Assembly: GCF_011006175.1 (NCBI RefSeq)
Contig: NZ_CP048795.1
Span: 1,480,491 to 1,544,490 of the forward strand
DNA from: Hydrogenobacter sp. T-8
GTDB taxonomy: Bacteria; Aquificota; Aquificia; Aquificales; Aquificaceae
Length of the DNA: 64,000 nt
Direction of reading: 5' to 3'
In this document: positions 1-64,000 of the stretch, in pieces
How positions within the stretch are numbered: the first letter of the stretch is position 1
How the letters are laid out: each line of letters starts with the position of its first letter
Translations under genes and position numbers: made by a program
The notes under the pieces: generated by a model
Seen by the model: the letters and a program-made list of their open reading frames with translations, nothing else
What the model was told of the DNA's origin: nothing
Databases searched by the model: none

Positions 1-496
<496 letters not shown>

Positions 497-500
497 TTAA

Positions 501-508
501 AATATAAC
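501..508. promoter_or_regulatory. overlapping divergent -10 boxes for kdsA and proB
   Basis: On the minus strand TATATT occupies 501-506, 7 nt before the kdsA ATG. On the plus strand TATAAC occupies 503-508, 5 nt before the proB ATG. The two boxes share four bases. No good -35 box was seen on either side, so the call rests on position and on the same layout at three other divergent pairs in the window. Confidence 0.5.
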
Positions 509-513
509 ACCCA

Positions 514-1575
514 ATGGTTCTTTTGGTGAAGATAGGCTCAAACCTCATACAAACTCAAGAGGGAGATATAGACCTTAGCTTTCTTTCAAGGCTTGCAAGG
601 GATATAAAAAAGCTAAGGGATATGGGTCATAAGACCCTTATAGTATCTTCGGGTGCAGTGCTATGTGGAGTAAAAAAGCTAAACCTTTCTCATAGACCCA
701 CAGACCTCCGCACAAAGCAGGCGGTCGCAGGAGTAGGACAAGCTTACCTTATGCATCTATATGACATGGTCTTTTCCAACTATGGGCTTACGGTAGGTCA
801 GGCTCTTCTTACCGCAGACATATTTAAGGATAAGGAAAAGTTTGAAAACGCAAAGAACGCTCTAAGCAGTATGCTATCCCTTGGCATAGTGCCTGTTATA
901 AACGAAAACGATACGGTAGCCATATCGGAGCTACTTTTTGGAGACAACGACTTCCTTGCAATTCACACCGCATATATGATGAAAGCGGACCTCATAGTTA
1001 TCTTTTCTACCGCAGGAGGTTTGCTGGACCATGAAGGAAGGGTAGTCCCCGTGGTGGAAGATGTGGACAAAGTTCTTCACCTCGTTAAGGGCGTAAACTC
1101 CCAGTTTGGCACTGGAGGTATGTTAAGCAAGATAACCGCATCAAGGATAGCGGTAAGGCTTGGTATACCAGTAGTCATAACAGGTAAGGAAGATAGCCTA
1201 CTTGATATACTTGAAGGTAGGACTACAGGCACATACTTTAAACCTTCTGAAAAACCTCTCAAAGAGGGAAAAAAAGCCCTCGCCATGCTTGAAGAGCCAA
1301 AGGGTGCCATATACATAGACGAAGGTGCATACAGGGCAATAAAACAGGGTAAGAGCCTTCTCCCTGCAGGTATAAAGAAGGTGGAAGGTAGCTTTCAAAG
1401 AGGAGACGTGGTAGTGCTATACGATGAAAGAGGCTTTCTTGTGGGAAAGGGAAAGGTAAACTTTAGCTCAGAAGAGGTTCGCAAGATTATAGGCAAAAAA
1501 GGAAAAGAGGTAAAGGATTTACTGAAAACTTCCATTGAAGAAGTGGTGCATACAGATAGGCTCGTTATATTCTAA
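514..1575 (+). CDS. proB: Glutamate 5-kinase with C-terminal PUA domain
   Basis: Phosphorylates the gamma-carboxyl of glutamate, the first step of proline synthesis. The 353-residue protein opens with MVLLVKIGSNLI, the amino acid kinase nucleotide loop. It also has the SSGAV motif (residues about 47-51), INENDTV (about 131) and GTGGM (about 199), all typical of ProB. Residues from about 275 form a PUA domain, as in the Escherichia coli enzyme. The partner proA is not adjacent. The ATG at 514 lacks a Shine-Dalgarno and sits 5 nt after a TATAAC box, so leaderless translation is likely. It converges on the CoA-binding protein gene with only 2 bp between the stops. Confidence 0.95.
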   Translation: MVLLVKIGSNLIQTQEGDIDLSFLSRLARDIKKLRDMGHKTLIVSSGAVLCGVKKLNLSHRPTDLRTKQAVAGVGQAYLMHLYDMVFSNYGLTVGQALLTADIFKDKEKFENAKNALSSMLSLGIVPVINENDTVAISELLFGDNDFLAIHTAYMMKADLIVIFSTAGGLLDHEGRVVPVVEDVDKVLHLVKGVNSQFGTGGMLSKITASRIAVRLGIPVVITGKEDSLLDILEGRTTGTYFKPSEKPLKEGKKALAMLEEPKGAIYIDEGAYRAIKQGKSLLPAGIKKVEGSFQRGDVVVLYDERGFLVGKGKVNFSSEEVRKIIGKKGKEVKDLLKTSIEEVVHTDRLVIF

Positions 1576-1577
1576 AC

Positions 1578-1997
1578 TTACAAATACCCCGCCTCAACAC
1601 CTATACATGCATTCCAAACCACACCTATCTTGTCCTTATACTTTTCTATGACCTCTAAATTTTCACAACCGGGCTGTAGCCACACACACTTGGCACCTAC
1701 TTTAAGTGCTTCCTCAAAGATGGGTTCTATATGTGCTGGGTTTCTAAAGACATTTACAATGTCTATGGGCTCTGGCACTTCGGAAAGGGAGGAAATTACC
1801 TTAATGCCCAGTATCTCCTGCCCTGCATACTTGGGGTTTATCAGATAAACCCTGTGCATACCTTTAGCTACCACTCTCTCTGTTACATAGTATGAAGGTC
1901 TTTCTGGGTCTGGAGATATACCAACTACCGCCACAACCTTTGACTCTTTTAACACTTGCAGAGCATCGTCTTGATGTGGATGATGAAGTTCCTTCAT
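1578..1997 (-). CDS. CoA-binding domain protein (YccU-like)
   Basis: A stand-alone Rossmann-type CoA-binding protein of 139 residues. It resembles the CoA-binding domain of succinyl-CoA ligases and of protein acetyltransferases, but has no catalytic partner domain. Visible marks are VVAVVGISPDPERPSY near residue 17, LINPKY, and the tail VWLQPGCENLEV...CIGVE, which match the YccU/COG1832 group. The cellular role of this family is not established. A longer reading to 2105 is possible, but its extra 36 residues do not look like the family and overlap pdxA. The ATG at 1997 is preceded by TATAAT at 2005-2010 and no Shine-Dalgarno, which fits a leaderless message divergent from pdxA. Confidence 0.85.
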   Translation of the reverse strand: MKELHHPHQDDALQVLKESKVVAVVGISPDPERPSYYVTERVVAKGMHRVYLINPKYAGQEILGIKVISSLSEVPEPIDIVNVFRNPAHIEPIFEEALKVGAKCVWLQPGCENLEVIEKYKDKIGVVWNACIGVEAGYL

Positions 1998-2004
1998 GGG
2001 AAGT

Positions 2005-2012
2005 ATTATACT
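2005..2012. promoter_or_regulatory. symmetric shared -10 box, CoA-binding gene / pdxA
   Basis: The 11-bp palindrome AGTATTATACT (2002-2012) holds TATAAT on the minus strand (2005-2010, 7 nt from the ATG at 1997) and TATACT on the plus strand (2007-2012, 6 nt from the ATG at 2019). Only 21 bp separate the two start codons, so both promoters must use this element and any -35 contacts lie inside the opposite coding region. Confidence 0.55.
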
Positions 2013-2018
2013 ACATAT

Positions 2019-2975
2019 ATGGTGAAAATAGGCATAACGATAGGCGACCCTGCGGGAGTGGGACCTGAGCTCATAGTGAGACTTTCCAGATACTTTGACC
2101 CTCAAAAGGCATACATAATATACGGAGAGAAGAAGATAATACAGGCGGTCAAAAGGGAGCTAAGTGTGGACTTTGAATTTTCGGAGATATACACGGTAGA
2201 GGAGATTAAATCTCCCGGTGTATATATAGCGGACTTAAACATAAGCGAAACAGATAGACCATTGCCGTCTTTGACATCAGGAAAAGTAGCGGTTGCATAC
2301 TTGGGAAGGGCTGTGGTAGATGCGGTTTATGGAAAGATACATGGACTTTTGACCATGCCTATAAACAAATTCTGGGCAAGGTTGGCAGGGTTTTCCTACG
2401 AGGGTCAAACGGAGTTTTTAGCTCAGGCTTGCAATGTGAGAGAGTATGCTATGCTTATGTATTCAGAGAAGTTAAAGGTAGTGCCCTTTACCACACATAT
2501 ACCTCTAAGAGAAGTGCCAGAGAGAATAAGAAAAGACGATATCGTTAAAAAGGTAAAGCTAATAGACAGAGAGTTCAAAAGACTTTTTGGACTTGAGCCA
2601 GTAGTTGGCATTCTTGGTCTTAACCCCCATGCGGGTGATATGGGAGCTATAGGGGAAGAGGATATGAAAGAGATTGCACCTGCGGTAGAGGCTCTAAAGG
2701 AAGAAGGCTACAAGGTTGAAGGTCCTCTATCTCCAGATAGTGCCTTTTTGAACATAAACTACGATGTTTATCTGTGTATGTATCATGACCAAGGGCTTAT
2801 ACCTTTTAAAATGCTCGCCTTCAGGGAAGGTGTGAATTTAACGCTTGGAATACCCTTTGTGAGAACCTCCCCAGACCATGGAGTAGCTTATGACATAGCT
2901 TGGAAGGGTATAGCGGATGAAGGTCCATCTCTTAATGCCCTCAGGTTATGTGAAAGGTTGGCAGGAAAGGCATGA
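2019..2975 (+). CDS. pdxA: 4-hydroxythreonine-4-phosphate dehydrogenase
   Basis: Oxidises and decarboxylates 4-phosphohydroxy-L-threonine in the DXP-dependent pyridoxal phosphate pathway. The product meets PdxJ (encoded at 40249-40977). The 318-residue protein starts MVKIGITIGDPAGVGPE, the family hallmark. The three metal-binding histidines are seen in FTTHIPL, LNPHAGDMG and YHDQGLIPFK, and the end has RTSPDHGVAYD. An upstream start at 1956 would add 21 residues foreign to the family and run into the divergent gene, so the ATG at 2019 is chosen. It is coupled to the next gene by an ATGA overlap. Confidence 0.95.
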   Translation: MVKIGITIGDPAGVGPELIVRLSRYFDPQKAYIIYGEKKIIQAVKRELSVDFEFSEIYTVEEIKSPGVYIADLNISETDRPLPSLTSGKVAVAYLGRAVVDAVYGKIHGLLTMPINKFWARLAGFSYEGQTEFLAQACNVREYAMLMYSEKLKVVPFTTHIPLREVPERIRKDDIVKKVKLIDREFKRLFGLEPVVGILGLNPHAGDMGAIGEEDMKEIAPAVEALKEEGYKVEGPLSPDSAFLNINYDVYLCMYHDQGLIPFKMLAFREGVNLTLGIPFVRTSPDHGVAYDIAWKGIADEGPSLNALRLCERLAGKA

Positions 2976-4429
2976 CGATAAAAAAGAGAGTGACTCTTAG
3001 CTTGGTTTTTTCCCTTGCCTTTACCCTTACGGTTTCCTTCCTTATTCTTTACCTAATATCCTCCCAAATCCTTGAAAGGAGACTCGAGGAAACTTACAGG
3101 CTCGTATATGAAAACTATAAAGAGATATTGAAGGGAGAGGTGGAAGAATCGGAAAAGCTTAAAGCCTTAGCAGACTCTGGACAACTTTCTCTTGCGTATC
3201 ATTACATAGAAAAAGCCTCTGGAGGGAAATGTGAGGAGACAGCATATTACCGTGTAACTTCCATAGGACTTCACTACGGTATAAACAGGCAATATCCAGA
3301 AGGTTGTTTCTTTATAGGTGTAAACATTGAAGAAATACTTAGATTTATGGAAAGCCTAATGGGTATAGATTGGGTGGTATATTACGATAGAGATATGGTC
3401 CCTGAAATCGTAGGTGGAAACTTGGATACCTTTATGAAAGATAAGGTAATTATAAACAACATGGTTATTGACCGGTTTTCCAAGCAGTATGTCCTTAATC
3501 TACCTCTCAATGTGAAAGGATATACGCTGTATGGTAGCTTTCTTGAAAAAAGCCTCCTTATGGAGATTCCCCTAACAAACATGAAAGGCTTGCCTGTGGG
3601 TAGAATCATTTTTATAAAGGATATTTCAGGATTATACAGGGAAGCCTACACAGTCCTTTTTGTGCTTGCTCTTTATTCAGTGTTTATGTTGTCTCTTCTT
3701 GCCCTTTTACTCTTTAGGATTGTATCCACTGTGATAAATAGAATAGTTTTCCTAAAGGATGTAACCGCAAGAATAGAGAAGAAAGACTTCGCTGTGATAA
3801 ATCTCCTTGAAAATTCAAAGGAAAGATGGAAGGATGAGGTTTATGAATTAAAGCACAGCATATACAACATGGCTTTGAGCCTAAAATCTGCCTTTGAAGA
3901 ACTTGAAAAGAAGAAATCTGAACTTGAACAGCTTGCATACTATGACCCACTTACTGGACTCCCCAATAGAAGATTTTTCTTTGACCATGCAAGTCTTATT
4001 CTTGAAAGCTCAAAAAGATACGGAAATCCACTTAGCCTTCTCATCATAGATATAGACCACTTTAAGAAAATAAATGATACCTACGGTCATGAGGCAGGCG
4101 ACCTTGTATTAAAGAGCTTTGCAGATATCTTAAAGAAAACCATAAGACAGTCAGACCTCCCAGCAAGGCTTGGGGGAGAGGAGTTTGTTCTTCTTATGCC
4201 CAACACTACCCTCCAACAGGGCAAAGTGGTGGCTGAGAGAATAAGAGTCAGCTTCCAGAATAGCCTTATAGTATATGAAGAAAAGGAAATAAGGGCAACT
4301 CTAAGCGGTGGGCTTGCGAGTTTTAAATCGGGTATTGAAAATGTTGACGACCTCATAAGAATGGCGGATGAAGCCCTTTACAAGGCGAAAGAGTTGGGAA
4401 GAAACAGGATAGAGGTTTATGAGCCTTAG
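2972..4429 (+). CDS. Membrane diguanylate cyclase with periplasmic sensor and GGDEF domain
   Basis: Makes cyclic di-GMP from two GTP. The 485-residue protein has a transmembrane helix at about 10-30, an extracytoplasmic region of about 190 residues containing two cysteines (KCEE, EGCFF), a second helix at about 224-247, a HAMP-like or coiled linker, and a GGDEF domain from about 325. The linker-to-domain signature YDPLTGLPNRR is present and the active site reads GGEEF. An RxxD inhibitory site (RQSD) lies exactly five residues before it, so product feedback is expected. The stop-start overlap with pdxA (ATGA) implies cotranscription. The sensed signal is unknown. It could feed the MshEN-bearing glycosyltransferase at 44862-46757 or the PilB-type ATPase. 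Confidence 0.92.
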   Translation: MTIKKRVTLSLVFSLAFTLTVSFLILYLISSQILERRLEETYRLVYENYKEILKGEVEESEKLKALADSGQLSLAYHYIEKASGGKCEETAYYRVTSIGLHYGINRQYPEGCFFIGVNIEEILRFMESLMGIDWVVYYDRDMVPEIVGGNLDTFMKDKVIINNMVIDRFSKQYVLNLPLNVKGYTLYGSFLEKSLLMEIPLTNMKGLPVGRIIFIKDISGLYREAYTVLFVLALYSVFMLSLLALLLFRIVSTVINRIVFLKDVTARIEKKDFAVINLLENSKERWKDEVYELKHSIYNMALSLKSAFEELEKKKSELEQLAYYDPLTGLPNRRFFFDHASLILESSKRYGNPLSLLIIDIDHFKKINDTYGHEAGDLVLKSFADILKKTIRQSDLPARLGGEEFVLLMPNTTLQQGKVVAERIRVSFQNSLIVYEEKEIRATLSGGLASFKSGIENVDDLIRMADEALYKAKELGRNRIEVYEP

Positions 4430-5811
4430 AATATGGGAATTTCAAGGGCTGGGTTGGACAAAGCCCTCAACATACCAAGCCTTATGGCTCTGACTACCTT
4501 CTCTTCTAACTTCCTTTCCCTAAACCTTATAAAATGATGGAAAAGCACACCGCTTGCCTCAAGACCAAGCCCTCTGTCAAGAAGAAGTTTTTCAGACCAG
4601 CTTTTTATGGTTTGAGACCTCAAAAATCTATTCCTTGGGTTTAAGCCTTTGTTTTTCCCCAACCCCACAAACTGATAACCGCATACGCTTCCATCCTTTA
4701 AAAAAACCTTTACCAGCTTTCCTTCCCACTCAAAACTATAAGAGCTTTCTGAGTCTTCAAAAGTCCCACCACTTCCTGCTGTTGCTATCCTTGTCTTTAC
4801 CGCATTGTAGTCCACAAGCCCTGGGTTTTTAACTTTTAACCCTGCCATGTTAAAGCCTGCTATAGCTCCAGCCTGCTGTGCAGGTGGAAAGAGAGCTATC
4901 CAACGGTGGTTTCCCCAGGCATCCAAACCAGAACATATATCACCAGCTGCGTAGACATCTGGGTCTGAGGTCTGTTGGTATTCGTTAACCAGTATACCAC
5001 CCACGACCCTGCCGGTAGCTTCGTTTATATGTAGCTTTATGTCCGTGTCCGCCACAAGGTTAGTCCTGGGTCTTACTCCTGTTGAAAGAATAACCATGTC
5101 CGCCTTTATGAACTTGCTCCTGTCCGTGCCATTGGGTCTTATCTCCACCGCTTCTACCCATTGGTCTTCTCCATGTATGGCTACCACTTGATGGTTTAGA
5201 TAAAAGTGAATTCCCCCCTCCTCAAGAGGCTTCATATACTTGTCTGCCATAAACTTGTCCAACATCCTTGGAAGGACTCTATCAAAGAACTCCACCACAT
5301 GCACCTCAAGACCCATATGCCTTAGGGTCTCCGCATCCTCTATACCTATAGGACCCGCACCCACTATTACCACGCTTTTGACCCTCCCAGAGAGAACCCA
5401 ATCCCTTATCTTCTTTGCATCGTAGAGGTTCTTGGCGGTGGTTACTCCACCAAGCTCAACTCCTGGTATGGGTGGCACAAAGGCGTAAGCCCCAGCGGCC
5501 AAAAGGCACTTGTCATAGGGTATCTCCTCCCCACCTCTGACTATGACCACCTTCCTCTTGTTGTCTATCCCCACCACCTCCTTTTTAGGTCTAAAGTCTA
5601 CTTTATACTTTTCGTAAAAGCGAAAGCCTCCTTTGTAAAAAAGAGCTTCTTCGGATATGTCTCCTCTTATCACATTTTCCATGCAGTTGGGTGCGTATGT
5701 AGGAAACTCCTCGTCAGAAAGCACTATTATGTCAGAGTCCTGGTCCACCTTCCTAAAGGCTTCTATGGCACTGGCAGAAGCTGGTCCGTTTCCTACTATA
5801 ACCACTCTCAT
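4426..5811 (-). CDS. FAD/NAD-dependent pyridine nucleotide-disulfide family oxidoreductase
   Basis: A 461-residue two-dinucleotide-binding flavoprotein. The FAD motif VVIVGNGPAS is at the N-terminus, the NAD motif VVIVGAGPIGIEDAE near residue 150, and the second FAD signature DVYAAGDIC near 290. It resembles the NADH oxidase, nitrite reductase large subunit and rubredoxin reductase group. The CxxC active site of true disulfide reductases is absent; Cys 42 (PNCMEN) could be the single redox cysteine used by CoA-disulfide reductase or Nox-type enzymes. The C-terminal 90 residues are basic and unassigned. The substrate cannot be fixed from sequence. It shares an ATGA overlap with pepA upstream and overlaps the cyclase gene tail to tail by 4 bp. 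Confidence 0.85.
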   Translation of the reverse strand: MRVVIVGNGPASASAIEAFRKVDQDSDIIVLSDEEFPTYAPNCMENVIRGDISEEALFYKGGFRFYEKYKVDFRPKKEVVGIDNKRKVVIVRGGEEIPYDKCLLAAGAYAFVPPIPGVELGGVTTAKNLYDAKKIRDWVLSGRVKSVVIVGAGPIGIEDAETLRHMGLEVHVVEFFDRVLPRMLDKFMADKYMKPLEEGGIHFYLNHQVVAIHGEDQWVEAVEIRPNGTDRSKFIKADMVILSTGVRPRTNLVADTDIKLHINEATGRVVGGILVNEYQQTSDPDVYAAGDICSGLDAWGNHRWIALFPPAQQAGAIAGFNMAGLKVKNPGLVDYNAVKTRIATAGSGGTFEDSESSYSFEWEGKLVKVFLKDGSVCGYQFVGLGKNKGLNPRNRFLRSQTIKSWSEKLLLDRGLGLEASGVLFHHFIRFRERKLEEKVVRAIRLGMLRALSNPALEIPIF

Positions 5812-7268
5812 TTTTCACTAAGTTTCAAAATATACTCCAAGCATGTCCTTACGCCAAAGCCCGTGCCACCCTTTGAATAGTATGAGAACTCCTCTCTTAG
5901 GTGGGCAGGTCCTGCGATATCAAGATGCACCCACTTTATCCCTTCGCCCACAAACTCCTCAAGGAACATGGCGGCGGTTATGGCACCTCCGTAGCGACCT
6001 CCAGAGTTAAGCACATCTCCCTCACCCTTCTTTATCTTTTCTCTCAGCCTTTTGTCATCCATGGGTAGCTTCCATGTGCGTTCTCCTGTAAGTTTTGAAA
6101 GGCTAAAAATTTCTTCACCAAACTCCTCATCGTTGGTAAAAAGCCCTGCGGTGTATTCTCCAAGGGCTACCATGCAAGCACCCGTTAAAGTTGCCATGTC
6201 TATTATTCTTGACACTCCAAGGTTTGAGGCGTAAGAGAGGGCATCCGCAAGGGTTACTCTTCCCTCTGCGTCCGTATTGTCTATCTCTATGGTTTTTCCG
6301 TTCATAGCCCTTATTATGTCATCGGGTCTGTAGGCAGTCCCGCTTGGCATATTCTCCGCAGCACCAAAGATGCCGTGGACCTCCACCTGAGGCTTTAACT
6401 GTGCAAGGGCTTTCATTATGCCTATAACCGCACAGGCACCAGACTTGTCCATCTTCATAGTTCTCATGTAGTCTCCAGTCTTTATGTTAAGCCCACCGCT
6501 GTCAAAGGTAAGACCCTTACCCACTATGGCAATTTTCTCCTTTGGCTCGCCCTGAGGTCTGTATACCATATGGACAAACCTCGGCGGAGTTGCGGAACCC
6601 TTTCCCACACTCCAGAGGGCTTGCATACCCATCTCTTGGATCTCCTTCTCATCATATACCCTACATTCAAGCCCATACTCTTGTGCAATCTTTTGTGCAA
6701 TCTCCGCAAGGGTTATAGGGTTTATAACGTTCCCAGGTTCATTTACAAGGTCTCTTGTAAAGTTCTGTGCCTGTGCAAAGACCATACCAACTTCCACCCC
6801 CTTTGGGTCTGCACCACATATATAAACTTCTTCAAGTCTTTGGTTCTTCTCCTCTTCCTTCTTTGTCTTATACTTGTCAAAGCGATAACTTCCAAGGATT
6901 GCACCTTCGGTAATTGCTTTACTTAGCCTGTAGTCAAGGCTTCCAGCGTATATATACAGGGTTTTGACCTCGTCCTTGTTTGCCCTCTTAGAGGCTAAGG
7001 CAGAGGCAATCCTGTAGCTATCCTCACCTACCTTCTCCTTCTTTCCAAGCCCTACCACATAAAAGACCCTTACATCATCACCCACAAGCAGACTAACCTT
7101 TGCCAGAGTTTCTTCTTTACCCTTAAAGTTCTCCGCAGAAAGTATTTTCTCTACCTGCCCCTTAAGAGACCCAAGAAAATCAAGGTTCTCTCTGTCATCT
7201 TCAAAGAGGAATATAGCTATAGGCTCTTTCACTTCCTCCGCTTTAAACTCTCTTGCTTCTACTCTCAT
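5808..7268 (-). CDS. pepA: Cytosol (leucyl) aminopeptidase, family M17
   Basis: Removes N-terminal residues from peptides using two metal ions in a hexamer. The 486-residue length is normal. The M17 signature NTDAEGRVTLADAL is at about residue 353. The lysine and aspartate ligands appear in KGLTFDSGG and MKMDKSGA. The N-terminal 150 residues are the usual non-catalytic domain. A good Shine-Dalgarno (GGAGGTG) sits before the ATG at 7268. It follows hepT by 19 bp and precedes the FAD oxidoreductase with an ATGA overlap, so it probably belongs to the ilvB-ilvN transcript. Confidence 0.95.
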   Translation of the reverse strand: MRVEAREFKAEEVKEPIAIFLFEDDRENLDFLGSLKGQVEKILSAENFKGKEETLAKVSLLVGDDVRVFYVVGLGKKEKVGEDSYRIASALASKRANKDEVKTLYIYAGSLDYRLSKAITEGAILGSYRFDKYKTKKEEEKNQRLEEVYICGADPKGVEVGMVFAQAQNFTRDLVNEPGNVINPITLAEIAQKIAQEYGLECRVYDEKEIQEMGMQALWSVGKGSATPPRFVHMVYRPQGEPKEKIAIVGKGLTFDSGGLNIKTGDYMRTMKMDKSGACAVIGIMKALAQLKPQVEVHGIFGAAENMPSGTAYRPDDIIRAMNGKTIEIDNTDAEGRVTLADALSYASNLGVSRIIDMATLTGACMVALGEYTAGLFTNDEEFGEEIFSLSKLTGERTWKLPMDDKRLREKIKKGEGDVLNSGGRYGGAITAAMFLEEFVGEGIKWVHLDIAGPAHLREEFSYYSKGGTGFGVRTCLEYILKLSEK

Positions 7269-7287
7269 CCTTCACCTCCAAGAATAT

Positions 7288-7734
7288 CTATTCTAATTCA
7301 ATCTCGGCTTTGAGCCTTTCGTAGATTTTGATTAAAGAATGCCTCTTGCTGAATATTCTATTTATAGTCTCTATCAGTTCCTCTTCAAGTAGGCTATAAT
7401 CATGATTGACCGCATCTCTAAGCTCCCTTAACTCAAACCACTCTTTTGAAGGGTCAACAATGCCTAGTTTCTCTGTAAGGTTTATCATATCTATAGGATA
7501 CATAACATCCACATTGTAGCCTACTTTTCTCAGGAAAATTCTAAGCAGTTTCCCAAGGAGCTCTTGGAGCTTTGCCATCCTGTATATAAAGGCATATATG
7601 AGAACTTTGCTCTCAACTTCCGTATTGTAGTATCTTTTCAAAGGAAACAAGTGAGAAATTTTCTCTTCAAGTTTCTCCAAAAATTCCACATTCCTCCTAC
7701 AGGCTTCAAGGTAGTATAGAAGTTCTTCCTTCAT
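7288..7734 (-). CDS. HEPN-domain toxin-like protein (HepT type)
   Basis: A 148-residue all-helical protein with RDAVNHDY near residue 107, which satisfies the HEPN Rx4-6H motif and the following tyrosine typical of HepT. In characterised MntA-HepT pairs, HepT is an RNase toxin whose tyrosine region is AMPylated by the nucleotidyltransferase partner. The gene overlaps mntA by 4 bp (ATGA) in the usual antitoxin-then-toxin order. Toxicity here is inferred only. Alternatively it belongs to the HI0074-like nucleotidyltransferase substrate-binding group, which shares the fold. Confidence 0.82.
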   Translation of the reverse strand: MKEELLYYLEACRRNVEFLEKLEEKISHLFPLKRYYNTEVESKVLIYAFIYRMAKLQELLGKLLRIFLRKVGYNVDVMYPIDMINLTEKLGIVDPSKEWFELRELRDAVNHDYSLLEEELIETINRIFSKRHSLIKIYERLKAEIELE

Positions 7735-8036
7735 AGCTTTATGCCTTCCGCAAGGGCTCTTTTATGAATTGGTAGCTCTTCCTTTTCTGGGTTATAGTAA
7801 ACCACGTCAACCTTCTGCTGTCCTATCCTCTGCCAAAGTTTGTATATAAACTCAAACTTTTTCTCAACAAACTCCTTAGGCGTCATAGAGGTTTTAACCA
7901 AAAGGTCTATATCTCCACCCCGTCTGTTTGGGTCAAGTCTTGAGCCAAAGAGAATTATTTCCACATCCTTGTCAAAGACTTCAGATGCGGTTTCCTTTAT
8001 GGCTCTTATCTCTTCCTCTGATAGCCTTACCTTCAT
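7731..8036 (-). CDS. Minimal nucleotidyltransferase (MntA type), antitoxin-like
   Basis: A 101-residue protein of the DNA polymerase beta-like minimal nucleotidyltransferase family. The active site ILFGSRLDPNRRGGDIDLLV (residues about 28-47) gives the GS...DxD pattern, and the third acid is probably in KVDVVYY. Such proteins pair with HEPN partners and can transfer AMP to them. It is short for the group but complete. It is wedged between ilvN (ATGA overlap) and hepT (ATGA overlap), so translation of all three is likely coupled. Confidence 0.85.
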   Translation of the reverse strand: MKVRLSEEEIRAIKETASEVFDKDVEIILFGSRLDPNRRGGDIDLLVKTSMTPKEFVEKKFEFIYKLWQRIGQQKVDVVYYNPEKEELPIHKRALAEGIKL

Positions 8037-8608
8037 TCCTCCTCTTGAGGTGTGCTTTCCCTTTTCATGGCTATTTTGCCCGTTCTTGCCATCTCTTTTA
8101 TGCCGAAGGGTTTTACCAGCTCTATAAAGGCGTTGACCTTGTCCTCTGTTCCCGTTATCTCAATGGTGTAGGTTTCTGGAGAAACATCTACTACCCTGCA
8201 CCTGAATATCTCCACGAGCCTAAGCACCTCGTCCCTTGCTCTTGGTGTGGCGGTATGGACCTTTATAAGGGCAAGCTCTCTTTCCACATGAGGCGTGTCT
8301 GTTAAATCTTTTACTTTTATGGTGTCTATGAGTTTTCTAAGCTGTTTTACCACTTGGTCTATTACCACATCATCGCCTATTACCTCAAGGGTCATACGAG
8401 AAATACCCTTTTCATGGGTTTCACCCACCGACAAGCCTTCTATGTTGTATCCCTTGCCTGCTATGAGGGTTGCAATGCGAGCAAGAACACCAAGCTCATT
8501 ACGCACAGTAAGGGTTATAATGTGCTTGCGCACCTCTCCCTTCTTCACTTCTCTGAAAAGGGGGGCTTTTACCGCATCAAGCTGAGAGCTTCCAATGGTA
8601 TCTGACAT
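8033..8608 (-). CDS. ilvN: Acetolactate synthase, small regulatory subunit
   Basis: Regulatory subunit of acetohydroxyacid synthase; the ACT domain gives feedback control by branched-chain amino acids. The 191-residue protein has an N-terminal ACT domain (ITLTVRNELGVLARIATLI, about residues 31-49; NIEGLSVG) and the usual C-terminal domain (TGTEDKVNAFIELVKPFGI). The first 25 residues are a variable extension. It lies 13 bp after ilvB and overlaps mntA by 4 bp. Confidence 0.95.
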   Translation of the reverse strand: MSDTIGSSQLDAVKAPLFREVKKGEVRKHIITLTVRNELGVLARIATLIAGKGYNIEGLSVGETHEKGISRMTLEVIGDDVVIDQVVKQLRKLIDTIKVKDLTDTPHVERELALIKVHTATPRARDEVLRLVEIFRCRVVDVSPETYTIEITGTEDKVNAFIELVKPFGIKEMARTGKIAMKRESTPQEEE

Positions 8609-8621
8609 CCTAAAACCTCCT

Positions 8622-10376
8622 TTAGCCCACTAAATACATGGTCTCCGCTTCTACTGCCTTTTTGCCATCTTCTAATATCATATCTCTGTAAGACTTTCCT
8701 GCAGGAACCATAGGAAGCACATTTTCCTCCCTGTCCACGTGGAAGTCCATTATAACGGGCTTGTCCTGAACCCTTAGGGCTTCTTCTATTATCTCTCTCA
8801 CCTCTGAGGGCTTTTCCGCCCTAAAGCCCACCGCACCGCAGGCTTCAGCGAGCTTTACAAAGTCAGGCTGAACGGAAAGGTCTACCTCCGAATATCTTCT
8901 CTCGTAGAAAAGCTCTTGCCACTGACGCACCATGCCCAGATATCCGTTGTTTATTATAGCAACCTTAACTGGCACTCTGTATTGCACCGCAGTAATAAGC
9001 TCCTGCATGGTCATCATAAATGAACCATCTCCGTCTATTACAAACACCTCCTTGTCTGGTCTCCCCAGTTTTGCCCCAATGCCTGCAGGAAAGCCAAAGC
9101 CCATGGTTCCAAGCCCCCCAGAGTTTATAAACTGTCTTGGAAAAGAATATTTATAGAACATGGCGGACCACATTTGATGCTGACCCACGCCTGTGGCGAT
9201 TATAGCTTCGCCCTTGGTAGCCTCGTATATCTGCTCTATTACATACTGAGGTTTTATAACAATGTTGGAGTTTTTATAGGTGAGGGGGTGCTTCTTTTTC
9301 CATGCCTCAATCTGCTCGAGCCATTTCTGTCTTTCCTCTGGGAAGAAGAGCTTTGCACCTTCTCTTTTTATCTCCTCAAGTAGCTTCCTTAGGACTATTT
9401 TCACATCGCCCACTATTGGCACATCCACCACTATGTTCTTGGATATGGAAGCGGGGTCTATGTCTATGTGGATTATCTTTGCCTGAGGAGCAAACTCTTC
9501 TACCTTTCCTGTAACTCTGTCGTCAAAGCGCGCACCCACCGCTATAAGTAGGTCGCAGTTATATACCGCCATATTGGCGTAATATGTGCCGTGCATTCCA
9601 AGCATGTGGAGAGACAGAGGATGAAGCTCTGGGAAGGCACCCTTGCCCATGTTGGTAGTGGTAACTGGTATCTTCATAAGTTCCGCAAGTTCCACAAGCT
9701 CCTTTTGTGCCTCTGCCTGCACCGCTCCACCACCCACATAGAGGACTGGTCTCTTGGCTTCCATTATGAGCCTTACCGCCCTTCTTATCTGCTGGAGGTT
9801 GCCCTCAAGGTGAGGCCTATAGCCGGGAAGGGATTCCTTTACCTCCTCAAGGGAAGGAATTGACACATCGCTGAGCTTTTGTGTTATGTCTTTTGGAATA
9901 TCCACAAGCACGGGTCCTGGTCTTCCAGTCCTTGCTATGTAGAAGGCTTGACGAAGTATGAGAGGTAGGTCTTCTATTCTTTTTACCAAAAAGTTATGCT
10001 TTGTTATAGGTCTTGTTATGCCCACTATGTCCACTTCCTGAAAGGCGTCGTTGCCTATAAGATGAGTGGGGACTTGCCCCGTTATAAAGACCACGGGCAC
10101 AGAGTCCATATAGGCATCCGCTATGGCGGTTACCAAATTCGTAGCTCCTGGTCCAGAGGTGGACATGGCAACACCCACCTTACCCGTAGCCTTTGCGTAG
10201 CCCTCCGCCATATGTCCTGCACCCTGCTCATGTCTTGCAAGGATGTGCCTTATGCCTCCATCTCTGTAGAGGGCATCGTAGACCTCCATTATGGCACCGC
10301 CCGGATGACCAAAGATTATCTCCACACCCTCTTCCTTTAGAGCCTCTATTACAATATCCGCACCCTTTCTTGGCAT
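8622..10376 (-). CDS. ilvB: Acetolactate synthase, large catalytic subunit
   Basis: Thiamine diphosphate enzyme that makes acetolactate or acetohydroxybutyrate for valine, leucine and isoleucine. The 584-residue length is normal. The cofactor-activating glutamate is in [35 protein letters not shown] follows, and the TPP/Mg motif is [15 protein letters not shown]...[12 protein letters not shown] near residue 445. An exact Shine-Dalgarno (GGAGGT, minus strand) precedes the ATG. It is the first gene of a minus-strand series ilvB-ilvN-mntA-hepT-pepA-FAD oxidoreductase. Confidence 0.97.
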
Positions 10377-10412
10377 CTTCTACCTCCATTCTCAGAATCT
10401 GTAAAGATATAA

Positions 10413-10442
10413 AATATATGCAAGTGTTTAAATTTTGTTAAA
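10413..10442 (-). promoter_or_regulatory. possible sigma70-type promoter for ilvB
   Basis: On the minus strand TTTAAC (10437-10442) and TATATT (10413-10418) are separated by 18 bp, followed by a leader of about 30 nt and a Shine-Dalgarno. The -35 match is moderate in an AT-rich stretch, so this is tentative. Confidence 0.35.
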
Positions 10443-10518
10443 CCTTCCTCACCATAGCATAAGTTCATAAGAATTAGCTTAAATAAGCATTATTAATGAT
10501 CTATTAAACATATTCTTA

Positions 10519-10548
10519 TTGACAGGCTCGCTTTTCAAGGTTTATGAT
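10519..10548 (+). promoter_or_regulatory. near-consensus sigma70 promoter of the sulfide dehydrogenase/Rieske cluster
   Basis: A perfect TTGACA (10519-10524) is followed after 18 bp by TATGAT (10543-10548). The predicted start lies about 24 nt before the ATG at 10579, and AAGGGAGGT (10565-10573) is a strong ribosome site. This is one of the best promoters in the window and suggests high basal expression. Confidence 0.8.
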
Positions 10549-10578
10549 TTTAACCAAATCCTTTAAGGGAGGTAAAGC

Positions 10579-11898
10579 ATGATTACAAGGCGTGACCTTT
10601 TAAAGTCCGCAGGAGTAGGGGCTATTGCTCTGAGTGTTTCCTCACAGCCTGTCTTTGCAGCGGCGGAAAGGGTGGTCAAAATGGAAGCCCTAATGCCCCC
10701 ACCAAAGGGCAACAGGGTGGTAATATGCGGTGGTGGATGGGCAGGTTTAACGGTGGCAAAGTATCTAAAAAAGGAAAACCCAAACATAGAGGTAATTCTC
10801 ATAGAACAAAAACCTGTCTTTTTCTCCTGTCCCATATCTAACCCTTGGCTTGCAGACCTTGTAGGTTTAGACTTTCTACAACACGATTATCTCCAACCTG
10901 CATCCAAATATGGCTACACCTTTATGAACGATAGGGTTATTGCCATAGAAAGGGACAAGAGAAGAGTATACACCACAAGAGGGTATATACAATACGACTA
11001 TCTTGTTTTGGCACCTGGCATAAGGTATAACTATTCCGCATGGTTTGGAGATAACAGGGAACTCGCAAGGCTTACCAAGGTCAACTTCCCTCCCGCATAT
11101 ATACCCGGCTCTGAACATTTGGCTCTTAAGAGAAAGATACACGAATTTGAAGAAGGAGACTTTATCATAGTGGTCCCACCAGGTGCCTACAGGTGTCCAC
11201 CTGCTCCATATGAAAGAGCTTGTATGGTAGCAGAGGTATTCAAGAGAAACAAGGTTAAGGGTAGGGTTATAGTTCTTGATCCCAAGGAAGACATAGCACC
11301 CAAGGGACCAGGTTTTAGAGCAGCCTTTGAACAGGTATATCTTGGCATTATTGAGTATGTGCCAAAGGCTTCCATAAAGGAGATTGACCCAGTAAAGAAA
11401 GTTATAAAGACCACCGCAGGAGACTTTAAGTTTACAGATGCCAACATATCTCCACCCCATCAGGCTGGTGAGCTTGTATGGATGGCGGACCTTATAGCAA
11501 AGGACAAGGAAGGAAAACCAACAGGCTGGGCAGACCAAGACCCGCTTACCTTCCAAGCAAAGGCGGACCCTCATGTGTTCTTGGTAGGTGACGTTATAGG
11601 AGGAGTTCCTTATCCAAAGAGCGGGCATATGGGCAACTCCCAAGGTAAGATAGTGGCAAAGGTCATAGCTTCCAGAATAGCTGGCAAGGAATACAAACCA
11701 ACACTTCCTGACAATACCTGCTACTCCATGGTCAATGGCTCACCACAGGAAGCCATAGTTATAAACGTTACCTATGAATACAACGAAAAGGAAAAGAAGA
11801 TAACACCTAAGCCCAAGACCATAAACGAAAGGTCAGAGGCCCTCGCAAAGGCAACATACGAATGGGCACGAGCCATATACAGGGACATGTTCTCATAA
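10579..11898 (+). CDS. FCSD-type sulfide dehydrogenase flavoprotein (FccB/SoxF-like), Tat-exported
   Basis: A 439-residue flavoprotein of the flavocytochrome c sulfide dehydrogenase group, expected in the periplasm. The start MITRRDLLKSAGVGAIAL is a twin-arginine signal. VVICGGGWAGLTVAKYL binds FAD. Cys 84 in FFSCPISN aligns with the cysteine that carries covalent FAD in Allochromatium FccB. Cys 206 (YRCPPAPYERA) and Cys 381 (DNTCYSM) match the redox-active pair. The C-terminal FCSD domain is complete. No FccA cytochrome is next to it; a Rieske gene and a second flavoprotein follow instead. The electron acceptor is therefore unclear. Sulfide or another reduced sulfur compound is the likely substrate by family. 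Confidence 0.9.
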   Translation: MITRRDLLKSAGVGAIALSVSSQPVFAAAERVVKMEALMPPPKGNRVVICGGGWAGLTVAKYLKKENPNIEVILIEQKPVFFSCPISNPWLADLVGLDFLQHDYLQPASKYGYTFMNDRVIAIERDKRRVYTTRGYIQYDYLVLAPGIRYNYSAWFGDNRELARLTKVNFPPAYIPGSEHLALKRKIHEFEEGDFIIVVPPGAYRCPPAPYERACMVAEVFKRNKVKGRVIVLDPKEDIAPKGPGFRAAFEQVYLGIIEYVPKASIKEIDPVKKVIKTTAGDFKFTDANISPPHQAGELVWMADLIAKDKEGKPTGWADQDPLTFQAKADPHVFLVGDVIGGVPYPKSGHMGNSQGKIVAKVIASRIAGKEYKPTLPDNTCYSMVNGSPQEAIVINVTYEYNEKEKKITPKPKTINERSEALAKATYEWARAIYRDMFS

Positions 11899-11905
11899 TG
11901 TTCTT

Positions 11906-11941
11906 GGGGCGCCCTCCCGCCCCGTTGCAACACATGTTGCA
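11906..11941 (+). other. twin perfect hairpins in the flavoprotein-Rieske gap
   Basis: GGGGCG-CCCTCC-CGCCCC (11906-11923) is directly followed by TGCAAC-ACAT-GTTGCA (11926-11941). Both have perfect 6-bp stems. No T-run follows at once. They could stabilise the upstream message, act as part of a terminator, or bind a protein. Confidence 0.5.
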
Positions 11942-11969
11942 GAAGGGAACAATTTTTATATCTGGAGTT

Positions 11970-11991
11970 GGGTTTTTAAGCCCTTTTCTTT
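11970..11991 (+). terminator. weak rho-independent terminator after the first FCSD gene
   Basis: GGGTT-TTTA-AGCCC (11970-11983, with one G-T pair) is followed by TTTTCTTT. The stem is short. A separate promoter lies just downstream, which supports a transcript end or attenuation here. Confidence 0.45.
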
Positions 11992-12003
11992 ATGGCACTG
12001 AAT

Positions 12004-12034
12004 TTGCATAGTTATCAAGCGAAAAGTTTATAAT
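12004..12034 (+). promoter_or_regulatory. promoter for the Rieske-FCSD2 pair
   Basis: TTGCAT (12004-12009) and a perfect TATAAT (12029-12034) are separated by 19 bp, slightly long. The ATG at 12057 has an AAAGAGG Shine-Dalgarno. The Rieske and second flavoprotein genes could thus be transcribed independently of the first. Confidence 0.55.
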
Positions 12035-12056
12035 AACATCCAAAGAGGTGTGATGC

Positions 12057-12776
12057 ATGGACAGAAGGGATTTTATAAAAACCTGCGGCACTGTAGCTGT
12101 GGTTTCTATGCTAAATAGAGACTTCTTTTCTCAAGCCTTGGCACAACAAAAGGATGGCATGTTTCAGGCATACAAAAAGGCACTCTTGGTAAAACAAGAT
12201 GGTTCTCCTCTAAAGGAAGAAGACATAAAGCCCCATGTAAACTACATATTCTTCTATCCCCATACCGCCACACCCTGCTACCTGCTCAACCTCGGCGAAT
12301 CCATACCGCCGGCGGAAATAAAACTAAAGGATGGCAAAAGCTATAAGTGGGGCGGTGGTGTTGGGTCAAAGAAAAGCATAGTTGCCTACTCCGCCATATG
12401 TGCCCACCAGTGGAGTTATCCAACTCCCCAGTATTCCTTTATTAACTATTACCCACCGGACACACCCTCAGAAACCACAAAAAAGGCTGGAATAATCCAG
12501 TGCTGTGCTCATCTTGCCTTGTATGACCCTAAGGCAGGAGGTAGCGTAATAGACGGACCTGCGGAGTTTCCTCTTGCCTCCATAGTGCTTCAGGAGGAGG
12601 GAGGAAACTTTTATGCGGTTGGCGTCTTGGGCAAAGACCAGTTTCAACAGTTTTTTGACAACTACAGAACAGAACTAAGACAACAGTATGGCTCCACTGC
12701 AAAAGCCAGAGAGTTAGTGGATAAATGTATTGTTATGGAGGTGGATAAATATGTCCAAGCAGTGGTCAGGTGTTAA
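12057..12776 (+). CDS. Tat-exported Rieske [2Fe-2S] protein
   Basis: A 239-residue electron-transfer protein. It starts MDRRDFIKTCGTVAVVSML, a twin-arginine signal. The cluster ligands are C115-x-H117 (ICAHQW) and C149-xx-H152 (CCAH), separated by 31 residues. The disulfide cysteine that follows the first motif in bc1-type Rieske proteins (CTHLGC) is absent, so the cluster is probably of the arsenite oxidase or lower-potential kind. It is not next to cytochrome b, so it is unlikely to be the bc1 subunit. It sits between two FCSD flavoproteins and overlaps the second by 26 bp, which suggests that they work together. Confidence 0.85.
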   Translation: MDRRDFIKTCGTVAVVSMLNRDFFSQALAQQKDGMFQAYKKALLVKQDGSPLKEEDIKPHVNYIFFYPHTATPCYLLNLGESIPPAEIKLKDGKSYKWGGGVGSKKSIVAYSAICAHQWSYPTPQYSFINYYPPDTPSETTKKAGIIQCCAHLALYDPKAGGSVIDGPAEFPLASIVLQEEGGNFYAVGVLGKDQFQQFFDNYRTELRQQYGSTAKARELVDKCIVMEVDKYVQAVVRC

Positions 12777-14007
12777 TAGAAGAGAGTTGATAGGAGGAGC
12801 TGTAGCTTTTGGCTTGACCGCACCATTGATGGTTTATGCAAGAACACAAAAAAGACAAAAGGCTCAAGTAGTCATAGTGGGTGGCGGATATGGAGGCGTT
12901 ACAACCGCCAAGTATCTGAAAAAGGAAAACCCAAACCTTGATGTGGTGCTCATTGAGGAAAGACCCTTTTTCATGTCCTGTCCCATGTCAAACCACTTTC
13001 TTACCGGTCTTATGGAGCTTACACCACTTTGCTTTTCTTACAATGTGTTAGAGGTAAAGCATGGAATAAGAGTCCTAAATGACAAAGTCCTTGGTGTGGA
13101 GCTTGACAAAAAAGTTGTGAGAACTTCTTCTGGTTATATAGCCTACGATTATCTTGTGCTCTCTCCTGGTATAGACTACGACGTAGAAGATAAACCCTTT
13201 TACAAAGAGTCTCTGGTTTACAACCCCCCAGCCTTCAAACCCGGTTCAGAGCATATATACCTCAAAAGGCTTATAGAGGATTTTGAAGGCGGTGATATAG
13301 TAATCACAGTTCCACCACCGCCCTACAGATGCCCACCAGCACCCTACGAGCGCGCAGCTTTGATAGCCAGTATGATAAAGAAAAACAATCTAAAAGCTCA
13401 TATTTACTTTATTGATGCCAATGAAAGGCCCATAATAAACTCAGAGGGCTTTCTATCCGCTTACTATGACCTCTATAAGGACATAGCCACCTACATAACC
13501 TCAGCACAGGTAAGAGATATAGATGTTCACAAAAGGGTGGTGAAGACTTCTCATGGGGATTTTAAGTATGACCTTGCAAACATAATCCCACCCATGAAGG
13601 CAAGCGGACTTCTTGAAGATGCTGGGCTTTTGAGGAAGGGTCAGAAGTGGGTGGAGGTCAATCCTCTAACCTTTGAATCTTCTGTGAAGAATGTGTTCGT
13701 CATAGGTGATGCCTGCCAAAGCTATCTACCAAAGAGTGGATATGCTGCGCATTCAGAAGGTAAGATGGTGGCAAAGATCATAAATGCAAGGATAAAGGGC
13801 AAAGAGGTAAAAGAAGAATACCTGCAGATGATATGCTACGCAATGGTAAGTGACAAGGAAGCCATAATGACAGAGACCGCCTTCAGATACGATACGGTGT
13901 CAAAGAGGTTCGTTCCAACCCATAGGGAGGACAATCAAAGAAAAGAAAGCACTGCCAAAAGATATGAGGAGTGGGCAAGAGGTCTATGGAGAGACCTCTT
14001 CGGTTAA
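12751..14007 (+). CDS. second FCSD-type sulfide dehydrogenase flavoprotein, Tat-exported
   Basis: A 418-residue paralogue of the gene at 10579. The ATG at 12751 is chosen because GGAGGTGG (12737-12744) precedes it and NRRELIGGAVAFGLT then forms a normal Tat signal. VVIVGGGYGGVTTAKYL binds FAD. Cys 77 (FMSCPMSN) matches the covalent FAD cysteine. Cys 194 (YRCPPAPYERA) and Cys 362 (QMICYAM) match the redox pair. The start lies inside the Rieske gene, so the two are translationally linked. The 3' end overlaps rpmI tail to tail by 4 bp. Having two diverged copies with conserved cysteines points to two related substrates or to a heterodimer. Confidence 0.9.
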   Translation: MSKQWSGVNRRELIGGAVAFGLTAPLMVYARTQKRQKAQVVIVGGGYGGVTTAKYLKKENPNLDVVLIEERPFFMSCPMSNHFLTGLMELTPLCFSYNVLEVKHGIRVLNDKVLGVELDKKVVRTSSGYIAYDYLVLSPGIDYDVEDKPFYKESLVYNPPAFKPGSEHIYLKRLIEDFEGGDIVITVPPPPYRCPPAPYERAALIASMIKKNNLKAHIYFIDANERPIINSEGFLSAYYDLYKDIATYITSAQVRDIDVHKRVVKTSHGDFKYDLANIIPPMKASGLLEDAGLLRKGQKWVEVNPLTFESSVKNVFVIGDACQSYLPKSGYAAHSEGKMVAKIINARIKGKEVKEEYLQMICYAMVSDKEAIMTETAFRYDTVSKRFVPTHREDNQRKESTAKRYEEWARGLWRDLFG

Positions 14008-14207
14008 AACTCTTTTAACATTCCTTTTACCTTGTCTTCCCAGCTTGGGTGGACAAGGGTTGCCTTTCTTAGTCTTCTTTTTCTGTCTTTTGCCTTGTGG
14101 GTGTTGTAGTGTGAACCGCCAGCCTTCTGTCTTTTTATCTTTCCCGTTGCGGTTATCTTGAACCTTTTCTTTGCGGACCTGTTAGTTTTCATCTTAACCT
14201 TTGCCAT
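14004..14207 (-). CDS. rpmI: 50S ribosomal protein L35
   Basis: A 67-residue basic protein, MAKVKMKTNRSAKKRF at the start and HILxx-type core replaced by the usual L35 lysine-rich pattern (KDRKRRLRKATLV). The start is set by the Shine-Dalgarno: GGAGGT (minus strand, 14214-14219) is 6 nt before the ATG at 14207, whereas the upstream ATG at 14213 abuts it. It is not in the common infC-rpmI-rplT cluster; no infC or rplT is seen. A TATAAT on the minus strand at 14229-14234 may be its own -10 box. Confidence 0.93.
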   Translation of the reverse strand: MAKVKMKTNRSAKKRFKITATGKIKRQKAGGSHYNTHKAKDRKRRLRKATLVHPSWEDKVKGMLKEF

Positions 14208-14240
14208 ATCCATACCTCCAAGCAGAAAATTATACTACAA

Positions 14241-14759
14241 TCAGCATCCAAGAAGCTCTTTGAGATCCTTTTCCAGCTCTTTGTAAACGCCAAGCCTTAT
14301 GCGGTATATTTTACCATTCTTGTCAAGAAGGTAAGAGGTGGGGAAACCCATGAGCTTTAGTTCCTTTTGGAGGTCTTCTGAAGGTCGGACTATGGTAAAG
14401 GAATAGTTGTTTTCCTTTAAAAACTTTTGCAGATTGCCCTCTGAGCTATCCATGTTGACCGCAAGCACCTCAAAGCCTTTGTTTTTGCATCTTTTGTATT
14501 CCCTCTCAAAGATAGGCATCTCCTCTTTGCAGGGTGGACACCAGGTTGCCCAAAAGTTGAGAAGCACTGCCTTGCCCCTTAGCTCGGAGAGCCTCAGTTC
14601 CTTACCATCAAGTGTCTTAAAGGTAAAGTCTGGGAGAGTTTGCTCCACTGGAGGCTTGTAAGAGTTTTGCAGTTCATCCTCTTGCCTGTGTCTTAGTCCA
14701 AAGAATAGCACCATAAACAGCAATATGCCCGCAAGGATGTAGGGAATATACTTCATCAT
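14241..14759 (-). CDS. TlpA/ResA-type membrane-anchored thioredoxin
   Basis: A 172-residue thiol-disulfide protein anchored by an N-terminal helix (residues 3-22), with its domain outside the inner membrane. NFWATWCPPCKEEMP near residue 69 carries the WCPPC active site of ResA/TlpA proteins. FPTSYLLDKNG supplies the cis-proline. These proteins reduce apocytochrome c cysteines or serve general periplasmic thiol reduction. Cytochrome c genes elsewhere in the window fit this. No strong ribosome site is seen before the ATG. Confidence 0.9.
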   Translation of the reverse strand: MMKYIPYILAGILLFMVLFFGLRHRQEDELQNSYKPPVEQTLPDFTFKTLDGKELRLSELRGKAVLLNFWATWCPPCKEEMPIFEREYKRCKNKGFEVLAVNMDSSEGNLQKFLKENNYSFTIVRPSEDLQKELKLMGFPTSYLLDKNGKIYRIRLGVYKELEKDLKELLGC

Positions 14760-14791
14760 GGTTAATTAATTTACTATAGCCTTATTCCTTT

Positions 14792-15922
14792 TCAAGTGGT
14801 GTATTCCGCATTTATCCTTATGTAATCATAAGTAAGGTCTGAGCTGTAGTAGGTCCAGCTTTCTTTGCCTTCCATAAGGTCAAGGGTTATCTCCACTTCT
14901 TGAGATTCCTCAAGATATTTTTTTGCGGATTCTATAGCCTTTGGGTGGACTCTTCCGTCATACAGCAGGTGGTTGCCCATGTAAACTTTTAGCTTAAACT
15001 GGTCTATGGGAAAGGGGGTTGAGCCTGCGGCGGCCACTATCCTTCCCCAGTTTGGGTCTTTGCCGAAGACTGCGGTCTTCACAAGGTTTGAAACTGCTAC
15101 CGCCTGAGCTATAAGCCTTGCCTTGAGCTGTATAGAAGCGTTTTTCACATGGACTTTTATAACTCTTGTTGCACCCTCTCCATCTTGAACTATTTTTTTG
15201 GCAAGGCTTAGAGAAACCTCCTCTACCGCTTCGCTCACCATCTGAAGATCTTCCTTTAAAAGTCCAAGGCTTATAAGACCAAAGCTGTCATTGGTGCTCA
15301 TACACCCATCCACACTTATGGAGTTAAAGGTCCGCTCATTTATGTCTCTATGAAGCCTTTCTATTACATCTTCCCTGAGGTCTGCATTGGTAAACACAAA
15401 GGCAAGCATGGTGCCCATGTTGGGATGTATCATGCCTGCACCTTTTGCAAAACCAAAAACCTCAAGTCTCCCCTTCTTCACAAAGTCATACTTTGGAAAG
15501 CTGTCGGTGGTGGATACCACCTCGCTTGCCCTTTTTAGGTCAAGGGGCTCAAGAAGTCCGCAGGCCGAGTCTATTGCATTTAGAACATCTCCTATGGGCA
15601 TGGGCTTGCCGATTACCCCTGTGGAGAAAACAAGCACTTCATCCTCCTCAATTTCAAGCCTTTCTGCTACCCTTTTTGCCATAAGCTCCGCATGGGTCAG
15701 CCCATCTTTACCCACTCCACAGTTTGCGTTTCCGCTGTTTATTACCATTGCCCTCACTTTTCCTTTGAAAACCCTCTGTGAATAAAGCACGCTTGCGGAC
15801 TTGAAGTGATTTTTTGTAAAGAGGAAGGAAGCTACGCAGGTCTGAGGAAGAAGAAGCACGAGAAGGTCAGGCTTCCCTCCAGATTTTAATCCCGCCCTTC
15901 CAACACCCATAAGAATATCCAT
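14792..15922 (-). CDS. argJ: Arginine biosynthesis bifunctional protein ArgJ
   Basis: Ornithine acetyltransferase, and possibly N-acetylglutamate synthase, in the cyclic arginine pathway. It self-cleaves into two chains at a threonine. The usual site is MATML; here GMIHPNMGTML near residue 170 keeps the Thr but has Gly before it. STGVIG and the C-terminal KDPNWGR region are conserved. The reported start at 15985 would overlap the protease gene; MDILMGVGRAG at 15922 fits the family start better. It lies 14 bp after the M48 gene in the same direction. No clear Shine-Dalgarno. Confidence 0.93.
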   Translation of the reverse strand: MDILMGVGRAGLKSGGKPDLLVLLLPQTCVASFLFTKNHFKSASVLYSQRVFKGKVRAMVINSGNANCGVGKDGLTHAELMAKRVAERLEIEEDEVLVFSTGVIGKPMPIGDVLNAIDSACGLLEPLDLKRASEVVSTTDSFPKYDFVKKGRLEVFGFAKGAGMIHPNMGTMLAFVFTNADLREDVIERLHRDINERTFNSISVDGCMSTNDSFGLISLGLLKEDLQMVSEAVEEVSLSLAKKIVQDGEGATRVIKVHVKNASIQLKARLIAQAVAVSNLVKTAVFGKDPNWGRIVAAAGSTPFPIDQFKLKVYMGNHLLYDGRVHPKAIESAKKYLEESQEVEITLDLMEGKESWTYYSSDLTYDYIRINAEYTT

Positions 15923-15936
15923 AAGGAAAAATTCTA

Positions 15937-17196
15937 TCACATACCGCCGAGTCTTCTTAGTCTTTCTTTTGCATCTGATGCCCACTCTGCCTTTCCTTGA
16001 GATAGCTCAAGAGCGGTTCTATAGTGTTCTAACGCTTTGGACACTTGACCCATTGCTTCGTAGTTTCTGCCTAGATAGTAATGGGTGCTTGCATGGTCTG
16101 GTATAAGCTGTCTTGCCCTCTGAAGGTATCTTAGGGATTCCTCATTTTTCCTTTGGAAGAATTTAACATAGGCGTAGACATAGTTTGTAAGGAAAACATC
16201 GGGCATGGTTTCCAGAGCAAGCCTTGACTGCCTTTCAGCTTCCTCAAGCCTTCTTTCGTTGGCAAGAATGTATGCCATATAAGCCCTTGCCACATAGTTC
16301 TCTGGGTATAACTCCACCGCCCTCTGAAAGTGTGTAAGAGCAAGGCTGTAATCCCTATTGGAAAAGGCTTTGCTTCCCTTCTTGAACTCCTCAAAGGAGG
16401 GTTGAGTTTTTAAAAGTTTAGCCTTCATACGCTGAAAATCCTGGGTGTCTGTTATGAAAGCACCCTGAGGTCTAAGTTTCTGTATTTCCCCTTTGGCTTC
16501 CGCAATCCTTGTTTCTGGAAGAGGGTGTGTGGAGAGCCACTCTGGTGGTCTGCCTCCCCTTTCCATAGATTTGAACATCTCAAACACTCCTATAATACCC
16601 ATTGGGTCATAACCAGCTCTGTGGGTGTAGAGTATGCCCAGCTGGTCCGCCTCCCTTTCTTGGTCTCTGCTGAACTTAAGGCTCAAAAGTCCTGCTCCCA
16701 CCTGACCAAACTGAAGCAGTGCTTGTCCGTATGGCTTGTCGCCTACAAGAAGGGCTCCAATATTGAGAAGAAGGTTCAGTCCAAACTGCTTTTCAAGAAA
16801 CCTCGCATGATGCCTTGCGTTTATATGCCCCAGCTCGTGTCCCAAGACGCTTGCAAGCTCGCTTTCAGAGTTTAGCTTCATAAACAGTCCCCTCGTTATC
16901 ATCACAGGACCACCAGGAAGGGCAAAAGCATTTATCAGTGAGGAGTTAACCACATAAAACTCGTAGGGTAGTCTCCTCTCTGTATGCTTTACCAGTGATC
17001 TCCCAACACTTCTTACGTATTCTTGCACTTCCCTGTCTGGATAAAGACCGTCAAACTCCTCAATGGCGTAGGGAACATAAGCCTTGCCTATTTCTATTTC
17101 TCTGCTTTCGGGTAAGAGGTTCAAAAAGGGTCTCCTCGCAGACACATCCGCACAGCTGAGAAGTGTTGAAAGGAGCACAATAATAAGAAGCCTCAT
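15937..17196 (-). CDS. M48 metalloprotease lipoprotein with TPR repeats (BepA/YfgC-like)
   Basis: A 419-residue periplasmic zinc protease of the outer-membrane quality-control type. The start MRLLIIVLLSTLLSC is a lipoprotein signal with lipobox LLSC. The zinc motif HELGHINARHH is at about residue 125, and the third ligand is in READQLG. The C-terminal 170 residues hold at least three tetratricopeptide repeats. The start at 17196 forms an ATGA overlap with hemW, which supports it over the longer reading to 17229. Confidence 0.92.
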   Translation of the reverse strand: MRLLIIVLLSTLLSCADVSARRPFLNLLPESREIEIGKAYVPYAIEEFDGLYPDREVQEYVRSVGRSLVKHTERRLPYEFYVVNSSLINAFALPGGPVMITRGLFMKLNSESELASVLGHELGHINARHHARFLEKQFGLNLLLNIGALLVGDKPYGQALLQFGQVGAGLLSLKFSRDQEREADQLGILYTHRAGYDPMGIIGVFEMFKSMERGGRPPEWLSTHPLPETRIAEAKGEIQKLRPQGAFITDTQDFQRMKAKLLKTQPSFEEFKKGSKAFSNRDYSLALTHFQRAVELYPENYVARAYMAYILANERRLEEAERQSRLALETMPDVFLTNYVYAYVKFFQRKNEESLRYLQRARQLIPDHASTHYYLGRNYEAMGQVSKALEHYRTALELSQGKAEWASDAKERLRRLGGM

Positions 17197-18296
17197 GTTC
17201 TTAATAATATAGCCTCCCTGAGTTTCCATAATACTTCGTTTATGAGAAGCATTCCCTTTCTGTTTAATATTAGCCTCTGCCCCTCTTCTACAAAGAACTC
17301 TTCCAGACCTTGAGGTAGCTCAGACAAAACCTCTCTTTCCACACCCCTTGTAGTCCTTAGCGCGGTAAAAAGGTAGTCATATAGCAGGTCCTTGCCTTCA
17401 AGCCTTTCCTCGTACTCCACAGGCTTTTCACTCCTACTAACCTTTTCCGCATATAACCTTAGGTTTTTAGTGTTCCCAAACCTTACCCTACCTATAAAAC
17501 TCCATGCGGACACTCCAATACCTAAATACTCTTCATGACTCCAATAAACCATGTTATGCTTACATTCATACCCAGGAAGTGCAAAGTTTGAGACCTCATA
17601 TTGCATAAAGCCCATACTCTCAAGACTTTCACATATGAATTCATACATGTCCGCTACAGTATCCCCATCGGGCAAGTCAAGGAGACCCTTTTGATACAGC
17701 AAGCCAAACTGGGTATCTTCGTAAGGTGTCAGGAGATAAAAGGATACATGACTTATAGGCAGGGTTCTTGGAGCTTTCAGCTCACCTTTTAGGTCTTTTA
17801 GGCTCTGCCCCTGATAGCCATATATGAGGTCTATGTTTATGTTTTCAAAACCAGCCTTGTGTGCAAGCTCAATTGCCCTTATAGAGTCTTCTACGGAATG
17901 AAGCCTGCCAAGGGCTTTTAAGCCTTCTTCTCTGAGGCTTTGCACACCAATGCTTACTCTGTTAAAACCTATTTCCTTTAGTTTTCTAAAGTCCTCAAGG
18001 GAATAATTCTCTGGATTGCATTCAATGGTAAGCTCTTCCAGAAATGAGGTGTCCAAAAGCCCGCTAAGTTTTTCAAAAAATGCCTCATAAACCTCTGGCT
18101 TTATAAGGGACGGCGTTCCACCTCCAAAGTAGAGAGTTTTAGGCTTTATGCTCAAGTCCTTGTATAGCTCAAGCTCCTTCAGAAGAAGACACATATACTC
18201 CTTTGGTTCTACCACAGGCTCTACCACAGAGACAAAGTCGCAGTAAGGACACTTATAAGAGCAAAAGGGAATGTGAAAGTATAAAGCCTTAACCAT
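17193..18296 (-). CDS. hemW: HemW-like radical SAM heme chaperone
   Basis: A 367-residue radical SAM protein. CSYKCPYCDF near residue 13 is the CxxxCxxC cluster motif. YFGGGTPSL, SIGVQSL and HNMVYW (the HemW-specific HNxxYW) follow. HemW proteins bind heme and do not have the extra N-terminal residues needed for coproporphyrinogen oxidase activity. The longest reading would begin at a TTG (18302); ATG at 18296 is preferred. It overlaps rodA by 8 bp. Confidence 0.92.
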   Translation of the reverse strand: MVKALYFHIPFCSYKCPYCDFVSVVEPVVEPKEYMCLLLKELELYKDLSIKPKTLYFGGGTPSLIKPEVYEAFFEKLSGLLDTSFLEELTIECNPENYSLEDFRKLKEIGFNRVSIGVQSLREEGLKALGRLHSVEDSIRAIELAHKAGFENINIDLIYGYQGQSLKDLKGELKAPRTLPISHVSFYLLTPYEDTQFGLLYQKGLLDLPDGDTVADMYEFICESLESMGFMQYEVSNFALPGYECKHNMVYWSHEEYLGIGVSAWSFIGRVRFGNTKNLRLYAEKVSRSEKPVEYEERLEGKDLLYDYLFTALRTTRGVEREVLSELPQGLEEFFVEEGQRLILNRKGMLLINEVLWKLREAILLRT

Positions 18297-19398
18297 TTTC
18301 AAACCTTATAGGTCTGTTTCTTTGCTCCCTAATTATAGAGAAAGCTACACCTATAAGCAAGGAAAAGGTGATTATGCTACTACCTCCGTAGCTTACAAAG
18401 GGCAAAGGCACACCTACAACGGGAGCCAATCCCATAGTCATAAGAAGATTTACGCCCGTCTGAAAGAGCCAAAGCCCAGCAAAGGTGCCAAGGTATATCC
18501 TCTCCGTAAGGTGCGGTGTATCCATAGCGTAGTATACGATCCTGTAAAAGATAACAAGAAAAGAAACCAAAAACACTAAGCCCACAACAAAGCCCCATTC
18601 CTCAGCTATTACAGAAAATATAAAATCCGTGTGCTTTTCTGGAAGGAAGAGAAGGTGGGACTGTGTGCCTTGCAGGAAGCCCTTTCCCAGAAAACCGCCT
18701 GAACCAACCGCTATAACGGATTGAATAAGCTGATAACCGCTACCGTGATAATCTTCATAAGGGTCAAGGACCGCCAGTATGCGCGCCTTTTGATAGTCCT
18801 TTAGAAAGTGCCAGACTAAAGGAGACATAAGAAGTAGAGAAAAGCCAGTAAGTATAAAGTATCTAAGACTGAGCCCTTTTAGAAAAAGGATAAGAACCAC
18901 TATCACACCGTATATCACCGCAGTGCCAAGGTCTGGTTGTTTTAAGGTAAGGACTGTTGGCATGGCAAAAGCGGTAAGCAGGATTAAGGTTTCCCTACTG
19001 AAGAGTTTATTCGTATGTCCAAGTGTGTAGAGGGTAAAAAACAAAAGGGAAAATTTCATGAACTCCGAGGGTTGTATACTTACCGGACCGAGGTCAATCC
19101 ATCTCTTTGCTCCGTAGACAGTCTTACCTACAAGTGGCACAAGCACAAGGAGGAAAAGGTTAAGAAAGTATATGGCTGGTGCCATATCGTAGAGAGCCCT
19201 AAAGTTGACCCTTGAAAGCAGGAATATGATGATTAAGCCTACCAAGATGTATATGGTCTGCTTTATAAAGAGAGGAGAGGGGCTTCCCTTATAGGTGGCA
19301 CTGTAGACACCCACAAGTCCCAAAAGGCAAACAAGTAAAAGAGCTAAGATAATGTATAGGTCGTAGTCTCTTATGAAGCTCCTAAGCCTCACCTTCAT
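18289..19398 (-). CDS. rodA: RodA/FtsW-family peptidoglycan polymerase
   Basis: A 369-residue protein with about ten membrane helices. SEDS glycosyltransferases such as RodA polymerise lipid II during cell elongation. PSEFMKFSLL and PFVSYGGSS are the family signatures, and the RodA-like ending GGSSIITFSLLIGVA favours RodA over FtsW. The ATG at 19398 is preferred to a GTG at 19416. It overlaps the zinc-ribbon gene by 17 bp. It sits in a minus-strand series with hemW and the M48 protease. Confidence 0.88.
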   Translation of the reverse strand: MKVRLRSFIRDYDLYIILALLLVCLLGLVGVYSATYKGSPSPLFIKQTIYILVGLIIIFLLSRVNFRALYDMAPAIYFLNLFLLVLVPLVGKTVYGAKRWIDLGPVSIQPSEFMKFSLLFFTLYTLGHTNKLFSRETLILLTAFAMPTVLTLKQPDLGTAVIYGVIVVLILFLKGLSLRYFILTGFSLLLMSPLVWHFLKDYQKARILAVLDPYEDYHGSGYQLIQSVIAVGSGGFLGKGFLQGTQSHLLFLPEKHTDFIFSVIAEEWGFVVGLVFLVSFLVIFYRIVYYAMDTPHLTERIYLGTFAGLWLFQTGVNLLMTMGLAPVVGVPLPFVSYGGSSIITFSLLIGVAFSIIREQRNRPIRFENG

Positions 19399-20089
19399 AG
19401 TAGACGAGCCTTCCACAGTTTGGGCATATCACTACCTCCCCCTTTATCAGTCTTGAATAGAGGGCGGAGGGCAGTTTTGTCCCGCAGTTGGTGCAAGACC
19501 CAGAGGAGTCTGCGAGTAGTATAACAGGCAGGCCATGTCTTCTTTTCAGGGCTTCGTATTCATCGAGCACCTCTCTCTCCGTACCCTGCCTTAGCTTGTG
19601 AAGTTCCTCTGTAAGTTTATTGACCCTGCTAAGGAGCTTAGACTGGGAGTATCTTAGGTCCTCAAGCTCCTCCTCAAGCTCCTGTATCTCTTTCAGTAGC
19701 TTCTTGTCTTCTTTATCTTCCTCAAGTTTCTTGAGTTTTTCCTCAAGATCCCTAAGGCTGTTGGTGAGCTTTATAACACAGTCTTCATGCCTTGCCTTTT
19801 CTCTAAGAAGTGCCTTATACTCCTCTGCCTTTTTCACAAGTTGTAACCTCTCTTCCGCCCTTTTTGCACCAGCCTTGCATTCTTCAATCATCTCCCTATG
19901 TTTTTTTAGCTCCCTTTTCAAATCCTCTACGCTTTTGAGGATATCATCCCTCCTTTTTCTCAGTTCCTCTATCCTCTTGACCACATGTTCTGCCTGAGAT
20001 ATAAGCCTTCCAAGTGCGCTTTGTGTTCTTACCAATTCCAGCTCCACCCTCTGAAGCTGGAGCATCTTTTGAAGTTTTTCGTTTTTCAC
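19382..20089 (-). CDS. coiled-coil protein with C-terminal zinc ribbon (CT398-like)
   Basis: About 235 residues. A long charged coiled coil spans roughly residues 10-165. The end has CTNCGTKL and CPNCGRLV, a CxxC/CxxC zinc ribbon. This matches the C4-type zinc ribbon family (COG1579, CT398), whose role is uncertain; links to flagellar or secretion components have been suggested for the chlamydial member. Start choice: GTG at 20089 has TATTAT 7 nt upstream; ATG at 20110 would overlap the divergent mtaD start; ATG at 20065 is also possible. Confidence 0.78.
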   Translation of the reverse strand: MKNEKLQKMLQLQRVELELVRTQSALGRLISQAEHVVKRIEELRKRRDDILKSVEDLKRELKKHREMIEECKAGAKRAEERLQLVKKAEEYKALLREKARHEDCVIKLTNSLRDLEEKLKKLEEDKEDKKLLKEIQELEEELEDLRYSQSKLLSRVNKLTEELHKLRQGTEREVLDEYEALKRRHGLPVILLADSSGSCTNCGTKLPSALYSRLIKGEVVICPNCGRLVYYEGEA

Positions 20090-20095
20090 AAGGAA

Positions 20096-20102
20096 TATAA
20101 TA
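20096..20102. promoter_or_regulatory. shared divergent -10 box, zinc-ribbon gene / mtaD
   Basis: Plus-strand TATAAT (20096-20101) lies 7 nt before the mtaD ATG. Minus-strand TATTAT (20097-20102) lies 7 nt before the GTG at 20089. The boxes overlap by five bases. No Shine-Dalgarno precedes mtaD. Confidence 0.5.
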
Positions 20103-20108
20103 TAAGCC

Positions 20109-21404
20109 ATGTTTGACCTTTTGATTAAGTCCGCCTTTATACCGGACAAGGGCAAGACTATGGACGTGGGTATAAGGGATGGGGTCATAGTGGAACTGGC
20201 TGAGAGCCTGGAGGGAGAGTCAAGGTATACCATAGAAGGTAAGGGTAAAGTGCTTTTCCCATCCTTTGCCAACATGCACACCCATATATCCATGAGCCTA
20301 CTGAGAGGTCTGGGTGCAGACCTTCCTCTTATGGATTGGCTTCAGAAGGTTATATGGGTTTTGGAAGGTGAATTTGTATCTCCAGAATTTGTAAGGGACG
20401 GTGCACTTATAGGAATTGCGGAGGCCATAAGCTCCGGCACGACCCTCTTTATGGACATGTATTTCTTTGAGGAGAGCGTGGCGGAAATTGCCCAAATGGC
20501 TGGCATAAGAGCAGGGCTTGGCTTTGGCATCCTTGACTTTCCCACAAAGGTGGCAAAAACTCAAGAGGAATACCTAAAGAGGGCAAGAGAATTTATAAAA
20601 GACTTCAAAGGACAGGAGCTAATATTTCCAACCCTTTGTCCTCATGCGGTCTACACCTGCTCTCCAGACACCCTGAGAAAAGCTCTCCAGCTTGCCCTTG
20701 AGGAAGATGTATACATTCACATCCATGTAGCGGAAACCCAACAAGAAGTGGACGCATCCTTAGAAAAGTTTGGCAAAAGACCTGTGGAACACTTATACAG
20801 TCTTGGTCTACTTACAGACAAAACTTTGATGGCTCATGTAGTATGGACTACAGAGGAAGAAAGGGAAATGATAAAGGAGAAGGGTGCAAAGGTCTTGCAC
20901 TGTCCTGAGAGCAACCTAAAACTCGCCTCTGGCATTGCACCCATAAGCGACTATATAAGAAGAGGCATTCATGTATGCCTTGGCACTGATGGACCAGCTT
21001 CCAATGACAACCTTGATATGCTTGAAGAGTTAAGCCTTATGGCAAAGCTACAAAAGGGTGCAAACCTTGACGCAAAAGCAATGGATGCAAGAACTGCCCT
21101 AAGGATAGCAAGCGAAGAAGGCTTTAGAGCGGTGGGTATAAAAGCAGGAAGGGTTGAGGTAGGATACGACGCAGACCTTATACTTCTTGACCCTAACAAA
21201 CCTCATCTACAACCCCTTTATGACCCCATTGCCCAGCTTGTATACTCCGCAAAGTCCTCAGATATAGATACGGTCATATGCAAAGGAAGGGTCTTAATGG
21301 AAAAGGGAGAGCTAAAAACCATAGACCAAGAAGAGGTTCTCTTTGTTGCCAACAAGTGGAAGGAAAAAATACAAGGTTTTTTAAAGAGTAAAATTCTATC
21401 CTAA
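20109..21404 (+). CDS. mtaD: 5-methylthioadenosine / S-adenosylhomocysteine deaminase
   Basis: An amidohydrolase of 431 residues that deaminates methylthioadenosine or S-adenosylhomocysteine. The metal motif HTHISMSLLRG (residues about 57-67) is present, followed by HVAETQ near 208, HVVW near 242 and GTDGPASNDNLD near 295. These match the MtaD/SsnA/TrzA branch. The Leu-Asp-Pro C-terminal segment is normal. The gene ends immediately before the tRNA-Pro, with no gap. Leaderless translation is likely, since the TATAAT box ends 7 nt before the ATG. Confidence 0.9.
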   Translation: MFDLLIKSAFIPDKGKTMDVGIRDGVIVELAESLEGESRYTIEGKGKVLFPSFANMHTHISMSLLRGLGADLPLMDWLQKVIWVLEGEFVSPEFVRDGALIGIAEAISSGTTLFMDMYFFEESVAEIAQMAGIRAGLGFGILDFPTKVAKTQEEYLKRAREFIKDFKGQELIFPTLCPHAVYTCSPDTLRKALQLALEEDVYIHIHVAETQQEVDASLEKFGKRPVEHLYSLGLLTDKTLMAHVVWTTEEEREMIKEKGAKVLHCPESNLKLASGIAPISDYIRRGIHVCLGTDGPASNDNLDMLEELSLMAKLQKGANLDAKAMDARTALRIASEEGFRAVGIKAGRVEVGYDADLILLDPNKPHLQPLYDPIAQLVYSAKSSDIDTVICKGRVLMEKGELKTIDQEEVLFVANKWKEKIQGFLKSKILS

Positions 21405-21477
21405 CGGGGTGTGGCTCAGGTGGCAGAGCGCCTGCTTCGGGAGCAGGAGGTCAGGGGTTCAAGTCCCCTCACCCCGA
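21405..21477 (+). tRNA. tRNA-Pro (anticodon CGG)
   Basis: A full cloverleaf can be drawn: acceptor CGGGGTG/CACCCCG, D-stem GCTC/GAGC, anticodon stem CCTGC/GCAGG with loop TTCGGGA (anticodon CGG at 21438-21440), T-stem AGGGG/CCCCT with loop TTCAAGT, and discriminator A. C1 pairing and the CGG loop are typical of bacterial tRNA-Pro. CCA is not encoded. Its 3' half is repeated in degraded form at 24082-24117. Confidence 0.97.
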
Positions 21478-21478
21478 T
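21442..21478 (+). repeat. tRNA-Pro 3' end acting as island boundary (left copy)
   Basis: The last 37 bases of the tRNA, from AGCAGGAGG to CCCCGAT, align with 24082-24117 at 31 positions with one gap. This is the layout left by site-specific integration into a tRNA gene: the intact tRNA is on one side and a partial copy on the other. Confidence 0.6.
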
Positions 21479-21512
21479 GTGAACACTCAAAGCTAAGTCT
21501 TGATAGACCTTT

Positions 21513-22331
21513 AATAAACATAAAGCGGACGAACAAGGAAGAAGTAGAACAATACCGTAAGGAGTTCAATGAACTACTCAAAGACCTGATGGCTCAAACC
21601 ATCGGCAAAATGCTACAGGCAGAATTGGATGAATTCCTTGGCTACGAAAAATACAAACGCTCCTATAACCCTAACTCCAGGAATAGAGCCTTGTATGTGG
21701 TAGCTGGAATAGACACAGATGGCTACAAGGAAATACTTGGCTTTTGGCTTGCAAAAGAAGAAAGTGCCAGCTTTTGGGTAAATGTTTTCAATGACCTCAA
21801 GGCAAGAGGAGTAGAGGACATACTTGTAGTGGTAAGCGACGAGCTAAAGGGTATACAAGAAGCAGTAAGGAGCGTATATCCCATAAGCGACCATCAGAAG
21901 TGTCTGGTTCACGAGGTAAGGAACAGTCTAAAGAAGGTCAAATACAAAGACAGGAAGAGAGTAGCCAGTGCCTTGAGGGCAATATACATGCCCGCCACGC
22001 AGATGCAAGCTAAGGAGAACTTTGAGAGGTTTAAGAGGGGATACCAAGTAGAGTATCCACAGGTAGTGAAGGAGTGGGAAAGAGACTTGAGGAGATATTG
22101 ACCTTTTACAGATATCCGTATGAGATAAGGAGTATGTTGGCGATTACAAACTTTGTGGAGAGTATAAACAGCGAGATAAGGAAGGTGATATATGGCAAGA
22201 GGGTATTTCCGAGGGATGAGGCTTGAAGGTATGTTATGGGGTAGCGATGGACATAGAGGAGGATAAAGCCTTTGAGGGATTGGGAGAAAATATATGTCCA
22301 GCTGATAATTCTTTTTGAGGGCAGGCTATGA
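21513..22331 (+). pseudogene. degraded IS256-family transposase
   Basis: The first readable part (EEVEQYRKEFNELLKDL, then LDEFLGYEKYKRS) jumps directly to RALYVVAGIDTDGYKEILGF near 21686. The section holding the first catalytic Asp is therefore deleted. The second Asp region (VSDELKG) and QKCLVHEVRNSL remain. The frame stops at 22101. The rest continues in other frames: FYRYPYEIRS, NFVESINSEIRKV and FPRDEA, then after another shift LRDWEKIYVQLIILFEG ending at 22331. At least two frameshifts plus the deletion make it inactive. Clear terminal inverted repeats were not found. An ATG at 21409 lies inside the tRNA and is not a real start. Confidence 0.88.
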
Positions 22332-22334
22332 AGT

Positions 22335-22499
22335 ATGGTAGAATTTACACAAATTTTGAAACAGTTCCTAAATCTCCTCTATATAGCCCTCACAAGAACA
22401 AGCCTAAAAACTAAATTCCCTCAAGAAATTCAAGACACCCTTGATTTTATTAGTAGTTTGCAAAGAGCAATAGGCTATAATACAATTAATGACACATGA
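22335..22499 (+). CDS. small ORF (54 residues) overlapping the methyltransferase start
   Basis: Begins MVEFTQILKQFLNLLYIAL and looks like two amphipathic helices. It starts 3 bp after the transposase remnant and ends 11 bp inside the methyltransferase gene (22489-22499), a layout that would couple translation. It could be a control gene for the restriction system, but no helix-turn-helix pattern is evident, so it may equally be a chance reading frame. Confidence 0.35.
   Translation: MVEFTQILKQFLNLLYIALTRTSLKTKFPQEIQDTLDFISSLQRAIGYNTINDT
22476..22481 (+). promoter_or_regulatory. -10 box of the methyltransferase gene
   Basis: A perfect TATAAT ends 7 nt before the ATG at 22489, with no Shine-Dalgarno and no convincing -35 box. 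Transcription would begin at or next to the start codon, so this mRNA would be leaderless. Confidence 0.45.
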
Positions 22500-23334
22500 G
22501 TATAGCTTGACAGAGAATATAAACATGAGACAAGAATTTAATCACAACATTGAATATGTAATAGGTGATGCGAGAGTTTATGAACCTGACGAGGAGGTGC
22601 ACCTTGTAGTAACATCTCCACCTTATTTCAATTATATAGATTATGGAACTCAACAAGGGCTTGAAAACATAAACAATTACCATGAATATATAGAGGAGTT
22701 GAAAAAAGTTTTTCAGAAAATTTACAACTTTATTACATTAGGAGGAACGATTTGTATAAACATTACTAATATGAAATCAAGAAAGAAAAGGGAGGGACAA
22801 TCTTTCTTATATCCAATTGTAGCAGATGTAATAAAATTTATGATTGATATAGGGTTTGTGTTTTTTGACGAAATTATTTGGGTGAAGGGTTATGGTAACA
22901 ACGGAGCGTTAAAGGGAAAACCTCTTTTTGGTTCGTATCCGTATCCACCTACTCCTAAAATTCTTGATAGCATTTTTGAAAATATCTTAATTTTCAAAAA
23001 AGCAGGTAAAAGGACAGTTTCCAAGGAAATTAAAGAGTTGTCTAAAATTAGCAAAGATGAATGGATATTATATACAAGGGGTATTTGGTATATAGAACCA
23101 GACAAAAAAAGTAAGCATCCTGCATCTTTTCCCTTAGAAATTCCTATGAGATTAATAAAACTTTACTCTTTTTATGGTGATACTGTTTATGACCCATTCG
23201 TAGGTTCTGGAACGACTCTTATAGCAGCAGCTATGTTAAATAGAAGAGGGATTGGATTAGACGTAAATCCAAAATATAAAAGTGAGTTTGAAAAAAGATG
23301 GAAAGAATTAACATTAAACAAGAACTTATTTTAA
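22489..23334 (+). CDS. DNA methyltransferase, beta class (probable N4-cytosine type)
   Basis: A 281-residue S-adenosylmethionine-dependent DNA methyltransferase. The catalytic motif IV VVTSPPYFNYIDY (near residue 38) comes before the AdoMet-binding motif I DPFVGSGTTLIAA (near residue 237), which is the beta-class order. TSPPY is typical of N4-cytosine enzymes, though some N6-adenine enzymes share it. The recognition sequence is unknown. The gene is AT-rich against its surroundings and overlaps the nuclease gene by 37 bp. An alternative start is the ATG at 22525. It likely protects the host against the neighbouring nuclease. Confidence 0.88.
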   Translation: MTHEYSLTENINMRQEFNHNIEYVIGDARVYEPDEEVHLVVTSPPYFNYIDYGTQQGLENINNYHEYIEELKKVFQKIYNFITLGGTICINITNMKSRKKREGQSFLYPIVADVIKFMIDIGFVFFDEIIWVKGYGNNGALKGKPLFGSYPYPPTPKILDSIFENILIFKKAGKRTVSKEIKELSKISKDEWILYTRGIWYIEPDKKSKHPASFPLEIPMRLIKLYSFYGDTVYDPFVGSGTTLIAAAMLNRRGIGLDVNPKYKSEFEKRWKELTLNKNLF

Positions 23335-23954
23335 AATCTATATGGTTTACATGTGCATCAATATCACAAACATTTGAAAGGACAAGTAGGTCAAGAGAGG
23401 ATATTTTATATCACGCATGGAGAATATTTACAGGAAAATTAGGAGAACTTACATTTGCAAACTGGTTAGTAGATAAAAATTTATTGTCTTCAGAAGATTA
23501 TAAAAAATATGAAGATAATGCTTTAAGTATCTTTTGGGGTAAAACTAATGTAGATGAATTTGATTTACATGTAAATGGTTATTTAATAGATATTAAAACT
23601 CTGCCAGAACATTCTCATAAATACCTTATAATACCTAAGGATCAATTTGAAAATCAACCCAAAGATATATATGTATGTTTGAGGCTGGAACATTCACTAA
23701 ATAATAATGAAATGAAGATTAAATTATTAAACAAGAATTGCTTTGAAATCTACACTCTGTTAAAAAACAATACTATAAAAGAACAGTATAGATTCACCGC
23801 AGAAATTCTGGGTTTCATTGAAAGAAGGACAACCCTTTTTGAATTTTATGAAAAAGATGCTGTATGCCCTGAAAAATCTTGTTATAGAATACATATTAAT
23901 AGATTAAGCAACATAGGAAATCTTTTTCCTCTTTTAAACCCTTTAAGTAGTTGA
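23298..23954 (+). CDS. putative type II restriction endonuclease (PD-(D/E)XK)
   Basis: A 218-residue protein without a family match I can name. Residues about 93-110 read DEFDLHVNGYLIDIKT, which fits the D...DxK core of PD-(D/E)XK nucleases. GKLGELTFANWL earlier may supply the helix glutamate. The position directly after, and overlapping, a DNA methyltransferase supports a restriction role. Codon and base use match the methyltransferase and differ from flanking genes, so the pair probably moved together. Activity and target are unproven. Confidence 0.68.
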   Translation: MERINIKQELILKSIWFTCASISQTFERTSRSREDILYHAWRIFTGKLGELTFANWLVDKNLLSSEDYKKYEDNALSIFWGKTNVDEFDLHVNGYLIDIKTLPEHSHKYLIIPKDQFENQPKDIYVCLRLEHSLNNNEMKIKLLNKNCFEIYTLLKNNTIKEQYRFTAEILGFIERRTTLFEFYEKDAVCPEKSCYRIHINRLSNIGNLFPLLNPLSS

Positions 23955-24081
23955 CAGATGCTATGTTCAACAATACCAATTTTAAACTTTCATCAAAACT
24001 CCACATTAAGTCTTTGAACTTCAACAACTTTAAGATGCTCACCCATAATGTTAGACAGAGCAATAGAAATCATGCATCACA

Positions 24082-24117
24082 AGCAGGGGGTCGGAGGTTT
24101 AAGTCCCTCACCCTGAT
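24082..24117 (+). repeat. degenerate tRNA-Pro 3' end (right island boundary)
   Basis: AGCAGGGGG-TCGGAGG-TTTAAGTCCCTCACCCTGAT resembles the tRNA segment at 21442-21478, with five substitutions and one missing base. No matching 5' tRNA half is present upstream, so it is a partial copy and not a second tRNA. The surrounding gap 23955-24235 (281 bp) has no other gene that I can support. Confidence 0.6.
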
Positions 24118-24235
24118 TTAAAGATATGCTGATATGCTTAAATAAGTGTCAGTAATCTTTACTACAATCAACTTTTATAGCCTCACCACACCTACACAGA
24201 TAAAATTTTTTTCTCAAAAGCACAGGAGGAAAAGC

Positions 24236-25204
24236 ATGAAAAGGTTTTTAGTCCTTAGTGTAGTCAGCATTTCCTTGGCACAGCCAGTGATTGACCCACC
24301 CTTTGCGGATAGGCTCTTTCCCTATGTAACCTATGGAGAGGTTTGGACAGGCACGCCTGCGGTAATTAAGGATGCAACTATCCCAAATACACTTGTGGTC
24401 TATGGCTCAAAGGAAGACCCTGATATAGTTGCCCTTGCGAGCAGGATAGCCTACTACCTCGGACAATGGACGGATGACATAGGCTTTACCGCAGAGGACG
24501 TTCGTCAATCTAAAATGCCAGAGCTTCTCGTAAGCGACCAAAGGCTCAAAGGGCTTAGCTACCAGAATCTCATAGTGGTGGGAGTAAACAATGAAATAGT
24601 GAAGGAGGTGGGTTTGAGTTTTGAAAAGCCTACTATAAAGGTAGTGCAAAAAGATGGCAAAAACATACTAATTGTAGGTGGTGCTAACAAGGAACAGATA
24701 ATGCAGGCAGGTAGGTATCTTGCAGATGTAAGGCTCAACTTCAAAGCAGGTGCATACAGAACCTTTTTCTCCTTTGTAGCTCTTAGGGGGTATATAGAAA
24801 AGGGTGAGTTTGATGCAGGGCTAAGGCTTATAAGAAGCCCCATGGGGCTGTCCGCCTGTGGAAAGAATATGGCTTTGGCAGGTCCAATGGTAGCCCAGTG
24901 GGGAGATGACCTCAAGGCAGTTGTCAGACACAGAAACAACATCCTCTACAATGAGCTTCCAAAAGCTCTTGAAGCAAAAGACAAAGAAAAAGCGGTTAAC
25001 CTCTGGAAAGAAGCCATGCTTACTTGCTACCAGTGCCATCAAGGCATAAACGTGCCACAGGTAAGAAGGTTCAAACCCATAGAGAGCATACACGCCAAAC
25101 ACCAGCAAATAGCAGAGAGCTTTGGTCTTGTAAAGGTTATTGGCACAGAAAAGTCCTGCATAGCCTGTCATGCGGGACCTACAACAATAAAAGGCTACAA
25201 GTAA
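24236..25204 (+). CDS. secreted diheme c-type cytochrome with N-terminal alpha/beta domain
   Basis: A 322-residue protein with a signal peptide (MKRFLVLSVVSISLAQ). The C-terminal third has two heme sites, CYQCH near residue 266 and CIACH near residue 308. A further cysteine (SACGKNM) is not in a heme motif. The first 180 residues have alternating beta and alpha patterns (NLIVVGVNNEIVKEVG, NILIVGGANKEQI) resembling domains seen in surface-layer proteins; this is only a resemblance. The start is fixed by AGGAGGA (24224-24230). Probably periplasmic electron transfer; partner unknown. It is followed after 14 bp by a membrane protein gene. Confidence 0.85.
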   Translation: MKRFLVLSVVSISLAQPVIDPPFADRLFPYVTYGEVWTGTPAVIKDATIPNTLVVYGSKEDPDIVALASRIAYYLGQWTDDIGFTAEDVRQSKMPELLVSDQRLKGLSYQNLIVVGVNNEIVKEVGLSFEKPTIKVVQKDGKNILIVGGANKEQIMQAGRYLADVRLNFKAGAYRTFFSFVALRGYIEKGEFDAGLRLIRSPMGLSACGKNMALAGPMVAQWGDDLKAVVRHRNNILYNELPKALEAKDKEKAVNLWKEAMLTCYQCHQGINVPQVRRFKPIESIHAKHQQIAESFGLVKVIGTEKSCIACHAGPTTIKGYK

Positions 25205-25218
25205 GTTATACTTAACAT

Positions 25219-25854
25219 ATGGCGAGTAAGAAGTGGGCTGTGAGCTTTTTTCTCACAGCTCTTTTCCCTATTCTCCTTACACTGTTTGTAGTTCGCCTTG
25301 CCTTCACAGACATTTTTGTGGAGTTCCTCTATAAAAGAGTAGACCTGCCACCAGACCCAATGCCCTATGAGCTAAGACTAAGCATAGCCAAACTCGGGCT
25401 TAGGTCTGTTCTTTCAGACAGTGGCATGGAAGAGTTCAAAAGCTCTGGAATTTTTAACGAAAGAGAGATAAAACATATGGAGGATGTGAAGAGGCTGTTG
25501 AGTTTTTCCTTTGGTTTTATGTATATCATCCTTCCTCTTTGGCTTTTTGGATTTCTTAGTTTAAAGAATAAAAGGGAGATGGGAAAGGTTTTATTCTTTG
25601 GTGGGCTGTTGCTTGAAGTTTTTGTCCTTTTTGTGTTAATTGTTTCTGCGGTCAACTATGACTGGCTTTTTACTGCCTTTCATAACCTTTTCTTTGACCC
25701 TTATTCGTGGCGTTTTAGAGACGAAGACATGCTTTTGAGGGTCTATCCCATGGACTTTTGGTTTAAGGCAACCTTGTATACTGCCTTAGGAGTTTTTCTT
25801 GTAAATCTTTTCCTTCAGACCCTTGGTTTTATCCTTTGGAGAAGAAGTTCCTGA
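25219..25854 (+). CDS. DUF1461/TIGR01906 membrane protein, similar to lipoprotein intramolecular transacylase Lit
   Basis: A 211-residue protein with about four membrane helices (about 10-28, 93-113, 122-145, 183-205). Between the last two is FHNLFFDPYSWRF followed by MLLRVYPMDFW, the conserved FHxxFF...W...L..P..fW pattern of the DUF1461 family. In Gram-positive bacteria a member, Lit, moves an acyl chain within lipoproteins. I infer family membership but not that activity here. TATACT (25207-25212) lies 6 nt before the ATG with no Shine-Dalgarno, so it may have its own leaderless promoter. It overlaps the GGDEF-EAL gene tail to tail by 26 bp. Confidence 0.72.
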   Translation: MASKKWAVSFFLTALFPILLTLFVVRLAFTDIFVEFLYKRVDLPPDPMPYELRLSIAKLGLRSVLSDSGMEEFKSSGIFNEREIKHMEDVKRLLSFSFGFMYIILPLWLFGFLSLKNKREMGKVLFFGGLLLEVFVLFVLIVSAVNYDWLFTAFHNLFFDPYSWRFRDEDMLLRVYPMDFWFKATLYTALGVFLVNLFLQTLGFILWRRSS

Positions 25855-28747
25855 GCTTCTCTTCCGCAGGTCCAGGCTTTCCTATGTAATAACCCTGTGC
25901 GTAATCTATGCCTAAGTCAAGGAGGATATCAATGGTCTCCACATCTTCCACATACTCCGCTACCGTTTTTATGCCAAGACCCTTTGCCACCTCTACCATG
26001 CTTTTTACAAAAATCCTGTCCACATGGGACCTCTTCATACTCTTTATAAATTCGCCTTCTATTTTAAGAAAATCCACAGGAAGATACTTAAGGTAAAGAA
26101 AAGAAGCATAACCAGAGCCAAAATCGTCTATGGCAAACCTAAAACCTGCCTCTTTTAAACCCTTTAGAAAACTACTCATCCTACCTATATCCTGTATTGC
26201 CTCCCTTTCTGTTATCTCAAAGACTATACGGTCAGTTTCAACACCATAAGTCCTTGCCCTTTGCACCACATCCTTTATAAAGTCATGCGTAAGATCCTGA
26301 GGTGAAAGGTTAATAAATAGTAAAATATCACTGTTATCCTTAATATAAGCTATCTTCTGAAACAATCCCTCTATCATGGCAATGTCCAGCTTTTGAACAA
26401 GCCCCATATCTTCTGCTATGTTTATAAACCTGCTTGCAGGAAGAAGCTCATCGTCTACTTTTAGCCTCATCAGTGCTTCAAAGCCCTCAACCTTTTCGGT
26501 GCTTAGATTAACTATGTCTTGCAAGAATACCTCTATAGATGCCTTTTCAAGGCTCTCCAGAACCTTTCTCTCAATCCTTCTAAAGGATGTATAAATTTCT
26601 TTTACAGATTCCTCTACGGTCTTTACCCTTCCTTTACCTTCCCTTTTTATGGCATGCATAAGGGCTTCACCGAGCGATAGTATCTCTTCCTTATTCTTCG
26701 CGTCCAGTGGATAACATACTATACCCACGCTTAAACTTGCACGGATTTCCGTATCACCAAAAGCCAGTGGCATATTTAGGATTTCCTGCCTCAACCTCTC
26801 CGCTATATATTCCACCACACCCTTATTAGCCTTTGGCAGTATTACGCCAAACTCATCTCCACCCAGCCTGCCAGCGGTATCAAGCCTTCTTATCTTCTTT
26901 TTGAGCACCTCAGCAACATGCTTAAGGACCATATCTCCCACGTGGTATCCGTAAGTGTCGTTTATAATTTTAAAGTTATCCACATCAATAAAAAGCAAAC
27001 ATAAAGGCTCTCCAGACCTATCAGACCTTTCTATTTCATCTTCAAGAAGCTTTTCAAAGCTTTTTCTGTTGTATAGCATGGTTAATGGGTCATATTCAGT
27101 TAAGAATCTTATACTTGCCTGTGCTTTCTCAAGGTCTTCTATCACCTTCATAAGCTTTACCACATGGAAAAGCTGATTGCTTACCGTTTTCAAAAAGAGA
27201 AACTCCTCTTTGTCAAAGCCTTTGTCTTTCCTAAGTCCTAACAAGCCCGACTGGTAAGAATTGCTTTCAAATTTGCAGTAAATGTATTTATCTCCCGCTC
27301 CATACATATCTGGACTTTCCATTACCTTTTCCAAAAGTTGGTGAAGTTTAAAATCTGGAAAGTTCTGCAAGAAACCACTTGAAAAAACCACTCTTTCTGG
27401 AAGCTCCGCATTCTTATTCCACATGTAGAAAACACTTCCATCCATCTTAAGGGTATAGTCAAGCCTTTCAAGCACCTGTTTAGAAAAGGTATCTATGTTG
27501 TTATATGCCTGAGTGGCATATTCAGAGGTTTCTAAGAGAAGGTAAAGTCTTTCAAGCTCCTTAGCCTTTTCCTCTATGATTTTATCAAAGTTCATGGCGT
27601 TTAGAAGATAGCCAAGTATTATCCTTTCAGTGTTTATTACATGAAGCCTGTCAAGCGGACTTTCCGGATACGCACTTAATCTGCTAACAATAAGATAGTC
27701 CTCATAAAGGCTGTAATGATATTCTCTGTCAAAGTATTGACCTCCAAGGTCCTTCAAAAGCCTTTTTATACTGTTCAAATCAATACCATCAAGCTTATAG
27801 CCCTTTGGACCATGAGCCACAGCCACAAGCCTGTTTTCCTTAAGACTGTATAAAAACATAAACTCAACGATGTAGGAAAAACCCTTATCCAGCCTTAAGA
27901 AAAAGATATTCTCCTCCTTTGTGGGTTTTGACCTTATTATTCCAGTGAGCAGTGTAAGGGCTGATTCCATAATTTGTAAAGCTCTCTGCCTAAGATTAAT
28001 ATAAAGGACTGCATAAAGTATGATTAGGTATGCCAAGAACCTATAAAAAGATGCAAGAACTATAAGAAAGTCATAAAAGTTTTTGTATAAGAAAAGGCTC
28101 AATGAGGAAAGAGAGATTAAATTAAGAGCTGTAAAAATATACCAAGAACATACACTTTCAAAGACCTTGTTTCTTACAACATAAAGGGCAAGGGAAGAGT
28201 AAAGAATTATAGAGAAGGCGTCAAAAGCATCTCTGTGCCAAGTCTGTCCTATACCCTCAAGATACAGGGGCGGTAGGTATGGATGAAACATAACTATCCC
28301 GAAGGAGGCTACAAGAGAAAAAGCTGTCAAAAATCTGTAGGATTTAAGAGGAATGTAGGTTTTAACTTTTGGATAAAAGGCGGAAATATAAAAGGCAAGC
28401 AAAACTAAACTTTTGGAGAGGAGAAAGAGATAAGCTACTTTGTTTCTTGTGTTCTTAGTTATAAAATCTGGGAAAAATACGAAGGAGAGTATATGAAACA
28501 GGTCTGGAATAAGGGAGGGTATTAGGAAAACTCCGAGGGCATAAAGCCTTTCGCTTATAAACCTTCTTCCCAAGGCGATGAGGGTTGCCACAAGAAAAAG
28601 GAGAAGGGCAAAGGAGCTTATTCTCAAAGTTGCTATCCAAAATGCAAAATTAGTCCTATCAAGGACAAGCTGGTCTCTATAGATGTAAGCTAAAAGCGTA
28701 ACAAAAACTCCTCCCAAGAGAAGCATAAAACTTACATATCTGTGCAT
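25829..28747 (-). CDS. large membrane GGDEF-EAL protein
   Basis: 972 residues. The first roughly 255 hold about eight membrane helices. Residues about 290-540 look like a GAF-type sensor, with a coiled segment near 395-420. The GGDEF domain starts at YDPLTMLYNRKSF; its active site is GRLGGDEF with an RxxD site (RRLD) five residues before it. The EAL domain starts at EGFEALMRL and retains FEITE, DDFGSGYASF and KIEGEF. Both catalytic sets look intact, so it could make and degrade c-di-GMP. The ATG at 28747 overlaps the SDR stop (TGATG); the longer reading starts at TTG. Confidence 0.93.
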   Translation of the reverse strand: MHRYVSFMLLLGGVFVTLLAYIYRDQLVLDRTNFAFWIATLRISSFALLLFLVATLIALGRRFISERLYALGVFLIPSLIPDLFHILSFVFFPDFITKNTRNKVAYLFLLSKSLVLLAFYISAFYPKVKTYIPLKSYRFLTAFSLVASFGIVMFHPYLPPLYLEGIGQTWHRDAFDAFSIILYSSLALYVVRNKVFESVCSWYIFTALNLISLSSLSLFLYKNFYDFLIVLASFYRFLAYLIILYAVLYINLRQRALQIMESALTLLTGIIRSKPTKEENIFFLRLDKGFSYIVEFMFLYSLKENRLVAVAHGPKGYKLDGIDLNSIKRLLKDLGGQYFDREYHYSLYEDYLIVSRLSAYPESPLDRLHVINTERIILGYLLNAMNFDKIIEEKAKELERLYLLLETSEYATQAYNNIDTFSKQVLERLDYTLKMDGSVFYMWNKNAELPERVVFSSGFLQNFPDFKLHQLLEKVMESPDMYGAGDKYIYCKFESNSYQSGLLGLRKDKGFDKEEFLFLKTVSNQLFHVVKLMKVIEDLEKAQASIRFLTEYDPLTMLYNRKSFEKLLEDEIERSDRSGEPLCLLFIDVDNFKIINDTYGYHVGDMVLKHVAEVLKKKIRRLDTAGRLGGDEFGVILPKANKGVVEYIAERLRQEILNMPLAFGDTEIRASLSVGIVCYPLDAKNKEEILSLGEALMHAIKREGKGRVKTVEESVKEIYTSFRRIERKVLESLEKASIEVFLQDIVNLSTEKVEGFEALMRLKVDDELLPASRFINIAEDMGLVQKLDIAMIEGLFQKIAYIKDNSDILLFINLSPQDLTHDFIKDVVQRARTYGVETDRIVFEITEREAIQDIGRMSSFLKGLKEAGFRFAIDDFGSGYASFLYLKYLPVDFLKIEGEFIKSMKRSHVDRIFVKSMVEVAKGLGIKTVAEYVEDVETIDILLDLGIDYAQGYYIGKPGPAEEKLRNFFSKG

Positions 28748-29433
28748 CAAATAGTATTATAATCGTAAGAACCACTTGGAACTTTAGAGCTTATTAGCTT
28801 TAGGATAAAGTCCGCTACTTTTTCTGGAGGCTTTAGGGTCATTGGGTTTTCATGTGGATACGCCTTTGCTCTCATCTGCGTTCTTGTGGCACCGGGATTA
28901 AAGGCATAAACCCTTATGTCTTTGTCTTTTAGCTCCTCTGCCAAAAGTAAACTAAAACCCTCTATACCAAACTTGGAGACCGCATAAGCTCCCCAGTAGG
29001 GTGCAGGTCTTTTGCCAGCACCAGAAGACATATTAACTATAACCGAGCCAGGGTTCATGTAAGGAATTGCATATTTTGTCATATAGAAAACTCCGTTTAT
29101 ATTAACCCTTATAACCTCTTCCCACACATCTTCGGGATAGTTCTCAATAGAAACTCTCTCACCCAGAAGGCTTGCGTTGTTTACCAAAAGGTCAATGCGT
29201 CCCATATTCTGAACGCAAAAGCGGACAAAATCCCTAACAGAAACCCTATCCCCCACATCACAGGCTTTTGTGTATAGACTTTGAGGGTTTCCCAGCTCCT
29301 CCCTTAATCTTCTTAGGTCTTCTTCTTTTCTTGAGCAGGTGCAAACCTGCCAACCCTCCTTTATAAGTCTTTCCACTATTGCCCTTCCTATACCCTTGCT
29401 TCCACCAGTTATTATGGCTTTTTTACCATCCAT
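28747..29433 (-). CDS. short-chain dehydrogenase/reductase
   Basis: A 228-residue NAD(P)-dependent Rossmann enzyme. GGSKGIGRAIVERL at residues 10-23 binds the cofactor; NNAS, NMSSG and the catalytic YAVSK (about residue 150) are all in place. The family covers many alcohol and ketone substrates, and nothing nearby fixes this one. The ATG at 29433 has no ribosome site, but TAAAAT ends 7 nt before it. Translation of the downstream GGDEF-EAL gene is coupled by a one-base overlap. Confidence 0.9.
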   Translation of the reverse strand: MDGKKAIITGGSKGIGRAIVERLIKEGWQVCTCSRKEEDLRRLREELGNPQSLYTKACDVGDRVSVRDFVRFCVQNMGRIDLLVNNASLLGERVSIENYPEDVWEEVIRVNINGVFYMTKYAIPYMNPGSVIVNMSSGAGKRPAPYWGAYAVSKFGIEGFSLLLAEELKDKDIRVYAFNPGATRTQMRAKAYPHENPMTLKPPEKVADFILKLISSKVPSGSYDYNTI

Positions 29434-29440
29434 GGTTTAT

Positions 29441-29456
29441 ATTTTAAGGATATAAT
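29441..29456. promoter_or_regulatory. divergent -10 boxes for the SDR and PDO genes
   Basis: Minus-strand TAAAAT (29441-29446) serves the SDR with a 7-nt gap to the ATG. Plus-strand TATAAT (29451-29456) serves the PDO gene, whose ATG at 29479 has AAAGGAGGT upstream. The leaderless and leadered genes are thus back to back within 45 bp. Confidence 0.45.
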
Positions 29457-29478
29457 AAAGACCTAAAGGAGGTAGAAA

Positions 29479-30153
29479 ATGCTTCTTAACCTTGAGGTGA
29501 GAACCCAGCTCAAAGACATATTCTCAAAGGAGCTAAAGGAACAGGTAAACCTAAAACTCTTCTCTCAAGCCATAGGCTGTGAGACCTGTCAAGTGGCAGA
29601 AGAACTTTTGAAGGAGCTTGCGGATGTAGAACCGGAAAAGATAAAGCTGGAGGTCTACTCACCTCTCATAGACAGGGAAGTAAGCCAGAAGTATGGTATT
29701 GATAGGGTGCCAACTATAGTGATAGAGGGCGACAAGGATTATGGCATACGCTACATAGGTCTTCCTGCAGGGCTTGAGTTTACTACTTTGGTTCAGGGTA
29801 TAGTGCAAGTATCAAAGAGAGAGCCAAAGCTCTCAGAGAAGACTGTGGAAATGCTAAAAGGCATAGACCTACCGATGGAGATTATGGTTTTTGTTACCAC
29901 CTCTTGTGGATACTGTCCTTCCGCAGCCATAACCGCTATGAATTTTGCCATGACAAACGATAACATAACCGCACTAATAGTTGATGCCAGCGAGAATATG
30001 GACCTTGCGGAGAGGTTTCAGGTTGTGGGTGTGCCAAAGATAGTTATAAATAGAGGGCTTGCGGAGTTTGTGGGTGCACAGCCAGAAAACAATTTCCTCG
30101 GGTATGTAATATCCGCCTACGAAAAGCTAAGGAGAGAAAATGGACAGGCTTGA
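29479..30153 (+). CDS. glutaredoxin-like protein disulfide oxidoreductase (PDO)
   Basis: A 224-residue cytoplasmic protein made of two thioredoxin folds, each with a CxxC: GCETCQVA near residue 31 and SCGYCPSA near 145. RVPTIVIEG and GVPKIVINR supply the cis-prolines. PDOs are typical of hyperthermophiles, including Aquifex, where disulfide bonds stabilise cytosolic proteins. A good Shine-Dalgarno is present. The TPR gene overlaps its end by 14 bp. Confidence 0.93.
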   Translation: MLLNLEVRTQLKDIFSKELKEQVNLKLFSQAIGCETCQVAEELLKELADVEPEKIKLEVYSPLIDREVSQKYGIDRVPTIVIEGDKDYGIRYIGLPAGLEFTTLVQGIVQVSKREPKLSEKTVEMLKGIDLPMEIMVFVTTSCGYCPSAAITAMNFAMTNDNITALIVDASENMDLAERFQVVGVPKIVINRGLAEFVGAQPENNFLGYVISAYEKLRRENGQA

Positions 30154-30463
30154 GTATTTTAAAAGTTTGTTGGAAAAGACACCAGACAGTCCTATTTTGC
30201 ATTACTCTTTAGCACTGGAATACTACAAGCTAAGAGATTACCAAAACACCATAAGGCATATGGAGAAGTATTTGAGCCTAAAGGAAGACGAAGGGGCAGG
30301 CTATCGCATCCTTGCCAAGTGCTACGAAGAGCTCGGCGAATACGAAAAAGCTATAGAGGTCCTACAGGAAGGCGTGGAAAAGGCTTTAAAGCATAACCAT
30401 CCAAGCATGGCAGAGGAGTTTAGGTCTTGGATAGAGCAGTTAAGGTCTTTACAGTCCTTTTAG
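30140..30463 (+). CDS. small tetratricopeptide-repeat protein
   Basis: A 107-residue helical protein with three TPR units (SPILHYSLALEYYKLRDYQN, AGYRILAKCYEELGEYEKA, and a shorter first or last copy). It lacks a signal peptide, so it is likely a cytoplasmic scaffold. It overlaps the PDO gene by 14 bp and the next gene by 37 bp, which implies one operon. No specific function can be assigned. Confidence 0.85.
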   Translation: MDRLEYFKSLLEKTPDSPILHYSLALEYYKLRDYQNTIRHMEKYLSLKEDEGAGYRILAKCYEELGEYEKAIEVLQEGVEKALKHNHPSMAEEFRSWIEQLRSLQSF

Positions 30464-31188
30464 GGCTTATTGGTTTTTCTTCTGCTCAAGAGCTAAAAGC
30501 CTGCTACAAGGCTTATCTACTTTTCCTGCCTGTGGCAGAGACATGTATAACTTATAAACAGCAAAATAACAACCTCAAGGTTGAAAGCTTTGTTAGAACC
30601 ATAAATGTGGGCAAGCTGGTAAAAAGGGTCTACAATAGGGGTGGTGCAGAGATAGAGCTTCCCGAACTTTCTCCACGACGCTTCGTTTACTATCAGGAAG
30701 AGGGAGAGTTCAAAAGATATCAAGAATACATCTTTGGCAACGGTAAGATAAAGACCACTGAAATAAAGTATGTAAAACTGAGCGACCAGATTGAAAAGAA
30801 AGAAGAGAAGGAATATAACTACAAAGGCTTTGTAGACCCATACACAGCCAGTCTAATACTGTATAGAGATAGTGCAAGGGTAGAGAAGGGGACGGTAAAG
30901 ATGTTTTATGACGATAAGGAATACTGGCTACCTTACGGTGTTGTAGGAAGGGAACAAATAGACACGTCAGCAGGCTCTTTCATTACAAGAAAGATAGAAG
31001 TCCATCCTAATATAGAAACAAAGGGACTATTGAAACCCAGAGGCACATGGTATTTATGGATAGATGAGGAAACAAACTTACCAGTCAGAATGGAATTGAA
31101 ATTTATTATAGGCTCCGCATCTGCAAGACTTGAGAAAGTAGAAGGAGATAAAAATCTTCTTAGAAATGTCTTAAGTGCAAAAAAGTAG
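30427..31188 (+). CDS. exported DUF3108-like protein
   Basis: About 253 residues, with signal peptide (VFTVLLGLIGFSSAQ) and a beta-rich body. DPYTASLILYR and the ending GTWYLWIDEETNLPVRMEL resemble DUF3108 proteins, which are periplasmic and of unknown role, often near envelope genes. The start is a TTG at 30427 preceded by AGAGGAG at 8 nt; no ATG fits the signal peptide. The start lies inside the TPR gene, so translation is probably coupled. Confidence 0.78.
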   Translation: MDRAVKVFTVLLGLIGFSSAQELKACYKAYLLFLPVAETCITYKQQNNNLKVESFVRTINVGKLVKRVYNRGGAEIELPELSPRRFVYYQEEGEFKRYQEYIFGNGKIKTTEIKYVKLSDQIEKKEEKEYNYKGFVDPYTASLILYRDSARVEKGTVKMFYDDKEYWLPYGVVGREQIDTSAGSFITRKIEVHPNIETKGLLKPRGTWYLWIDEETNLPVRMELKFIIGSASARLEKVEGDKNLLRNVLSAKK

Positions 31189-31204
31189 GGGGCGTATAGC
31201 CCCC
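31188..31204. terminator. bidirectional terminator hairpin
   Basis: GGGGGC-GTATA-GCCCCC (31188-31204) has a perfect 6-bp stem. On the minus strand it is followed by CTACTTTTTTGC, a good T-run for the gene at 31214-31450. On the plus strand it ends the DUF3108 transcript less cleanly. Confidence 0.75.
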
Positions 31205-31213
31205 AAGAGGTGT

Positions 31214-31450
31214 TTACTTCTTTTGTTCTGCAGGAGCACCTTCCTTCTTTTCTTCCTTCTTGTGTTCTTTCTTGTGCACCTTCTTGTGAGCCTTTTTCTT
31301 TTCCTGCTTTTGCTCCTGCTTTTGCTCCGCTGCAGGCTTTGCAGGTTCAGCTGGCTTAGCAGGCTCAGCTGGCTTAGCAGGCTGTGCCTGCTGTGCAAGA
31401 GCTGCACCGCTGAAGGCTACTGCAAGCAGTAGTGCAAGTGCTTTCTTCAT
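31214..31450 (-). CDS. secreted Ala/Pro then Lys/His/Glu-rich low-complexity protein
   Basis: 78 residues. A clear signal peptide (MKKALALLLAVAFSGAALAQ) is followed by three copies of AKPAEP and then a highly charged tail with repeated HKK units (KKAHKKVHKKEHKKE). An 18-bp DNA unit is repeated at 31341-31358 and 31359-31376. The longer reading to 31513 is rejected because AGGAGG (31458-31463, minus) precedes the ATG at 31450. The tail could bind metals, polyanions or the cell wall; this is a guess. A 7-4-7 regulatory repeat is upstream. Confidence 0.82.
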   Translation of the reverse strand: MKKALALLLAVAFSGAALAQQAQPAKPAEPAKPAEPAKPAAEQKQEQKQEKKKAHKKVHKKEHKKEEKKEGAPAEQKK

Positions 31451-31483
31451 GGTTAAACCTCCTTTAGGTTTTTGATGTTTAAA

Positions 31484-31518
31484 AGCATAAAAAAAGAAAG
31501 ATGAAAATTTCATGAAAA
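31484..31518 (-). promoter_or_regulatory. Pho-box-like promoter of the secreted low-complexity protein
   Basis: Read on the minus strand: TTTTCAT, GAAA, TTTTCAT (31501-31518), then 11 bp, then TATGCT as -10 (31484-31489). Two 7-bp direct repeats 4 bp apart, set 11 bp from the -10 and replacing a -35, match the geometry of PhoB/OmpR-family sites. The same arrangement precedes the polysaccharide operon at 49462-49496. Confidence 0.55.
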
Positions 31519-31520
31519 CT

Positions 31521-32369
31521 CTACAATTTTTGTTTAAGGAGTAAGAGGACTAATTGATAAAGCACAGAGGCTAAACCCACCGCGTAATAAAAACTGTGAT
31601 GATGTTCTATAAACCATATAAGCCTGTAGGCGATACCCATAAGAAGTAAGGTGGACAGGGCGTTAAAAATACCAGCCAAGTATTCCCTTGAAGAGGTTTT
31701 CTTGTCATCGCTTACTATCCTATTAAGGCTCAGTTTGTAGACTTTGAAGTCTGTAGCAAAAGTCTTTCCTTCCCTTTGGGTAAGAAGGGAACCATCCTCA
31801 AAGGTAAGTGTTCCCGCTTCCACTCTTGCCTTCTTTGCTACAACCACACCCTCATTAAACTTGAAGAATATACCTTCAAGAGTGTTTCCATCTCTCTTTT
31901 CTACATATAGGGTAAACTGTCCAAAACTTTGAAAACTCTTTGAAGGGATGGAAGTTATTAGAAGAGCGTAATATTTCAGTGTAAGCTGTCTTCTTACAAA
32001 ACCAATATCCTCTTCGTTTAATGTTAGAAACACAAAGGAAAGGGCAAAAATAACAGGAAACAGCATAAAAATGCTTTTCGTATATAGATTAATAGGTCTT
32101 ATTCCAAAAGACTGTATAACATGAAGTTTTTTACCTTCTTTTAATTCAAAAAGTTGGAAGGCAAAGGCTATAAAGAATGCGGTTGGAAGCATGTAGGAGA
32201 AATAAAACAAAAACCAGAGTAAAAGAAAAGGCAGAGAGTCTTTAAGAGGCAACTGAAACAGTATTTGGTCAAGTCTAATTATCTGGAATATGAGAAACAC
32301 AAAGGTAAACAGAAGGCTGATAATCACAGCAAGTCTAAAAAACCTCCAAAAAAACCAACTAAATATCAT
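31521..32369 (-). CDS. LptF/LptG-family permease
   Basis: A 282-residue inner-membrane protein with three N-terminal helices, a soluble beta-rich middle (about 120-215) and two or three C-terminal helices. This is the YjgP/YjgQ layout of the lipopolysaccharide export transporter. It is shorter than the usual 350 residues, mainly at the C-terminal end. Whether it is LptF or LptG cannot be told. It overlaps the TPR gene upstream by an ATGA. No other lpt genes are in the window. Confidence 0.8.
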   Translation of the reverse strand: MIFSWFFWRFFRLAVIISLLFTFVFLIFQIIRLDQILFQLPLKDSLPFLLLWFLFYFSYMLPTAFFIAFAFQLFELKEGKKLHVIQSFGIRPINLYTKSIFMLFPVIFALSFVFLTLNEEDIGFVRRQLTLKYYALLITSIPSKSFQSFGQFTLYVEKRDGNTLEGIFFKFNEGVVVAKKARVEAGTLTFEDGSLLTQREGKTFATDFKVYKLSLNRIVSDDKKTSSREYLAGIFNALSTLLLMGIAYRLIWFIEHHHSFYYAVGLASVLYQLVLLLLKQKL

Positions 32370-34003
32370 TGAGCTTTTATCTTACCCTTTAGCCTTTCCT
32401 TTTGGTTTGGTTCTCCCCTTTTACCCTGCATTAGCAGGTCATAGGCTTTTTTGTAATATTCCTGTGCTTCCTTTTCCCTTCCTAACTTGAGGAGGATATC
32501 TCCCATGTGTTCGTATAGCACAGGGTCTTCCTTTTCCTTTTCAAGAGCCTTGAGAAGAAGCTCCTTAGCCTTTATGTAATCTCCACGGTAATACAAAACC
32601 CACGCCATACTGTCTATATATGCGGGGTTTTCTTGGTCTTTTTGAAGAGCTCTTTTTATGAGCTTTTCCGCTTCATCCAATCTTGCACCTTCATACCAAA
32701 GGAGAAGAGAGTATCCAAGATGGTTCAAAAGCTCTGGGTCATCAGGGTTTAGCTCAAGAGCTTTTTTGAGGTCTTCCTCCGCAGACAGTATCTTGCCCAA
32801 TTTGTCGTAGACTATTGCTCTTAGGAAATAACCTCTATAATCCCTTGGGTTTATCTCCACTGCTTTGTTTACGTATTTAAGGGCTTGCTCAAGTTCCTCC
32901 TTCTCACTGTAAAGGTTTCCCATAAGAAGGTTTAGCTGATAACTGTTTGGGTCTACTGCAAGAGCCTTTTTGAGTATGTCCTCTGCTTTTTGGTATTCTT
33001 TCCTATCTATGTATATACCAGCGAGTCTTTCAAGGATCTTTGGGTTGTTTCCTACCTTTTTCTGAAGGTTAAGATATATTTCAAGAGCTTTGTCAGTTTC
33101 CTTTTCAAACTCAAGAAGGAGTGCATAGCTATAAGCCACGTCTGGATTATCTGGATTTTCCCTATACAGATTCTCTAAAAGTTCTTTAGCCTTTTTCGTG
33201 TCTCCAGACCTTATAAGGATAAGGGCATACTGATACAGATAATCGCCGTCGGGATAAAGTTCTGCCAGTTTTTGGTAAACATCCTTTGCTTCTTCATATC
33301 TGCCTGTTATTGCATATATGTTTGCAAGCCTTTCTAAGGCACTTCTGTTGGCTGGGTCTTGCTTGAGTATGTCCTTATATAAGCTTTCCGCTCTTGAGTA
33401 TTCTCCTCTCTGTTCGTATATGCTTCCAAGGGTTATAAAACCAGCTTCAAAGTCTCCTTTTACCTTCAGAGATTTCTCAAGGTATTCTATAGCTTCTTGC
33501 TGTTTACCCTCAGAAAGGGCAATTCTTGCAAGCATAAAATAGGGTAGAGGATTTTCTGGACTAAGCTCTGCCAGCCTTGTAAGCACACTGCGAGCCTTTA
33601 CCATCTGTCCACTTCTAAGGTATTCTTCTGCTAAAAAGACCATTATCTCCTTTGACTCTGGGTTCTTCGAATATCCTTCCTCAAGGACTTTTAAGGCTTT
33701 TTCTCCTTCTCTTCTTATACCGTATACACTATGGAGCAGGAGGTATGGGTCGGGCATATTAGGATACTTTGACTTAAACTCGCTGGCAACCTTGAGTGCC
33801 ATGTCGTTTTTTTTCAGCTTGAGGGCTAACCTCACAACGTCCACATACAAAGATGGTGTTGGTGCCCTTTCAAGGGCTCTCAGGCAGTAGCTTTCAGCTT
33901 TAAGTGGTTCTTTCTCTTGATAGAGCCTGCAGAAAACATAATCGGTATATGGATTGTAAGCTAAAGACACACCAAGGAGCATAAGAAAAAAAAGCACCCT
34001 CAT
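32366..34003 (-). CDS. exported tetratricopeptide-repeat protein
   Basis: A 545-residue protein with a signal peptide (MRVLFFLMLLGVSLA) and at least twelve TPR units covering most of its length. Such proteins act as periplasmic or outer-membrane scaffolds, for example in polysaccharide or protein export. It is coupled on both sides by ATGA overlaps, to the universal stress protein upstream and the Lpt-like permease downstream. AGGAG lies at a good distance before the ATG. Confidence 0.88.
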   Translation of the reverse strand: MRVLFFLMLLGVSLAYNPYTDYVFCRLYQEKEPLKAESYCLRALERAPTPSLYVDVVRLALKLKKNDMALKVASEFKSKYPNMPDPYLLLHSVYGIRREGEKALKVLEEGYSKNPESKEIMVFLAEEYLRSGQMVKARSVLTRLAELSPENPLPYFMLARIALSEGKQQEAIEYLEKSLKVKGDFEAGFITLGSIYEQRGEYSRAESLYKDILKQDPANRSALERLANIYAITGRYEEAKDVYQKLAELYPDGDYLYQYALILIRSGDTKKAKELLENLYRENPDNPDVAYSYALLLEFEKETDKALEIYLNLQKKVGNNPKILERLAGIYIDRKEYQKAEDILKKALAVDPNSYQLNLLMGNLYSEKEELEQALKYVNKAVEINPRDYRGYFLRAIVYDKLGKILSAEEDLKKALELNPDDPELLNHLGYSLLLWYEGARLDEAEKLIKRALQKDQENPAYIDSMAWVLYYRGDYIKAKELLLKALEKEKEDPVLYEHMGDILLKLGREKEAQEYYKKAYDLLMQGKRGEPNQKERLKGKIKAQ

Positions 34004-34878
34004 TCTAAACTCCTATGTATAATAAGAGAAACTTCCAGAGACCTCAGAAGTTCCGAAGATGTGCTTCCAAGAAGCACCCTCTTGAAACCAGAAAGACCTC
34101 TACTTCCCAATACCACTATATCTATGTCTGGATTTTCCTTCAAAAAGTTCCTTATACCATCCGCAGGTGATTTATCCTCAAGTATATAAGCTGAAGCCAC
34201 GAAGCCAGATTCTCTGAGCCAATCTTTAATTTTTTCAATATGTTTTAACTTTTCTTCCCTGTACTTTTCACTTAGAACATCCCTTATTCCTTCAACAAGT
34301 GGCAGTTCAATAGTTTCTTCCACATGTAGAAGAATTATATGAGGAGAAAAGGGCTTTAGTAGGTTTACAGCAAATTCAAGGGCTTTTCTTGCATGCTCCG
34401 AGAGGTCATATCCTATAAGGACCTTTTTTATACCCTCTGGTTCCTTTCCCTTTAGCACAAAAACAGGCTTTTTTGAATACTTCACAACCTTTTCTGTTGT
34501 TGAGCCAACTAATATCCTTTCCACAAGACCCTTTTTGTGGCTTCCCATAAAGACAAGGTCATAGGTCTCTTCTTTCTCTAACACCACCTCCGCAGGCTCT
34601 CCTATTTCTACGAGAATTTCCACTTCCAGAGGCTTTAAAAACTCCACAAGACCCTTTAATCTCTCTTTTGCCTCTTCCTTTTTTCTCTCCTGAAGCTCCG
34701 CAAGTAGCTCAAGGTCTACTGTGCTCATACCGAAGCTTTCTGGATAGGGAAGGTAAAGCACAGGAGACACTGTATGAAGGAGATGGACCTCGGCATTGTG
34801 GGCTTGAGCAAAAAGTTTCACTACTCTAATAAGCGGGTTTGTTATCTCCGTAAAGTCAACTGGTGCAAGGAATTTCAT
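34000..34878 (-). CDS. tandem universal stress protein (two Usp domains)
   Basis: A 292-residue protein with two Usp domains (about 1-145 and 150-292). Each has the ATP-binding loop pattern G-2x-G-9x-G(S/T): GSHKKGLVERILVGSTT and GSRGLSGFKRVLLGSTS. MKFLAPVDFTE opens the first. The ATG at 34878 is better spaced from GGGAGGAG than the ATG at 34884. Function is stress-related by family only. Confidence 0.9.
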   Translation of the reverse strand: MKFLAPVDFTEITNPLIRVVKLFAQAHNAEVHLLHTVSPVLYLPYPESFGMSTVDLELLAELQERKKEEAKERLKGLVEFLKPLEVEILVEIGEPAEVVLEKEETYDLVFMGSHKKGLVERILVGSTTEKVVKYSKKPVFVLKGKEPEGIKKVLIGYDLSEHARKALEFAVNLLKPFSPHIILLHVEETIELPLVEGIRDVLSEKYREEKLKHIEKIKDWLRESGFVASAYILEDKSPADGIRNFLKENPDIDIVVLGSRGLSGFKRVLLGSTSSELLRSLEVSLIIHRSLE

Positions 34879-34880
34879 CT

Positions 34881-35420
34881 TCATCTCCTCCCTTCAAAAT
34901 TACTAAAAAGCTCTAAGAAGTCTACACTCACTTCACATCCATCCAGTTTAAAAACCCTATCTAACTTTTTTCTGTATTTCCCATCCACAAGTTCAAAGAC
35001 CTTTACCATCTTCTCGTCAGGATATAAGAGGACAAAGTATTTCACGCCTTGCATCTCACACAACTCAAACTTAAGACCTTCATCCATCTGCCTGCTACTT
35101 GGAGAAACTATCTCCACCACCATCTGTGGCGGACTTTCCACCCTCTCTGGAATTTCTCCACACAATACCATTAGGTCTGGTCTTATGACCGTGTCAAAGG
35201 ATACATACCAGTCAAGCTCCACATAAACTTTGCAAGTGCTACATTCTTCCTGTAAAAAAACATTCCTTAAAAAAGCACCAAGTTCGTTAAGAAGGTATTG
35301 GTTTAAAGGTCTTGGCGAAGCCATAGCGTAAGGCATACCTTCTATAAGTTCCCAATCCCCCTGCCATTTAAGGTAGTCTTCCACCGTATAGTGTGGTCTA
35401 TACTTATAGGCTAAGCTCAT
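34881..35420 (-). CDS. Uma2/DUF820-family putative PD-(D/E)XK nuclease
   Basis: A 179-residue protein of the Uma2 family, common in cyanobacteria and thermophiles. PHYTVEDYLKW opens the domain. RPDLMVL, then MVVEIVSPSS with a following lysine, make the D-ExK core. Biological role is unknown; some members are predicted transposon-derived endonucleases. The longest reading begins at TTG (35432); the ATG at 35420 has GAGGAG at the right distance. It overlaps suhB by 17 bp. Confidence 0.85.
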   Translation of the reverse strand: MSLAYKYRPHYTVEDYLKWQGDWELIEGMPYAMASPRPLNQYLLNELGAFLRNVFLQEECSTCKVYVELDWYVSFDTVIRPDLMVLCGEIPERVESPPQMVVEIVSPSSRQMDEGLKFELCEMQGVKYFVLLYPDEKMVKVFELVDGKYRKKLDRVFKLDGCEVSVDFLELFSNFEGRR

Positions 35421-36207
35421 GAAACTCCTCAAGGTTTAATTTAAGCACTTCTTGTATAAAAGGAAAGCATAGGTCATTTCCTGCATAAACATCCGTCCCC
35501 ATGGAAAAACCCTTTGTAAGTGCAACCTTAGCTCCAGACTCTTTGGCTATAAGAGAGCCAGCGACCACATCCCAGGGATTTAGCTCAAACTCCAATAGCC
35601 CATCAAAGACACCCTCTGCAAGAAGACAAAGGTCTACCGCTGCAGCACCAGGTCTTCTCATCGCACCTACCTTGTCAAAAACCTCTCTGAATATGTTCCA
35701 ATAGGAATCCAAGTTCCTCTTTGCCCTTGAGGGATAGCCATAAGCAACATAGCACTTCTTGAGCTGAGCCTTTTGCTTTATCCTTATAGGCTTTCCATTT
35801 TTGAAAGCACCACCCCCCTTTAGAGCCCAGTAGAGGCTGTCAAAGGCAGGTAAGTATACCGCTCCTACAATAGGCTCTCCTCTGTATAAGAGCCCCACAG
35901 AAGTTCCAAAGATGGGAAAGCCTGCTATGTAGTTCTTTGTTCCATCAAGAGGGTCTATATACCACACGTATTCACCGTCCGCAGAGCCTCCCTCTTCCTC
36001 TCCTACTACTTTGTGGTCTGGCAGGTATTTTTGTATGTGCTCTCTAATCCTTTCTTCTGATAGCTTGTCTGCAAGGCTGTATATGTCCTTTTCTCCCTTT
36101 TCCATTATAGGGTTGTTTTCCTTTCTGTAAAACTCCTTTAGGACTTGCCCTCCCAAAAGGCTTGCTTCCTTTGCCACCTTTAGGAAAAGCTCAAGCTCAC
36201 GCATCAT
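35404..36207 (-). CDS. suhB: inositol-1-monophosphatase family protein
   Basis: A 267-residue Mg-dependent phosphatase. WYIDPLDGTKNYIAGFP near residue 82 is motif A, and WDVVAGSLIAKESGA near 205 is motif B. The glutamate ligand is in GEEEGG. Members hydrolyse inositol phosphates, fructose-1,6-bisphosphate or PAP, and substrate cannot be told apart here. It overlaps pgk by 11 bp, so a role in sugar metabolism (fructose-1,6-bisphosphatase activity) is plausible. Confidence 0.9.
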   Translation of the reverse strand: MMRELELFLKVAKEASLLGGQVLKEFYRKENNPIMEKGEKDIYSLADKLSEERIREHIQKYLPDHKVVGEEEGGSADGEYVWYIDPLDGTKNYIAGFPIFGTSVGLLYRGEPIVGAVYLPAFDSLYWALKGGGAFKNGKPIRIKQKAQLKKCYVAYGYPSRAKRNLDSYWNIFREVFDKVGAMRRPGAAAVDLCLLAEGVFDGLLEFELNPWDVVAGSLIAKESGAKVALTKGFSMGTDVYAGNDLCFPFIQEVLKLNLEEFHELSL

Positions 36208-37387
36208 CCAACACTTCTATACAAGGGAGGCTGTTGCCCTCTAAGAGTTCCAAGAAGGCACCACCACCTGTGGAGACAAAGTCTATGGCGTTATACACTC
36301 CAGCTCTATGTATGGCATGGTCTGTATCTCCTCCACCTGCGATGGTAAGAGCGGGAGATTGAGCAAGGAGCTTTGCGGTTTCATATGTGCCATCTTTGAA
36401 CCTATCAAGCTCAAACACACCCATGGGTCCGTTCCATACTATGGTCTGTGCGTCTGACACTATTTCCCTCAAAAGACCCACAGAAACAGGACCTATGTCA
36501 AGACCCATCCAACCCTCTGGTATTTCTTGCCATGGAACTACCCTTGTAGGTGTATTGTCTGAAACCTCTCTGCCTATGACAAAGTCTACAGGAAGATATA
36601 GCCTCACATCCAGCTTTTGGGCTACCTCTAAAATGTCCTTTGCGGTGGGGATGAGCTCCTCCTCTACAAGAGAGCTTCCCACCTTATAGCCCATAGCCTT
36701 TATAAAGGTAAAAGCCATAGCACCACCTATAAAGAGTTTGTCTACTCTCTTAAGAAGGTTCTTTATAATTCCCAGCTTGGAGGAGACCTTTGCACCCCCT
36801 ATTATGGCAACCACAGGTCTTTGTGGGTTTACCATAGCCTTTTCAAAGTAGCTTATCTCCTTCTCAAGTAAAAAGCCCATCACCGCAGGTTTTAAAATCT
36901 GTGGGACGAGGTATACAGAAGCATGCTTTCTGTGGCATGTGCCAAAGGCATCGCTTACATAAACCTCTCCAAGTTTCGCCAAGCTCTTTGCAAATTCCTC
37001 GTGTCCTTTACTTTCTCCCTCATGAAATCTCAAGTTTTCCAAAAGCACCACATCCCCCTCCTGCATTCTCATAACCTCTTTTTCCACCTCTTCACCTACA
37101 CAGTCAGGAAGGAGTCTCACATCCCGATTGAGATATCTTGAGAGCCTCTTTGCCACGGGTGCAAGGCTAAGCCTTTCATCCCTTCCCTTTGGTCTTCCAA
37201 GATGAGACATAAGAATTATCTTCGCCTTTGCGTCAAGCAGATACTCTATGGTTGGCAGGCTTGCCCTTATTCTCGTATCGTCCTCAATGTTTCCAAGCTC
37301 GTCCATCGGCACATTAAAGTCCACCCTTACAAGAACCCTCTTACCCTTTAGCTCCACATCTCTGAGTGTTTTTTTTCTAAAAGGCAT
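36197..37387 (-). CDS. pgk: phosphoglycerate kinase
   Basis: A 396-residue enzyme of glycolysis/gluconeogenesis. VRVDFNVPMDELG is the PGK signature near the N-terminus, and MSHLGRPKG, LLENLRFHEGE and the C-terminal STGGGAFLELLEG are all present. GGAGGTAGTCT gives a good ribosome site. In chemolithotrophs of this kind it mainly runs towards sugar synthesis. Confidence 0.97.
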   Translation of the reverse strand: MPFRKKTLRDVELKGKRVLVRVDFNVPMDELGNIEDDTRIRASLPTIEYLLDAKAKIILMSHLGRPKGRDERLSLAPVAKRLSRYLNRDVRLLPDCVGEEVEKEVMRMQEGDVVLLENLRFHEGESKGHEEFAKSLAKLGEVYVSDAFGTCHRKHASVYLVPQILKPAVMGFLLEKEISYFEKAMVNPQRPVVAIIGGAKVSSKLGIIKNLLKRVDKLFIGGAMAFTFIKAMGYKVGSSLVEEELIPTAKDILEVAQKLDVRLYLPVDFVIGREVSDNTPTRVVPWQEIPEGWMGLDIGPVSVGLLREIVSDAQTIVWNGPMGVFELDRFKDGTYETAKLLAQSPALTIAGGGDTDHAIHRAGVYNAIDFVSTGGGAFLELLEGNSLPCIEVLDDA

Positions 37388-37397
37388 AGACTACCTC

Positions 37398-37730
37398 CTA
37401 AAAGTCAAAGTCTATATCCTCGTCATCAAATTCAGGACTCTCGCTTGTTTCAAAAATACCCCTTAAGTTCAAAGCAAGTCTTTTGATGCTCTCAAGGTAA
37501 AAGACTATATCTTCGTAAACCTCAAGGAGTGTCCTGTATCTTTTTATCTCTTCATAGCTCAGCCTTCTTGTCTTTAAGAGCTTCTTTACCGCTATTCTTG
37601 ACACAAAAGCTCTTGAATACTTTTCCTGCCATTCCTTCCAGAATTCTTGACTGTTAACGGGAGCTTTGACAATAAAATATTCAAGGTTTGATAATTCTTC
37701 CATAAGGTTTAGGTCAAGGGTGTTTTTCAC
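37398..37730 (-). CDS. hypothetical protein with acidic tail
   Basis: A 110-residue, mostly helical protein. It ends in a strongly acidic string (FDDEDIDFDF). There is no signal peptide or recognisable motif. The start is GTG, preceded by AGGAGGTAG. It lies between trpC and pgk with gaps of 14 and 10 bp, so it is a real operon member. I do not recognise its family. Confidence 0.7.
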   Translation of the reverse strand: MKNTLDLNLMEELSNLEYFIVKAPVNSQEFWKEWQEKYSRAFVSRIAVKKLLKTRRLSYEEIKRYRTLLEVYEDIVFYLESIKRLALNLRGIFETSESPEFDDEDIDFDF

Positions 37731-37744
37731 AGGACTACCTCCTG

Positions 37745-38515
37745 CTAAAAATTATAACCCATTAGCTCCTTCAGTTTTTTTACAGGGTCTTGGCTTTTCA
37801 TAAGGCTCGTCCCCACAAGAAAAGCATCAACTCCAGAGTTTTCAAGTCTTAAAACCTGCTCACGGTTTTCTATACCGCTCTCCGCTATCACAAACTTTGC
37901 TCCCATCTCCTTTATCTTTGGTGCAAGCCTTTCAGACAGGCTTATGTCTACCTTAAGAGTATCAAGGTCTCTGTTGTTTATGCCTATTATGTAAGCACCA
38001 GCTTTTAGAGCCCTCTCCGCTTCCTCAAGGCTAAAGACCTCTACAAGATGAGAAAGACCCAGCTCTTTGGAGTAATCCAAAAGGTCTTTCAGTAGCCTAT
38101 CTTCCAAGATTCTAACAATAAGAAGCACTATATCCGCACCATAAGCCTTTGCCTCAAGAACCTGCATAGGGTCAAGGATAAAGTCCTTTCTAAGCAAGGG
38201 AAGGTTTACTATCTGTCTGACTTCATACAAGTCCTCAAGAGAGCCCTTAAAGAACTTCCTATCTGTAAGCACGGATATGGCTACCGCGCCTGCTTTTTCG
38301 TATAGTTTGGCTTGTTCCCCTGCGGATATGTCTTTTATTTTACCCTCAGAAGGCGAAGCCCTCTTGACCTCTGCTATAATCCTTGTCCTGCAAGAACAAA
38401 GAGCCTTTTCAAAGGAAAAGAAAGAGTCCCTAAGGCTTACCCTTTCCTCCAAAGCCTTTATGTAATCTGGGTCTTTCCCTATCTCAGCTTTTTTGTTCTC
38501 AACTATCCTTTCCAA
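37745..38515 (-). CDS. trpC: indole-3-glycerol phosphate synthase
   Basis: A 256-residue TIM-barrel enzyme that closes the indole ring in tryptophan synthesis. IAEVKRASPSEGKI near residue 48, LLRKDFILDPMQ, INNRDLDTL and VIAESGI are hallmark segments with the catalytic lysines and glutamates. It begins with TTG at 38515. No other trp genes are adjacent, which is common in this lineage. Confidence 0.95.
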   Translation of the reverse strand: MERIVENKKAEIGKDPDYIKALEERVSLRDSFFSFEKALCSCRTRIIAEVKRASPSEGKIKDISAGEQAKLYEKAGAVAISVLTDRKFFKGSLEDLYEVRQIVNLPLLRKDFILDPMQVLEAKAYGADIVLLIVRILEDRLLKDLLDYSKELGLSHLVEVFSLEEAERALKAGAYIIGINNRDLDTLKVDISLSERLAPKIKEMGAKFVIAESGIENREQVLRLENSGVDAFLVGTSLMKSQDPVKKLKELMGYNF

Positions 38516-38520
38516 AACTC

Positions 38521-39105
38521 CTATGGATAGACCCTCCTGTATTTCTTACCTTCTTTCTTGTATATAGCTTCCACACCAAAGCCTTCTTTTTGTAGTTGGT
38601 CGTATATCTCCTTTGCCTCCTTGTAGCCATGAACCGCAAGCACTACACCGCATCTTGGGTCAATCTCATCGGGTATGGGTATGAGCTTGGCTCTGCCACC
38701 TAAAAACTTCTCCGCCCTTGTGCCTTCCGATATGGCGGTAAAGGTTATAAAGTGGTCGGGTTTTTTGATAAAAGGATTTAAGCTCATAAGGATGTGCCTT
38801 ACATGTAGCTTGACCCCCAGAGAGTGGAACTTGACCCAATACCATAGAGAGGGTTCTATGGCTTGAGAGCCTTTTCTTAAGACCGCAACCACTTTGCCAT
38901 CTTCCTTCTTGAGACTTACAAGCTCATTACCCGTTTGACCGCACCAGCTTAGTATATCCCTCTCAAAGCCTGGGTCTGTGGATATAACAATGAGTTTTTG
39001 ACCTTCCTTTAGCTTCCTCATTTTTTCCGAGGTCATCACCACAGGCAAAGGGCACATGAGCCCTGTAAGGTCAAGAACCTCTTCCTTTTCCTTTAAGACC
39101 TCCAT
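38521..39105 (-). CDS. TusA - DUF3343 fusion, putative sulfur/selenium carrier
   Basis: A 194-residue protein joining two sulfur-trafficking folds. DLTGLMCPLPVVMTSEKM (residues about 12-29) is a TusA domain with the CPxP persulfide cysteine. A middle section of about 70 residues (WYWVKFHSLGVKL) is unassigned. The last 50 residues (CGVVLAVHGYKEAKEIYDQL) match DUF3343, a small family linked to sulfur or selenium carriage. The fusion suggests direct handover of a bound sulfur or selenium atom. It lies between a membrane protein gene and trpC without an obvious pathway link. Confidence 0.78.
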   Translation of the reverse strand: MEVLKEKEEVLDLTGLMCPLPVVMTSEKMRKLKEGQKLIVISTDPGFERDILSWCGQTGNELVSLKKEDGKVVAVLRKGSQAIEPSLWYWVKFHSLGVKLHVRHILMSLNPFIKKPDHFITFTAISEGTRAEKFLGGRAKLIPIPDEIDPRCGVVLAVHGYKEAKEIYDQLQKEGFGVEAIYKKEGKKYRRVYP

Positions 39106-39114
39106 GTTATTACC

Positions 39115-39966
39115 TCACACCGCTATAACTTTTGCCTGAGGTCTTTCTTCAAGACCTTCTATGTATAAATTTATAAGCTTTCCTGCCCTTTCAAGGGTCT
39201 TCATTAGCTCCTTATCGTAAAGTTGCATAGGACTATTCACGTAAAAATACACATTAACCTCTCCCCTTTCAAGTCTTACAGGAACACAAAGGCGTTGATT
39301 ATCCATGTCAACCACTGGCTCTTTTATGTAATCCCCCTTGGAAGGTGTTATGCTTACCATTTTCAACTCAAATATCTCTTTTACATTTCTTAAATACTCG
39401 TAAATGTCCTTGCTTTGGATAAGCTGGTCAAGAAGCAGCCCCTCTCTAAAGGCATTTTGAGAACCCTTTTCCAATCTTGCGTATTCGCTGGTTAGTTTGG
39501 AGTAGGACTTTCTTAAGTTTCTTACGTAGAGCCTCTCCTTTCTCAGAGCCTCCACGAGGTCTGGATGCAAGGATGCCATAAAAAGGGAAAGAAAAGCTGG
39601 CAAAAGAACAAGCCCCCAAACACCATAGTAGTAAAAACCAAAACCTACAAGAAGCCAAAGGAAAAGCATACCCATGAAGACATTTCTGCTTGTATAGAGA
39701 GCTACTGCTGTAAAAAGAGCAAGTATAGCTTCCTTTTGACCAGTAAGAAGGGCAAGCAAAGAGAGGAAAAAAAGGTCCCCATAGTTTTTAAAAAGTCTTA
39801 GCCTGCCAGGGTAGAGAAACACGAAGATACCCAGGATTAGGTATAAAGCGGAAGGTACAACTATAAGTGCTTGTTGTGAAGGAGACTTACCTATAGACAG
39901 GGCAAGGAAAAAGGCAAACAACAAAACCCTCAAAACAAGAAATATAAGACCAATATCCCTAAGCAC
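39115..39966 (-). CDS. membrane protein with coiled coil and GAF-like C-terminus
   Basis: A 283-residue protein with about five or six helices in the first 135 residues, a coiled coil (about 140-170), then a soluble domain with a GAF-like pattern (IYEYLRNVKEIFELKMVSI, RLCVPVRLERGEVNVYFYV). It resembles the sensor half of a signalling protein but has no kinase, GGDEF or other output. The start is GTG at 39966. It may associate with a separate output protein. Confidence 0.65.
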   Translation of the reverse strand: MLRDIGLIFLVLRVLLFAFFLALSIGKSPSQQALIVVPSALYLILGIFVFLYPGRLRLFKNYGDLFFLSLLALLTGQKEAILALFTAVALYTSRNVFMGMLFLWLLVGFGFYYYGVWGLVLLPAFLSLFMASLHPDLVEALRKERLYVRNLRKSYSKLTSEYARLEKGSQNAFREGLLLDQLIQSKDIYEYLRNVKEIFELKMVSITPSKGDYIKEPVVDMDNQRLCVPVRLERGEVNVYFYVNSPMQLYDKELMKTLERAGKLINLYIEGLEERPQAKVIAV

Positions 39967-39975
39967 GGGAATATT

Positions 39976-40233
39976 TTACTCCACCTCTATTCTTTTCACC
40001 TTTTCCTTTTTTTCCTTCCCTTCCACCCTGCTTTCTAGCCTTTGCACTTCGTAGTCCACAATAGTCTTGATTATCTTCCAAAAGGAAAGCTCAATGGTGT
40101 ATAGATTTTTCATCACCTCCCTTCTGACCTCCTTTGGTGGCAATAAAACCTCAAAGAGCTTAAACAGGTCTTTCCTTAACTCCTCCACTTGCTCCTCAAG
40201 ACTTTCTTCCTTTAGCTCCTCCTTCTTCGCCAT
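39976..40233 (-). CDS. hypothetical small charged protein
   Basis: 85 residues, very rich in Glu and Lys at both ends (MAKKEELKEESLEEQVEEL), with a hydrophobic centre (NLYTIELSFWKIIKTIVDYE). The pattern suggests a helical, perhaps coiled-coil, adaptor. No family is recognised. The gaps to neighbours are 9 and 15 bp, so it is cotranscribed with pdxJ. Confidence 0.65.
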   Translation of the reverse strand: MAKKEELKEESLEEQVEELRKDLFKLFEVLLPPKEVRREVMKNLYTIELSFWKIIKTIVDYEVQRLESRVEGKEKKEKVKRIEVE

Positions 40234-40248
40234 GATATGTAAATATAG

Positions 40249-40977
40249 CTAATCTCTAAGTAGTTGCAAGAACTCCTTGACAGCCCTTTCTATACCCCAA
40301 AGAAGTGCGTTGGAGATTATAGAATGACCTACGTTTAACTCTTCTACCACATCCCTCAAGGATTCTACAAGTAAAGAAGTGTTTTTGTATGTAAGCCCAT
40401 GCCCTGCGTAAACCCTTAGACCTAGAGACCTTGCCTTTAGACCAGCCTCTTTTAGTCTTTGTATCTCCCTCTTTGCTTCCTCAATTTTGTGTGAGTTGAA
40501 AAGGTTTGCATACCTCCCCGTGTGAAGTTCCACAGCGTCAGCCCCCACTTCCTTACTTGCGTATACTTGGGACTCTTCTGGTTCTATAAAAAGGGAAACC
40601 TCTATTCCAGATTCCTTGAAGTCTTTTATATATTCCCTTAGATGGTCTTTCATGGCAACTACGTTTAGCCCGCCTTCTGTGGTTATTTCCTCTCTTCTTT
40701 CTGGTACAAGGGTTATCCTGTTGGGCTTAACCCTCAGAGCTATAGCCTTCATCTCATCCGTTGCTGCCATTTCAAGGTTCACTGGCACATGCACTGCCTT
40801 TTTTATAAGCTCCAAGTCTTCTTCTTGCACATGCCTTCTGTCCTCTCTTAGATGTAAGGTTATTTGATGTGCTCCTGCTTGCTGGGCAATCAAGGCTGCA
40901 AAAAGAGGGCTTGGCTCAAAGGTTTTCCTTGCCTGCCTAAGGGTTGCCACATGGTCTATGTTTACACCGAGCCTCAT
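40249..40977 (-). CDS. pdxJ: pyridoxine 5'-phosphate synthase
   Basis: A 242-residue TIM barrel that condenses the PdxA product with deoxyxylulose-5-phosphate to form pyridoxine phosphate. RLGVNIDHVATLRQAR at the start, HLREDRRHV, LEMA, ELHTGRYA and GHGLTYKN are all family signatures. The stop-start ATGA overlap with manC puts it at the end of the polysaccharide operon, which is probably chance clustering. Confidence 0.96.
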   Translation of the reverse strand: MRLGVNIDHVATLRQARKTFEPSPLFAALIAQQAGAHQITLHLREDRRHVQEEDLELIKKAVHVPVNLEMAATDEMKAIALRVKPNRITLVPERREEITTEGGLNVVAMKDHLREYIKDFKESGIEVSLFIEPEESQVYASKEVGADAVELHTGRYANLFNSHKIEEAKREIQRLKEAGLKARSLGLRVYAGHGLTYKNTSLLVESLRDVVEELNVGHSIISNALLWGIERAVKEFLQLLRD

Positions 40978-42356
40978 GACTGCCCTTCTATGAGGATTAT
41001 ATCATCATCCCCTAAATACTCGCCCATCCTTATTTCTAAAAGTTCTGCTACTACAAACCCCACATTCTCAATACTGTAAGGGCTTGTCTTATAAGCGTAA
41101 GCAGTATCACCAGCTGTGTAATAGCCAATTTTTGAACTGGTCTTTATACGAACAGTCCCTTTCAGAACTGTCCAGGTTCTGTTATGGTGCATGTGCATAC
41201 GATTACTTATGGACCTTCCAGGAAGTATACTTAACTTACTTATTCTATAGCCTTGTCCCGTCTCCAAGATTAGCTCTGTTCCCCACTCGTAGCTATTTTC
41301 AACATGGAAGTAGGCTTCCTTATAACCTTTCTCCTTTAGAAGTTTTACTAAATCCCTTACTTTTCTAGCACTTCCCCTTTTCATCACAAGAATCGCATCC
41401 CTATTTTCTATTACCGCAATATCATTTACATCTAAAAGACATACTAACTTACTGGTGCTATAGACTAAGGAATTTTCACTATCAAAGCATAGACTCTTAC
41501 CCATGCACACGTTGTCTCTATCATTCTTTTCTATAACAGAATAAAGACCATCAAAAGAACCCACATCACTCCAAAATATATCCATAGGAACCACAGCACC
41601 CCTTCGTGTCTTTTCCATCTCCATGTAGTCAAAGGCTATATCAGGAAGTCCACAGTAGTTTTCAAGAAAAGTTTCATAACCCTCAGACATCACTCCGTAA
41701 ATCTCTGGAGCATTTAACTTAAACTCTTCAATGGCAGTGCGGACGCTAAAGACAAAGTTTCCTGAGTCCCAAAAGTAAGACCCTTCCTCCAATAATTTTT
41801 GAACCAATTCACCCTTGGGTTTCTCTATAAACCTTTCCATCCTATAGGCTTTTATCTCACCCTGCTCTTTAAGTAAAGCACCCGCCTTTATGTATCCAAA
41901 GTTCTCTTCTGGTCTGGTAGGATGAATGCCAAAGGCTACCACGTACCCATCCTCAGCGACACTGCTGGCAAACCTCAGATACTCCACAAACCTGTCCTCT
42001 GGTTTTATAAGCTGGTCAGAGGCAAGCGTAAAAATTACCTCCTCTTCCTGCACACCCAAAACCTCTTTCATGTATAGCAAGCCCAGGGCTATGGCTGGAC
42101 CTGTGTTTTTTCTACAAGGCTCTGTAAGAAGTGTATACCCCTCATAAGGATAAAGGTCATTTATGACCTTATGCTTATAATCTTTATGTGTTATTACAAG
42201 TATATTCCTGTGGTCTACCAGCTTTAGAGCTCTTTCGTAGGTCATTCTCAAGAAGGAAATATCATCAAATAGCTTTAAAAACTGCTTTGGATGGTTTTCT
42301 CTTGATAGAGGCCAAAGCCTTGTGCCACTACCACCTGCCAGTATCATAACCTTCAT
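40974..42356 (-). CDS. manC: mannose-1-phosphate guanylyltransferase / mannose-6-phosphate isomerase
   Basis: A 460-residue bifunctional-type enzyme that forms GDP-mannose. MILAGGSGTRLWPLSREN is the nucleotidyltransferase loop. GNFVFSV and FIEKP follow. The C-terminal 110 residues are a cupin (MHMHHNRTWTVLKGTVRI), the isomerase-like domain of type II enzymes. It is the most informative member of the polysaccharide locus, because it implies a mannose- or GDP-mannose-derived polymer. Overlaps of 4 bp occur on both sides. Confidence 0.93.
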   Translation of the reverse strand: MKVMILAGGSGTRLWPLSRENHPKQFLKLFDDISFLRMTYERALKLVDHRNILVITHKDYKHKVINDLYPYEGYTLLTEPCRKNTGPAIALGLLYMKEVLGVQEEEVIFTLASDQLIKPEDRFVEYLRFASSVAEDGYVVAFGIHPTRPEENFGYIKAGALLKEQGEIKAYRMERFIEKPKGELVQKLLEEGSYFWDSGNFVFSVRTAIEEFKLNAPEIYGVMSEGYETFLENYCGLPDIAFDYMEMEKTRRGAVVPMDIFWSDVGSFDGLYSVIEKNDRDNVCMGKSLCFDSENSLVYSTSKLVCLLDVNDIAVIENRDAILVMKRGSARKVRDLVKLLKEKGYKEAYFHVENSYEWGTELILETGQGYRISKLSILPGRSISNRMHMHHNRTWTVLKGTVRIKTSSKIGYYTAGDTAYAYKTSPYSIENVGFVVAELLEIRMGEYLGDDDIILIEGQS

Positions 42357-43429
42357 AAGCTAACCTCCTTAAGGCTTTTTCTAAAAGCAGAGAGCTTGTC
42401 AAGACTTCCATATTCGTTATTCTTTACCAGCCCATAACTCATAAAAGAAAAACTTCTCAAGCCTAATCTGTATAATCTCCCTATGTAGTCTGAGTTATTC
42501 ATATAGGTCATGTCATCCGCAACCACGTCTGCCCTCTTATTATTTGGCATGTAGTGAGCAAGATGCAAAGGCTTACCATACTGAGAGAAAAACTCACAAT
42601 TTTTGAGTATTCTCTGAGGATTGCCATAGCCCCCGTTTTCAGACATTTTATAGTCAAACATGCTTTGAAAAAATATGGCATTGCTGTTCTGGATAACAGG
42701 CTCAAAAAATCTTATGAAATTTATGCCTTCTTGAAATTCTACAAGCCATCCACCAAAGCATATCCCATAAACCGCATCCACACCACTGTTTTTTATGATG
42801 TCTATGGCATTAAGAAGATTGCTTCTTAAACGAGTGTAATAGTCTTTAGTAAGGTCATTTATACTATCCGTATAAGGAATTTCATGTTTGCAAGTTTGGT
42901 TATACCTACAAGCGGTATAAGTAGATTGTTCAGTGGCAAGGGCTATGTATACCTTACCTTTTACTTGAGACTTTAAAATAGACAAAACATCCCGAAGGTC
43001 CTGCAAAAAGGTTTGGGATATGTGATACTCTCCGTAAGTTGGTCCACCAAAAGAGGGGTTTTGACCGTCGTAGTTTTCCCAAGTTATTAGCATAAGACTG
43101 TAGCCAAGCTCTGACCACTCCTTAAAGCGTCCCTTATTAGCCCAATCCCTTATAAAGTGCATGCTGTTTCCATAAGGTTGTTTACGGTCATCTACAGAAC
43201 CATTTAACCAAAAATTAAGTATGTTTGGTTCAAGAATGTCTAAAACTCTTTTTCCTTCAGGATCATAACCATTAACAAGCCTTTCTGGGTCTTCCCCAAG
43301 CCCAAAGAGTATGGACCTCCCCTGCGGTAGCTGTGGTTGTGGCTGAAGAGAGGATGAATTACCGCCAGAACTTCCACAACTTGCTACACCCAAAAGTAAG
43401 CTAATCAGAAAAGTTCTTCTGTCTACCAT
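42353..43429 (-). CDS. lipoprotein with probable TIM-barrel fold, putative glycosidase
   Basis: A 358-residue lipoprotein: MVDRRTFLISLLLGVASC ends in a lipobox (VASC), followed by a Ser/Gly/Gln/Pro linker. The body has alternating strand-helix segments (YSLMLITWENYDG, KVYIALATEQSTY, VDAVYGICFGGWLVE), which look like a barrel hydrolase. I cannot name the family. In polysaccharide synthase loci such enzymes usually trim or edit the chain, so that role is inferred. It overlaps both neighbours by a few bases. Confidence 0.6.
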   Translation of the reverse strand: MVDRRTFLISLLLGVASCGSSGGNSSSLQPQPQLPQGRSILFGLGEDPERLVNGYDPEGKRVLDILEPNILNFWLNGSVDDRKQPYGNSMHFIRDWANKGRFKEWSELGYSLMLITWENYDGQNPSFGGPTYGEYHISQTFLQDLRDVLSILKSQVKGKVYIALATEQSTYTACRYNQTCKHEIPYTDSINDLTKDYYTRLRSNLLNAIDIIKNSGVDAVYGICFGGWLVEFQEGINFIRFFEPVIQNSNAIFFQSMFDYKMSENGGYGNPQRILKNCEFFSQYGKPLHLAHYMPNNKRADVVADDMTYMNNSDYIGRLYRLGLRSFSFMSYGLVKNNEYGSLDKLSAFRKSLKEVSL

Positions 43430-44865
43430 TTATAAACTTCCCTATTAGTGTTAGTGTATAGCATATATTTTAATCCATCATATACAAGGTAAAAATTTGG
43501 GACAAAGCCAGATTCAGATTTGATAAATCTCTTTTTTATAGCATCTTTTGAATTTCTACTTATCAACATACAATCTGCAAAGGTTATAGGGTTTGACAGA
43601 GCGGTATAGTATGTGTAATTGTGCGGGAGTATAAATATATTGGAACTTCCTGTAAAATAAACCACTGGAAAGGTGTAAGCATCGTCAGAGAGAATTTTTT
43701 TACACCCGTAGCCAATTAAAAGTTCCGCAATTATCCTGTCTTCTTTTATGCTTATCCTTTCTGGTATGATTCTACCTTTGAGGGAACCAATGAATTCTTT
43801 CTCATTTAAATCTTTTGAATGATCTGGTATAAAGAAAGCAGAAAGAAAAGCTATAATCATGGAAAACAAGTAGGGCTTTGAGTTTGCTATCCTTAGGTAA
43901 AAAGCAAAGACAAGGGAAAAGAGTAGAAACAAAACGGATGAATACATGTATGGGAAAGACATGCCAAAATATATGGAGAAATAAAATACAAATATGGGTA
44001 CTATATAAACCAAAAACAGAGGAGTTGTATATAAAAGTTTAAACCTCTTTATGTAAGGTATAACTAAGAAATACGGTAGAATGAGAAGGCTATTTAAAAA
44101 CAACTGCTTTAAGGTAAGGTAAAGACTTCGTATAAATGAGCCAGATGCTTGTATAAATTCATCAATAACAGGCTCACTTCTGAAAAAGGAATAAGGACTT
44201 TGAATAAAATTAAGGGGATTACCTGTGAAAATCCAGTTTAAATAGAGCCAAGAAAAAAGGAAAAATACAACAGGAGTAATTTTCACCACCACAATTGCAA
44301 CCCTGTAGGGAAAATTTTCTTTACTAGTCAACAGAAAAAGGCTGATAAAGTATACAGGAACTACAAAAAGACTCCTAAAGTCTACAAAGAATGTTATGCC
44401 AAGAAGCAAACCTGCGACGAATATATACAAGGAATATTTTGTTTCTATATGTCTTACTGTGTAAAAAACAGATAGGGAAAGCAGTATATAGAATAAAAGC
44501 ACATCAAATCTCTGGGAAGATAGAAATAGGTATAGAGGATTGAGCATAATAATAGAAATACTCAAAATAGATAGAGCGTCTGTTTTATAAGTTTTTATGA
44601 GATATGTTATTAAAAATGTGGAAAACAAAGCACTTATGATAGGTGAAACTAAAAGAGGGTCGTTGACTATAAGGAAAGGCACAAAGGCGATAGGTGGATA
44701 AACAAAACCTATATTTTCCACTCTAAAACCACTTTGCACCGCTATCAATGCTTTTTCCGCAAAGAAAAGTAAATTGCTATGGATATAATCAAACTTAAAA
44801 AACAGCTCTTGTGATATATAAAAGTAAAGCAAGAAGAGTATAAAAAATACTATGAAGGCTATCAT
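43423..44865 (-). CDS. polytopic membrane protein, probable GT-C-type glycosyltransferase
   Basis: A 480-residue protein with about ten or eleven membrane helices in the first 370 residues and a soluble tail of about 110. The first loop holds FKFDYIHSN and FVYPPIAFVPF, which resembles the acidic first loop of ArnT/PMT-like (GT39, GT-C) enzymes; these use lipid-linked sugars. Identity is uncertain, and an EPS polymer-modifying or translocating protein is also possible. It is AT-richer than the surrounding genes. Linked by overlaps of 4 and 7 bp. Confidence 0.6.
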   Translation of the reverse strand: MIAFIVFFILFLLYFYISQELFFKFDYIHSNLLFFAEKALIAVQSGFRVENIGFVYPPIAFVPFLIVNDPLLVSPIISALFSTFLITYLIKTYKTDALSILSISIIMLNPLYLFLSSQRFDVLLFYILLSLSVFYTVRHIETKYSLYIFVAGLLLGITFFVDFRSLFVVPVYFISLFLLTSKENFPYRVAIVVVKITPVVFFLFSWLYLNWIFTGNPLNFIQSPYSFFRSEPVIDEFIQASGSFIRSLYLTLKQLFLNSLLILPYFLVIPYIKRFKLLYTTPLFLVYIVPIFVFYFSIYFGMSFPYMYSSVLFLLFSLVFAFYLRIANSKPYLFSMIIAFLSAFFIPDHSKDLNEKEFIGSLKGRIIPERISIKEDRIIAELLIGYGCKKILSDDAYTFPVVYFTGSSNIFILPHNYTYYTALSNPITFADCMLISRNSKDAIKKRFIKSESGFVPNFYLVYDGLKYMLYTNTNREVYKW

Positions 44866-46757
44866 GAGCCAACTACCGGTGGTTTGTATTTGGTTATGCC
44901 ATGTTGTGTCTTTTGCCAGTAGAAGGGCTTTGTAAACAATTCATATAGTGCTTTATATGAAGCTATAGAATGAAGTATCCAATATATTGGATTTAAAAAA
45001 GCGTAAGGAAGTAGTTCGTAATAGCCTCTTTTGAAAACTGCAATCATATTTAGGTAAATGCCTATAAAATTACCTATTAGGAGATTAAATAAAGATACAT
45101 GTAGCAATAATGGAGGGAATATTGGTTCATAAGTCTTTGTTTGAGTTATAAGCCATATTAAAAACATAAACCACATTATAGGGTTCATCAGAAATGTAAG
45201 AGGAGTCCCTCCTATTAGAAATAGGAAAGATAACATTCCCTTAAATCCGACGGTTTTGTAAAGTCTTTTTAGGTTTCTTGAGTGCACTAAAAAGGTCTGC
45301 ATGTATCCTTTAATCCATCTTGACCTCTGTCTTATCCAGTTTTTTAATTTTGCGTTTGCCTCCTCATAGGTCGTGGAGTTAATTATGCCTACTTTGTATC
45401 CTTTCCCAAAGCCTCTGACCCCAAGGTCTGCATCTTCTGTGGTGTTAAAGGGATCCCACGCGCCTATCTCACGAAGCTTTTCCACATCAAAGTGGTTGCT
45501 TGTGCCTCCAAGAGGAATGGGTAGTTTAAGGTTGAAAAGACCAGGTAATAGATAGTCAAACCAGTAAGAATACTCAAGAGTAAACATCTTTGTAAGAAAG
45601 TTTTCATCCTTGTTAAAGTAGTTTAGTGCTGCCTGAAAACATATGTAATCTTTGCCAGCCTTTCTAAAGGCTATAACTGCCTTTTTTAGTTGGTCCGGCT
45701 CAGGTATGTCCTCCGCATCGTATATGGTTAGATATTTCCCTTTGGCAAAAAACAAACCGTAATTACACGCCTTTGGTTTTGTTTTGGGAATACTGTTGGG
45801 TACTATAATAAAACGCCAGTTGGCTGGTGGTCTGTGGTCTTTTGCAGCCTTTAATGTTTCTGTATCATCCTCCTCAAGAAGCAGAATAACATCCAGTTTA
45901 TCCTGGGGGTAGTCCATCTTTTTTAAACCTTCCATCAGTATGCCGACAACTTCAGGTTCTTTGTATACAGGAACAAGTATCGTATATACAGGCAATTCAT
46001 CATCCTTCAAAGCTTTAACCTCTTCTTCTGTTATGAACTGCTCCATTTCACTTTTTGCCCCCGCTATACTAACGACAAGTTTGAATCCTATAGAAAGAAG
46101 GTAAAAAACTTGTGCTATTCCTATAATAGTTATAAGAGTAAATACAGCATTTATATAAAGTCCAATTAACACTGAAAAAAGCACAAAACCCATAAAGAGA
46201 ACCTGCATTTTTGAAAAAACTAAAGATGCAGAATACTCAGGAGATAAATAAAATAACCCCTTAATCGCCTTGTCTATTAGCAAATCCTTATAGATATATT
46301 CAAGAGTTTTTATAAGGTCAAGGTCAGTTATAACCACTAACTCTGTCTTGTATCCACTAAAGTGCCTGTTTATAAACTCATCAAGCTCAATACTTCCAGG
46401 GTTTGACACAAAAAGTTTTACAGTATTTGTATATTTATCTAAATTTGCGGGTATAACCTCATATCTTATAAGTTCTTGAACTTCAAAACCCTTAATAAAT
46501 TCAGCGTTAATTTGCATAAGAATCTTTTCTGTTCCCAGTAAGAAAGGAAGGTTAAAATGTTCTGCAAGTGCCCTATAAAGGTCAATTCTCCTAATATAAC
46601 CAAGAGAGGCAAGTATCCATCCTAACCTCCCACCGCTTTTTTCCTGATATTCAAGAGCTTCTTTAAGTTGCTCTTCTGTGATATAACCTTTTTCAACTAA
46701 TATACTACCGATCAAGCTTCTTTTAGAAGCTATACCATAAATTGAAGAAGAAGCCAT
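44862..46757 (-). CDS. MshEN-GT2 polysaccharide synthase (c-di-GMP-type regulatory domain fused to processive glycosyltransferase)
   Basis: 631 residues. The N-terminal 150 residues are an MshEN/GspE-N domain, with both 24-residue c-di-GMP-type motifs visible: LIGSILVEKGYITEEQL...AL..Q and RLGWILASLGYIRRIDL...AL. Two membrane helices follow (about 190-235). Then comes a family 2 glycosyltransferase with YDAEDIPEPD, TTEDADLG and QRSRWIKG, the D, DxD-like, TED and QxxRW residues of processive synthases such as BcsA, and three or four C-terminal helices. E. coli NfrB has related parts. The ATG at 46757 is preferred because GGTGGGAG lies 6 nt upstream; the start overlaps the barrel gene by 35 bp. 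Confidence 0.9.
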   Translation of the reverse strand: MASSSIYGIASKRSLIGSILVEKGYITEEQLKEALEYQEKSGGRLGWILASLGYIRRIDLYRALAEHFNLPFLLGTEKILMQINAEFIKGFEVQELIRYEVIPANLDKYTNTVKLFVSNPGSIELDEFINRHFSGYKTELVVITDLDLIKTLEYIYKDLLIDKAIKGLFYLSPEYSASLVFSKMQVLFMGFVLFSVLIGLYINAVFTLITIIGIAQVFYLLSIGFKLVVSIAGAKSEMEQFITEEEVKALKDDELPVYTILVPVYKEPEVVGILMEGLKKMDYPQDKLDVILLLEEDDTETLKAAKDHRPPANWRFIIVPNSIPKTKPKACNYGLFFAKGKYLTIYDAEDIPEPDQLKKAVIAFRKAGKDYICFQAALNYFNKDENFLTKMFTLEYSYWFDYLLPGLFNLKLPIPLGGTSNHFDVEKLREIGAWDPFNTTEDADLGVRGFGKGYKVGIINSTTYEEANAKLKNWIRQRSRWIKGYMQTFLVHSRNLKRLYKTVGFKGMLSFLFLIGGTPLTFLMNPIMWFMFLIWLITQTKTYEPIFPPLLLHVSLFNLLIGNFIGIYLNMIAVFKRGYYELLPYAFLNPIYWILHSIASYKALYELFTKPFYWQKTQHGITKYKPPVVGS

Positions 46758-47502
46758 GTGCATCTCCCACCCTTCTGCCATAGAGGGTTTTCTGATAACC
46801 TGGCACTAAGGAAAGATTTCCTAATTTTATTCTTGGTGCTATATTTACCTGCACCAGTTTATAGTCTGGTTCAAGAAAAACATTTTCACCAATTGATTTC
46901 CTCTTGCCATTTCCAAGACCAATTTGAGCATCAACAAAGGTCAGAAGCTGAAGGCTCTGAGTTATGTTTATACCGCCACCGCTGTATGCCCTTATCTGAC
47001 TTGAAGGATAACCAAAGTAATATCTATAACCCACACCAGAATCCCAAAAGCCCCAATTACCAGAAAATCCGTATAGTAGACCGCCCTCTACTGCAAACCT
47101 TCCGTATCCTATTCTTGGATTATCCTTTATGGAGTAGCCTGTAGGCATGATTAAATTTCCATAAAGAGATAAGGAGTCTCTTTGACCCTTACGCACATTT
47201 CTTATAATTCCAAGCTCAAAGTCTCCCAAACCAGAAGTTTCACCATCTCCACATTCTAACCAGCTATAGGGTAATTTGAAAACAGCAGTATGTTTTGGGT
47301 CTATTCCGTATTCACCATAGATTTGTAGCTCTCTTTTTTCAAAGGTGCATCCTATAGGACGCCTTTTACTGTCTTTATCGTAATATTTTGTTGCTTTTTG
47401 GTAGTTAAAACTCGTTGAGATAAAAAACTCACCCTCTTGCCTGACCCACGCTGAGGCGAATACAAATGAGCTTGATAAGAGTACAAGAGAAAGAGTCCTC
47501 AT
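46723..47502 (-). CDS. outer-membrane beta-barrel protein of the polysaccharide locus
   Basis: A 259-residue protein with a signal peptide ending near FASA and about ten alternating amphipathic strands (ISTSFNYQKA, DSLSLYGNLIM, GVGYRYYFGY). It ends in WYSF, the C-terminal aromatic of barrel proteins. It sits between the BcsB-like gene (ATGA overlap) and the synthase, so it may be the exit pore for the polymer, although it lacks the TPR scaffold of BcsC-type exporters. The TPR protein at 32366-34003 could be too far to count. Confidence 0.72.
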   Translation of the reverse strand: MRTLSLVLLSSSFVFASAWVRQEGEFFISTSFNYQKATKYYDKDSKRRPIGCTFEKRELQIYGEYGIDPKHTAVFKLPYSWLECGDGETSGLGDFELGIIRNVRKGQRDSLSLYGNLIMPTGYSIKDNPRIGYGRFAVEGGLLYGFSGNWGFWDSGVGYRYYFGYPSSQIRAYSGGGINITQSLQLLTFVDAQIGLGNGKRKSIGENVFLEPDYKLVQVNIAPRIKLGNLSLVPGYQKTLYGRRVGDAHGFFFNLWYSF

Positions 47503-49454
47503 ACTGTCCTCCTTGTTAGTTTCCTATAGGTATGCATTAGAAGGTAAAGCACAGGTATAGAGAGGAGTATTATTATAAGCAATCTATACTTCATCCAATA
47601 ATAACCTATTCCCCTCTCCCTTTCGTATCTCAATCTTAGTTTATCTCCAATCTCAAAAGATGCAAAATAGCTTTCTGATATCACCGCCACATTACCGTAT
47701 AGGTTCAAATAATCTTCTATAGAATACATATGGGCTAAAGCTGGAACATCTGGATTACCATAAAGGCTTACCTTTAGCTCTGGAGTAGAAAGATCCTTTA
47801 GCACCAAATAAACAAAGGGCAACTCGTATTTTGCGGAGAACACAACCCTTTTTTCTACAGGGTCATAAACTTCAAAAAGTCCCTTATTAGAATCTGGCTT
47901 AACAAAGCTGAGAATATAATCATAATTCTCATCTTCTTTCTCTATAAACTCAACTGTGCCTATACTTTTATTTACCTCTGGAAGCATATTTAGAATCCTA
48001 ACTGCAAGTGGTAGCAATTTGTTATCTTCTATTCTCAATCCCACCCTTCCGTTAATCATCTTAAAGAAGTCCGCTATTGTTTTTACCCTTTTGTTAACAC
48101 TATTCCAGTAAAAGTATGAATTGTCAAAAACAGTCAGCACAGATTGCGCCACTGCACCAAAACAGTTGTCCGAGGAGGTGAAATTGACTAAGTTGACCAC
48201 AAGGCTGTTATGACCGTATGAAAGTTCCTGAGATGGTATTTTTATATCAATGCCCTTTGTTCCATGACTTTCAAGAGGAAGTGTTTTTATAAGTGTGTCG
48301 TTCAAGTATACTCTCAGTTCCATTTTATCTTTTTGGTGTGCCGGGGTGTGGGCAAAATTAAGCCTAAAGTATAGCGTATCTGGTATTCCACCGAAAGAAG
48401 CCAAGTTGAAAGGTATGTGGAAGGAAATGTTTGACATACCTTTTATAGTAGCAGTTTTAATACCAAGCTCTTTGAGAGAAAACTCCTTGTATTTGGGTGT
48501 TTTCCTCTTCTTTGCTTGTTCTACTTGGATTGATTTACCAAAGATAAATGGTTCGTAGCCATATTGTATAGCTTCCAGTAAAAGCTTATTGACATACAAG
48601 GTATTACCTTCAAGTTTTGTATTGTCTTTAGACATTTTTATTATCTTTTGACAATTATCACTTATTCCCCAGTTGAAAACAGGCAAAATGGCTCTGACCT
48701 TGGATATGTAGTATACTAATGGTAAGAGCTCGCGGTCTTCTATACAAAATTGTCTTTCGTAATCCATCAGAAATGTCCTTATATCCTCCGCTGGTTTATA
48801 CGAAAAAGTAACGGTGCTGTCCGCATGTATTATAAGATAAGGCTTATCAGAGAAAACATCTTCACATATGTTGTTTGAAAGTCTTAGATTTCCTCTTATT
48901 GAGACCTTTATAAAATCTCTACCTCTTCTTGGTCTTATCTCAAGATTTATTGGCTGACCAGAGTTTTGCATGGTTATAGTATACTGAGGCACATCATCTA
49001 CGAGTATACTTACGGATGAGTCTTTTCTTAAGTATGTTGGAATAGTAAGTTTTAGATTTATGTTTGCTCTGACTAGGTTGTTATAGAGGGGTATGTAAAA
49101 ATCATAAGCTGGGCTAATACCCCTTAAAACCATATCTTCTTTTAGAAGATTTATTTCCTTGAAAGTATACTGCACTACTTTATATGAGGTTTCCGGCGTT
49201 TGTTTTGTTTCATACTTTTTATTTTGTATTTTTGACGAGGTTTTATCCAATGTATTAACCTCTGATTTTGTATGGATTCTTCTTTGAGAGATATCTTTAA
49301 CCCTTTGCTCTCCCCTTGGTTGTGTATCAGAAAACACTTCATCTACACTAGGAAGATTTCTTTGAAAACCACCAGCATTCACTTTCGCTACAGAGACAAA
49401 AATAAGTAGAAAAATAGCCAGTTTTATATAGCTTATTCTTATATTTGATTTCAT
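47499..49454 (-). CDS. BcsB-like periplasmic subunit of a polysaccharide synthase
   Basis: A 651-residue protein with a signal peptide or anchor (residues 10-27), a Ser/Thr/Lys-rich linker to about residue 95, and repeated beta-rich modules: VLRGISPAYDFYIPLYNNLV, then SSVSILVDDVPQ, and again SFHIPFNLASFGG, MELRVYLNDTLI. This double pattern matches the BcsB family of cellulose synthase partners. A single helix near the end (LLIIILLSIPVLYLLM) anchors it. In cellulose synthase, BcsB guides the chain across the periplasm; the same role is inferred here. It is the first gene of the operon, with a leaderless-type start. Confidence 0.82.
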   Translation of the reverse strand: MKSNIRISYIKLAIFLLIFVSVAKVNAGGFQRNLPSVDEVFSDTQPRGEQRVKDISQRRIHTKSEVNTLDKTSSKIQNKKYETKQTPETSYKVVQYTFKEINLLKEDMVLRGISPAYDFYIPLYNNLVRANINLKLTIPTYLRKDSSVSILVDDVPQYTITMQNSGQPINLEIRPRRGRDFIKVSIRGNLRLSNNICEDVFSDKPYLIIHADSTVTFSYKPAEDIRTFLMDYERQFCIEDRELLPLVYYISKVRAILPVFNWGISDNCQKIIKMSKDNTKLEGNTLYVNKLLLEAIQYGYEPFIFGKSIQVEQAKKRKTPKYKEFSLKELGIKTATIKGMSNISFHIPFNLASFGGIPDTLYFRLNFAHTPAHQKDKMELRVYLNDTLIKTLPLESHGTKGIDIKIPSQELSYGHNSLVVNLVNFTSSDNCFGAVAQSVLTVFDNSYFYWNSVNKRVKTIADFFKMINGRVGLRIEDNKLLPLAVRILNMLPEVNKSIGTVEFIEKEDENYDYILSFVKPDSNKGLFEVYDPVEKRVVFSAKYELPFVYLVLKDLSTPELKVSLYGNPDVPALAHMYSIEDYLNLYGNVAVISESYFASFEIGDKLRLRYERERGIGYYWMKYRLLIIILLSIPVLYLLMHTYRKLTRRTV

Positions 49455-49455
49455 G

Positions 49456-49496
49456 CTGCAGATTATAACATATCTGCAGTGAAAATTTCGTGAAAA
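49456..49496 (-). promoter_or_regulatory. regulated promoter of the polysaccharide operon
   Basis: On the minus strand: TTTTCAC, GAAA, TTTTCAC (49479-49496), then 11 bp, then TATAAT (49462-49467) with TG one base upstream (extended -10). The -10 lies within an 8-bp inverted repeat, CTGCAGAT...ATCTGCAG (49456-49479). The ATG at 49454 is 7 nt after the box. The 7-4-7 repeat fits a PhoB/OmpR-type activator; the palindrome could be a second operator. Confidence 0.6.
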
Positions 49497-49521
49497 TTAC
49501 CCTCCTTAAAGCGTCCTTCAG

Positions 49522-49938
49522 TCATATATCAAATATAACCTCCGCAACCCAAAGGTCTCCTTGCCTTTCCACTTTGAGGTCATGGTAAGTAGCCGCTTTT
49601 ATTACCAGCTTTGGCTCGTTTTTCTGTGGGTCAAACCTGTCTCCAATGAGTTTTAACCTTGCATAGTCTTCTCTGACCTCCAATGGCTCACACCTTGACG
49701 CTACAAACAGCTCCGCTTCGTGCAGGACAATTGATTCGTTTATTAGGTCTGCAAGCAAAAAGGGGAGCTCTGAGTTTACTTCTATGACCCTTTCCTCTCT
49801 TTGTGGTATGGATTCTATAGGCGTTATTTCGTTAAAAGTTGCCAGTATGCTTTTGCATAGAAGCTCCTCAAGGCTTTTAGCCCATACTCTTATGCCCGCA
49901 TCCGCAGTTATACGGTCTATGGTCTCGTAAAAGCTCAT
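49522..49938 (-). CDS. archease-family protein
   Basis: A 138-residue protein with ITADAGIRVWAKSLEELL near the start and KAATYHDLKVE...WVAEVIFDI at the end, the archease signatures. Archease activates the RNA ligase RtcB by helping guanylation and turnover. RtcB is not in the window. The ending aspartate, a metal-binding residue in the family, is kept, while the usual HTADIG histidine is replaced (ITADAG). It follows dapB with an ATGA overlap. Confidence 0.88.
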   Translation of the reverse strand: MSFYETIDRITADAGIRVWAKSLEELLCKSILATFNEITPIESIPQREERVIEVNSELPFLLADLINESIVLHEAELFVASRCEPLEVREDYARLKLIGDRFDPQKNEPKLVIKAATYHDLKVERQGDLWVAEVIFDI

Positions 49939-50729
49939 AGCCCCAAAACATCAAACATGGAATACCAACCAGGCTTTTTGCCCCTTATCCATCTTGCTGC
50001 CTCTATTGCACCTTTGGCAAATATATCCCTTGAGCTTGCCCTGTGGGTAAGTTCAAGCCTTTCTCCAAAACCAAAAAAGTAGACGGTATGCTCACCCACC
50101 ACATCTCCACCCCTCAGGGACATAACCCCCACCTCTTCTAACTCCCTTGGTGCAATTCCATCTCTGCAATGGACTTTCTTTTGTAGGTTCATAGTCCGTA
50201 GGAGTATCTCTTCAAGTTTTAGTGCGGTTCCGCTTGGTGCATCCTTTTTGTATCTGTGATGAATTTCAAGCACCTCTGCATCAAAGCCTCTGCCCCTTAG
50301 GACATTGCTTGCTATTTCCACAAGCCTAAAAAGCAGGTTCACACCCAAGCTCATGTTAGGTGAGACAAGTATGGGAGCATGCTCTGAGTAGGATTTTAGT
50401 TCTTCTAGTTCTTGTTCCTTAAAGCCAGTAGTTCCAATTACCACACCCTTTCCTGCAAGGGCGGAAAGTTTTCCATGAGAAACCGCTGCAGTAGTATTGC
50501 CTGAAAATTCTATAACCACATCACAAAGACCGAGGACATCTTCAAGCCTTGAAGTGAGAGGAAGACCCTTTAGCTCTTCTATACCAGAGGCTTCACCAAG
50601 GTCATGAGACCTTATACAGTCTGGATGCTCCACTCCTCCAACTACTTGAAAGTCAGAATACTCAAGGGAGAGCCTTAGGATGCTTTTACCCATCCTACCA
50701 AGGGCACCACAGACTACCGCCTTTGTCAT
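49935..50729 (-). CDS. dapB: 4-hydroxy-tetrahydrodipicolinate reductase
   Basis: A 264-residue NAD(P)H enzyme of lysine and diaminopimelate synthesis. VCGALGRMGKSIL binds the cofactor. EIHHRYKKDAPSGTA near residue 155 holds the catalytic His and Lys. GTTGF and SPNMSLGVNLLF are also conserved. It overlaps a small acidic gene upstream and archease downstream by 4 bp each. Confidence 0.96.
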   Translation of the reverse strand: MTKAVVCGALGRMGKSILRLSLEYSDFQVVGGVEHPDCIRSHDLGEASGIEELKGLPLTSRLEDVLGLCDVVIEFSGNTTAAVSHGKLSALAGKGVVIGTTGFKEQELEELKSYSEHAPILVSPNMSLGVNLLFRLVEIASNVLRGRGFDAEVLEIHHRYKKDAPSGTALKLEEILLRTMNLQKKVHCRDGIAPRELEEVGVMSLRGGDVVGEHTVYFFGFGERLELTHRASSRDIFAKGAIEAARWIRGKKPGWYSMFDVLGL

Positions 50730-50977
50730 TCCTCCTCCTCTTCTCCAAAAATCATATCCTCAAGCTCTTCTACCGCGTCTTCCGCTTGGTCTGGTGGCAC
50801 CACTGAGGGATAAAGGGCTACTTGAATACCCTCGGTGAAGAGAAACCTACTTATTATCTCCTGTAGCTTCTCCAACTCTTCGGGGCTGAGGTCTCCTCTT
50901 ATGCTCTCTTCTACGGGCTTGTTGGTGAAGAAGAAACCCACGAGGCTGAAAGGCACTGCGTAAAGTTGTTCTTCCAT
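50726..50977 (-). CDS. hypothetical small acidic protein
   Basis: 83 residues, ending in a run of glutamates. The middle ([18 protein letters not shown]) is helical. AAGGAGAG lies at a suitable distance before the ATG at 50977, and the gene overlaps dapB by 4 bp, so it is translated. No family recognised. It is divergent from leuS. Confidence 0.72.
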
Positions 50978-51003
50978 GACACTCTCCTTTTTGGTTTTGA
51001 AAA

Positions 51004-51011
51004 ATTATAAT
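51004..51011. promoter_or_regulatory. symmetric shared -10 box, acidic gene / leuS
   Basis: ATTATAAT holds TATAAT on both strands: minus 51004-51009, with a leader of about 20 nt and a Shine-Dalgarno for the acidic gene; plus 51006-51011, which abuts the ATG at 51012 and is 6 nt from the ATG at 51018. The leuS message would start at or near the second ATG. Confidence 0.5.
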
Positions 51012-52844
51012 ATGAATATGGACTACAAGCCTCAGGAAATAGAGTCAAAGTGGCAAAGAGTTTGGGAAGAGCAAGGTATTTTCAAAGCAAGGGAAGAGGG
51101 CAAAAAACTCTATGTGCTTGAGATGTTTCCTTATCCTTCTGGCAGGATACATATGGGACATGTGAGGAACTACACTATAGGAGATGTCATAGCAAGGTTT
51201 ATGAGGTTTAAAGGCTACTCGGTGCTTCATCCTATGGGATGGGATGCCTTTGGATTGCCTGCGGAGAACGCTGCCATAAAGCATGGAGTCCACCCTGCCA
51301 GCTGGACCTACGAAAACATAGCCTATATGAAAAGGCAGTTAAAGAGCCTTGGCTTTTCCTACGATTGGGATAGGGAGATAGCCACCTGCGACCCTGAGTA
51401 TTATCGTTGGAATCAGTGGATTTTTCTCAAGTTTTTTGAGCATGGCTTAGCCTACAGGAAGTCCGCAGAGGTAAACTGGTGTCCTAACGATGAAACGGTG
51501 CTTGCCAATGAGCAGGTTATAGAGGGAAGATGCTGGAGGTGTGGCACGCCCATAGTAAGAAGGGAAGTGCCCTCTTGGTATTTGAATATAACCGCCTATG
51601 CGGAGAGGCTTTTGGAAGACCTCAAGGAGCTTGAAGGCAAGTGGCCAGAAAGGGTTATAGCACAGCAAAGAAACTGGATAGGAAGGTCAGAGGGTGCTAT
51701 CCTTAAATTCTTTGTGGAAGATATATCCATAGAGGTTTTTACCACAAGACCAGACACGGTCTTTGGTGCTACCTTTGTAGTGCTTGCACCAGAGCATCCT
51801 CTTACCCTTGAATTGGCAAAGAGAGGAAACTTCTCAGAGGTCAAGAGCTTTGTGGAGCGTATGAAACAAAAATCCACAAGGGAAAGGGGAATAGAGGAAG
51901 AAAAGGAAGGTGTGTTTCTTGGAGTTTATGCGGTAAACCCTGCTACGGGAGAGAAGATACCCGTCTGGACCGCCAACTATGTGCTTTATGAGTATGGCAC
52001 GGGTGCCATAATGTGCGTGCCAGCTCATGACCAAAGGGACTACGAATTTGCCATAAAATATGGACTACCCATAAGGTATGTGGTTAAACCTTTGGAGGGA
52101 GAGTTTCCAAAGGACAGAGCCTACGAAGAGCCGGGTATTCTCATAAACTCTGGACAGTTTAATGGTATAAAGTCCACAGAGGCAAAGAAAGCCATAACCC
52201 AGTGGCTTAAGGAAAGGGGTCTTGGAGACTTTAAAATAACCTACAGACTAAGGGACTGGAACATTTCAAGACAGAGATACTGGGGCACGCCTATACCCAT
52301 AGTTTACTGCGACCACTGTGGAATAGTGCCAGTCCCAGAGGACCAACTTCCCGTGCTTTTACCTCAAAGGGTGGAGATAACGGGTCATGGAAACCCTCTT
52401 GAAAAAGTCCCAGAGTTTGTCAACACCACCTGCCCCAAGTGTGGAAGACCTGCAAAAAGAGAGACGGATACAATGGATACCTTCTTTGACTCAAGCTGGT
52501 ATTTCTTACGCTTTTGCGACCCCAAAAACTCAGAAAAGCCCTTCTCTCCAGAAAGGGTGGAGTTCTGGATGCCCGTAGACTTATACATAGGCGGTATAGA
52601 GCATGCGGTCTTGCACCTTCTTTATGCGAGGTTTTTCCAAAAGTTCCTTTATGACCTTGGATTGGTAAAGGACAAAGAGCCCTTCCTTAGGCTTATTACT
52701 CAAGGTATGGTGCTAAAAAGGTGGGTAAGCGTGGAGAGGTATTTGGAGTATTTGGAAGAAAAGTATGGAGTGCAAAGCCTTTTGGAAGAGGACGTGGAAA
52801 AGCTAAAAGAGTTAATGGAAAGGGATATGGGTTCAAAGAGCTAA
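51012..52844 (+). CDS. leuS: leucyl-tRNA synthetase, alpha subunit (split enzyme)
   Basis: About 610 residues. [20 protein letters not shown] near residue 40 is the HIGH-type motif. The editing domain has [12 protein letters not shown] near 247. CPNDETVLA and [12 protein letters not shown] are normal LeuRS segments. After LITQGMVL the protein continues for about 50 residues and stops, without the KMSKS loop or anticodon-binding region. Aquifex LeuRS is split in just this way into alpha (634 residues) and beta (289 residues). No beta gene is adjacent; the next gene is on the other strand. The ATG at 51018 is an alternative start and would suit a leaderless mRNA. Confidence 0.95.
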
Positions 52845-52846
52845 CC

Positions 52847-53797
52847 TCAAAGATACAGCCTTGCTCCCTCAGTCCCTTTCAAAGAACCCACTAATAGCAC
52901 AAGGGAAGAGCCAACAGCTAAGAGCTGAAAGCTCCAAAAGCTAAGCAGTTTAAGGTAGGCAAGGGGTGAACCAAGAAAAAGCAAAAGCAGGCTTGTAAGA
53001 TTATCTAAAAAGGAAAAGATAAACAGAAAAATACCTATCCAGAGGGCTGTCCTTCTTTTTACTCCCGCAAAGGGTAAAAGATGAGCCAAGGCAAGAGAAT
53101 AAATCGCCATGGCTATAAGATGGGGATAAAAAACTTTAAAAACGCCATTAAAACTCTTAGCCCTAATGAAGAGGTCTGGATTGCCAAGAAAGTAGTTTCT
53201 TATGCCTTCAACTCCAAATCCCATTTTAGCATGAAAGTTCAAAAAATTGGAGAAGAGAAAAAAAAGAGAAAAAAAAGCAAAGGTAAGGCTTATGAGCTTT
53301 AGAGTATCTGTTTTCGGTGAGTTTTGTTCATCTCTTAGGATGTAGAGGGTGGTCAAAAGCCATGTAATTAGATAATTAAGTTGGTAAGCTAAGAAGGAAA
53401 GGAGCTTTAGCATAACTGTTTTTGTGCCAAGCAGAAGTATAAGGAAGTCAGAAAGCAGAAACAAAAGGGCAAAGAAACTTGTGGAAGCTATAAGCATTAA
53501 CTTGGTTTTCTTGGATAAGACCGTTATATTTAGCAGAGAAAAAAGGGTTATCAGAAGCATTCCATGGATAAAAACTCCCACATGAAAGTCCTCCGAGACC
53601 TGTGCTATGGAAACCCTTTCGGGAAATTCTGGGTCCATAAAGAAATATCTCACAAGGCTCTCCTGAGAAAAGCCATACTTGGAATAGAAATGAACCCAAG
53701 AGGCAAGCCAGAAAAGCAAGGCAAAAACCAAGAAAAAGAGCACTGCGTAGTATAGAGGTGTATTCTTCTTTATGTTAGCAGATATGAAAAACCTCAC
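52847..53797 (-). CDS. eight-helix membrane protein with internal duplication
   Basis: 316 residues with two similar halves of about four helices each. Compare YSKYGFSQESLVRYFFMDPE with FHAKMGFGVEGIRNYFLGNP; each is followed by a longer loop and a helix (GVFIHGMLLITLFSLLN, KVFYPHLIAMAIYSLAL). The start is GTG at 53797, overlapping the upstream stop (GTGA), with GGAGGT (53802-53807) upstream; the longer reading to 53824 is less likely. It follows the FMN-binding protein, so a redox membrane role is possible. Family not recognised. Confidence 0.72.
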   Translation of the reverse strand: MRFFISANIKKNTPLYYAVLFFLVFALLFWLASWVHFYSKYGFSQESLVRYFFMDPEFPERVSIAQVSEDFHVGVFIHGMLLITLFSLLNITVLSKKTKLMLIASTSFFALLFLLSDFLILLLGTKTVMLKLLSFLAYQLNYLITWLLTTLYILRDEQNSPKTDTLKLISLTFAFFSLFFLFSNFLNFHAKMGFGVEGIRNYFLGNPDLFIRAKSFNGVFKVFYPHLIAMAIYSLALAHLLPFAGVKRRTALWIGIFLFIFSFLDNLTSLLLLFLGSPLAYLKLLSFWSFQLLAVGSSLVLLVGSLKGTEGARLYL

Positions 53798-54336
53798 CTT
53801 TGACCTCCAAAAAGTATCTGCCACATGGCAAGCACTTTACGGGCATTGTCAGTTATAGCTCTTGCTGTCAAAGTAGCACCTGTTATATTGGGAATATCTC
53901 TCCTAAGTCTTATGGGGTCTTTGCTTAGCTGTTTACCTGCAAAGAGCCTAAGCCATTGGTCCTCTGGCATATACTCAAGAGGCTCATAAAAGGCAAGCAC
54001 CTCTACCACGTCAAGCCTTCCGTCTGGGGTAATTGTATATAGGACTACCTCTGGATGCGTCCTAACTCTGTGTATGTCCGCATAGCCATAGGCTACTATT
54101 TGTCCACCTTTTTTGACTATATACCACGACGCAAGCCTTGATTCTAACCTGACGCCAGATATCCTTTGGACCTCTTCCACCTGCTCTCTCGTGAGGGTAA
54201 TATTCCTAACCTCTATTTGAGAGCCGGGATAAATCTGAGAAAGGGCTTGCTCTGGTCTTTTAAACTCCTTTGCTTGCAAGGGGTTAGGGGATAAGAGAGT
54301 GTAAACAATAAGAAATAAAAGAGCCAACAGAGCCAT
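53794..54336 (-). CDS. FMN-binding domain protein (RnfG/NqrC-like), exported
   Basis: 180 residues with a signal peptide or anchor (MALLALLFLIVYTLLS). NITGATLTARAITDNARK near the C-terminus has the TGATxT site at which FMN is attached through a phosphoester bond to Thr in NqrC/RnfG. Full Rnf or Nqr clusters are not present, so it may serve another periplasmic electron chain. The ATG at 54336 has AGGAGGTTAAC upstream; the longer reading to 54426 is not credible. A terminator lies between it and the porin. Confidence 0.85.
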   Translation of the reverse strand: MALLALLFLIVYTLLSPNPLQAKEFKRPEQALSQIYPGSQIEVRNITLTREQVEEVQRISGVRLESRLASWYIVKKGGQIVAYGYADIHRVRTHPEVVLYTITPDGRLDVVEVLAFYEPLEYMPEDQWLRLFAGKQLSKDPIRLRRDIPNITGATLTARAITDNARKVLAMWQILFGGQR

Positions 54337-54387
54337 GTTAACCTCCTGAGCTTTTAATTCTACTCCATTAACTTTTACACTAAAAGC

Positions 54388-54405
54388 CCCTCCCGAAGGG
54401 GAGGG
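54388..54405 (-). terminator. hairpin terminator after the porin gene
   Basis: CCCTCCC-CTTC-GGGAGGG on the minus strand, a perfect 7-bp GC-rich stem, followed by GCTTTTAGT. The T-run is short, so read-through into the FMN-binding gene is possible. Confidence 0.65.
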
Positions 54406-54425
54406 CACAACATGAGGAAGAGCCA

Positions 54426-55826
54426 TCAGAACATAAAACCAAGAGTGAGCCTGTATTCGTTTTCATCCTTCTTTGGCTTGCTGTAGTCTAACTTCGCATA
54501 GTCCGCCTTTATGGCTACGAGAGGGTGTGGTTTATAGGAAATGCCGAAGTTATAAACCTTTAGCTTATGTCCGTCAGGTTTTAGATAGCCAGAGGGCACT
54601 TTCTTGTGTGTATCAAAGTCCTCGTATATTCCAAAGACATAAAGCTCCTGATTTTCTGGTCCAAAGAGCCTAAAGAGGTCGTAAGCAACCTGCACATAAA
54701 AGCCTTGCTGTTCCTTTGGCATTATGTTATTTCTGTTAGCACCGGTGTTTGGGTTCTGGATGTTGTTTCCAAAGAGGTCTCTGGACATCTTTAGAGCATC
54801 CTCAGTTTTCACCAATGCTCCTACAAACCTCACATCCCATCCCGCATACTGCCACCATATGTGAGGAGAGAACATGGTAAGAGAGCCAACCTTTGAACCT
54901 CTTCTGAGACCAAGCTGAGAATCTGAACCACCCTTAGACTGCACATCTGCGTAGACAAAAGAACCTCCAATTTTTAGGTTAAAGGGCAGGTCTATATCCA
55001 CTCTTCCCGTATATCCAAGCCTGTCTGCCACAGCCCTTGCACCTCTTTGTCTGACAGTTTTTAAAGGCTCAAGTGCATTGTAGTCTCCACCACCTTTCAG
55101 CATAAGTCCGTTTATCAGATAAAACCTGTAGTCTACAGGACCTACCGTCCCATACACTCCAAGACCCATCTCTTCCCATGTGGACATCATTATCCTACGT
55201 TCAAAGAAGGGTCTTTCCGCAGAGGGGAAGGTGGGAGGCTCATGAACTTCGTTGATTATTCCTACGGGCATAAGAAGGAGACCACCTCTTAGCCCTAACT
55301 CTGGTCTAAACCTATAGTCAAGATATGCCAGCTCCGCCTTGAAGTATCCTCCGCCTGTGCCATGCCCTCCAGAGGTAGAGGCGTGCTCCAGCTCAAGCTC
55401 TGAGTTGAACTTGAGCTTTTCATCAAAGGCATAACCAAGATAGAGTATAAGCCTCTGCATATCCGCTATGCTCTTTGCCCCACCTCTAGCGTTTACATCA
55501 TTATGCACAAAGGTAAGCTCACCATAACCTCCGATGGAGACGCCCCTTGGGTTAAAGTGCACCTTTGAGGCTGCAGGACCAAGTCCAGAATAGGACTTAA
55601 TTTCAAGTTTTGGCATGGCAATGTCAAGCCTGAGCTGTCTTACTTCTTCCTTGAGGGCTTCTGTTTCCTTCCTTGTTTCTTCTGCCTTCTTTTGCTCCTC
55701 TTTTAGCTTTTGAACCTCCTGCTGGAGCATCCTTATCTGCTCCTCAAGCTGACGAATTCTGTCCTCTGGCGTTTGGGCAAAAACTGCAGTGGAAAAGAGT
55801 GCGGTGGCTAAAAGCACCTTCTTCAT
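54426..55826 (-). CDS. outer-membrane porin-like protein with coiled-coil N-terminus
   Basis: 466 residues. Signal peptide (MKKVLLATALFSTAVFA), then a coiled coil (about 20-75), then a large beta-barrel with repeated aromatic strands, ending in LTLGFMF. This is the plan of the phosphate-selective or anion-type porins and DcaP-like proteins in Gram-negatives. The substrate is unknown. The start is set by TAAGGAGGTT upstream of 55826. It is preceded by a consensus promoter overlapped by a Fur-like inverted repeat. Confidence 0.82.
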   Translation of the reverse strand: MKKVLLATALFSTAVFAQTPEDRIRQLEEQIRMLQQEVQKLKEEQKKAEETRKETEALKEEVRQLRLDIAMPKLEIKSYSGLGPAASKVHFNPRGVSIGGYGELTFVHNDVNARGGAKSIADMQRLILYLGYAFDEKLKFNSELELEHASTSGGHGTGGGYFKAELAYLDYRFRPELGLRGGLLLMPVGIINEVHEPPTFPSAERPFFERRIMMSTWEEMGLGVYGTVGPVDYRFYLINGLMLKGGGDYNALEPLKTVRQRGARAVADRLGYTGRVDIDLPFNLKIGGSFVYADVQSKGGSDSQLGLRRGSKVGSLTMFSPHIWWQYAGWDVRFVGALVKTEDALKMSRDLFGNNIQNPNTGANRNNIMPKEQQGFYVQVAYDLFRLFGPENQELYVFGIYEDFDTHKKVPSGYLKPDGHKLKVYNFGISYKPHPLVAIKADYAKLDYSKPKKDENEYRLTLGFMF

Positions 55827-55837
55827 GCCAAACCTCC

Positions 55838-56053
55838 TTACACTAAAATTGAGATTTTGTAGCAAGAAAGTATAAATAAATTGAAATCCGTTGTCAATAT
55901 GATTTTTCTCATGTATAGCTTATCCTCCTCAGACCTTGGTGCCAGCTTTTGCTCCAACTCCTGCTTTGTGGCAGATATTACCACATCTTCAAGGGTCTCT
56001 TGGGCAAAGACTGTAGAGCTAAACAAGAACAACAGTAAAAACTTTGTCCTCAT
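55838..56053 (-). pseudogene. N-terminal remnant of a TonB-dependent receptor
   Basis: The frame starts with a signal peptide (MRTKFLLLFLFSSTVFA) and continues QETLEDVVISATKQELEQKL, which matches the beginning of a TonB-dependent receptor plug domain (TLEDVVVSATR type). After about 45 residues the reading enters promoter DNA of the porin gene and stops. Almost the entire receptor is missing, so this is most likely a deletion remnant. An alternative is a genuine short secreted protein. Confidence 0.5.
55869..55898 (-). promoter_or_regulatory. consensus porin promoter overlapped by a Fur-family-like box
   Basis: Minus strand TTGACA (55892-55897), 17 bp, TATACT (55869-55874). A 19-bp inverted repeat, ATTGAAATC-C-GTTGTCAAT on the plus strand (55880-55898), covers the -35 and spacer. 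Its 7-1-7 core resembles Fur/PerR-family operators. Bound protein would block RNA polymerase. Confidence 0.65.
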
Positions 56054-56064
56054 TTCTACACCTC

Positions 56065-56478
56065 CTACCAAACCATGACTTTTGTGCTTTCACCTGAAAG
56101 TCTTGGGAAAACTACAGCCGGATTTGCCCACTGGATACCCTCTAAGAGCTCTTTGATCCCAAGCTTTCTTCCCCAATAAGGACACGCATATACCATTCCG
56201 CCTTCTCTCAACACATCCACCAAGCCTTGCCTATAGATAGATTTCCTTTGGTAGCTTTTCTGAGCCAGCTTTACCGCAGGACCTTCAAGGACAATAACTA
56301 CCTCATTACCAGCTGATAGCAAAGACTTAGCCATGGTAAATGCTGTCTCTGTCCTATGATGGTTTTCCTCAGAAACGAACATAAGCACCCTTATATGAGG
56401 CAAGCCTTCGTTCGGTTTCAACTGGTGGGCAAAGGCTAAAAGAAAACTAAAAACTAATATCAAAAACCCTCTCAACAT
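56065..56478 (-). CDS. exported DsrE/F-like protein
   Basis: 137 residues with an N-terminal signal (MLRGFLILVFSFLLAFA). The body (IRVLMFVSEENHHRTETAFTM, NEVVIVLEGPAVKL, YACPYWGRKLG) is a DsrE/YchN-like alpha/beta fold. Cys in YACPYWG may be the sulfur-carrying residue. Periplasmic placement is unusual for this family. It lies 65 bp after the ferritin-like gene and may be in the same transcript. Confidence 0.75.
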   Translation of the reverse strand: MLRGFLILVFSFLLAFAHQLKPNEGLPHIRVLMFVSEENHHRTETAFTMAKSLLSAGNEVVIVLEGPAVKLAQKSYQRKSIYRQGLVDVLREGGMVYACPYWGRKLGIKELLEGIQWANPAVVFPRLSGESTKVMVW

Positions 56479-56485
56479 TTGACTA

Positions 56486-56501
56486 CCCCTCTAAAAAGGG
56501 G
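56486..56501. other. small intercistronic hairpin
   Basis: CCCCT-CTAAAA-AGGGG, a 5-bp stem between the ferritin-like and DsrE-like genes. No T-run follows on the minus strand, so it is not a good terminator and may mark an mRNA processing site. Confidence 0.35.
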
Positions 56502-56543
56502 GAGGCAAGGCAGGTAAGCCCCCCACGAGCAAGAGCCTGCATG

Positions 56544-56987
56544 TTAGTGATAGACCTCAATCTGACCGGGCTTTCTGAGCATTTTGTTGACCTCATCGTA
56601 GTGTTCCAGCTCTTCCTTGAGCTTTTCCCTTGTCCACTCCTCGAGCCTTGGGTCCTTGTCCTTTACCAGCTCAAGCAATGCCTTGTATTCCTCAAAGGCT
56701 TTTAGCTCATGCTCCAGAGACTCCTTTAAGATTTCCTCAATTTCGTGCCTGTAGGTCTCCAACAGTGGACCTATAGCCAGCGAGGGATGGCCGCCAAGGT
56801 AAGTGATAAGCTCTCCCACTTCTCTTGCATGCTGGAGGGCTTCTTCTGCTTGTTTTTCAAGCCACTTGACGATGGGTATACGGTTCACCCCATAGACCAT
56901 AAGCGCATAGTGAGTGTAGCGCACCACACCTGCCAGCTCCAACTCAAGGATACGGTTGAGCCTCTCAATGACCGCCTGCTTGTCCAT
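56544..56987 (-). CDS. ferritin-like diiron protein (bacterioferritin type)
   Basis: A 147-residue four-helix bundle. The iron ligands are seen as two E..H/E-type sets: ELAGVVRYTHYAL (about 17-29), EALQHAREVGE (about 48-58), EHELKAFEEY (about 92-101) and EELEHYDEV (about 125-133). Such proteins store iron or destroy peroxide. The heme-binding Met of true bacterioferritin is not apparent. A good ribosome site (TAGGAGG) precedes it, right after a 25-residue ORF. Confidence 0.88.
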   Translation of the reverse strand: MDKQAVIERLNRILELELAGVVRYTHYALMVYGVNRIPIVKWLEKQAEEALQHAREVGELITYLGGHPSLAIGPLLETYRHEIEEILKESLEHELKAFEEYKALLELVKDKDPRLEEWTREKLKEELEHYDEVNKMLRKPGQIEVYH

Positions 56988-56998
56988 GTCTATACCTC

Positions 56999-57076
56999 CT
57001 AAAGTATGGTTGACACCACATAAAGAACAAAAAGCAGGTCAAAAGCCAAAAGCCAAAAGGCTTTGCCCCATTCCAT
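56999..57076 (-). CDS. 25-residue single-helix membrane peptide
   Basis: MEWGKAFWLLAFDLLFVLYV then a few residues: almost the entire product is one membrane helix with an aspartate in its middle. GAGGAGGTGAGCC before the ATG is one of the strongest ribosome sites in the window, and the stop lies 11 bp before the ferritin-like gene. Its own -10 box is at 57096-57101. The ribosome site and tight spacing argue for real translation. Function unknown. Confidence 0.62.
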   Translation of the reverse strand: MEWGKAFWLLAFDLLFVLYVVSTIL

Positions 57077-57095
57077 GGCTCACCTCCTCTCACAC

Positions 57096-57128
57096 ATTAT
57101 AATACCAAAATTAAAATCAAATATCAAG
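57096..57128 (-). promoter_or_regulatory. promoter and Fur-like box for the membrane peptide/ferritin operon
   Basis: TATAAT on the minus strand (57096-57101). The 19-bp element ATTAAAATCAAATATCAAG (57110-57128) matches the one at 57430-57448 in 15 of 19 positions and overlaps the expected -35 zone. No good TTGACA is at 17 bp. Confidence 0.5.
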
Positions 57129-57416
57129 ACTACTCCCCTCATTTTTTACCAGCCTCTTTATCTCCCTCTCCAGACTGCACACACCATGAGAGTGGCAAAA
57201 GATGCACCTATCCTTTGCATAATCTTTGGCAAGCCGAACCATGTTGTGCCCCACAAGACCAGTGAAGACTATTACCCAGTCCGCACACGCCAATGCACTG
57301 TCAATGTTCTGCTGTGTTTCTTGGTTTATAAACTTGATGTTTACTCCATACCTCTTGGAAAGCTCTTTAACCCTTGCCCTCATCCTGTCGTGTCCTCCAA
57401 GAACTAACAACCGCAT
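57117..57416 (-). CDS. DUF2325-family small protein
   Basis: 99 residues. LLVLGGHDRMRARVKEL at the start, ADWVIVFTGLVGHNMVRLAK in the middle and a CHSHG near the end match DUF2325, a Rossmann-like family of unknown role often near sulfur or metal genes. Two Cys and two His (CIFCHSH) could bind a metal. AGGAGGTAG precedes the ATG. A Fur-like box is upstream and another overlaps its 3' end. Confidence 0.78.
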   Translation of the reverse strand: MRLLVLGGHDRMRARVKELSKRYGVNIKFINQETQQNIDSALACADWVIVFTGLVGHNMVRLAKDYAKDRCIFCHSHGVCSLEREIKRLVKNEGSSLDI

Positions 57417-57429
57417 GGCTACCTCCTAT

Positions 57430-57448
57430 ATTGAAATCTGATATCAAT
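57430..57448 (-). promoter_or_regulatory. Fur-family-like operator for the DUF2325 gene
   Basis: ATTGAAATC-T-GATATCAAT is a 19-bp palindrome with only two mismatched pairs around a central base; the core TGAAATC-T-GATATCA is 7-1-7. On the minus strand a TATAAA box at 57449-57454 puts the expected transcription start within the operator. Confidence 0.6.
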
Positions 57449-57491
57449 TTTATAGACCCTCCTCTCAAAAGTCAAGATGACGAAAATCATC

Positions 57492-57497
57492 TATAAT
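57492..57497 (+). promoter_or_regulatory. -10 box of the Nudix gene
   Basis: TATAAT ends 7 nt before the ATG at 57505 with no Shine-Dalgarno. Just upstream is the short inverted repeat GATGA-CGAAAA-TCATC (57476-57491), which may be an operator. Confidence 0.45.
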
Positions 57498-57504
57498 ACT
57501 CCCT

Positions 57505-57918
57505 ATGAAAGAACCAAAAACTCCCTATCTTGCAGTGGATGGTATACTAAGGCTCTGGGAAGGTGAAAGATTTAAAGGTTTAGTGCTTATAGAAAGGTTA
57601 TACGCTCCAGAGGGTTTAGCTCTGCCCGGAGGCTTTGTGGAGGTGGGAGAAAGCGTAGAATCCGCAGTGTTAAGAGAAATAAAAGAAGAAACGGGTCTTG
57701 ATGCAAGGATAAACAGGCTCTTTGGAGTCTATTCTGACTCAAAGAGAGACCCAAGGTTTCATGTAGTTTCTGTAGTCTTTGTATGTGATGCGGAGGGTGA
57801 ACCAAAGGCTGGAGATGACGCAAAAAGGGTAAGGGTTTACAGACTTGAAGACCTGCCCCTTGACCTATTGGTCTTTGACCACAAGAGCATACTTTTAGAC
57901 TACATGAAAAAATGTTAA
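57505..57918 (+). CDS. Nudix hydrolase
   Basis: A 137-residue pyrophosphohydrolase. GGFVEVGESVESAVLREIKE followed by ETGL (residues about 37-60) is the full Nudix box GX5EX7REUXEEXGU with all acidic ligands. Substrates of the family include oxidised nucleotides, ADP-ribose and NADH; the ADP-ribose type is possible but not provable. It stands alone, likely with a leaderless message. Confidence 0.9.
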   Translation: MKEPKTPYLAVDGILRLWEGERFKGLVLIERLYAPEGLALPGGFVEVGESVESAVLREIKEETGLDARINRLFGVYSDSKRDPRFHVVSVVFVCDAEGEPKAGDDAKRVRVYRLEDLPLDLLVFDHKSILLDYMKKC

Positions 57919-57951
57919 AATTTTCTTAACACTCGCCATTGGAGGAGCTAA

Positions 57952-58266
57952 ATGACCAAGGAGTTTGAAATAGGCATAAACCTACTCAAAAGAGTTCAGA
58001 AGGAATTGGAAGAGCTTTCTCAGGCTCAGGACAGACTAACTGCGAGAAAAATAGTTAACAGCATAGTTAATCCAATTACAGCCTCCGCCTACCAGATAAG
58101 GGTAGGTGATGGTCCATACAAGGAAGAGCTTCTTGAAAATCTTCTAAAGCTGGTAAAAGAGATGAGAGAGCTGTCAGATATGAACGGTGTTAGGGAAACC
58201 ATTAAGAAACTGCTTGAGCTTTTGAAAGAGGTAGAAGAAACCTCTACAGAGAAGAAAGAAGGCTAA
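57952..58266 (+). CDS. hypothetical helical protein
   Basis: 104 residues, predicted entirely helical and charged (FEIGINLLKRVQKELEELSQ). No signal or known motif. GGAGGAG sits at the right distance from the ATG at 57952. It is 2 bp from panB, so it is in the same operon. Not recognised. Confidence 0.7.
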   Translation: MTKEFEIGINLLKRVQKELEELSQAQDRLTARKIVNSIVNPITASAYQIRVGDGPYKEELLENLLKLVKEMRELSDMNGVRETIKKLLELLKEVEETSTEKKEG

Positions 58267-58268
58267 GG

Positions 58269-59069
58269 ATGGAAAGCATAACGGTAAGAAGCCTTTTTAA
58301 GAAGAAGCAAGAGGGAAAGAAGATAGTTATGGTGTCTACCTATGACTATATATCTGCAAAACTCTGCGAACAGGTAGGTATAGACTGTATACTTGTGGGA
58401 GACTCTCTTGGAATGGTCTTCCAGGGACAAGATACTACCCTGCCTGTTAGCCTTGAGGAAATGATATACCACACAAAGGCTGTCAGAAGGGGTGCAAAAA
58501 ACACCTTTGTTATCGTGGATATGCCCTTTATGAGCTATCAGGTAAGCCTTGAGGAAGCCATAAGAAACTGTGGAAGGGTTATAAAGGAAACGGGAGCAAA
58601 CGCAGTAAAGATAGAAGGTGGTGAGGAGGTGGCGGAGTTAGTATACAGGCTCGTAAGCATTGGCATACCAGTGGTGGGGCATATTGGTTTTACACCTCAG
58701 AGCGTGCATGCACTGGGTGGATATAGGGTAGTGGGAAGGGCAGTGGAAGAGGCGGAACGTGTCAAAAGGGGCTTTAAAGCACTGGAAGAGGCAGGAGCCT
58801 TTATGGTGGTGCTTGAAAGTATACCGAAGGGGCTTACAAAGGAGCTCACACAGGGCTCAAGAGCCATAACCATAGGCATAGGTGCAGGACCTTACTGCGA
58901 TGGTCAGGTCTTGGTGTTTCATGACCTTGTGGGTTTGGTGGAGGATATAAAGCCGAAGTTTGTAAAGAGATACATTGAGGGTGCGGAGCTTTTCAGAAAT
59001 GCTCTAAAAAAGTTCAAAAGTGAAGTGGAAGAGGGAATTTTCCCTTCAGAGGAAGAAAGCTATGGATGA
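58269..59069 (+). CDS. panB: 3-methyl-2-oxobutanoate hydroxymethyltransferase
   Basis: A 266-residue TIM-barrel enzyme of pantothenate synthesis; it uses ketoisovalerate, an intermediate of the ilv pathway. MVSTYDYISAKL, VGDSLGMVFQGQDTTLPV, VKIEGG, GHIGFTPQSVHALGG and IGIGAG are all family hallmarks. The PilB-like gene starts inside its last codons (8-bp overlap). Confidence 0.97.
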   Translation: MESITVRSLFKKKQEGKKIVMVSTYDYISAKLCEQVGIDCILVGDSLGMVFQGQDTTLPVSLEEMIYHTKAVRRGAKNTFVIVDMPFMSYQVSLEEAIRNCGRVIKETGANAVKIEGGEEVAELVYRLVSIGIPVVGHIGFTPQSVHALGGYRVVGRAVEEAERVKRGFKALEEAGAFMVVLESIPKGLTKELTQGSRAITIGIGAGPYCDGQVLVFHDLVGLVEDIKPKFVKRYIEGAELFRNALKKFKSEVEEGIFPSEEESYG

Positions 59070-60762
59070 GGCAAAACTTTTAGAGCTTTTGGTAAAACTC
59101 GGATACATAAGCGGAGATAAAGCCATAGAGGCTCAGAAAGAGAAAGGGAAAGATGAAGACATAATAAGCACGCTTTTAAGGCTTGGTTTCATTGACGATG
59201 TTAGGCTTATAGATTTTTATCAGAAATATATGCCACAGAGGTTGTGGAGAGGTAGCATTGAAAATATAGCCCTTCCCGAAGGATTAAAAGAAAAACTTCC
59301 AGAGAGCCTACTGAGAAAACATACCATAGCACCCGTCAAGTACGAGGATGGGAAGCTCTACGTTCTCACTATAAACCCTTTTAATCAAAGCGCCATAAAC
59401 GAGCTAAGGTTCAAGACAAAGATAAACACTATAGTACCCTTTGTTTCCACGAAAAAGTCTATAGAAGACCTGCTTAACAAGCTGTATCCTGCGGTAGACA
59501 GAATTGTGGAGAGCTTTGAAGTGGGTGATGAGGTAGAAATAGAAGCAGAGGAGATGGAACTATCCCCCGAGATGCTGATGGCGGAAGCAGGAGAGGGACC
59601 TATCGTTAGATTGGCGAACTTCCTTATAGCGGAAGCGGTAAACCTTGGAGCTTCGGACATACACATAGAGCCTCAGGAAAAAAAGCTCTTGGTAAGATAC
59701 AGGGTGGACGGTGTTTTGAGAATATACCACGAGTTTCCCGTAAGGATAAAGGACTCTTTGGTAGCAAGGTTCAAGATTATGGCAAACCTTGACATAGCAG
59801 AAAAAAGAAGGCCTCAGGATGGAAGGATAAGAACGAGGTTTAAAGGTAAGAAGATAGACCTCAGGCTTTCTACTGTCCCAACGGTTTATGGGGAGAAGGT
59901 TGTTATGAGAATTCAGGAAGCGGAGAGGTATTTGAATGTGAAGCTTGACGACCTTGGCTTTGAACCCGATGACCTTGAGAAATTTAGAAAAGCCATATGG
60001 ACCCCTTGGGGTATGATACTTGTTACTGGACCCACAGGGTCTGGTAAAACCACCACCCTTTACGCATCTCTCATGGAACGCAATAGTCCCGATGTGAACA
60101 TAATGACCGCAGAAGACCCAGTTGAGGTAGCTATTCCAGGACTAAATCAGGTGCAAATCAACGAGAGAATAGGACTTACCTTCGCAAGTGTTTTGAGAGC
60201 CTTTCTAAGACAAGACCCAGACATAATACTCATAGGTGAAATAAGGGACACAGAAACTGCGGAGATAGGCATAAAGGCAGCGCTTACAGGACACTTAGTC
60301 TTTTCTACTTTGCACACCAACGACGCACCCTCTTCTGTAACGAGGCTCGTAGACATGGGTATAGAGCCTTTCTTGGTAGGTTCTTCTGTAATACTCATAG
60401 TAGCCCAAAGGCTTGTGAGAAAGCTCTGTCCTAAGTGTAAGATGCCGGACGATACACCCAGAGAAGCACTCTACAGGCTCGGTGTCCTAAAATCACCTGA
60501 TGAGGACATAGTTATCTATAAGGCAAACCCTAAGGGTTGTGAACACTGCAACGGCTCTGGCTATAAAGGCAGGACCGCTGTGCATGAGATACTGGAAGTG
60601 GACGAAGAGATGAGAAAGCTCATCGTAAAGGGTGCCACCGCAGAAGACATAAGAGACCTTGCCAGAAAGAAGGGCATGAGAACCCTATATGAAGCTGGTA
60701 TACTTAAGGTTAGGAAGGGTATAACTTCCCTTGCTGAGGTGGAAAGGGTGCTTGCAAAATAG
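59062..60762 (+). CDS. type IV pilus assembly / type II secretion ATPase (PilB/GspE)
   Basis: 566 residues. An N-terminal MshEN-type domain (LLELLVKLGYISGDKAI, then LLRLGFIDD) comes first, the N2 domain with RYRVDGVL, and the ATPase core: GPTGSGKTTTLY (Walker A, about residue 327), AEDPVE, LIGEIRDTETAEIG (Walker B and Asp box), and the zinc-type CPKC...CEHC. It powers pilus extension or secretion. The MshEN motif is less complete than in the synthase at 44862. The start at 59062 has AGAGGA upstream. No other pil genes are adjacent. Confidence 0.92.
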   Translation: MDEAKLLELLVKLGYISGDKAIEAQKEKGKDEDIISTLLRLGFIDDVRLIDFYQKYMPQRLWRGSIENIALPEGLKEKLPESLLRKHTIAPVKYEDGKLYVLTINPFNQSAINELRFKTKINTIVPFVSTKKSIEDLLNKLYPAVDRIVESFEVGDEVEIEAEEMELSPEMLMAEAGEGPIVRLANFLIAEAVNLGASDIHIEPQEKKLLVRYRVDGVLRIYHEFPVRIKDSLVARFKIMANLDIAEKRRPQDGRIRTRFKGKKIDLRLSTVPTVYGEKVVMRIQEAERYLNVKLDDLGFEPDDLEKFRKAIWTPWGMILVTGPTGSGKTTTLYASLMERNSPDVNIMTAEDPVEVAIPGLNQVQINERIGLTFASVLRAFLRQDPDIILIGEIRDTETAEIGIKAALTGHLVFSTLHTNDAPSSVTRLVDMGIEPFLVGSSVILIVAQRLVRKLCPKCKMPDDTPREALYRLGVLKSPDEDIVIYKANPKGCEHCNGSGYKGRTAVHEILEVDEEMRKLIVKGATAEDIRDLARKKGMRTLYEAGILKVRKGITSLAEVERVLAK

Positions 60763-60779
60763 CTCAAGGGTTTTATAAT
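60752..60779 (+). promoter_or_regulatory. promoter of the tusA-dsrEFH-like operon
   Basis: TTGCAA (60752-60757), 16 bp, TATAAT (60774-60779). The ATG at 60790 is 10 nt after the box, leaving a 3-4 nt leader at most. The promoter lies in the end of the pilB-like gene. Confidence 0.6.
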
Positions 60780-60789
60780 TAAAAACTCC

Positions 60790-61038
60790 ATGGAGACCAA
60801 GGCTATTAAACACGACAGGGAGCTGGACATAAGAGGTGATATCTGCCCCTTTACTTTTGTAAAGAGCAAGCTGGCTCTGGAGCAGATGGAGGTGGGTCAG
60901 GTGCTAAGGGTTATAGTGGACTACAAGCCTTCTGCAGAGAGCGTTCCCAAGAGCATGAGAGAGGAAGGTCAGGAAGTGCTTGGTGTTAACCAGATTGCAG
61001 AGAATACCTGGGAGATATTAATAAAAAAGGCAAGATGA
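60790..61038 (+). CDS. TusA-like sulfur carrier protein
   Basis: 82 residues. ELDIRGDICPFTFVKSKLAL contains the TusA cysteine in CPFT (usually CPxP). TusA passes persulfide sulfur to tRNA thiolation or to dissimilatory sulfur oxidation. Three DsrE/F/H-like genes follow with 4-bp or shorter overlaps, which fits a sulfur relay in a sulfur-oxidising bacterium. Confidence 0.85.
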   Translation: METKAIKHDRELDIRGDICPFTFVKSKLALEQMEVGQVLRVIVDYKPSAESVPKSMREEGQEVLGVNQIAENTWEILIKKAR

Positions 61039-61337
61039 AGTTTCTCATCATAGTAACCAGCAACCCCTTTGCTAAGGACTACAACACTATAATCAATCTT
61101 ACAAGAGAACTTATGAAAAGAGGAGAGGTTGTTATATTCTTCTCTGGAAACGGTGCCTATTACACCATAAGACCCGAAACGAGAGAGCTAAAAGATATGG
61201 GAGCAAGGCTACTCTACTGCGCTCACTCCGCACACCAAAGGGGTATAGAAAAGCCTCTTGACTTCTTTGAGAGCAGTTCCACCTACAACCTCTCAAGGCT
61301 CATAGGGGAATACGATAAGGTGTTAAACTTTAACTAA
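61035..61337 (+). CDS. DsrE-family protein
   Basis: 100 residues. KFLIIVTSNPFAKDYNTII and GEVVIFFSGNGAYY are typical of the DsrE/YchN fold. The single cysteine in LLYCAHSAH is a candidate sulfur-binding residue. In DsrEFH complexes a conserved Cys of DsrE accepts sulfur from TusA. It overlaps tusA by 4 bp. Confidence 0.78.
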   Translation: MKFLIIVTSNPFAKDYNTIINLTRELMKRGEVVIFFSGNGAYYTIRPETRELKDMGARLLYCAHSAHQRGIEKPLDFFESSSTYNLSRLIGEYDKVLNFN

Positions 61338-61338
61338 A

Positions 61339-61680
61339 ATGAAAGTCGCTTTTGTGATAAAGGGAGACCCCTTTTCGTGGAAGTGCCACGAAGCCCTAAG
61401 GGTAGCTATGGCTCTTGGAATAAGCTGTGAAGTAAGCCTTATACTTATCAAGGACGGTGTGTATGCCCTTAGCAGGTGGCATCCAGAAGACTTGGGTATT
61501 CAGGGCTTTGACCGGCTTATAGAGAATATGGGTTATGTCAATGTAAAGGTTTATGTAGAGGATACCTCCCTTGAAGAGAGGGGTCTAAAGCCAGAAGACC
61601 TTCTTTGTGAGGTTGAGGTCAAAAGCATAGAAGACATAAGGAGCATTATCGCAAGCTCGGAGGCGGTTATGATATGGTAA
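61339..61680 (+). CDS. DsrF/DsrE-like protein
   Basis: 113 residues with a DsrE-type fold (KVAFVIKGDPFSWKCHEAL, GISCEVSLILIKDGVYAL). Cys in WKCHEAL and ISCEV are both possible carriers. Position second in the set suits DsrF. The assignment among the three subunits is by order and length only. Confidence 0.68.
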   Translation: MKVAFVIKGDPFSWKCHEALRVAMALGISCEVSLILIKDGVYALSRWHPEDLGIQGFDRLIENMGYVNVKVYVEDTSLEERGLKPEDLLCEVEVKSIEDIRSIIASSEAVMIW

Positions 61681-61913
61681 AGACCCTTTGGCTTGTAAGA
61701 AAACTTGGAGACTTTAGCTCTGACCTTGTGGAGGAGGGAGATATAGTGGTGTTAATTCAAGACGGAGTTCTGAGGTTTCCCACAAAAAAGGGCTGGTATG
61801 CCTGCAAGGAAGATGCTCAGGCAAGGGGCATAAGGATACCTGAGAACCTCACGAAAAGCTACGAGGAGATAGCGGAGCTTATAGTAAAATGTGAAAGAGT
61901 GGTAGTCTGGTAA
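61674..61913 (+). CDS. DsrH/TusB-like protein
   Basis: 79 residues. KTLWLVRKLGD and IVVLIQDGVLR resemble DsrH/TusB. CKEDAQARGI holds a cysteine near residue 44 and a characteristic DAxARG. It overlaps the preceding gene by 7 bp and queD by one base (TAATG). DsrEFH-type heterohexamers use all three subunits. Confidence 0.72.
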   Translation: MVKTLWLVRKLGDFSSDLVEEGDIVVLIQDGVLRFPTKKGWYACKEDAQARGIRIPENLTKSYEEIAELIVKCERVVVW

Positions 61914-62407
61914 TGAGGTGGCAGATATCAAAGACCTTCAGGTTTGAGGCAGGACATAGGGTTTGGAAGCAAAACTTAACCTGCGGAAGGGGTGCGGACT
62001 TTACCGTAGGTAAAGAAGTCCCAGTAAACAAATGTATAAATCTCCATGGACACGGCTATGTGCTTGAGGTGGTCTTAGGCTCTAATACCCTTTCAGAGCA
62101 AGATATGGTTATGGACTTTTATCATGTAAAAAACGCCCTAAAGGACCTCATAGACACCATGGACCACAGTTTCATAATAGACGTAAACGACCCCATGTAT
62201 GAGGAGCTAAAGGCTGTTGCGGAGAAATATGGAGCTTTAAAGATATTCCCTGTGGATTTTTGTCCTACCGCAGAAGCCCTTGCTAAGTTTTTCTATGACT
62301 TTTTAGTGAAAAAGCTTTCTGAGGTTGGTCTTTTGGGAGACGTAAAGGTGGTAAAGGTAGTCCTTTGGGAGACCGCTACCTCAAAGGCAGAATACTACGG
62401 TGAATGA
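61913..62407 (+). CDS. queD: 6-carboxy-tetrahydropterin synthase (QueD/PTPS family)
   Basis: 164 residues. FEAGHRV, LHGHGYVLEV and the acidic ending ETATSKAEY are the QueD signatures; the zinc histidines lie in AGHR and HGHGY. It makes the precursor of queuosine from dihydroneopterin triphosphate. The cysteine in the INLHGHG neighbourhood (NKCINLHGHG) is the catalytic one. It is coupled to DsrH (TAATG) and to priA (ATGA-type overlap). Confidence 0.9.
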   Translation: MRWQISKTFRFEAGHRVWKQNLTCGRGADFTVGKEVPVNKCINLHGHGYVLEVVLGSNTLSEQDMVMDFYHVKNALKDLIDTMDHSFIIDVNDPMYEELKAVAEKYGALKIFPVDFCPTAEALAKFFYDFLVKKLSEVGLLGDVKVVKVVLWETATSKAEYYGE

Positions 62408-64000
62408 ACCTAAAGCTGGCTCTACCTAATGGAAGAACCCTAAAGGTAAAGGCTCACTTTCCCTACAAAGACAGTCCCATAGGCTATAGGGTCTTATTCT
62501 CGGGAAAGACCGCAATAGTGGTAGGTCTTGCGGAGGAAGGTCAGGAGGCAAGTCTTGAGTTTCCAGACACAAAACCCTTTACAACAGAAAAGCACATAAG
62601 GGCTATCCTTGATACCGCAAGCTATTACGGACTTATGCCCTGGTATCTTTTGTATAAGCTTTTGCCCTCTGCCTTTGATTGGAGGCTGGAGGAGTATATA
62701 ACCCTTTCTGATAAGCCTATAGCCTTTTTGGATAAAAACAGTCTTGAAATCCTCAGCTGGGTAAAAGCAAGGGGTAAGGTAAAGGAAGAGAGCATAAAAA
62801 AGCGTTTTGGAAACAAGCCTGTGGAATACCTTCTGGAGCTTGGGTTTCTCACGAGAAAAAGAGAGTGGAAAAGCCCAAAACTTGTGGAGAAGTTCTATAG
62901 GCTATGTGTTCCCTTGGAGGAAGCTCTACAAAGGCTCAAAAGGTTGAAAAACAAAGAGGAAGCGTCAAAACTTGTCTACTTTTTGCTTGAGAGACGGTAT
63001 GCCAGCTTGGAGGAGTTGAAGGAGCAGGGCTTTAGCTCCACACAGATAAGGGCTCTTTTAAAGAAAGGCATTATTTCACAGGTAGAAGATGTCATACCCT
63101 ACACAAACCCAAATTTTGCTAAGCTAAGGCAGGAAAAAAAGCCTCTATTTAGACCGCTTGGGAGCAAGAGCATATTGATGGGTAGTTGGCATGATATAAG
63201 GGAGAGGCTTTTTGAAGAGTTTACCTTGCATATAGAGATGGGAAACTCCGTCTTTGTCTTTTGTGACCAAGTTGAGTTATTGAGAAGCCTTTACGAAGAA
63301 ATGTATGCTATTTTTGGCGATAGGCTTGTGCTTCTTAGCTCCTTTCAAAGGGAAAAGGACTTTGTGAAAAACTGGTTCAGAGTTTACGAGGAGAAGGGTC
63401 TTGTGGTGCTGGGAAGCAGGATAGCTCTGCTATCTCCTATAAAAGACCTAAGACTTGTGGTTGTTCTTGGAGACAGGGCTTCAAGGCTTCAAGATGGGAC
63501 GGACCTAAGACACTTTCTCTTTGAGCTTTCTCGCTATTATGGTGCTAACTTTTGTGTGGCAAGTCCACTGCCACCCCTTAGCCTGTGCCTCAGAGAGGGC
63601 TGGCACAGGGAAGTGTTTATACCCTCTGCGGAGGTAACAGTAATAAAGAGAAAGCCAGAGGAGGTGCTTACAGATACCGCAATAAGACTTTTGAAGGAGG
63701 GCACAAAAGAAGAGAGCCTTGTCCTTGTAAACAAGGTGGGTTATGCCTACGCCTACTGTAAGGCTTGTGGCTATATAGTGGAGTGTCCAAGGTGTGGTAG
63801 CTTTTTAACCCTCAGTAAGGACAAAAGCACCGTCTTTTGCACTTCTTGTGGATACAAGGGATTGGCAAGCTGTCCTGAGTGTGGAAGGGGGCTTCAAGAA
63901 CTTGGCTTTGGTATAGAGAAGGCAGTGGAAGAGGTAGAAAGACTTGTAGGACTGAGGGAAAACATAACCTTTCAAACAAAGCCAGAGCTCGGTAGGACCT
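62404..64000 (+). CDS. priA: primosomal protein PriA with degenerate helicase motifs (3' end off window)
   Basis: 532 codons are present and the gene continues past 64000. Late in the sequence are eight cysteines in four CxxC pairs (CKAC, CPRC, CTSC, CPEC), preceded by VNKVGYAYAYCKACGY, the PriA zinc region. The N-terminal 110 residues resemble the PriA DNA-binding and winged-helix regions (SYYGLMPWYLLYKLLPS). However, the expected Walker A GxTGSGKT is not found: the corresponding part reads LGSKSILMGSWHDI. The Walker B DEEH box is replaced by VVVLGDRASRLQ. Such PriA proteins may restart replication without helicase activity. Confidence 0.82.
   Translation, partial: MNLKLALPNGRTLKVKAHFPYKDSPIGYRVLFSGKTAIVVGLAEEGQEASLEFPDTKPFTTEKHIRAILDTASYYGLMPWYLLYKLLPSAFDWRLEEYITLSDKPIAFLDKNSLEILSWVKARGKVKEESIKKRFGNKPVEYLLELGFLTRKREWKSPKLVEKFYRLCVPLEEALQRLKRLKNKEEASKLVYFLLERRYASLEELKEQGFSSTQIRALLKKGIISQVEDVIPYTNPNFAKLRQEKKPLFRPLGSKSILMGSWHDIRERLFEEFTLHIEMGNSVFVFCDQVELLRSLYEEMYAIFGDRLVLLSSFQREKDFVKNWFRVYEEKGLVVLGSRIALLSPIKDLRLVVVLGDRASRLQDGTDLRHFLFELSRYYGANFCVASPLPPLSLCLREGWHREVFIPSAEVTVIKRKPEEVLTDTAIRLLKEGTKEESLVLVNKVGYAYAYCKACGYIVECPRCGSFLTLSKDKSTVFCTSCGYKGLASCPECGRGLQELGFGIEKAVEEVERLVGLRENITFQTKPELGRT

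Follow-up and report, generated by a model that had tools for sequence, protein, structure and literature searches.

The window analysed here is a stretch of 64,000 nucleotides (G000:C1:1480491-1544490) in a single-contig 1.81 Mb genome. It contains an intact tRNA-Pro gene followed by two predicted enzyme genes, remnants of two insertion sequences (IS) and a decayed copy of the tRNA 3' part:

21405..21477, + strand: tRNA-Pro (CGG), intact (ARAGORN and Rfam)
from about 21432/21442, + strand: left attachment copy, the 3' part of the tRNA-Pro (direct repeat)
21478..21516, no strand: 39 bp separating the tRNA from the IS relic; probable left end of the integrated element
21517..22365, + strand: IS256-family relic (NCBIfam and IS homology)
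22489..23334, + strand: predicted beta-class amino-methyltransferase, 281 aa (Pfam, PADLOC and PDB matches)
23298..23954, + strand: predicted PD-(D/E)XK restriction endonuclease, 218 aa (motifs E50 (GKLGE), D89 and D98-x-K100; fold model)
23949..24004, no strand: IS5-family terminal scrap, 56 bp (81-85% to four places in G013, a genome of the same genus)
24073..24117, + strand: right attachment remnant, a decayed tRNA-Pro 3' copy (repeat alignment), with normal chromosomal flank after it

An insertion bounded by a tRNA-Pro repeat

Alignment confirmed the partial copy of the tRNA-Pro 3' end that the first-pass annotation had placed 2.6 kb downstream of the gene. The copy at 24082-24117 was identical in 31 of 37 aligned columns with one gap (83.8%), and under looser scoring it reached back to 24073, in the anticodon arm. 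Its local score of 24 is far above chance: when both strands of the window were scored in 282 other pieces of 500 bases, none exceeded 15, and 10 Markov-shuffled windows reached no more than 18.

Thirteen other genomes of the same genus were searched for the locus, of which 11 yielded the full upstream flank with the tRNA; G005 and G011 had no readable flank. The site is empty in 6 of the 11 (G013, G002, G004, G006, G008 and G010), with the downstream flank directly behind the tRNA. The cleanest case is G013, whose flanks are ∼91% identical to those of the window: window positions 20028-21486 aligned to 529-1987 and 24082-25616 to 1943-3478 of one continuous locus, in which a single tRNA is immediately followed by the flank TTTAAAGA. 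We regard G013 as decisive for the empty site because one continuous stretch spans both flanks with one tRNA, which sets the insertion at ∼2,640 bp, repeat to repeat. A direct repeat of the tRNA 3' end and an empty site in relatives, the features of a tRNA-integrated mobile element, were thus both found, and the gene order is not common to the sister strains with which the first-pass annotation had suggested comparing it. Since the same spot is empty in close relatives, the acquisition is recent, and the insertion probably represents a fairly ordinary acquired defence.

The remaining same-genus genomes differ at the site. G001 and G012 carry other DNA there (about 1.2 and 0.95 kb), and the downstream flank is absent from the stretches read in G009 (13.9 kb) and G007 (14.9 kb). 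The contig of G003 breaks off 10 bases past the tRNA; of these bases, 9 match the left junction of the window, which is only suggestive of a common left junction. A downstream contig of the same genome carries a tRNA-end remnant (score 18), decayed in a different way, before the shared flank; the 400-odd bases preceding this remnant have no similarity to the window insertion. We considered an integration hotspot and set it aside: no second attachment copy was found in the longer stretches of G001, G007, G009 and G012, each of which has one tRNA copy, so repeated integration is not claimed beyond G003. Five loci from other genera (L026-L030) aligned to the upstream gene only.

No integrase open reading frame (ORF) was found within 21478-24081, and the insertion is therefore called a remnant rather than an element. 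It resembles tRNA-targeted genomic islands in its 3' tRNA repeat and in the empty site in sisters, but unlike them it has no integrase left. Four Phage_integrase matches occur elsewhere in the genome, all distant and none tied to the tRNA-Pro site. A tyrosine integrase gene lies ∼6 kb from another methyltransferase match (G000:C1:818127-825000), a possible second restriction island.

The broken IS256-type transposase described earlier was recovered with an NCBIfam E value of 2.8e-48; its frame is broken after 22101, and IS homology continues to about 22365. The right terminal repeat GAAACAGT is retained (22358-22365), the left one is gone, and there is a net internal deletion of ∼246 bp. Members of the IS256 family have an intact transposase between two terminal inverted repeats; this copy has lost its left end as well as some of the frame and is a relic. 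A copy 98% identical over 733 columns (L068, G000:C1:1305635-1306367) also has this deletion; the shortened form may thus have been mobilised in trans. The IS5 scrap matches at least four places in G013; the two inspected share an element of ∼1.0 kb that carries a DDE transposase.

The composition of the two-gene segment is unlike that of its neighbours, in agreement with the earlier description of an AT-rich pair. Its GC content is 29.8%, compared with 45% in the upstream gene and 42% over the window, and the GC3 values of the two genes are 0.26 and 0.18 against 0.44-0.46 in two neighbouring genes.

A methyltransferase gene overlapping a nuclease gene

Both genes are intact ORFs, and they overlap by 37 bp. 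Apart from two short antisense frames within the methyltransferase gene, 22489-24081 has no other ORF of at least 60 aa. The cassette thus consists of adjacent genes for a methyltransferase and a predicted endonuclease, the role of the latter being assigned by motif and fold, with no ATP-dependent translocase or specificity subunit, as is characteristic of type II systems. A lone methyltransferase with one small PD-(D/E)XK-type nuclease next to it, and neither helicase nor specificity subunit, makes it similar to type II systems with PF01555 beta-class methyltransferases (PvuII-like layout).

The methyltransferase matched the Pfam family N6_N4_Mtase (E 3.1e-38) and the PADLOC model MTase_II (E 1.9e-63). 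Its closest solved structures by sequence are 2zie (E 1.8e-44; the 2zie-2zig entries are a putative modification methylase) and the DNA cytosine-N4 methyltransferase 8s9n (E 7.4e-19); adenine enzymes in the PDB also matched, more weakly. Amino-methyltransferases are divided into alpha, beta and gamma classes by motif order in a passage of PMC2890505. Motif IV precedes motif I here (TSPPY at residues 42-46 and DPFVGSGTT at 235-243), and the protein is therefore of the beta class. A passage of PMC6712171 describes S/DPPY/F motifs as the hallmark of the enzymes that methylate cytosine at N4, and DPPY is found in adenine enzymes too, according to a passage of PMC2890505. Judging from the SPPY motif and the 8s9n match, the enzyme probably forms N4-methylcytosine (m4C).

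The nuclease carries a GKLGE...D-x8-D-x-K pattern. Alignment of six related proteins showed G46-K-L-G-E50, D86, D89, D98, K100 and T101 to be invariant in all six, and the conserved E, D and (D/E)xK residues of a PD-(D/E)XK enzyme correspond to E50, D89, D98 and K100. An AlphaFold model (pLDDT 81.5, pTM 0.83) has the expected order of helices and sheet strands. Apart from one SPARDA complex, the best 18 rows of a VIA-align comparison were restriction, resolvase or homing nucleases. The leaders, with Z scores of 5.0-7.2 in a range (below 8) that can reflect a common arrangement, comprised the Eco15I N-domain (7.2), I-Ssp6803I (7.0), Hjc-type resolvases (6.9), NhoI, DpnI, HincII, NaeI and SwaI. 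Foldseek gave no match to the model in the PDB at E <= 0.001 (best 1.1). In BFVD, 28 matches reached E <= 0.001, mostly unnamed phage proteins but including one named restriction endonuclease and one named HNH endonuclease. The nuclease search that the first-pass annotation had proposed as a challenge to its own reading therefore pointed to PD-(D/E)XK nucleases and not to a non-nuclease family.

The further remark that this protein resembles no family that can be named also held: nothing convincing was found in Pfam, NCBIfam, PADLOC or PHROGs. A 29-residue match to a PHROG entry without an assigned function (E 6e-4) was set aside, and the one PDB sequence match (E 0.88) was judged to be chance. 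The absence from Pfam, NCBIfam and PADLOC distinguishes the nuclease from those of PvuII-like systems, and no solved structure is similar to it by sequence, unlike the methyltransferase.

Relatives of the two proteins

Both genes lie side by side again in a Persephonella genome (G103, locus L078) that belongs to the same order as the host and to another family. The methyltransferase there is 60% and the nuclease 42% identical (range 42-44%, full-length homologue), which supports regarding the two genes as a probable unit. The genes in G103 are divergent rather than tandem as in the window, so that their coupled expression has not been preserved, and they have different neighbours; we take the flanking genes in G103 to be lpxD-like and rpsO-like. 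Three cysteines (C148, C190 and C195, in a CPEKxCY motif) are conserved in the window and Persephonella nucleases and absent from the phage relatives; they possibly form a metal site.

The nuclease is otherwise rare. It was found in 1 of 61 genomes searched (its own), in 3 of 136 in a search of the phylum (its own, G103 and, weakly, G076), and in none of 13 other genomes of the Persephonella genus searched. Single- and two-sequence scans of viral contigs and a single-sequence scan of genome contigs found no relatives of the nuclease. A profile built from the window and Persephonella nucleases and run on the ORFs of loci L001-L098 retrieved plasmid and phage relatives with E values of 3e-14 to 5e-3, in a small database. 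The nucleases in the Streptococcus phage Javan105 and in viral contigs L083-L088 share the GKLGE...D..D...D-x-K-T pattern with the window protein; they are only about 22-26% identical to it, lack its ∼30-residue insertion and accompany other methyltransferases.

The genes beside these relatives support, but do not prove, a restriction role for the nuclease. In Javan105 the start of the nuclease gene overlaps the end of a REase_II gene (PADLOC E 3.5e-64), and three methyltransferase genes lie opposite. Among the six viral contigs with nuclease relatives, REase_II relatives are present in four (L083, L084, L085 and L088) and methyltransferase genes in four (L083, L084, L087 and L088). The relative in G076, another genome of the same family, adjoins a ResIII helicase gene labelled REase_III by PADLOC, and Lactiplantibacillus plasmids have theirs between LlaJI-type and Eco57I-type genes. 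We also observed a conserved prophage cassette, composed of a nuclease relative, a REase_II gene and two or three methyltransferase genes, in L083, L084, L088 and L046.

It is possible, and we propose it tentatively, that the nuclease belongs to an undescribed PD-(D/E)XK restriction-endonuclease family with members in thermophilic Aquificota, in prophages of streptococci and on plasmids of lactobacilli. Members would do the cutting in type II pairs and supply an accessory nuclease to larger restriction cassettes, and the one in the window would be heat-stable with a new specificity. Only the nuclease family is new here; the system as such belongs to a known kind.

Relatives of the methyltransferase were found at five loci in a scan of genome contigs and at none in a sequence scan of viral contigs. 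The nuclease accompanies it only at the Persephonella locus and is absent from the ORFs of the other four (L079-L082). Two of these methyltransferases (L079 and L080, 59% and 65% identical) are without such a nuclease in the DNA examined, showing that the methyltransferase can exist alone. On a Calditerrivibrio plasmid (L097, 2815-4281), a related methyltransferase gene is followed by one for an HNH endonuclease near an IS256-like element; a nuclease of another type is there paired with the same methyltransferase group.

Proposed origin and activity of the cassette

Taken together, the locus is best explained as the decayed remains of a tRNA-integrated element in which a type II restriction-modification pair survives, a reading to which we assign a probability of about 0.72; the enzyme activities, the shared target, the mediation by an integrase and the modified base are parts that we infer. 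The repeat, the empty site in G013, the intact genes, the motifs and the Persephonella recurrence all bear out the initial proposal of a decayed tRNA-Pro island with a candidate type II pair; the lack of an integrase in the 2.6 kb counts against it. A mobile element would have inserted itself at the 3' end of tRNA-Pro(CGG); the tRNA would have been made whole again at the element's left end, and the original 3' end, moved to the element's right end, would have decayed. Loss of the integrase with most of the element and its cargo, and insertion and decay of the two IS elements, would then have left the IS256 relic, the IS5 scrap and an intact two-gene cassette. The methyltransferase would mark a short target sequence on host DNA, probably at N4-cytosine, and the nuclease would cut the same sequence when unmarked on incoming DNA. 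The retention of restriction-modification pairs is often explained by post-segregational killing, which may also be why this pair was kept. Literature searches brought up no paper on this island or gene pair.

The pair might instead have arrived by IS activity or homologous exchange at a locus already bearing a tRNA-end remnant, integration and acquisition then being separate events. Its position between the IS256 relic and the IS5 scrap would fit such a history, as would the unrelated DNA adjoining the G003 remnant, the other inserts in G001 and G012, and the sites without the downstream flank in G007 and G009. We nevertheless think it unlikely: the two IS types differ and hence form no composite transposon, and the repeat encloses the entire insertion, which is missing from G013 as one block.

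A second alternative accepts a genuine restriction-modification cassette but holds it to be inactive or unexpressed in this host. Observed-to-expected ratios of every 4- and 6-base palindrome were compared between 464 kb of the host genome (L099-L118 plus the window) and 400 kb of G013 (L119-L138). No clear genome-specific avoidance emerged relative to G013; strong avoidance was common to both, with GATC somewhat lower in the host. This result and the decay all around the pair would be expected of a silent cassette, but both frames are open and full length compared with the Persephonella homologues, and the catalytic motifs are kept, making inactivity rather improbable. That the nuclease is a homing-type, resolvase-type or nicking DNA-processing enzyme beside a solitary methyltransferase is still harder to credit, for although I-Ssp6803I and Hjc-type resolvases are among its fold matches and methyltransferase relatives occur without it, the two genes are adjacent in two families of the order, with locus and orientation differing between them, and distant nuclease relatives adjoin restriction genes.

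As a probable restriction-modification pair in a decayed tRNA-integrated element, the locus provides a clean example, in a deep-branching thermophile group, of such a pair being kept while its carrier decayed. If active, the nuclease would be a thermostable restriction enzyme whose family is not yet catalogued, and it would account for a set of nucleases without names that neighbour restriction genes on prophages and plasmids.

Two further observations were made. GGCC, CTAG, GTAC, GATC, GCGC, TCGA, AAGCTT and GAGCTC are strongly under-represented in both species (roughly 0.07 to 0.4 of expectation), which suggests an old, lineage-wide restriction pressure. On the minus strand of the window, an AT-rich block at 42353-49454 (mostly 32-39% GC) encodes a family-2 glycosyltransferase and a BcsB-like protein, and is possibly an acquired exopolysaccharide operon.

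Follow-up and report, generated by a model that had tools for sequence, protein, structure and literature searches.

The gene cluster described here belongs to the xag/sfz kind of machine, for which names exist in other bacteria; its polysaccharide synthase carries an MshEN domain in front of its glycosyltransferase (GT2) domain. The cluster lies in a stretch of 64,000 nucleotides (the window) from the heat-loving bacterium Hydrogenobacter sp. T-8, whose 1.8-Mb genome forms one contig. Judging from its domains, two predicted folds, the conserved neighbourhood and the conservation of motifs, we consider it likely that the locus encodes a c-di-GMP-activated synthase-secretion machine which makes a synthase-dependent exopolysaccharide. 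The list of open reading frames contains an operon-like run of six minus-strand ORFs that extends from 49454 down to 40974 and overlaps end to end, by 4, 59, 4, 7 and 4 nt in turn (Table 1). The 59-nt value depends on an uncertain start of the synthase, as the ATG at 46781 gives this overlap with the barrel gene and the relatives begin about 15-20 codons later. A further 4-nt overlap takes the run from manC into the vitamin B6 gene pdxJ (manC and pdxJ together span 40249-42356 on the minus strand), and the only gene of the GMP_PMI type in the genome is thus tied to both the cluster and pdxJ. A first-pass annotation of this DNA had listed the same six genes, and we recovered all of them in the order that it gave, although the end which it quoted for the cluster (42353-49454) omits the manC gene that it lists and the true end is at 40974. 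Pfam and NCBIfam provide firm family names for three of the six: BcsB, GT2 with MshEN, and ManC.

Table 1. Features of the cluster, in window coordinates.
Feature	Position	Strand	Basis
BcsB-like periplasmic membrane-anchored subunit, Sfz1-like, 651 aa	47499..49454	-	Pfam BcsB, 3e-16
Predicted outer-membrane beta-barrel, XagA-like, 259 aa	46723..47502	-	family match to the gene preceding xagB in Xanthomonas, 6e-18
MshEN-GT2 polysaccharide synthase, XagB/Sfz2-like, 639 aa	44862..46781	-	Pfam GT2, 5e-20; c-di-GMP_motif, 1.8e-18
53-residue MshE-type c-di-GMP double motif, synthase residues 24-74	46560..46712	-	NCBIfam NF053729 (E=1.8e-18) and alignment
MshEN C-terminal subdomain, about residues 88-166 of the synthase	46284..46520	-	Pfam PF05157, 23.5 bits, above cutoff
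Integral membrane glycosyltransferase of predicted GT-C fold, 480 aa, Sfz3-like by position and size	43423..44865	-	predicted fold
Lipoprotein with predicted glycoside-hydrolase TIM barrel, RR and lipobox-like signal, 358 aa	42353..43429	-	predicted fold
ManC, bifunctional mannose-1-phosphate guanylyltransferase / phosphomannose isomerase	40974..42356	-	NCBIfam GMP_PMI (TIGR01479), 380 bits, above cutoff

The assignment of the synthase N-terminus is based on profile HMMs and on matches to PDB sequences, and these agree with the earlier claim that an MshEN domain with two 24-residue motifs is fused ahead of a processive GT2. The two motifs stand 5 residues apart and are followed by the C-terminal subdomain, which a Pfam search of the whole genome placed above its cutoff; as far as the sequence can tell, the module is complete in both subdomains. 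Residues 16-165 align with MshE, PilB and PilF in a phmmer search against PDB sequences, the MshE structure 5htl covering residues 20-159, and the profile of the synthase family matches PilF (3e-45), MshE (6e-17) and also PilB. Motif I reads L-I-G...L..G...L...L..Q and motif II R-L-G...L..G...L...L..H. Scored against the residues that contact c-di-GMP (R, L, G, G, L, L and Q in each motif), the synthase meets 12 of 14 positions, and its close relatives meet 12-14. The four glycines and the guanine-contacting leucines are kept, with one leucine of motif I replaced by isoleucine, while the arginine of motif I is Leu and the final glutamine of motif II is His. The first-pass annotation would have counted a loss of key arginine or glycine residues against its own reading; all the glycines stand and the motif I arginine does not. 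In relatives from the synthase's own family this position of motif I is occupied by R, K or T, and its counterpart in motif II is R without exception. The arginine of MshE stacks on the guanine, and the leucines and glycines bear most of the binding; changes of Arg9 or Gln32 lower the affinity at most about fivefold, and those of the glycines and leucines cost most (PMC5013675). Since the glycines and leucines are kept and the lost Arg and Gln positions cost little in MshE, binding of c-di-GMP by the window's copy is likely but not certain. The two halves of the synthase are sometimes found apart: at one locus in a single-contig genome (L043, 8556-10488) the MshEN and GT2 parts lie in different frames with a TAA stop codon between them, as if by frameshift, and at a cyanobacterial locus (L093, 9138-11557) they are separate ORFs. 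The window contains a second, stronger MshEN (58.8 bits, 59257-59493 on the plus strand) in a 584-aa ORF that is probably a PilB-type ATPase of type IV pili, and c-di-GMP may therefore control pili and polymer together.

The GT2 domain has the motifs D, DxD (residues 355-358), TED (448-450) and QRSRW (485-489), all invariant in the relatives; the D, TED and QxxRW motifs reported before are thus real, and the Pfam search found no PilZ in the synthase, in line with what that annotation had inferred. Its partner is BcsB-like as claimed, and the profile of the partner's family finds the solved BcsB at 7e-16. The 259-aa protein, which has no match in Pfam or among PDB sequences, is a predicted outer-membrane barrel. 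For the 480-aa membrane protein, the AlphaFold model (pLDDT 89.5) resembles ArnT (Z 15.1 over 396 residues, rmsd 4.6) and Pmt4 (Z 16); every entry with Z of 8.3 or more in the list of similar structures is a GT-C chain, the entry that follows has Z 3.5, and two relatives of the protein contain a PMT_2 domain. By its model, the protein is therefore predicted to be an enzyme of GT-C fold. The lipoprotein model (pLDDT 77) matches TIM barrels of GH1, GH26 and GH5 with Z of about 18, and with these two folds the annotation's GT-C-like and hydrolase-like proteins are both accounted for. Glu167 of the lipoprotein, located after strand 4 where clan GH-A keeps its acid/base, is invariant, as are E118, E264 and D301; at the other clan GH-A position, where strand 7 ends, alignment and model show no Glu that is conserved. 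The N-terminus of this family, MxxRRxFL followed by a cysteine lipobox, is like that of Tat-exported lipoproteins, and its RR is invariant in 11 relatives.

According to the model that we propose, c-di-GMP would bind to the cytosolic N-terminal MshEN of the synthase and turn on the adjoining GT2 domain, which would link sugars from a nucleotide donor and pass the growing chain out by way of its own membrane helices. In the periplasm the chain would be received by the BcsB-like protein, and the small barrel would then release it across the outer membrane. On the periplasmic side, the GT-C protein would probably add a sugar taken from a lipid carrier; the role of the TIM-barrel lipoprotein would probably be to trim, release or hold the chain.

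How widespread is this arrangement? In a scan covering one genome per species, the synthase had at least 587 relatives, and neighbourhoods were taken from the best 80. Within these best 80 of at least 587, the same kind of cluster occurs in more than 15 bacterial phyla, among them Nitrospinota, Thermodesulfobacteriota, Myxococcota, Chloroflexota, Thermomicrobiota, Deinococcota, Bacillota, Synergistota, Cyanobacteriota, Gemmatimonadota, Thermotogota, Actinomycetota, Bacteroidota, Ignavibacteriota and Pseudomonadota. BcsB is upstream of the synthase in 53 of 67 loci with enough sequence and the GT-C gene is immediately downstream in 57 of 73, so the neighbourhood is conserved in relatives over many phyla, as the first-pass annotation required. 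A barrel of the window's family lies within 6.5 kb of the synthase in 18 of 51 loci, and wide conservation is limited to the GT2, BcsB and GT-C genes; the GT-C profile matches loci in Gammaproteobacteria, Nitrospinae and Bacteroidota. Aquificota relatives keep the order BcsB, barrel, synthase, GT-C, lipoprotein. In two Aquificota genomes (G096 and G095) genes of the same families are arranged as barrel, GT-C, BcsB, synthase; here the MshEN has its c-di-GMP motif destroyed, and the genomes have only 4 and 2 GGDEF genes, respectively.

It may be that MshEN is structural in these synthases or serves another partner, and that the enzyme is constitutively on with no direct part for c-di-GMP. We regard this as unlikely, even with the substitutions of R by L and Q by H in the window's motifs and with a domain that is kept, its binding motif destroyed, in at least four lineages, including Bacteroidota and the two Aquificota genomes; such retention requires some function of the domain that is independent of c-di-GMP. 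Against a purely structural part stand the most important glycines and leucines, present in the window's protein as in almost all members of the Aquificota synthase family (f1) that have this N-terminal region, and the 13 GGDEF proteins of the genome, two of whose GGDEF domains lie in the window (3935-4408 and 26630-27097). The first-pass annotation would have c-di-GMP supplied by the two GGDEF proteins in the window (at 2972 and 25829), which are two candidates out of these 13. We also related motif integrity to diguanylate cyclases in 50 synthase-bearing genomes, one split gene being left out. A strong GGDEF gene was present in 27 of 29 genomes with an intact motif and 5 of 20 with a degenerate one (p about 1e-6); with only one Mucilaginibacter-group member kept, the counts were 27/29 and 5/12 (p=0.001). 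The association is carried mostly by one Bacteroidota/Ignavibacteria clade, and there are exceptions both ways, with cyanobacterial members, the two Aquificota genomes above and a few others having a degenerate MshEN despite GGDEF genes. On the tree, six changes between intact and degenerate motifs are required, at least four of them on well-supported branches. Because an independent-pairs test finds one or two co-changes only, the association not being significant once corrected for phylogeny, it is suggestive only that motif integrity tracks diguanylate cyclases. A cellulose synthase of the BcsAB type with its PilZ replaced was rejected as a very improbable reading. It could explain the BcsB subunit and the distant similarity of the synthase to BcsA (1.5e-16 by family profile against PDB), but the CelA equivalog model gives 53 bits against a cutoff of 699, PilZ is missing, neither BcsC nor BcsZ lies beside the synthase, and the synthases form a family of their own with 45-74 percent identity across phyla.

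Returning to the c-di-GMP-activated machine, which sugar would it polymerize? Because ManC would supply GDP-mannose, the polymer probably contains mannose. Within the clusters of Aquificota relatives manC occurs in the window's genus only, and clusters of Synergistaceae, Halanaerobium and Anoxybacillus include it too. Genes for GH113, a family whose founding activity is beta-1,4-mannanase and whose solved structure BaMan113A is named a beta-mannanase, adjoin the synthase in Xanthomonas, two gammaproteobacterial loci and Nitrospinae. The biofilm of Xanthomonas requires xag (PMC3528676, PMC8042644) and is dispersed by an endo-beta-1,4-mannanase (PMC3528676). From manC in the operon, GH113 beside the synthases of relatives and the mannanase-dispersed biofilm, we favour a mannose-containing chain as plausible, and these neighbours offer a testable guess at a polymer that published work calls uncharacterised. 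A polymer based on another sugar, such as a glucan or an amino-sugar polymer, has a chance only slightly short of even and does not conflict with the proposed mechanism; ManC would then serve lipopolysaccharide or the general supply of GDP-mannose. As the sole gene of its type in the genome, manC must serve all uses of GDP-mannose, and its ORF overlaps the unrelated pdxJ. It was found in few loci, most relatives having no manC nearby, and the GT2 protein NfrB probably uses UDP-ManNAc (PMC8669469).

The first-pass annotation, partly supported and right in outline, was wrong in regarding the gene set as undescribed, since it matches xagABCD in Xanthomonas (PMC3609779, PMC3528676), bcsB-xagBCD in Ferriphaselus (PMC4643136) and sfz1-6 in Zetaproteobacteria, the twisted-stalk iron oxidisers (PMC8250860). 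The gene set itself was already known, and what is new here is that the xag/sfz synthases are connected with the MshEN switch. A 2015 paper placed xagABC among the c-di-GMP-responsive operons without a known receptor and predicted that there is one (PMC4624772), and the xag and sfz papers leave the c-di-GMP receptor of the cluster unnamed. The stalk paper took the N-terminus of Sfz2 for an EpsE-like secretion ATPase/translocation domain and sought RxxD and RxxxR motifs instead (PMC8250860); by its InterPro name, T2SSE_N, which is an older name of MshEN, this domain appears to be an MshEN module. Nowhere in the literature searched is the MshEN front end of an xag/sfz synthase named as a c-di-GMP switch, and a paper that treats both MshEN and BcsB does not describe the cluster. 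Our evidence points to the synthase's own N-terminus as the receptor, both in Xanthomonas and throughout the more than 15 phyla, so the question of the switch spans the family from hot-spring Aquificota to twisted stalks. We tentatively suggest, as a possibility that is still doubtful, that the xag/sfz synthases are c-di-GMP-gated mannan synthases with their own MshEN as the missing receptor, and that they represent one ancient machine for adhesive polymers, serving Aquificota, the biofilms of Xanthomonas and the stalks of iron bacteria alike, whose switch has worn out in lineages that lost c-di-GMP.

Among known systems, the BcsA-BcsB cellulose synthase shares with the window a processive GT2, BcsB and control by c-di-GMP, but it has PilZ at the C-terminus of BcsA, the large BcsC exporter and UDP-glucose as substrate. 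The nearest proven case is the NfrB-NfrA-YbcH system, the phage N4 receptor of E. coli, which provides the experimental precedent for an MshEN switching a GT2 (PMC8669469). There, however, MshEN forms the C-terminal part of NfrB, the barrel NfrA is large and of the TPR type, and no GT-C protein or hydrolase is present; BcsB is reported only from the cluster of one relative, A. xylosoxidans (PMC8669472). We rejected membership of the NfrB family, as the domain order is swapped and the NfrB model hits residues 20-116 only (model positions 480-572), with 33.8 bits against a cutoff of 1170.

The xagABCD cluster is closer, with a barrel, an MshEN-GT2 of the same family, a membrane protein and a hydrolase, and its genes are needed for c-di-GMP-linked biofilm (PMC3609779, PMC3528676). 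The synthase of one Xanthomonas locus (L128) is 46 percent identical to that of the window over residues 17-633, the barrel profile matches at 8905-9942 of the same locus (6e-18), and the Xanthomonas order barrel, MshEN-GT2, membrane protein, GH113 hydrolase fits the published one (PMC3609779). It differs in that no BcsB was matched beside the xag synthase, XagC does not match the window's GT-C profile, and XagD is a GH113 enzyme instead of the TIM-barrel lipoprotein. In sfz1-6 there are BcsB (sfz1), T2SSE_N-GT2 (sfz2), a protein of about 500 aa (sfz3), a hydrolase of 323-345 aa (sfz4), a protein of about 315 aa (sfz5) and CotH (sfz6) (PMC8250860). This set and sfb1-4 of Zeta- and Betaproteobacteria share BcsB, the synthase, the protein of about 500 aa and the hydrolase of about 330 aa with the window in the same order, the likeness to Mariprofundus Sfz being one of domains, sizes and gene order only; unlike there, the window has manC and lacks CotH, and the sfz hydrolase was read as GH10. 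Two gammaproteobacterial loci (L083 and L118) with consecutive BcsB, MshEN-GT2, GT-C, GH113 and barrel genes fit sfz1-6 by domain, size and order, the second with a CotH-family gene after the cluster (15218-16969) matching the CotH-bearing sfz6, and Sfz4 is probably a hydrolase of the GH113 type. Because no GH113 gene was found anywhere in the window's genome and the lipoprotein is unrelated to GH113 (no match by hmmsearch or hhalign), we file the locus as a variant of the xag/sfz machine, outside xagABCD and sfz1-6 in the strict sense.
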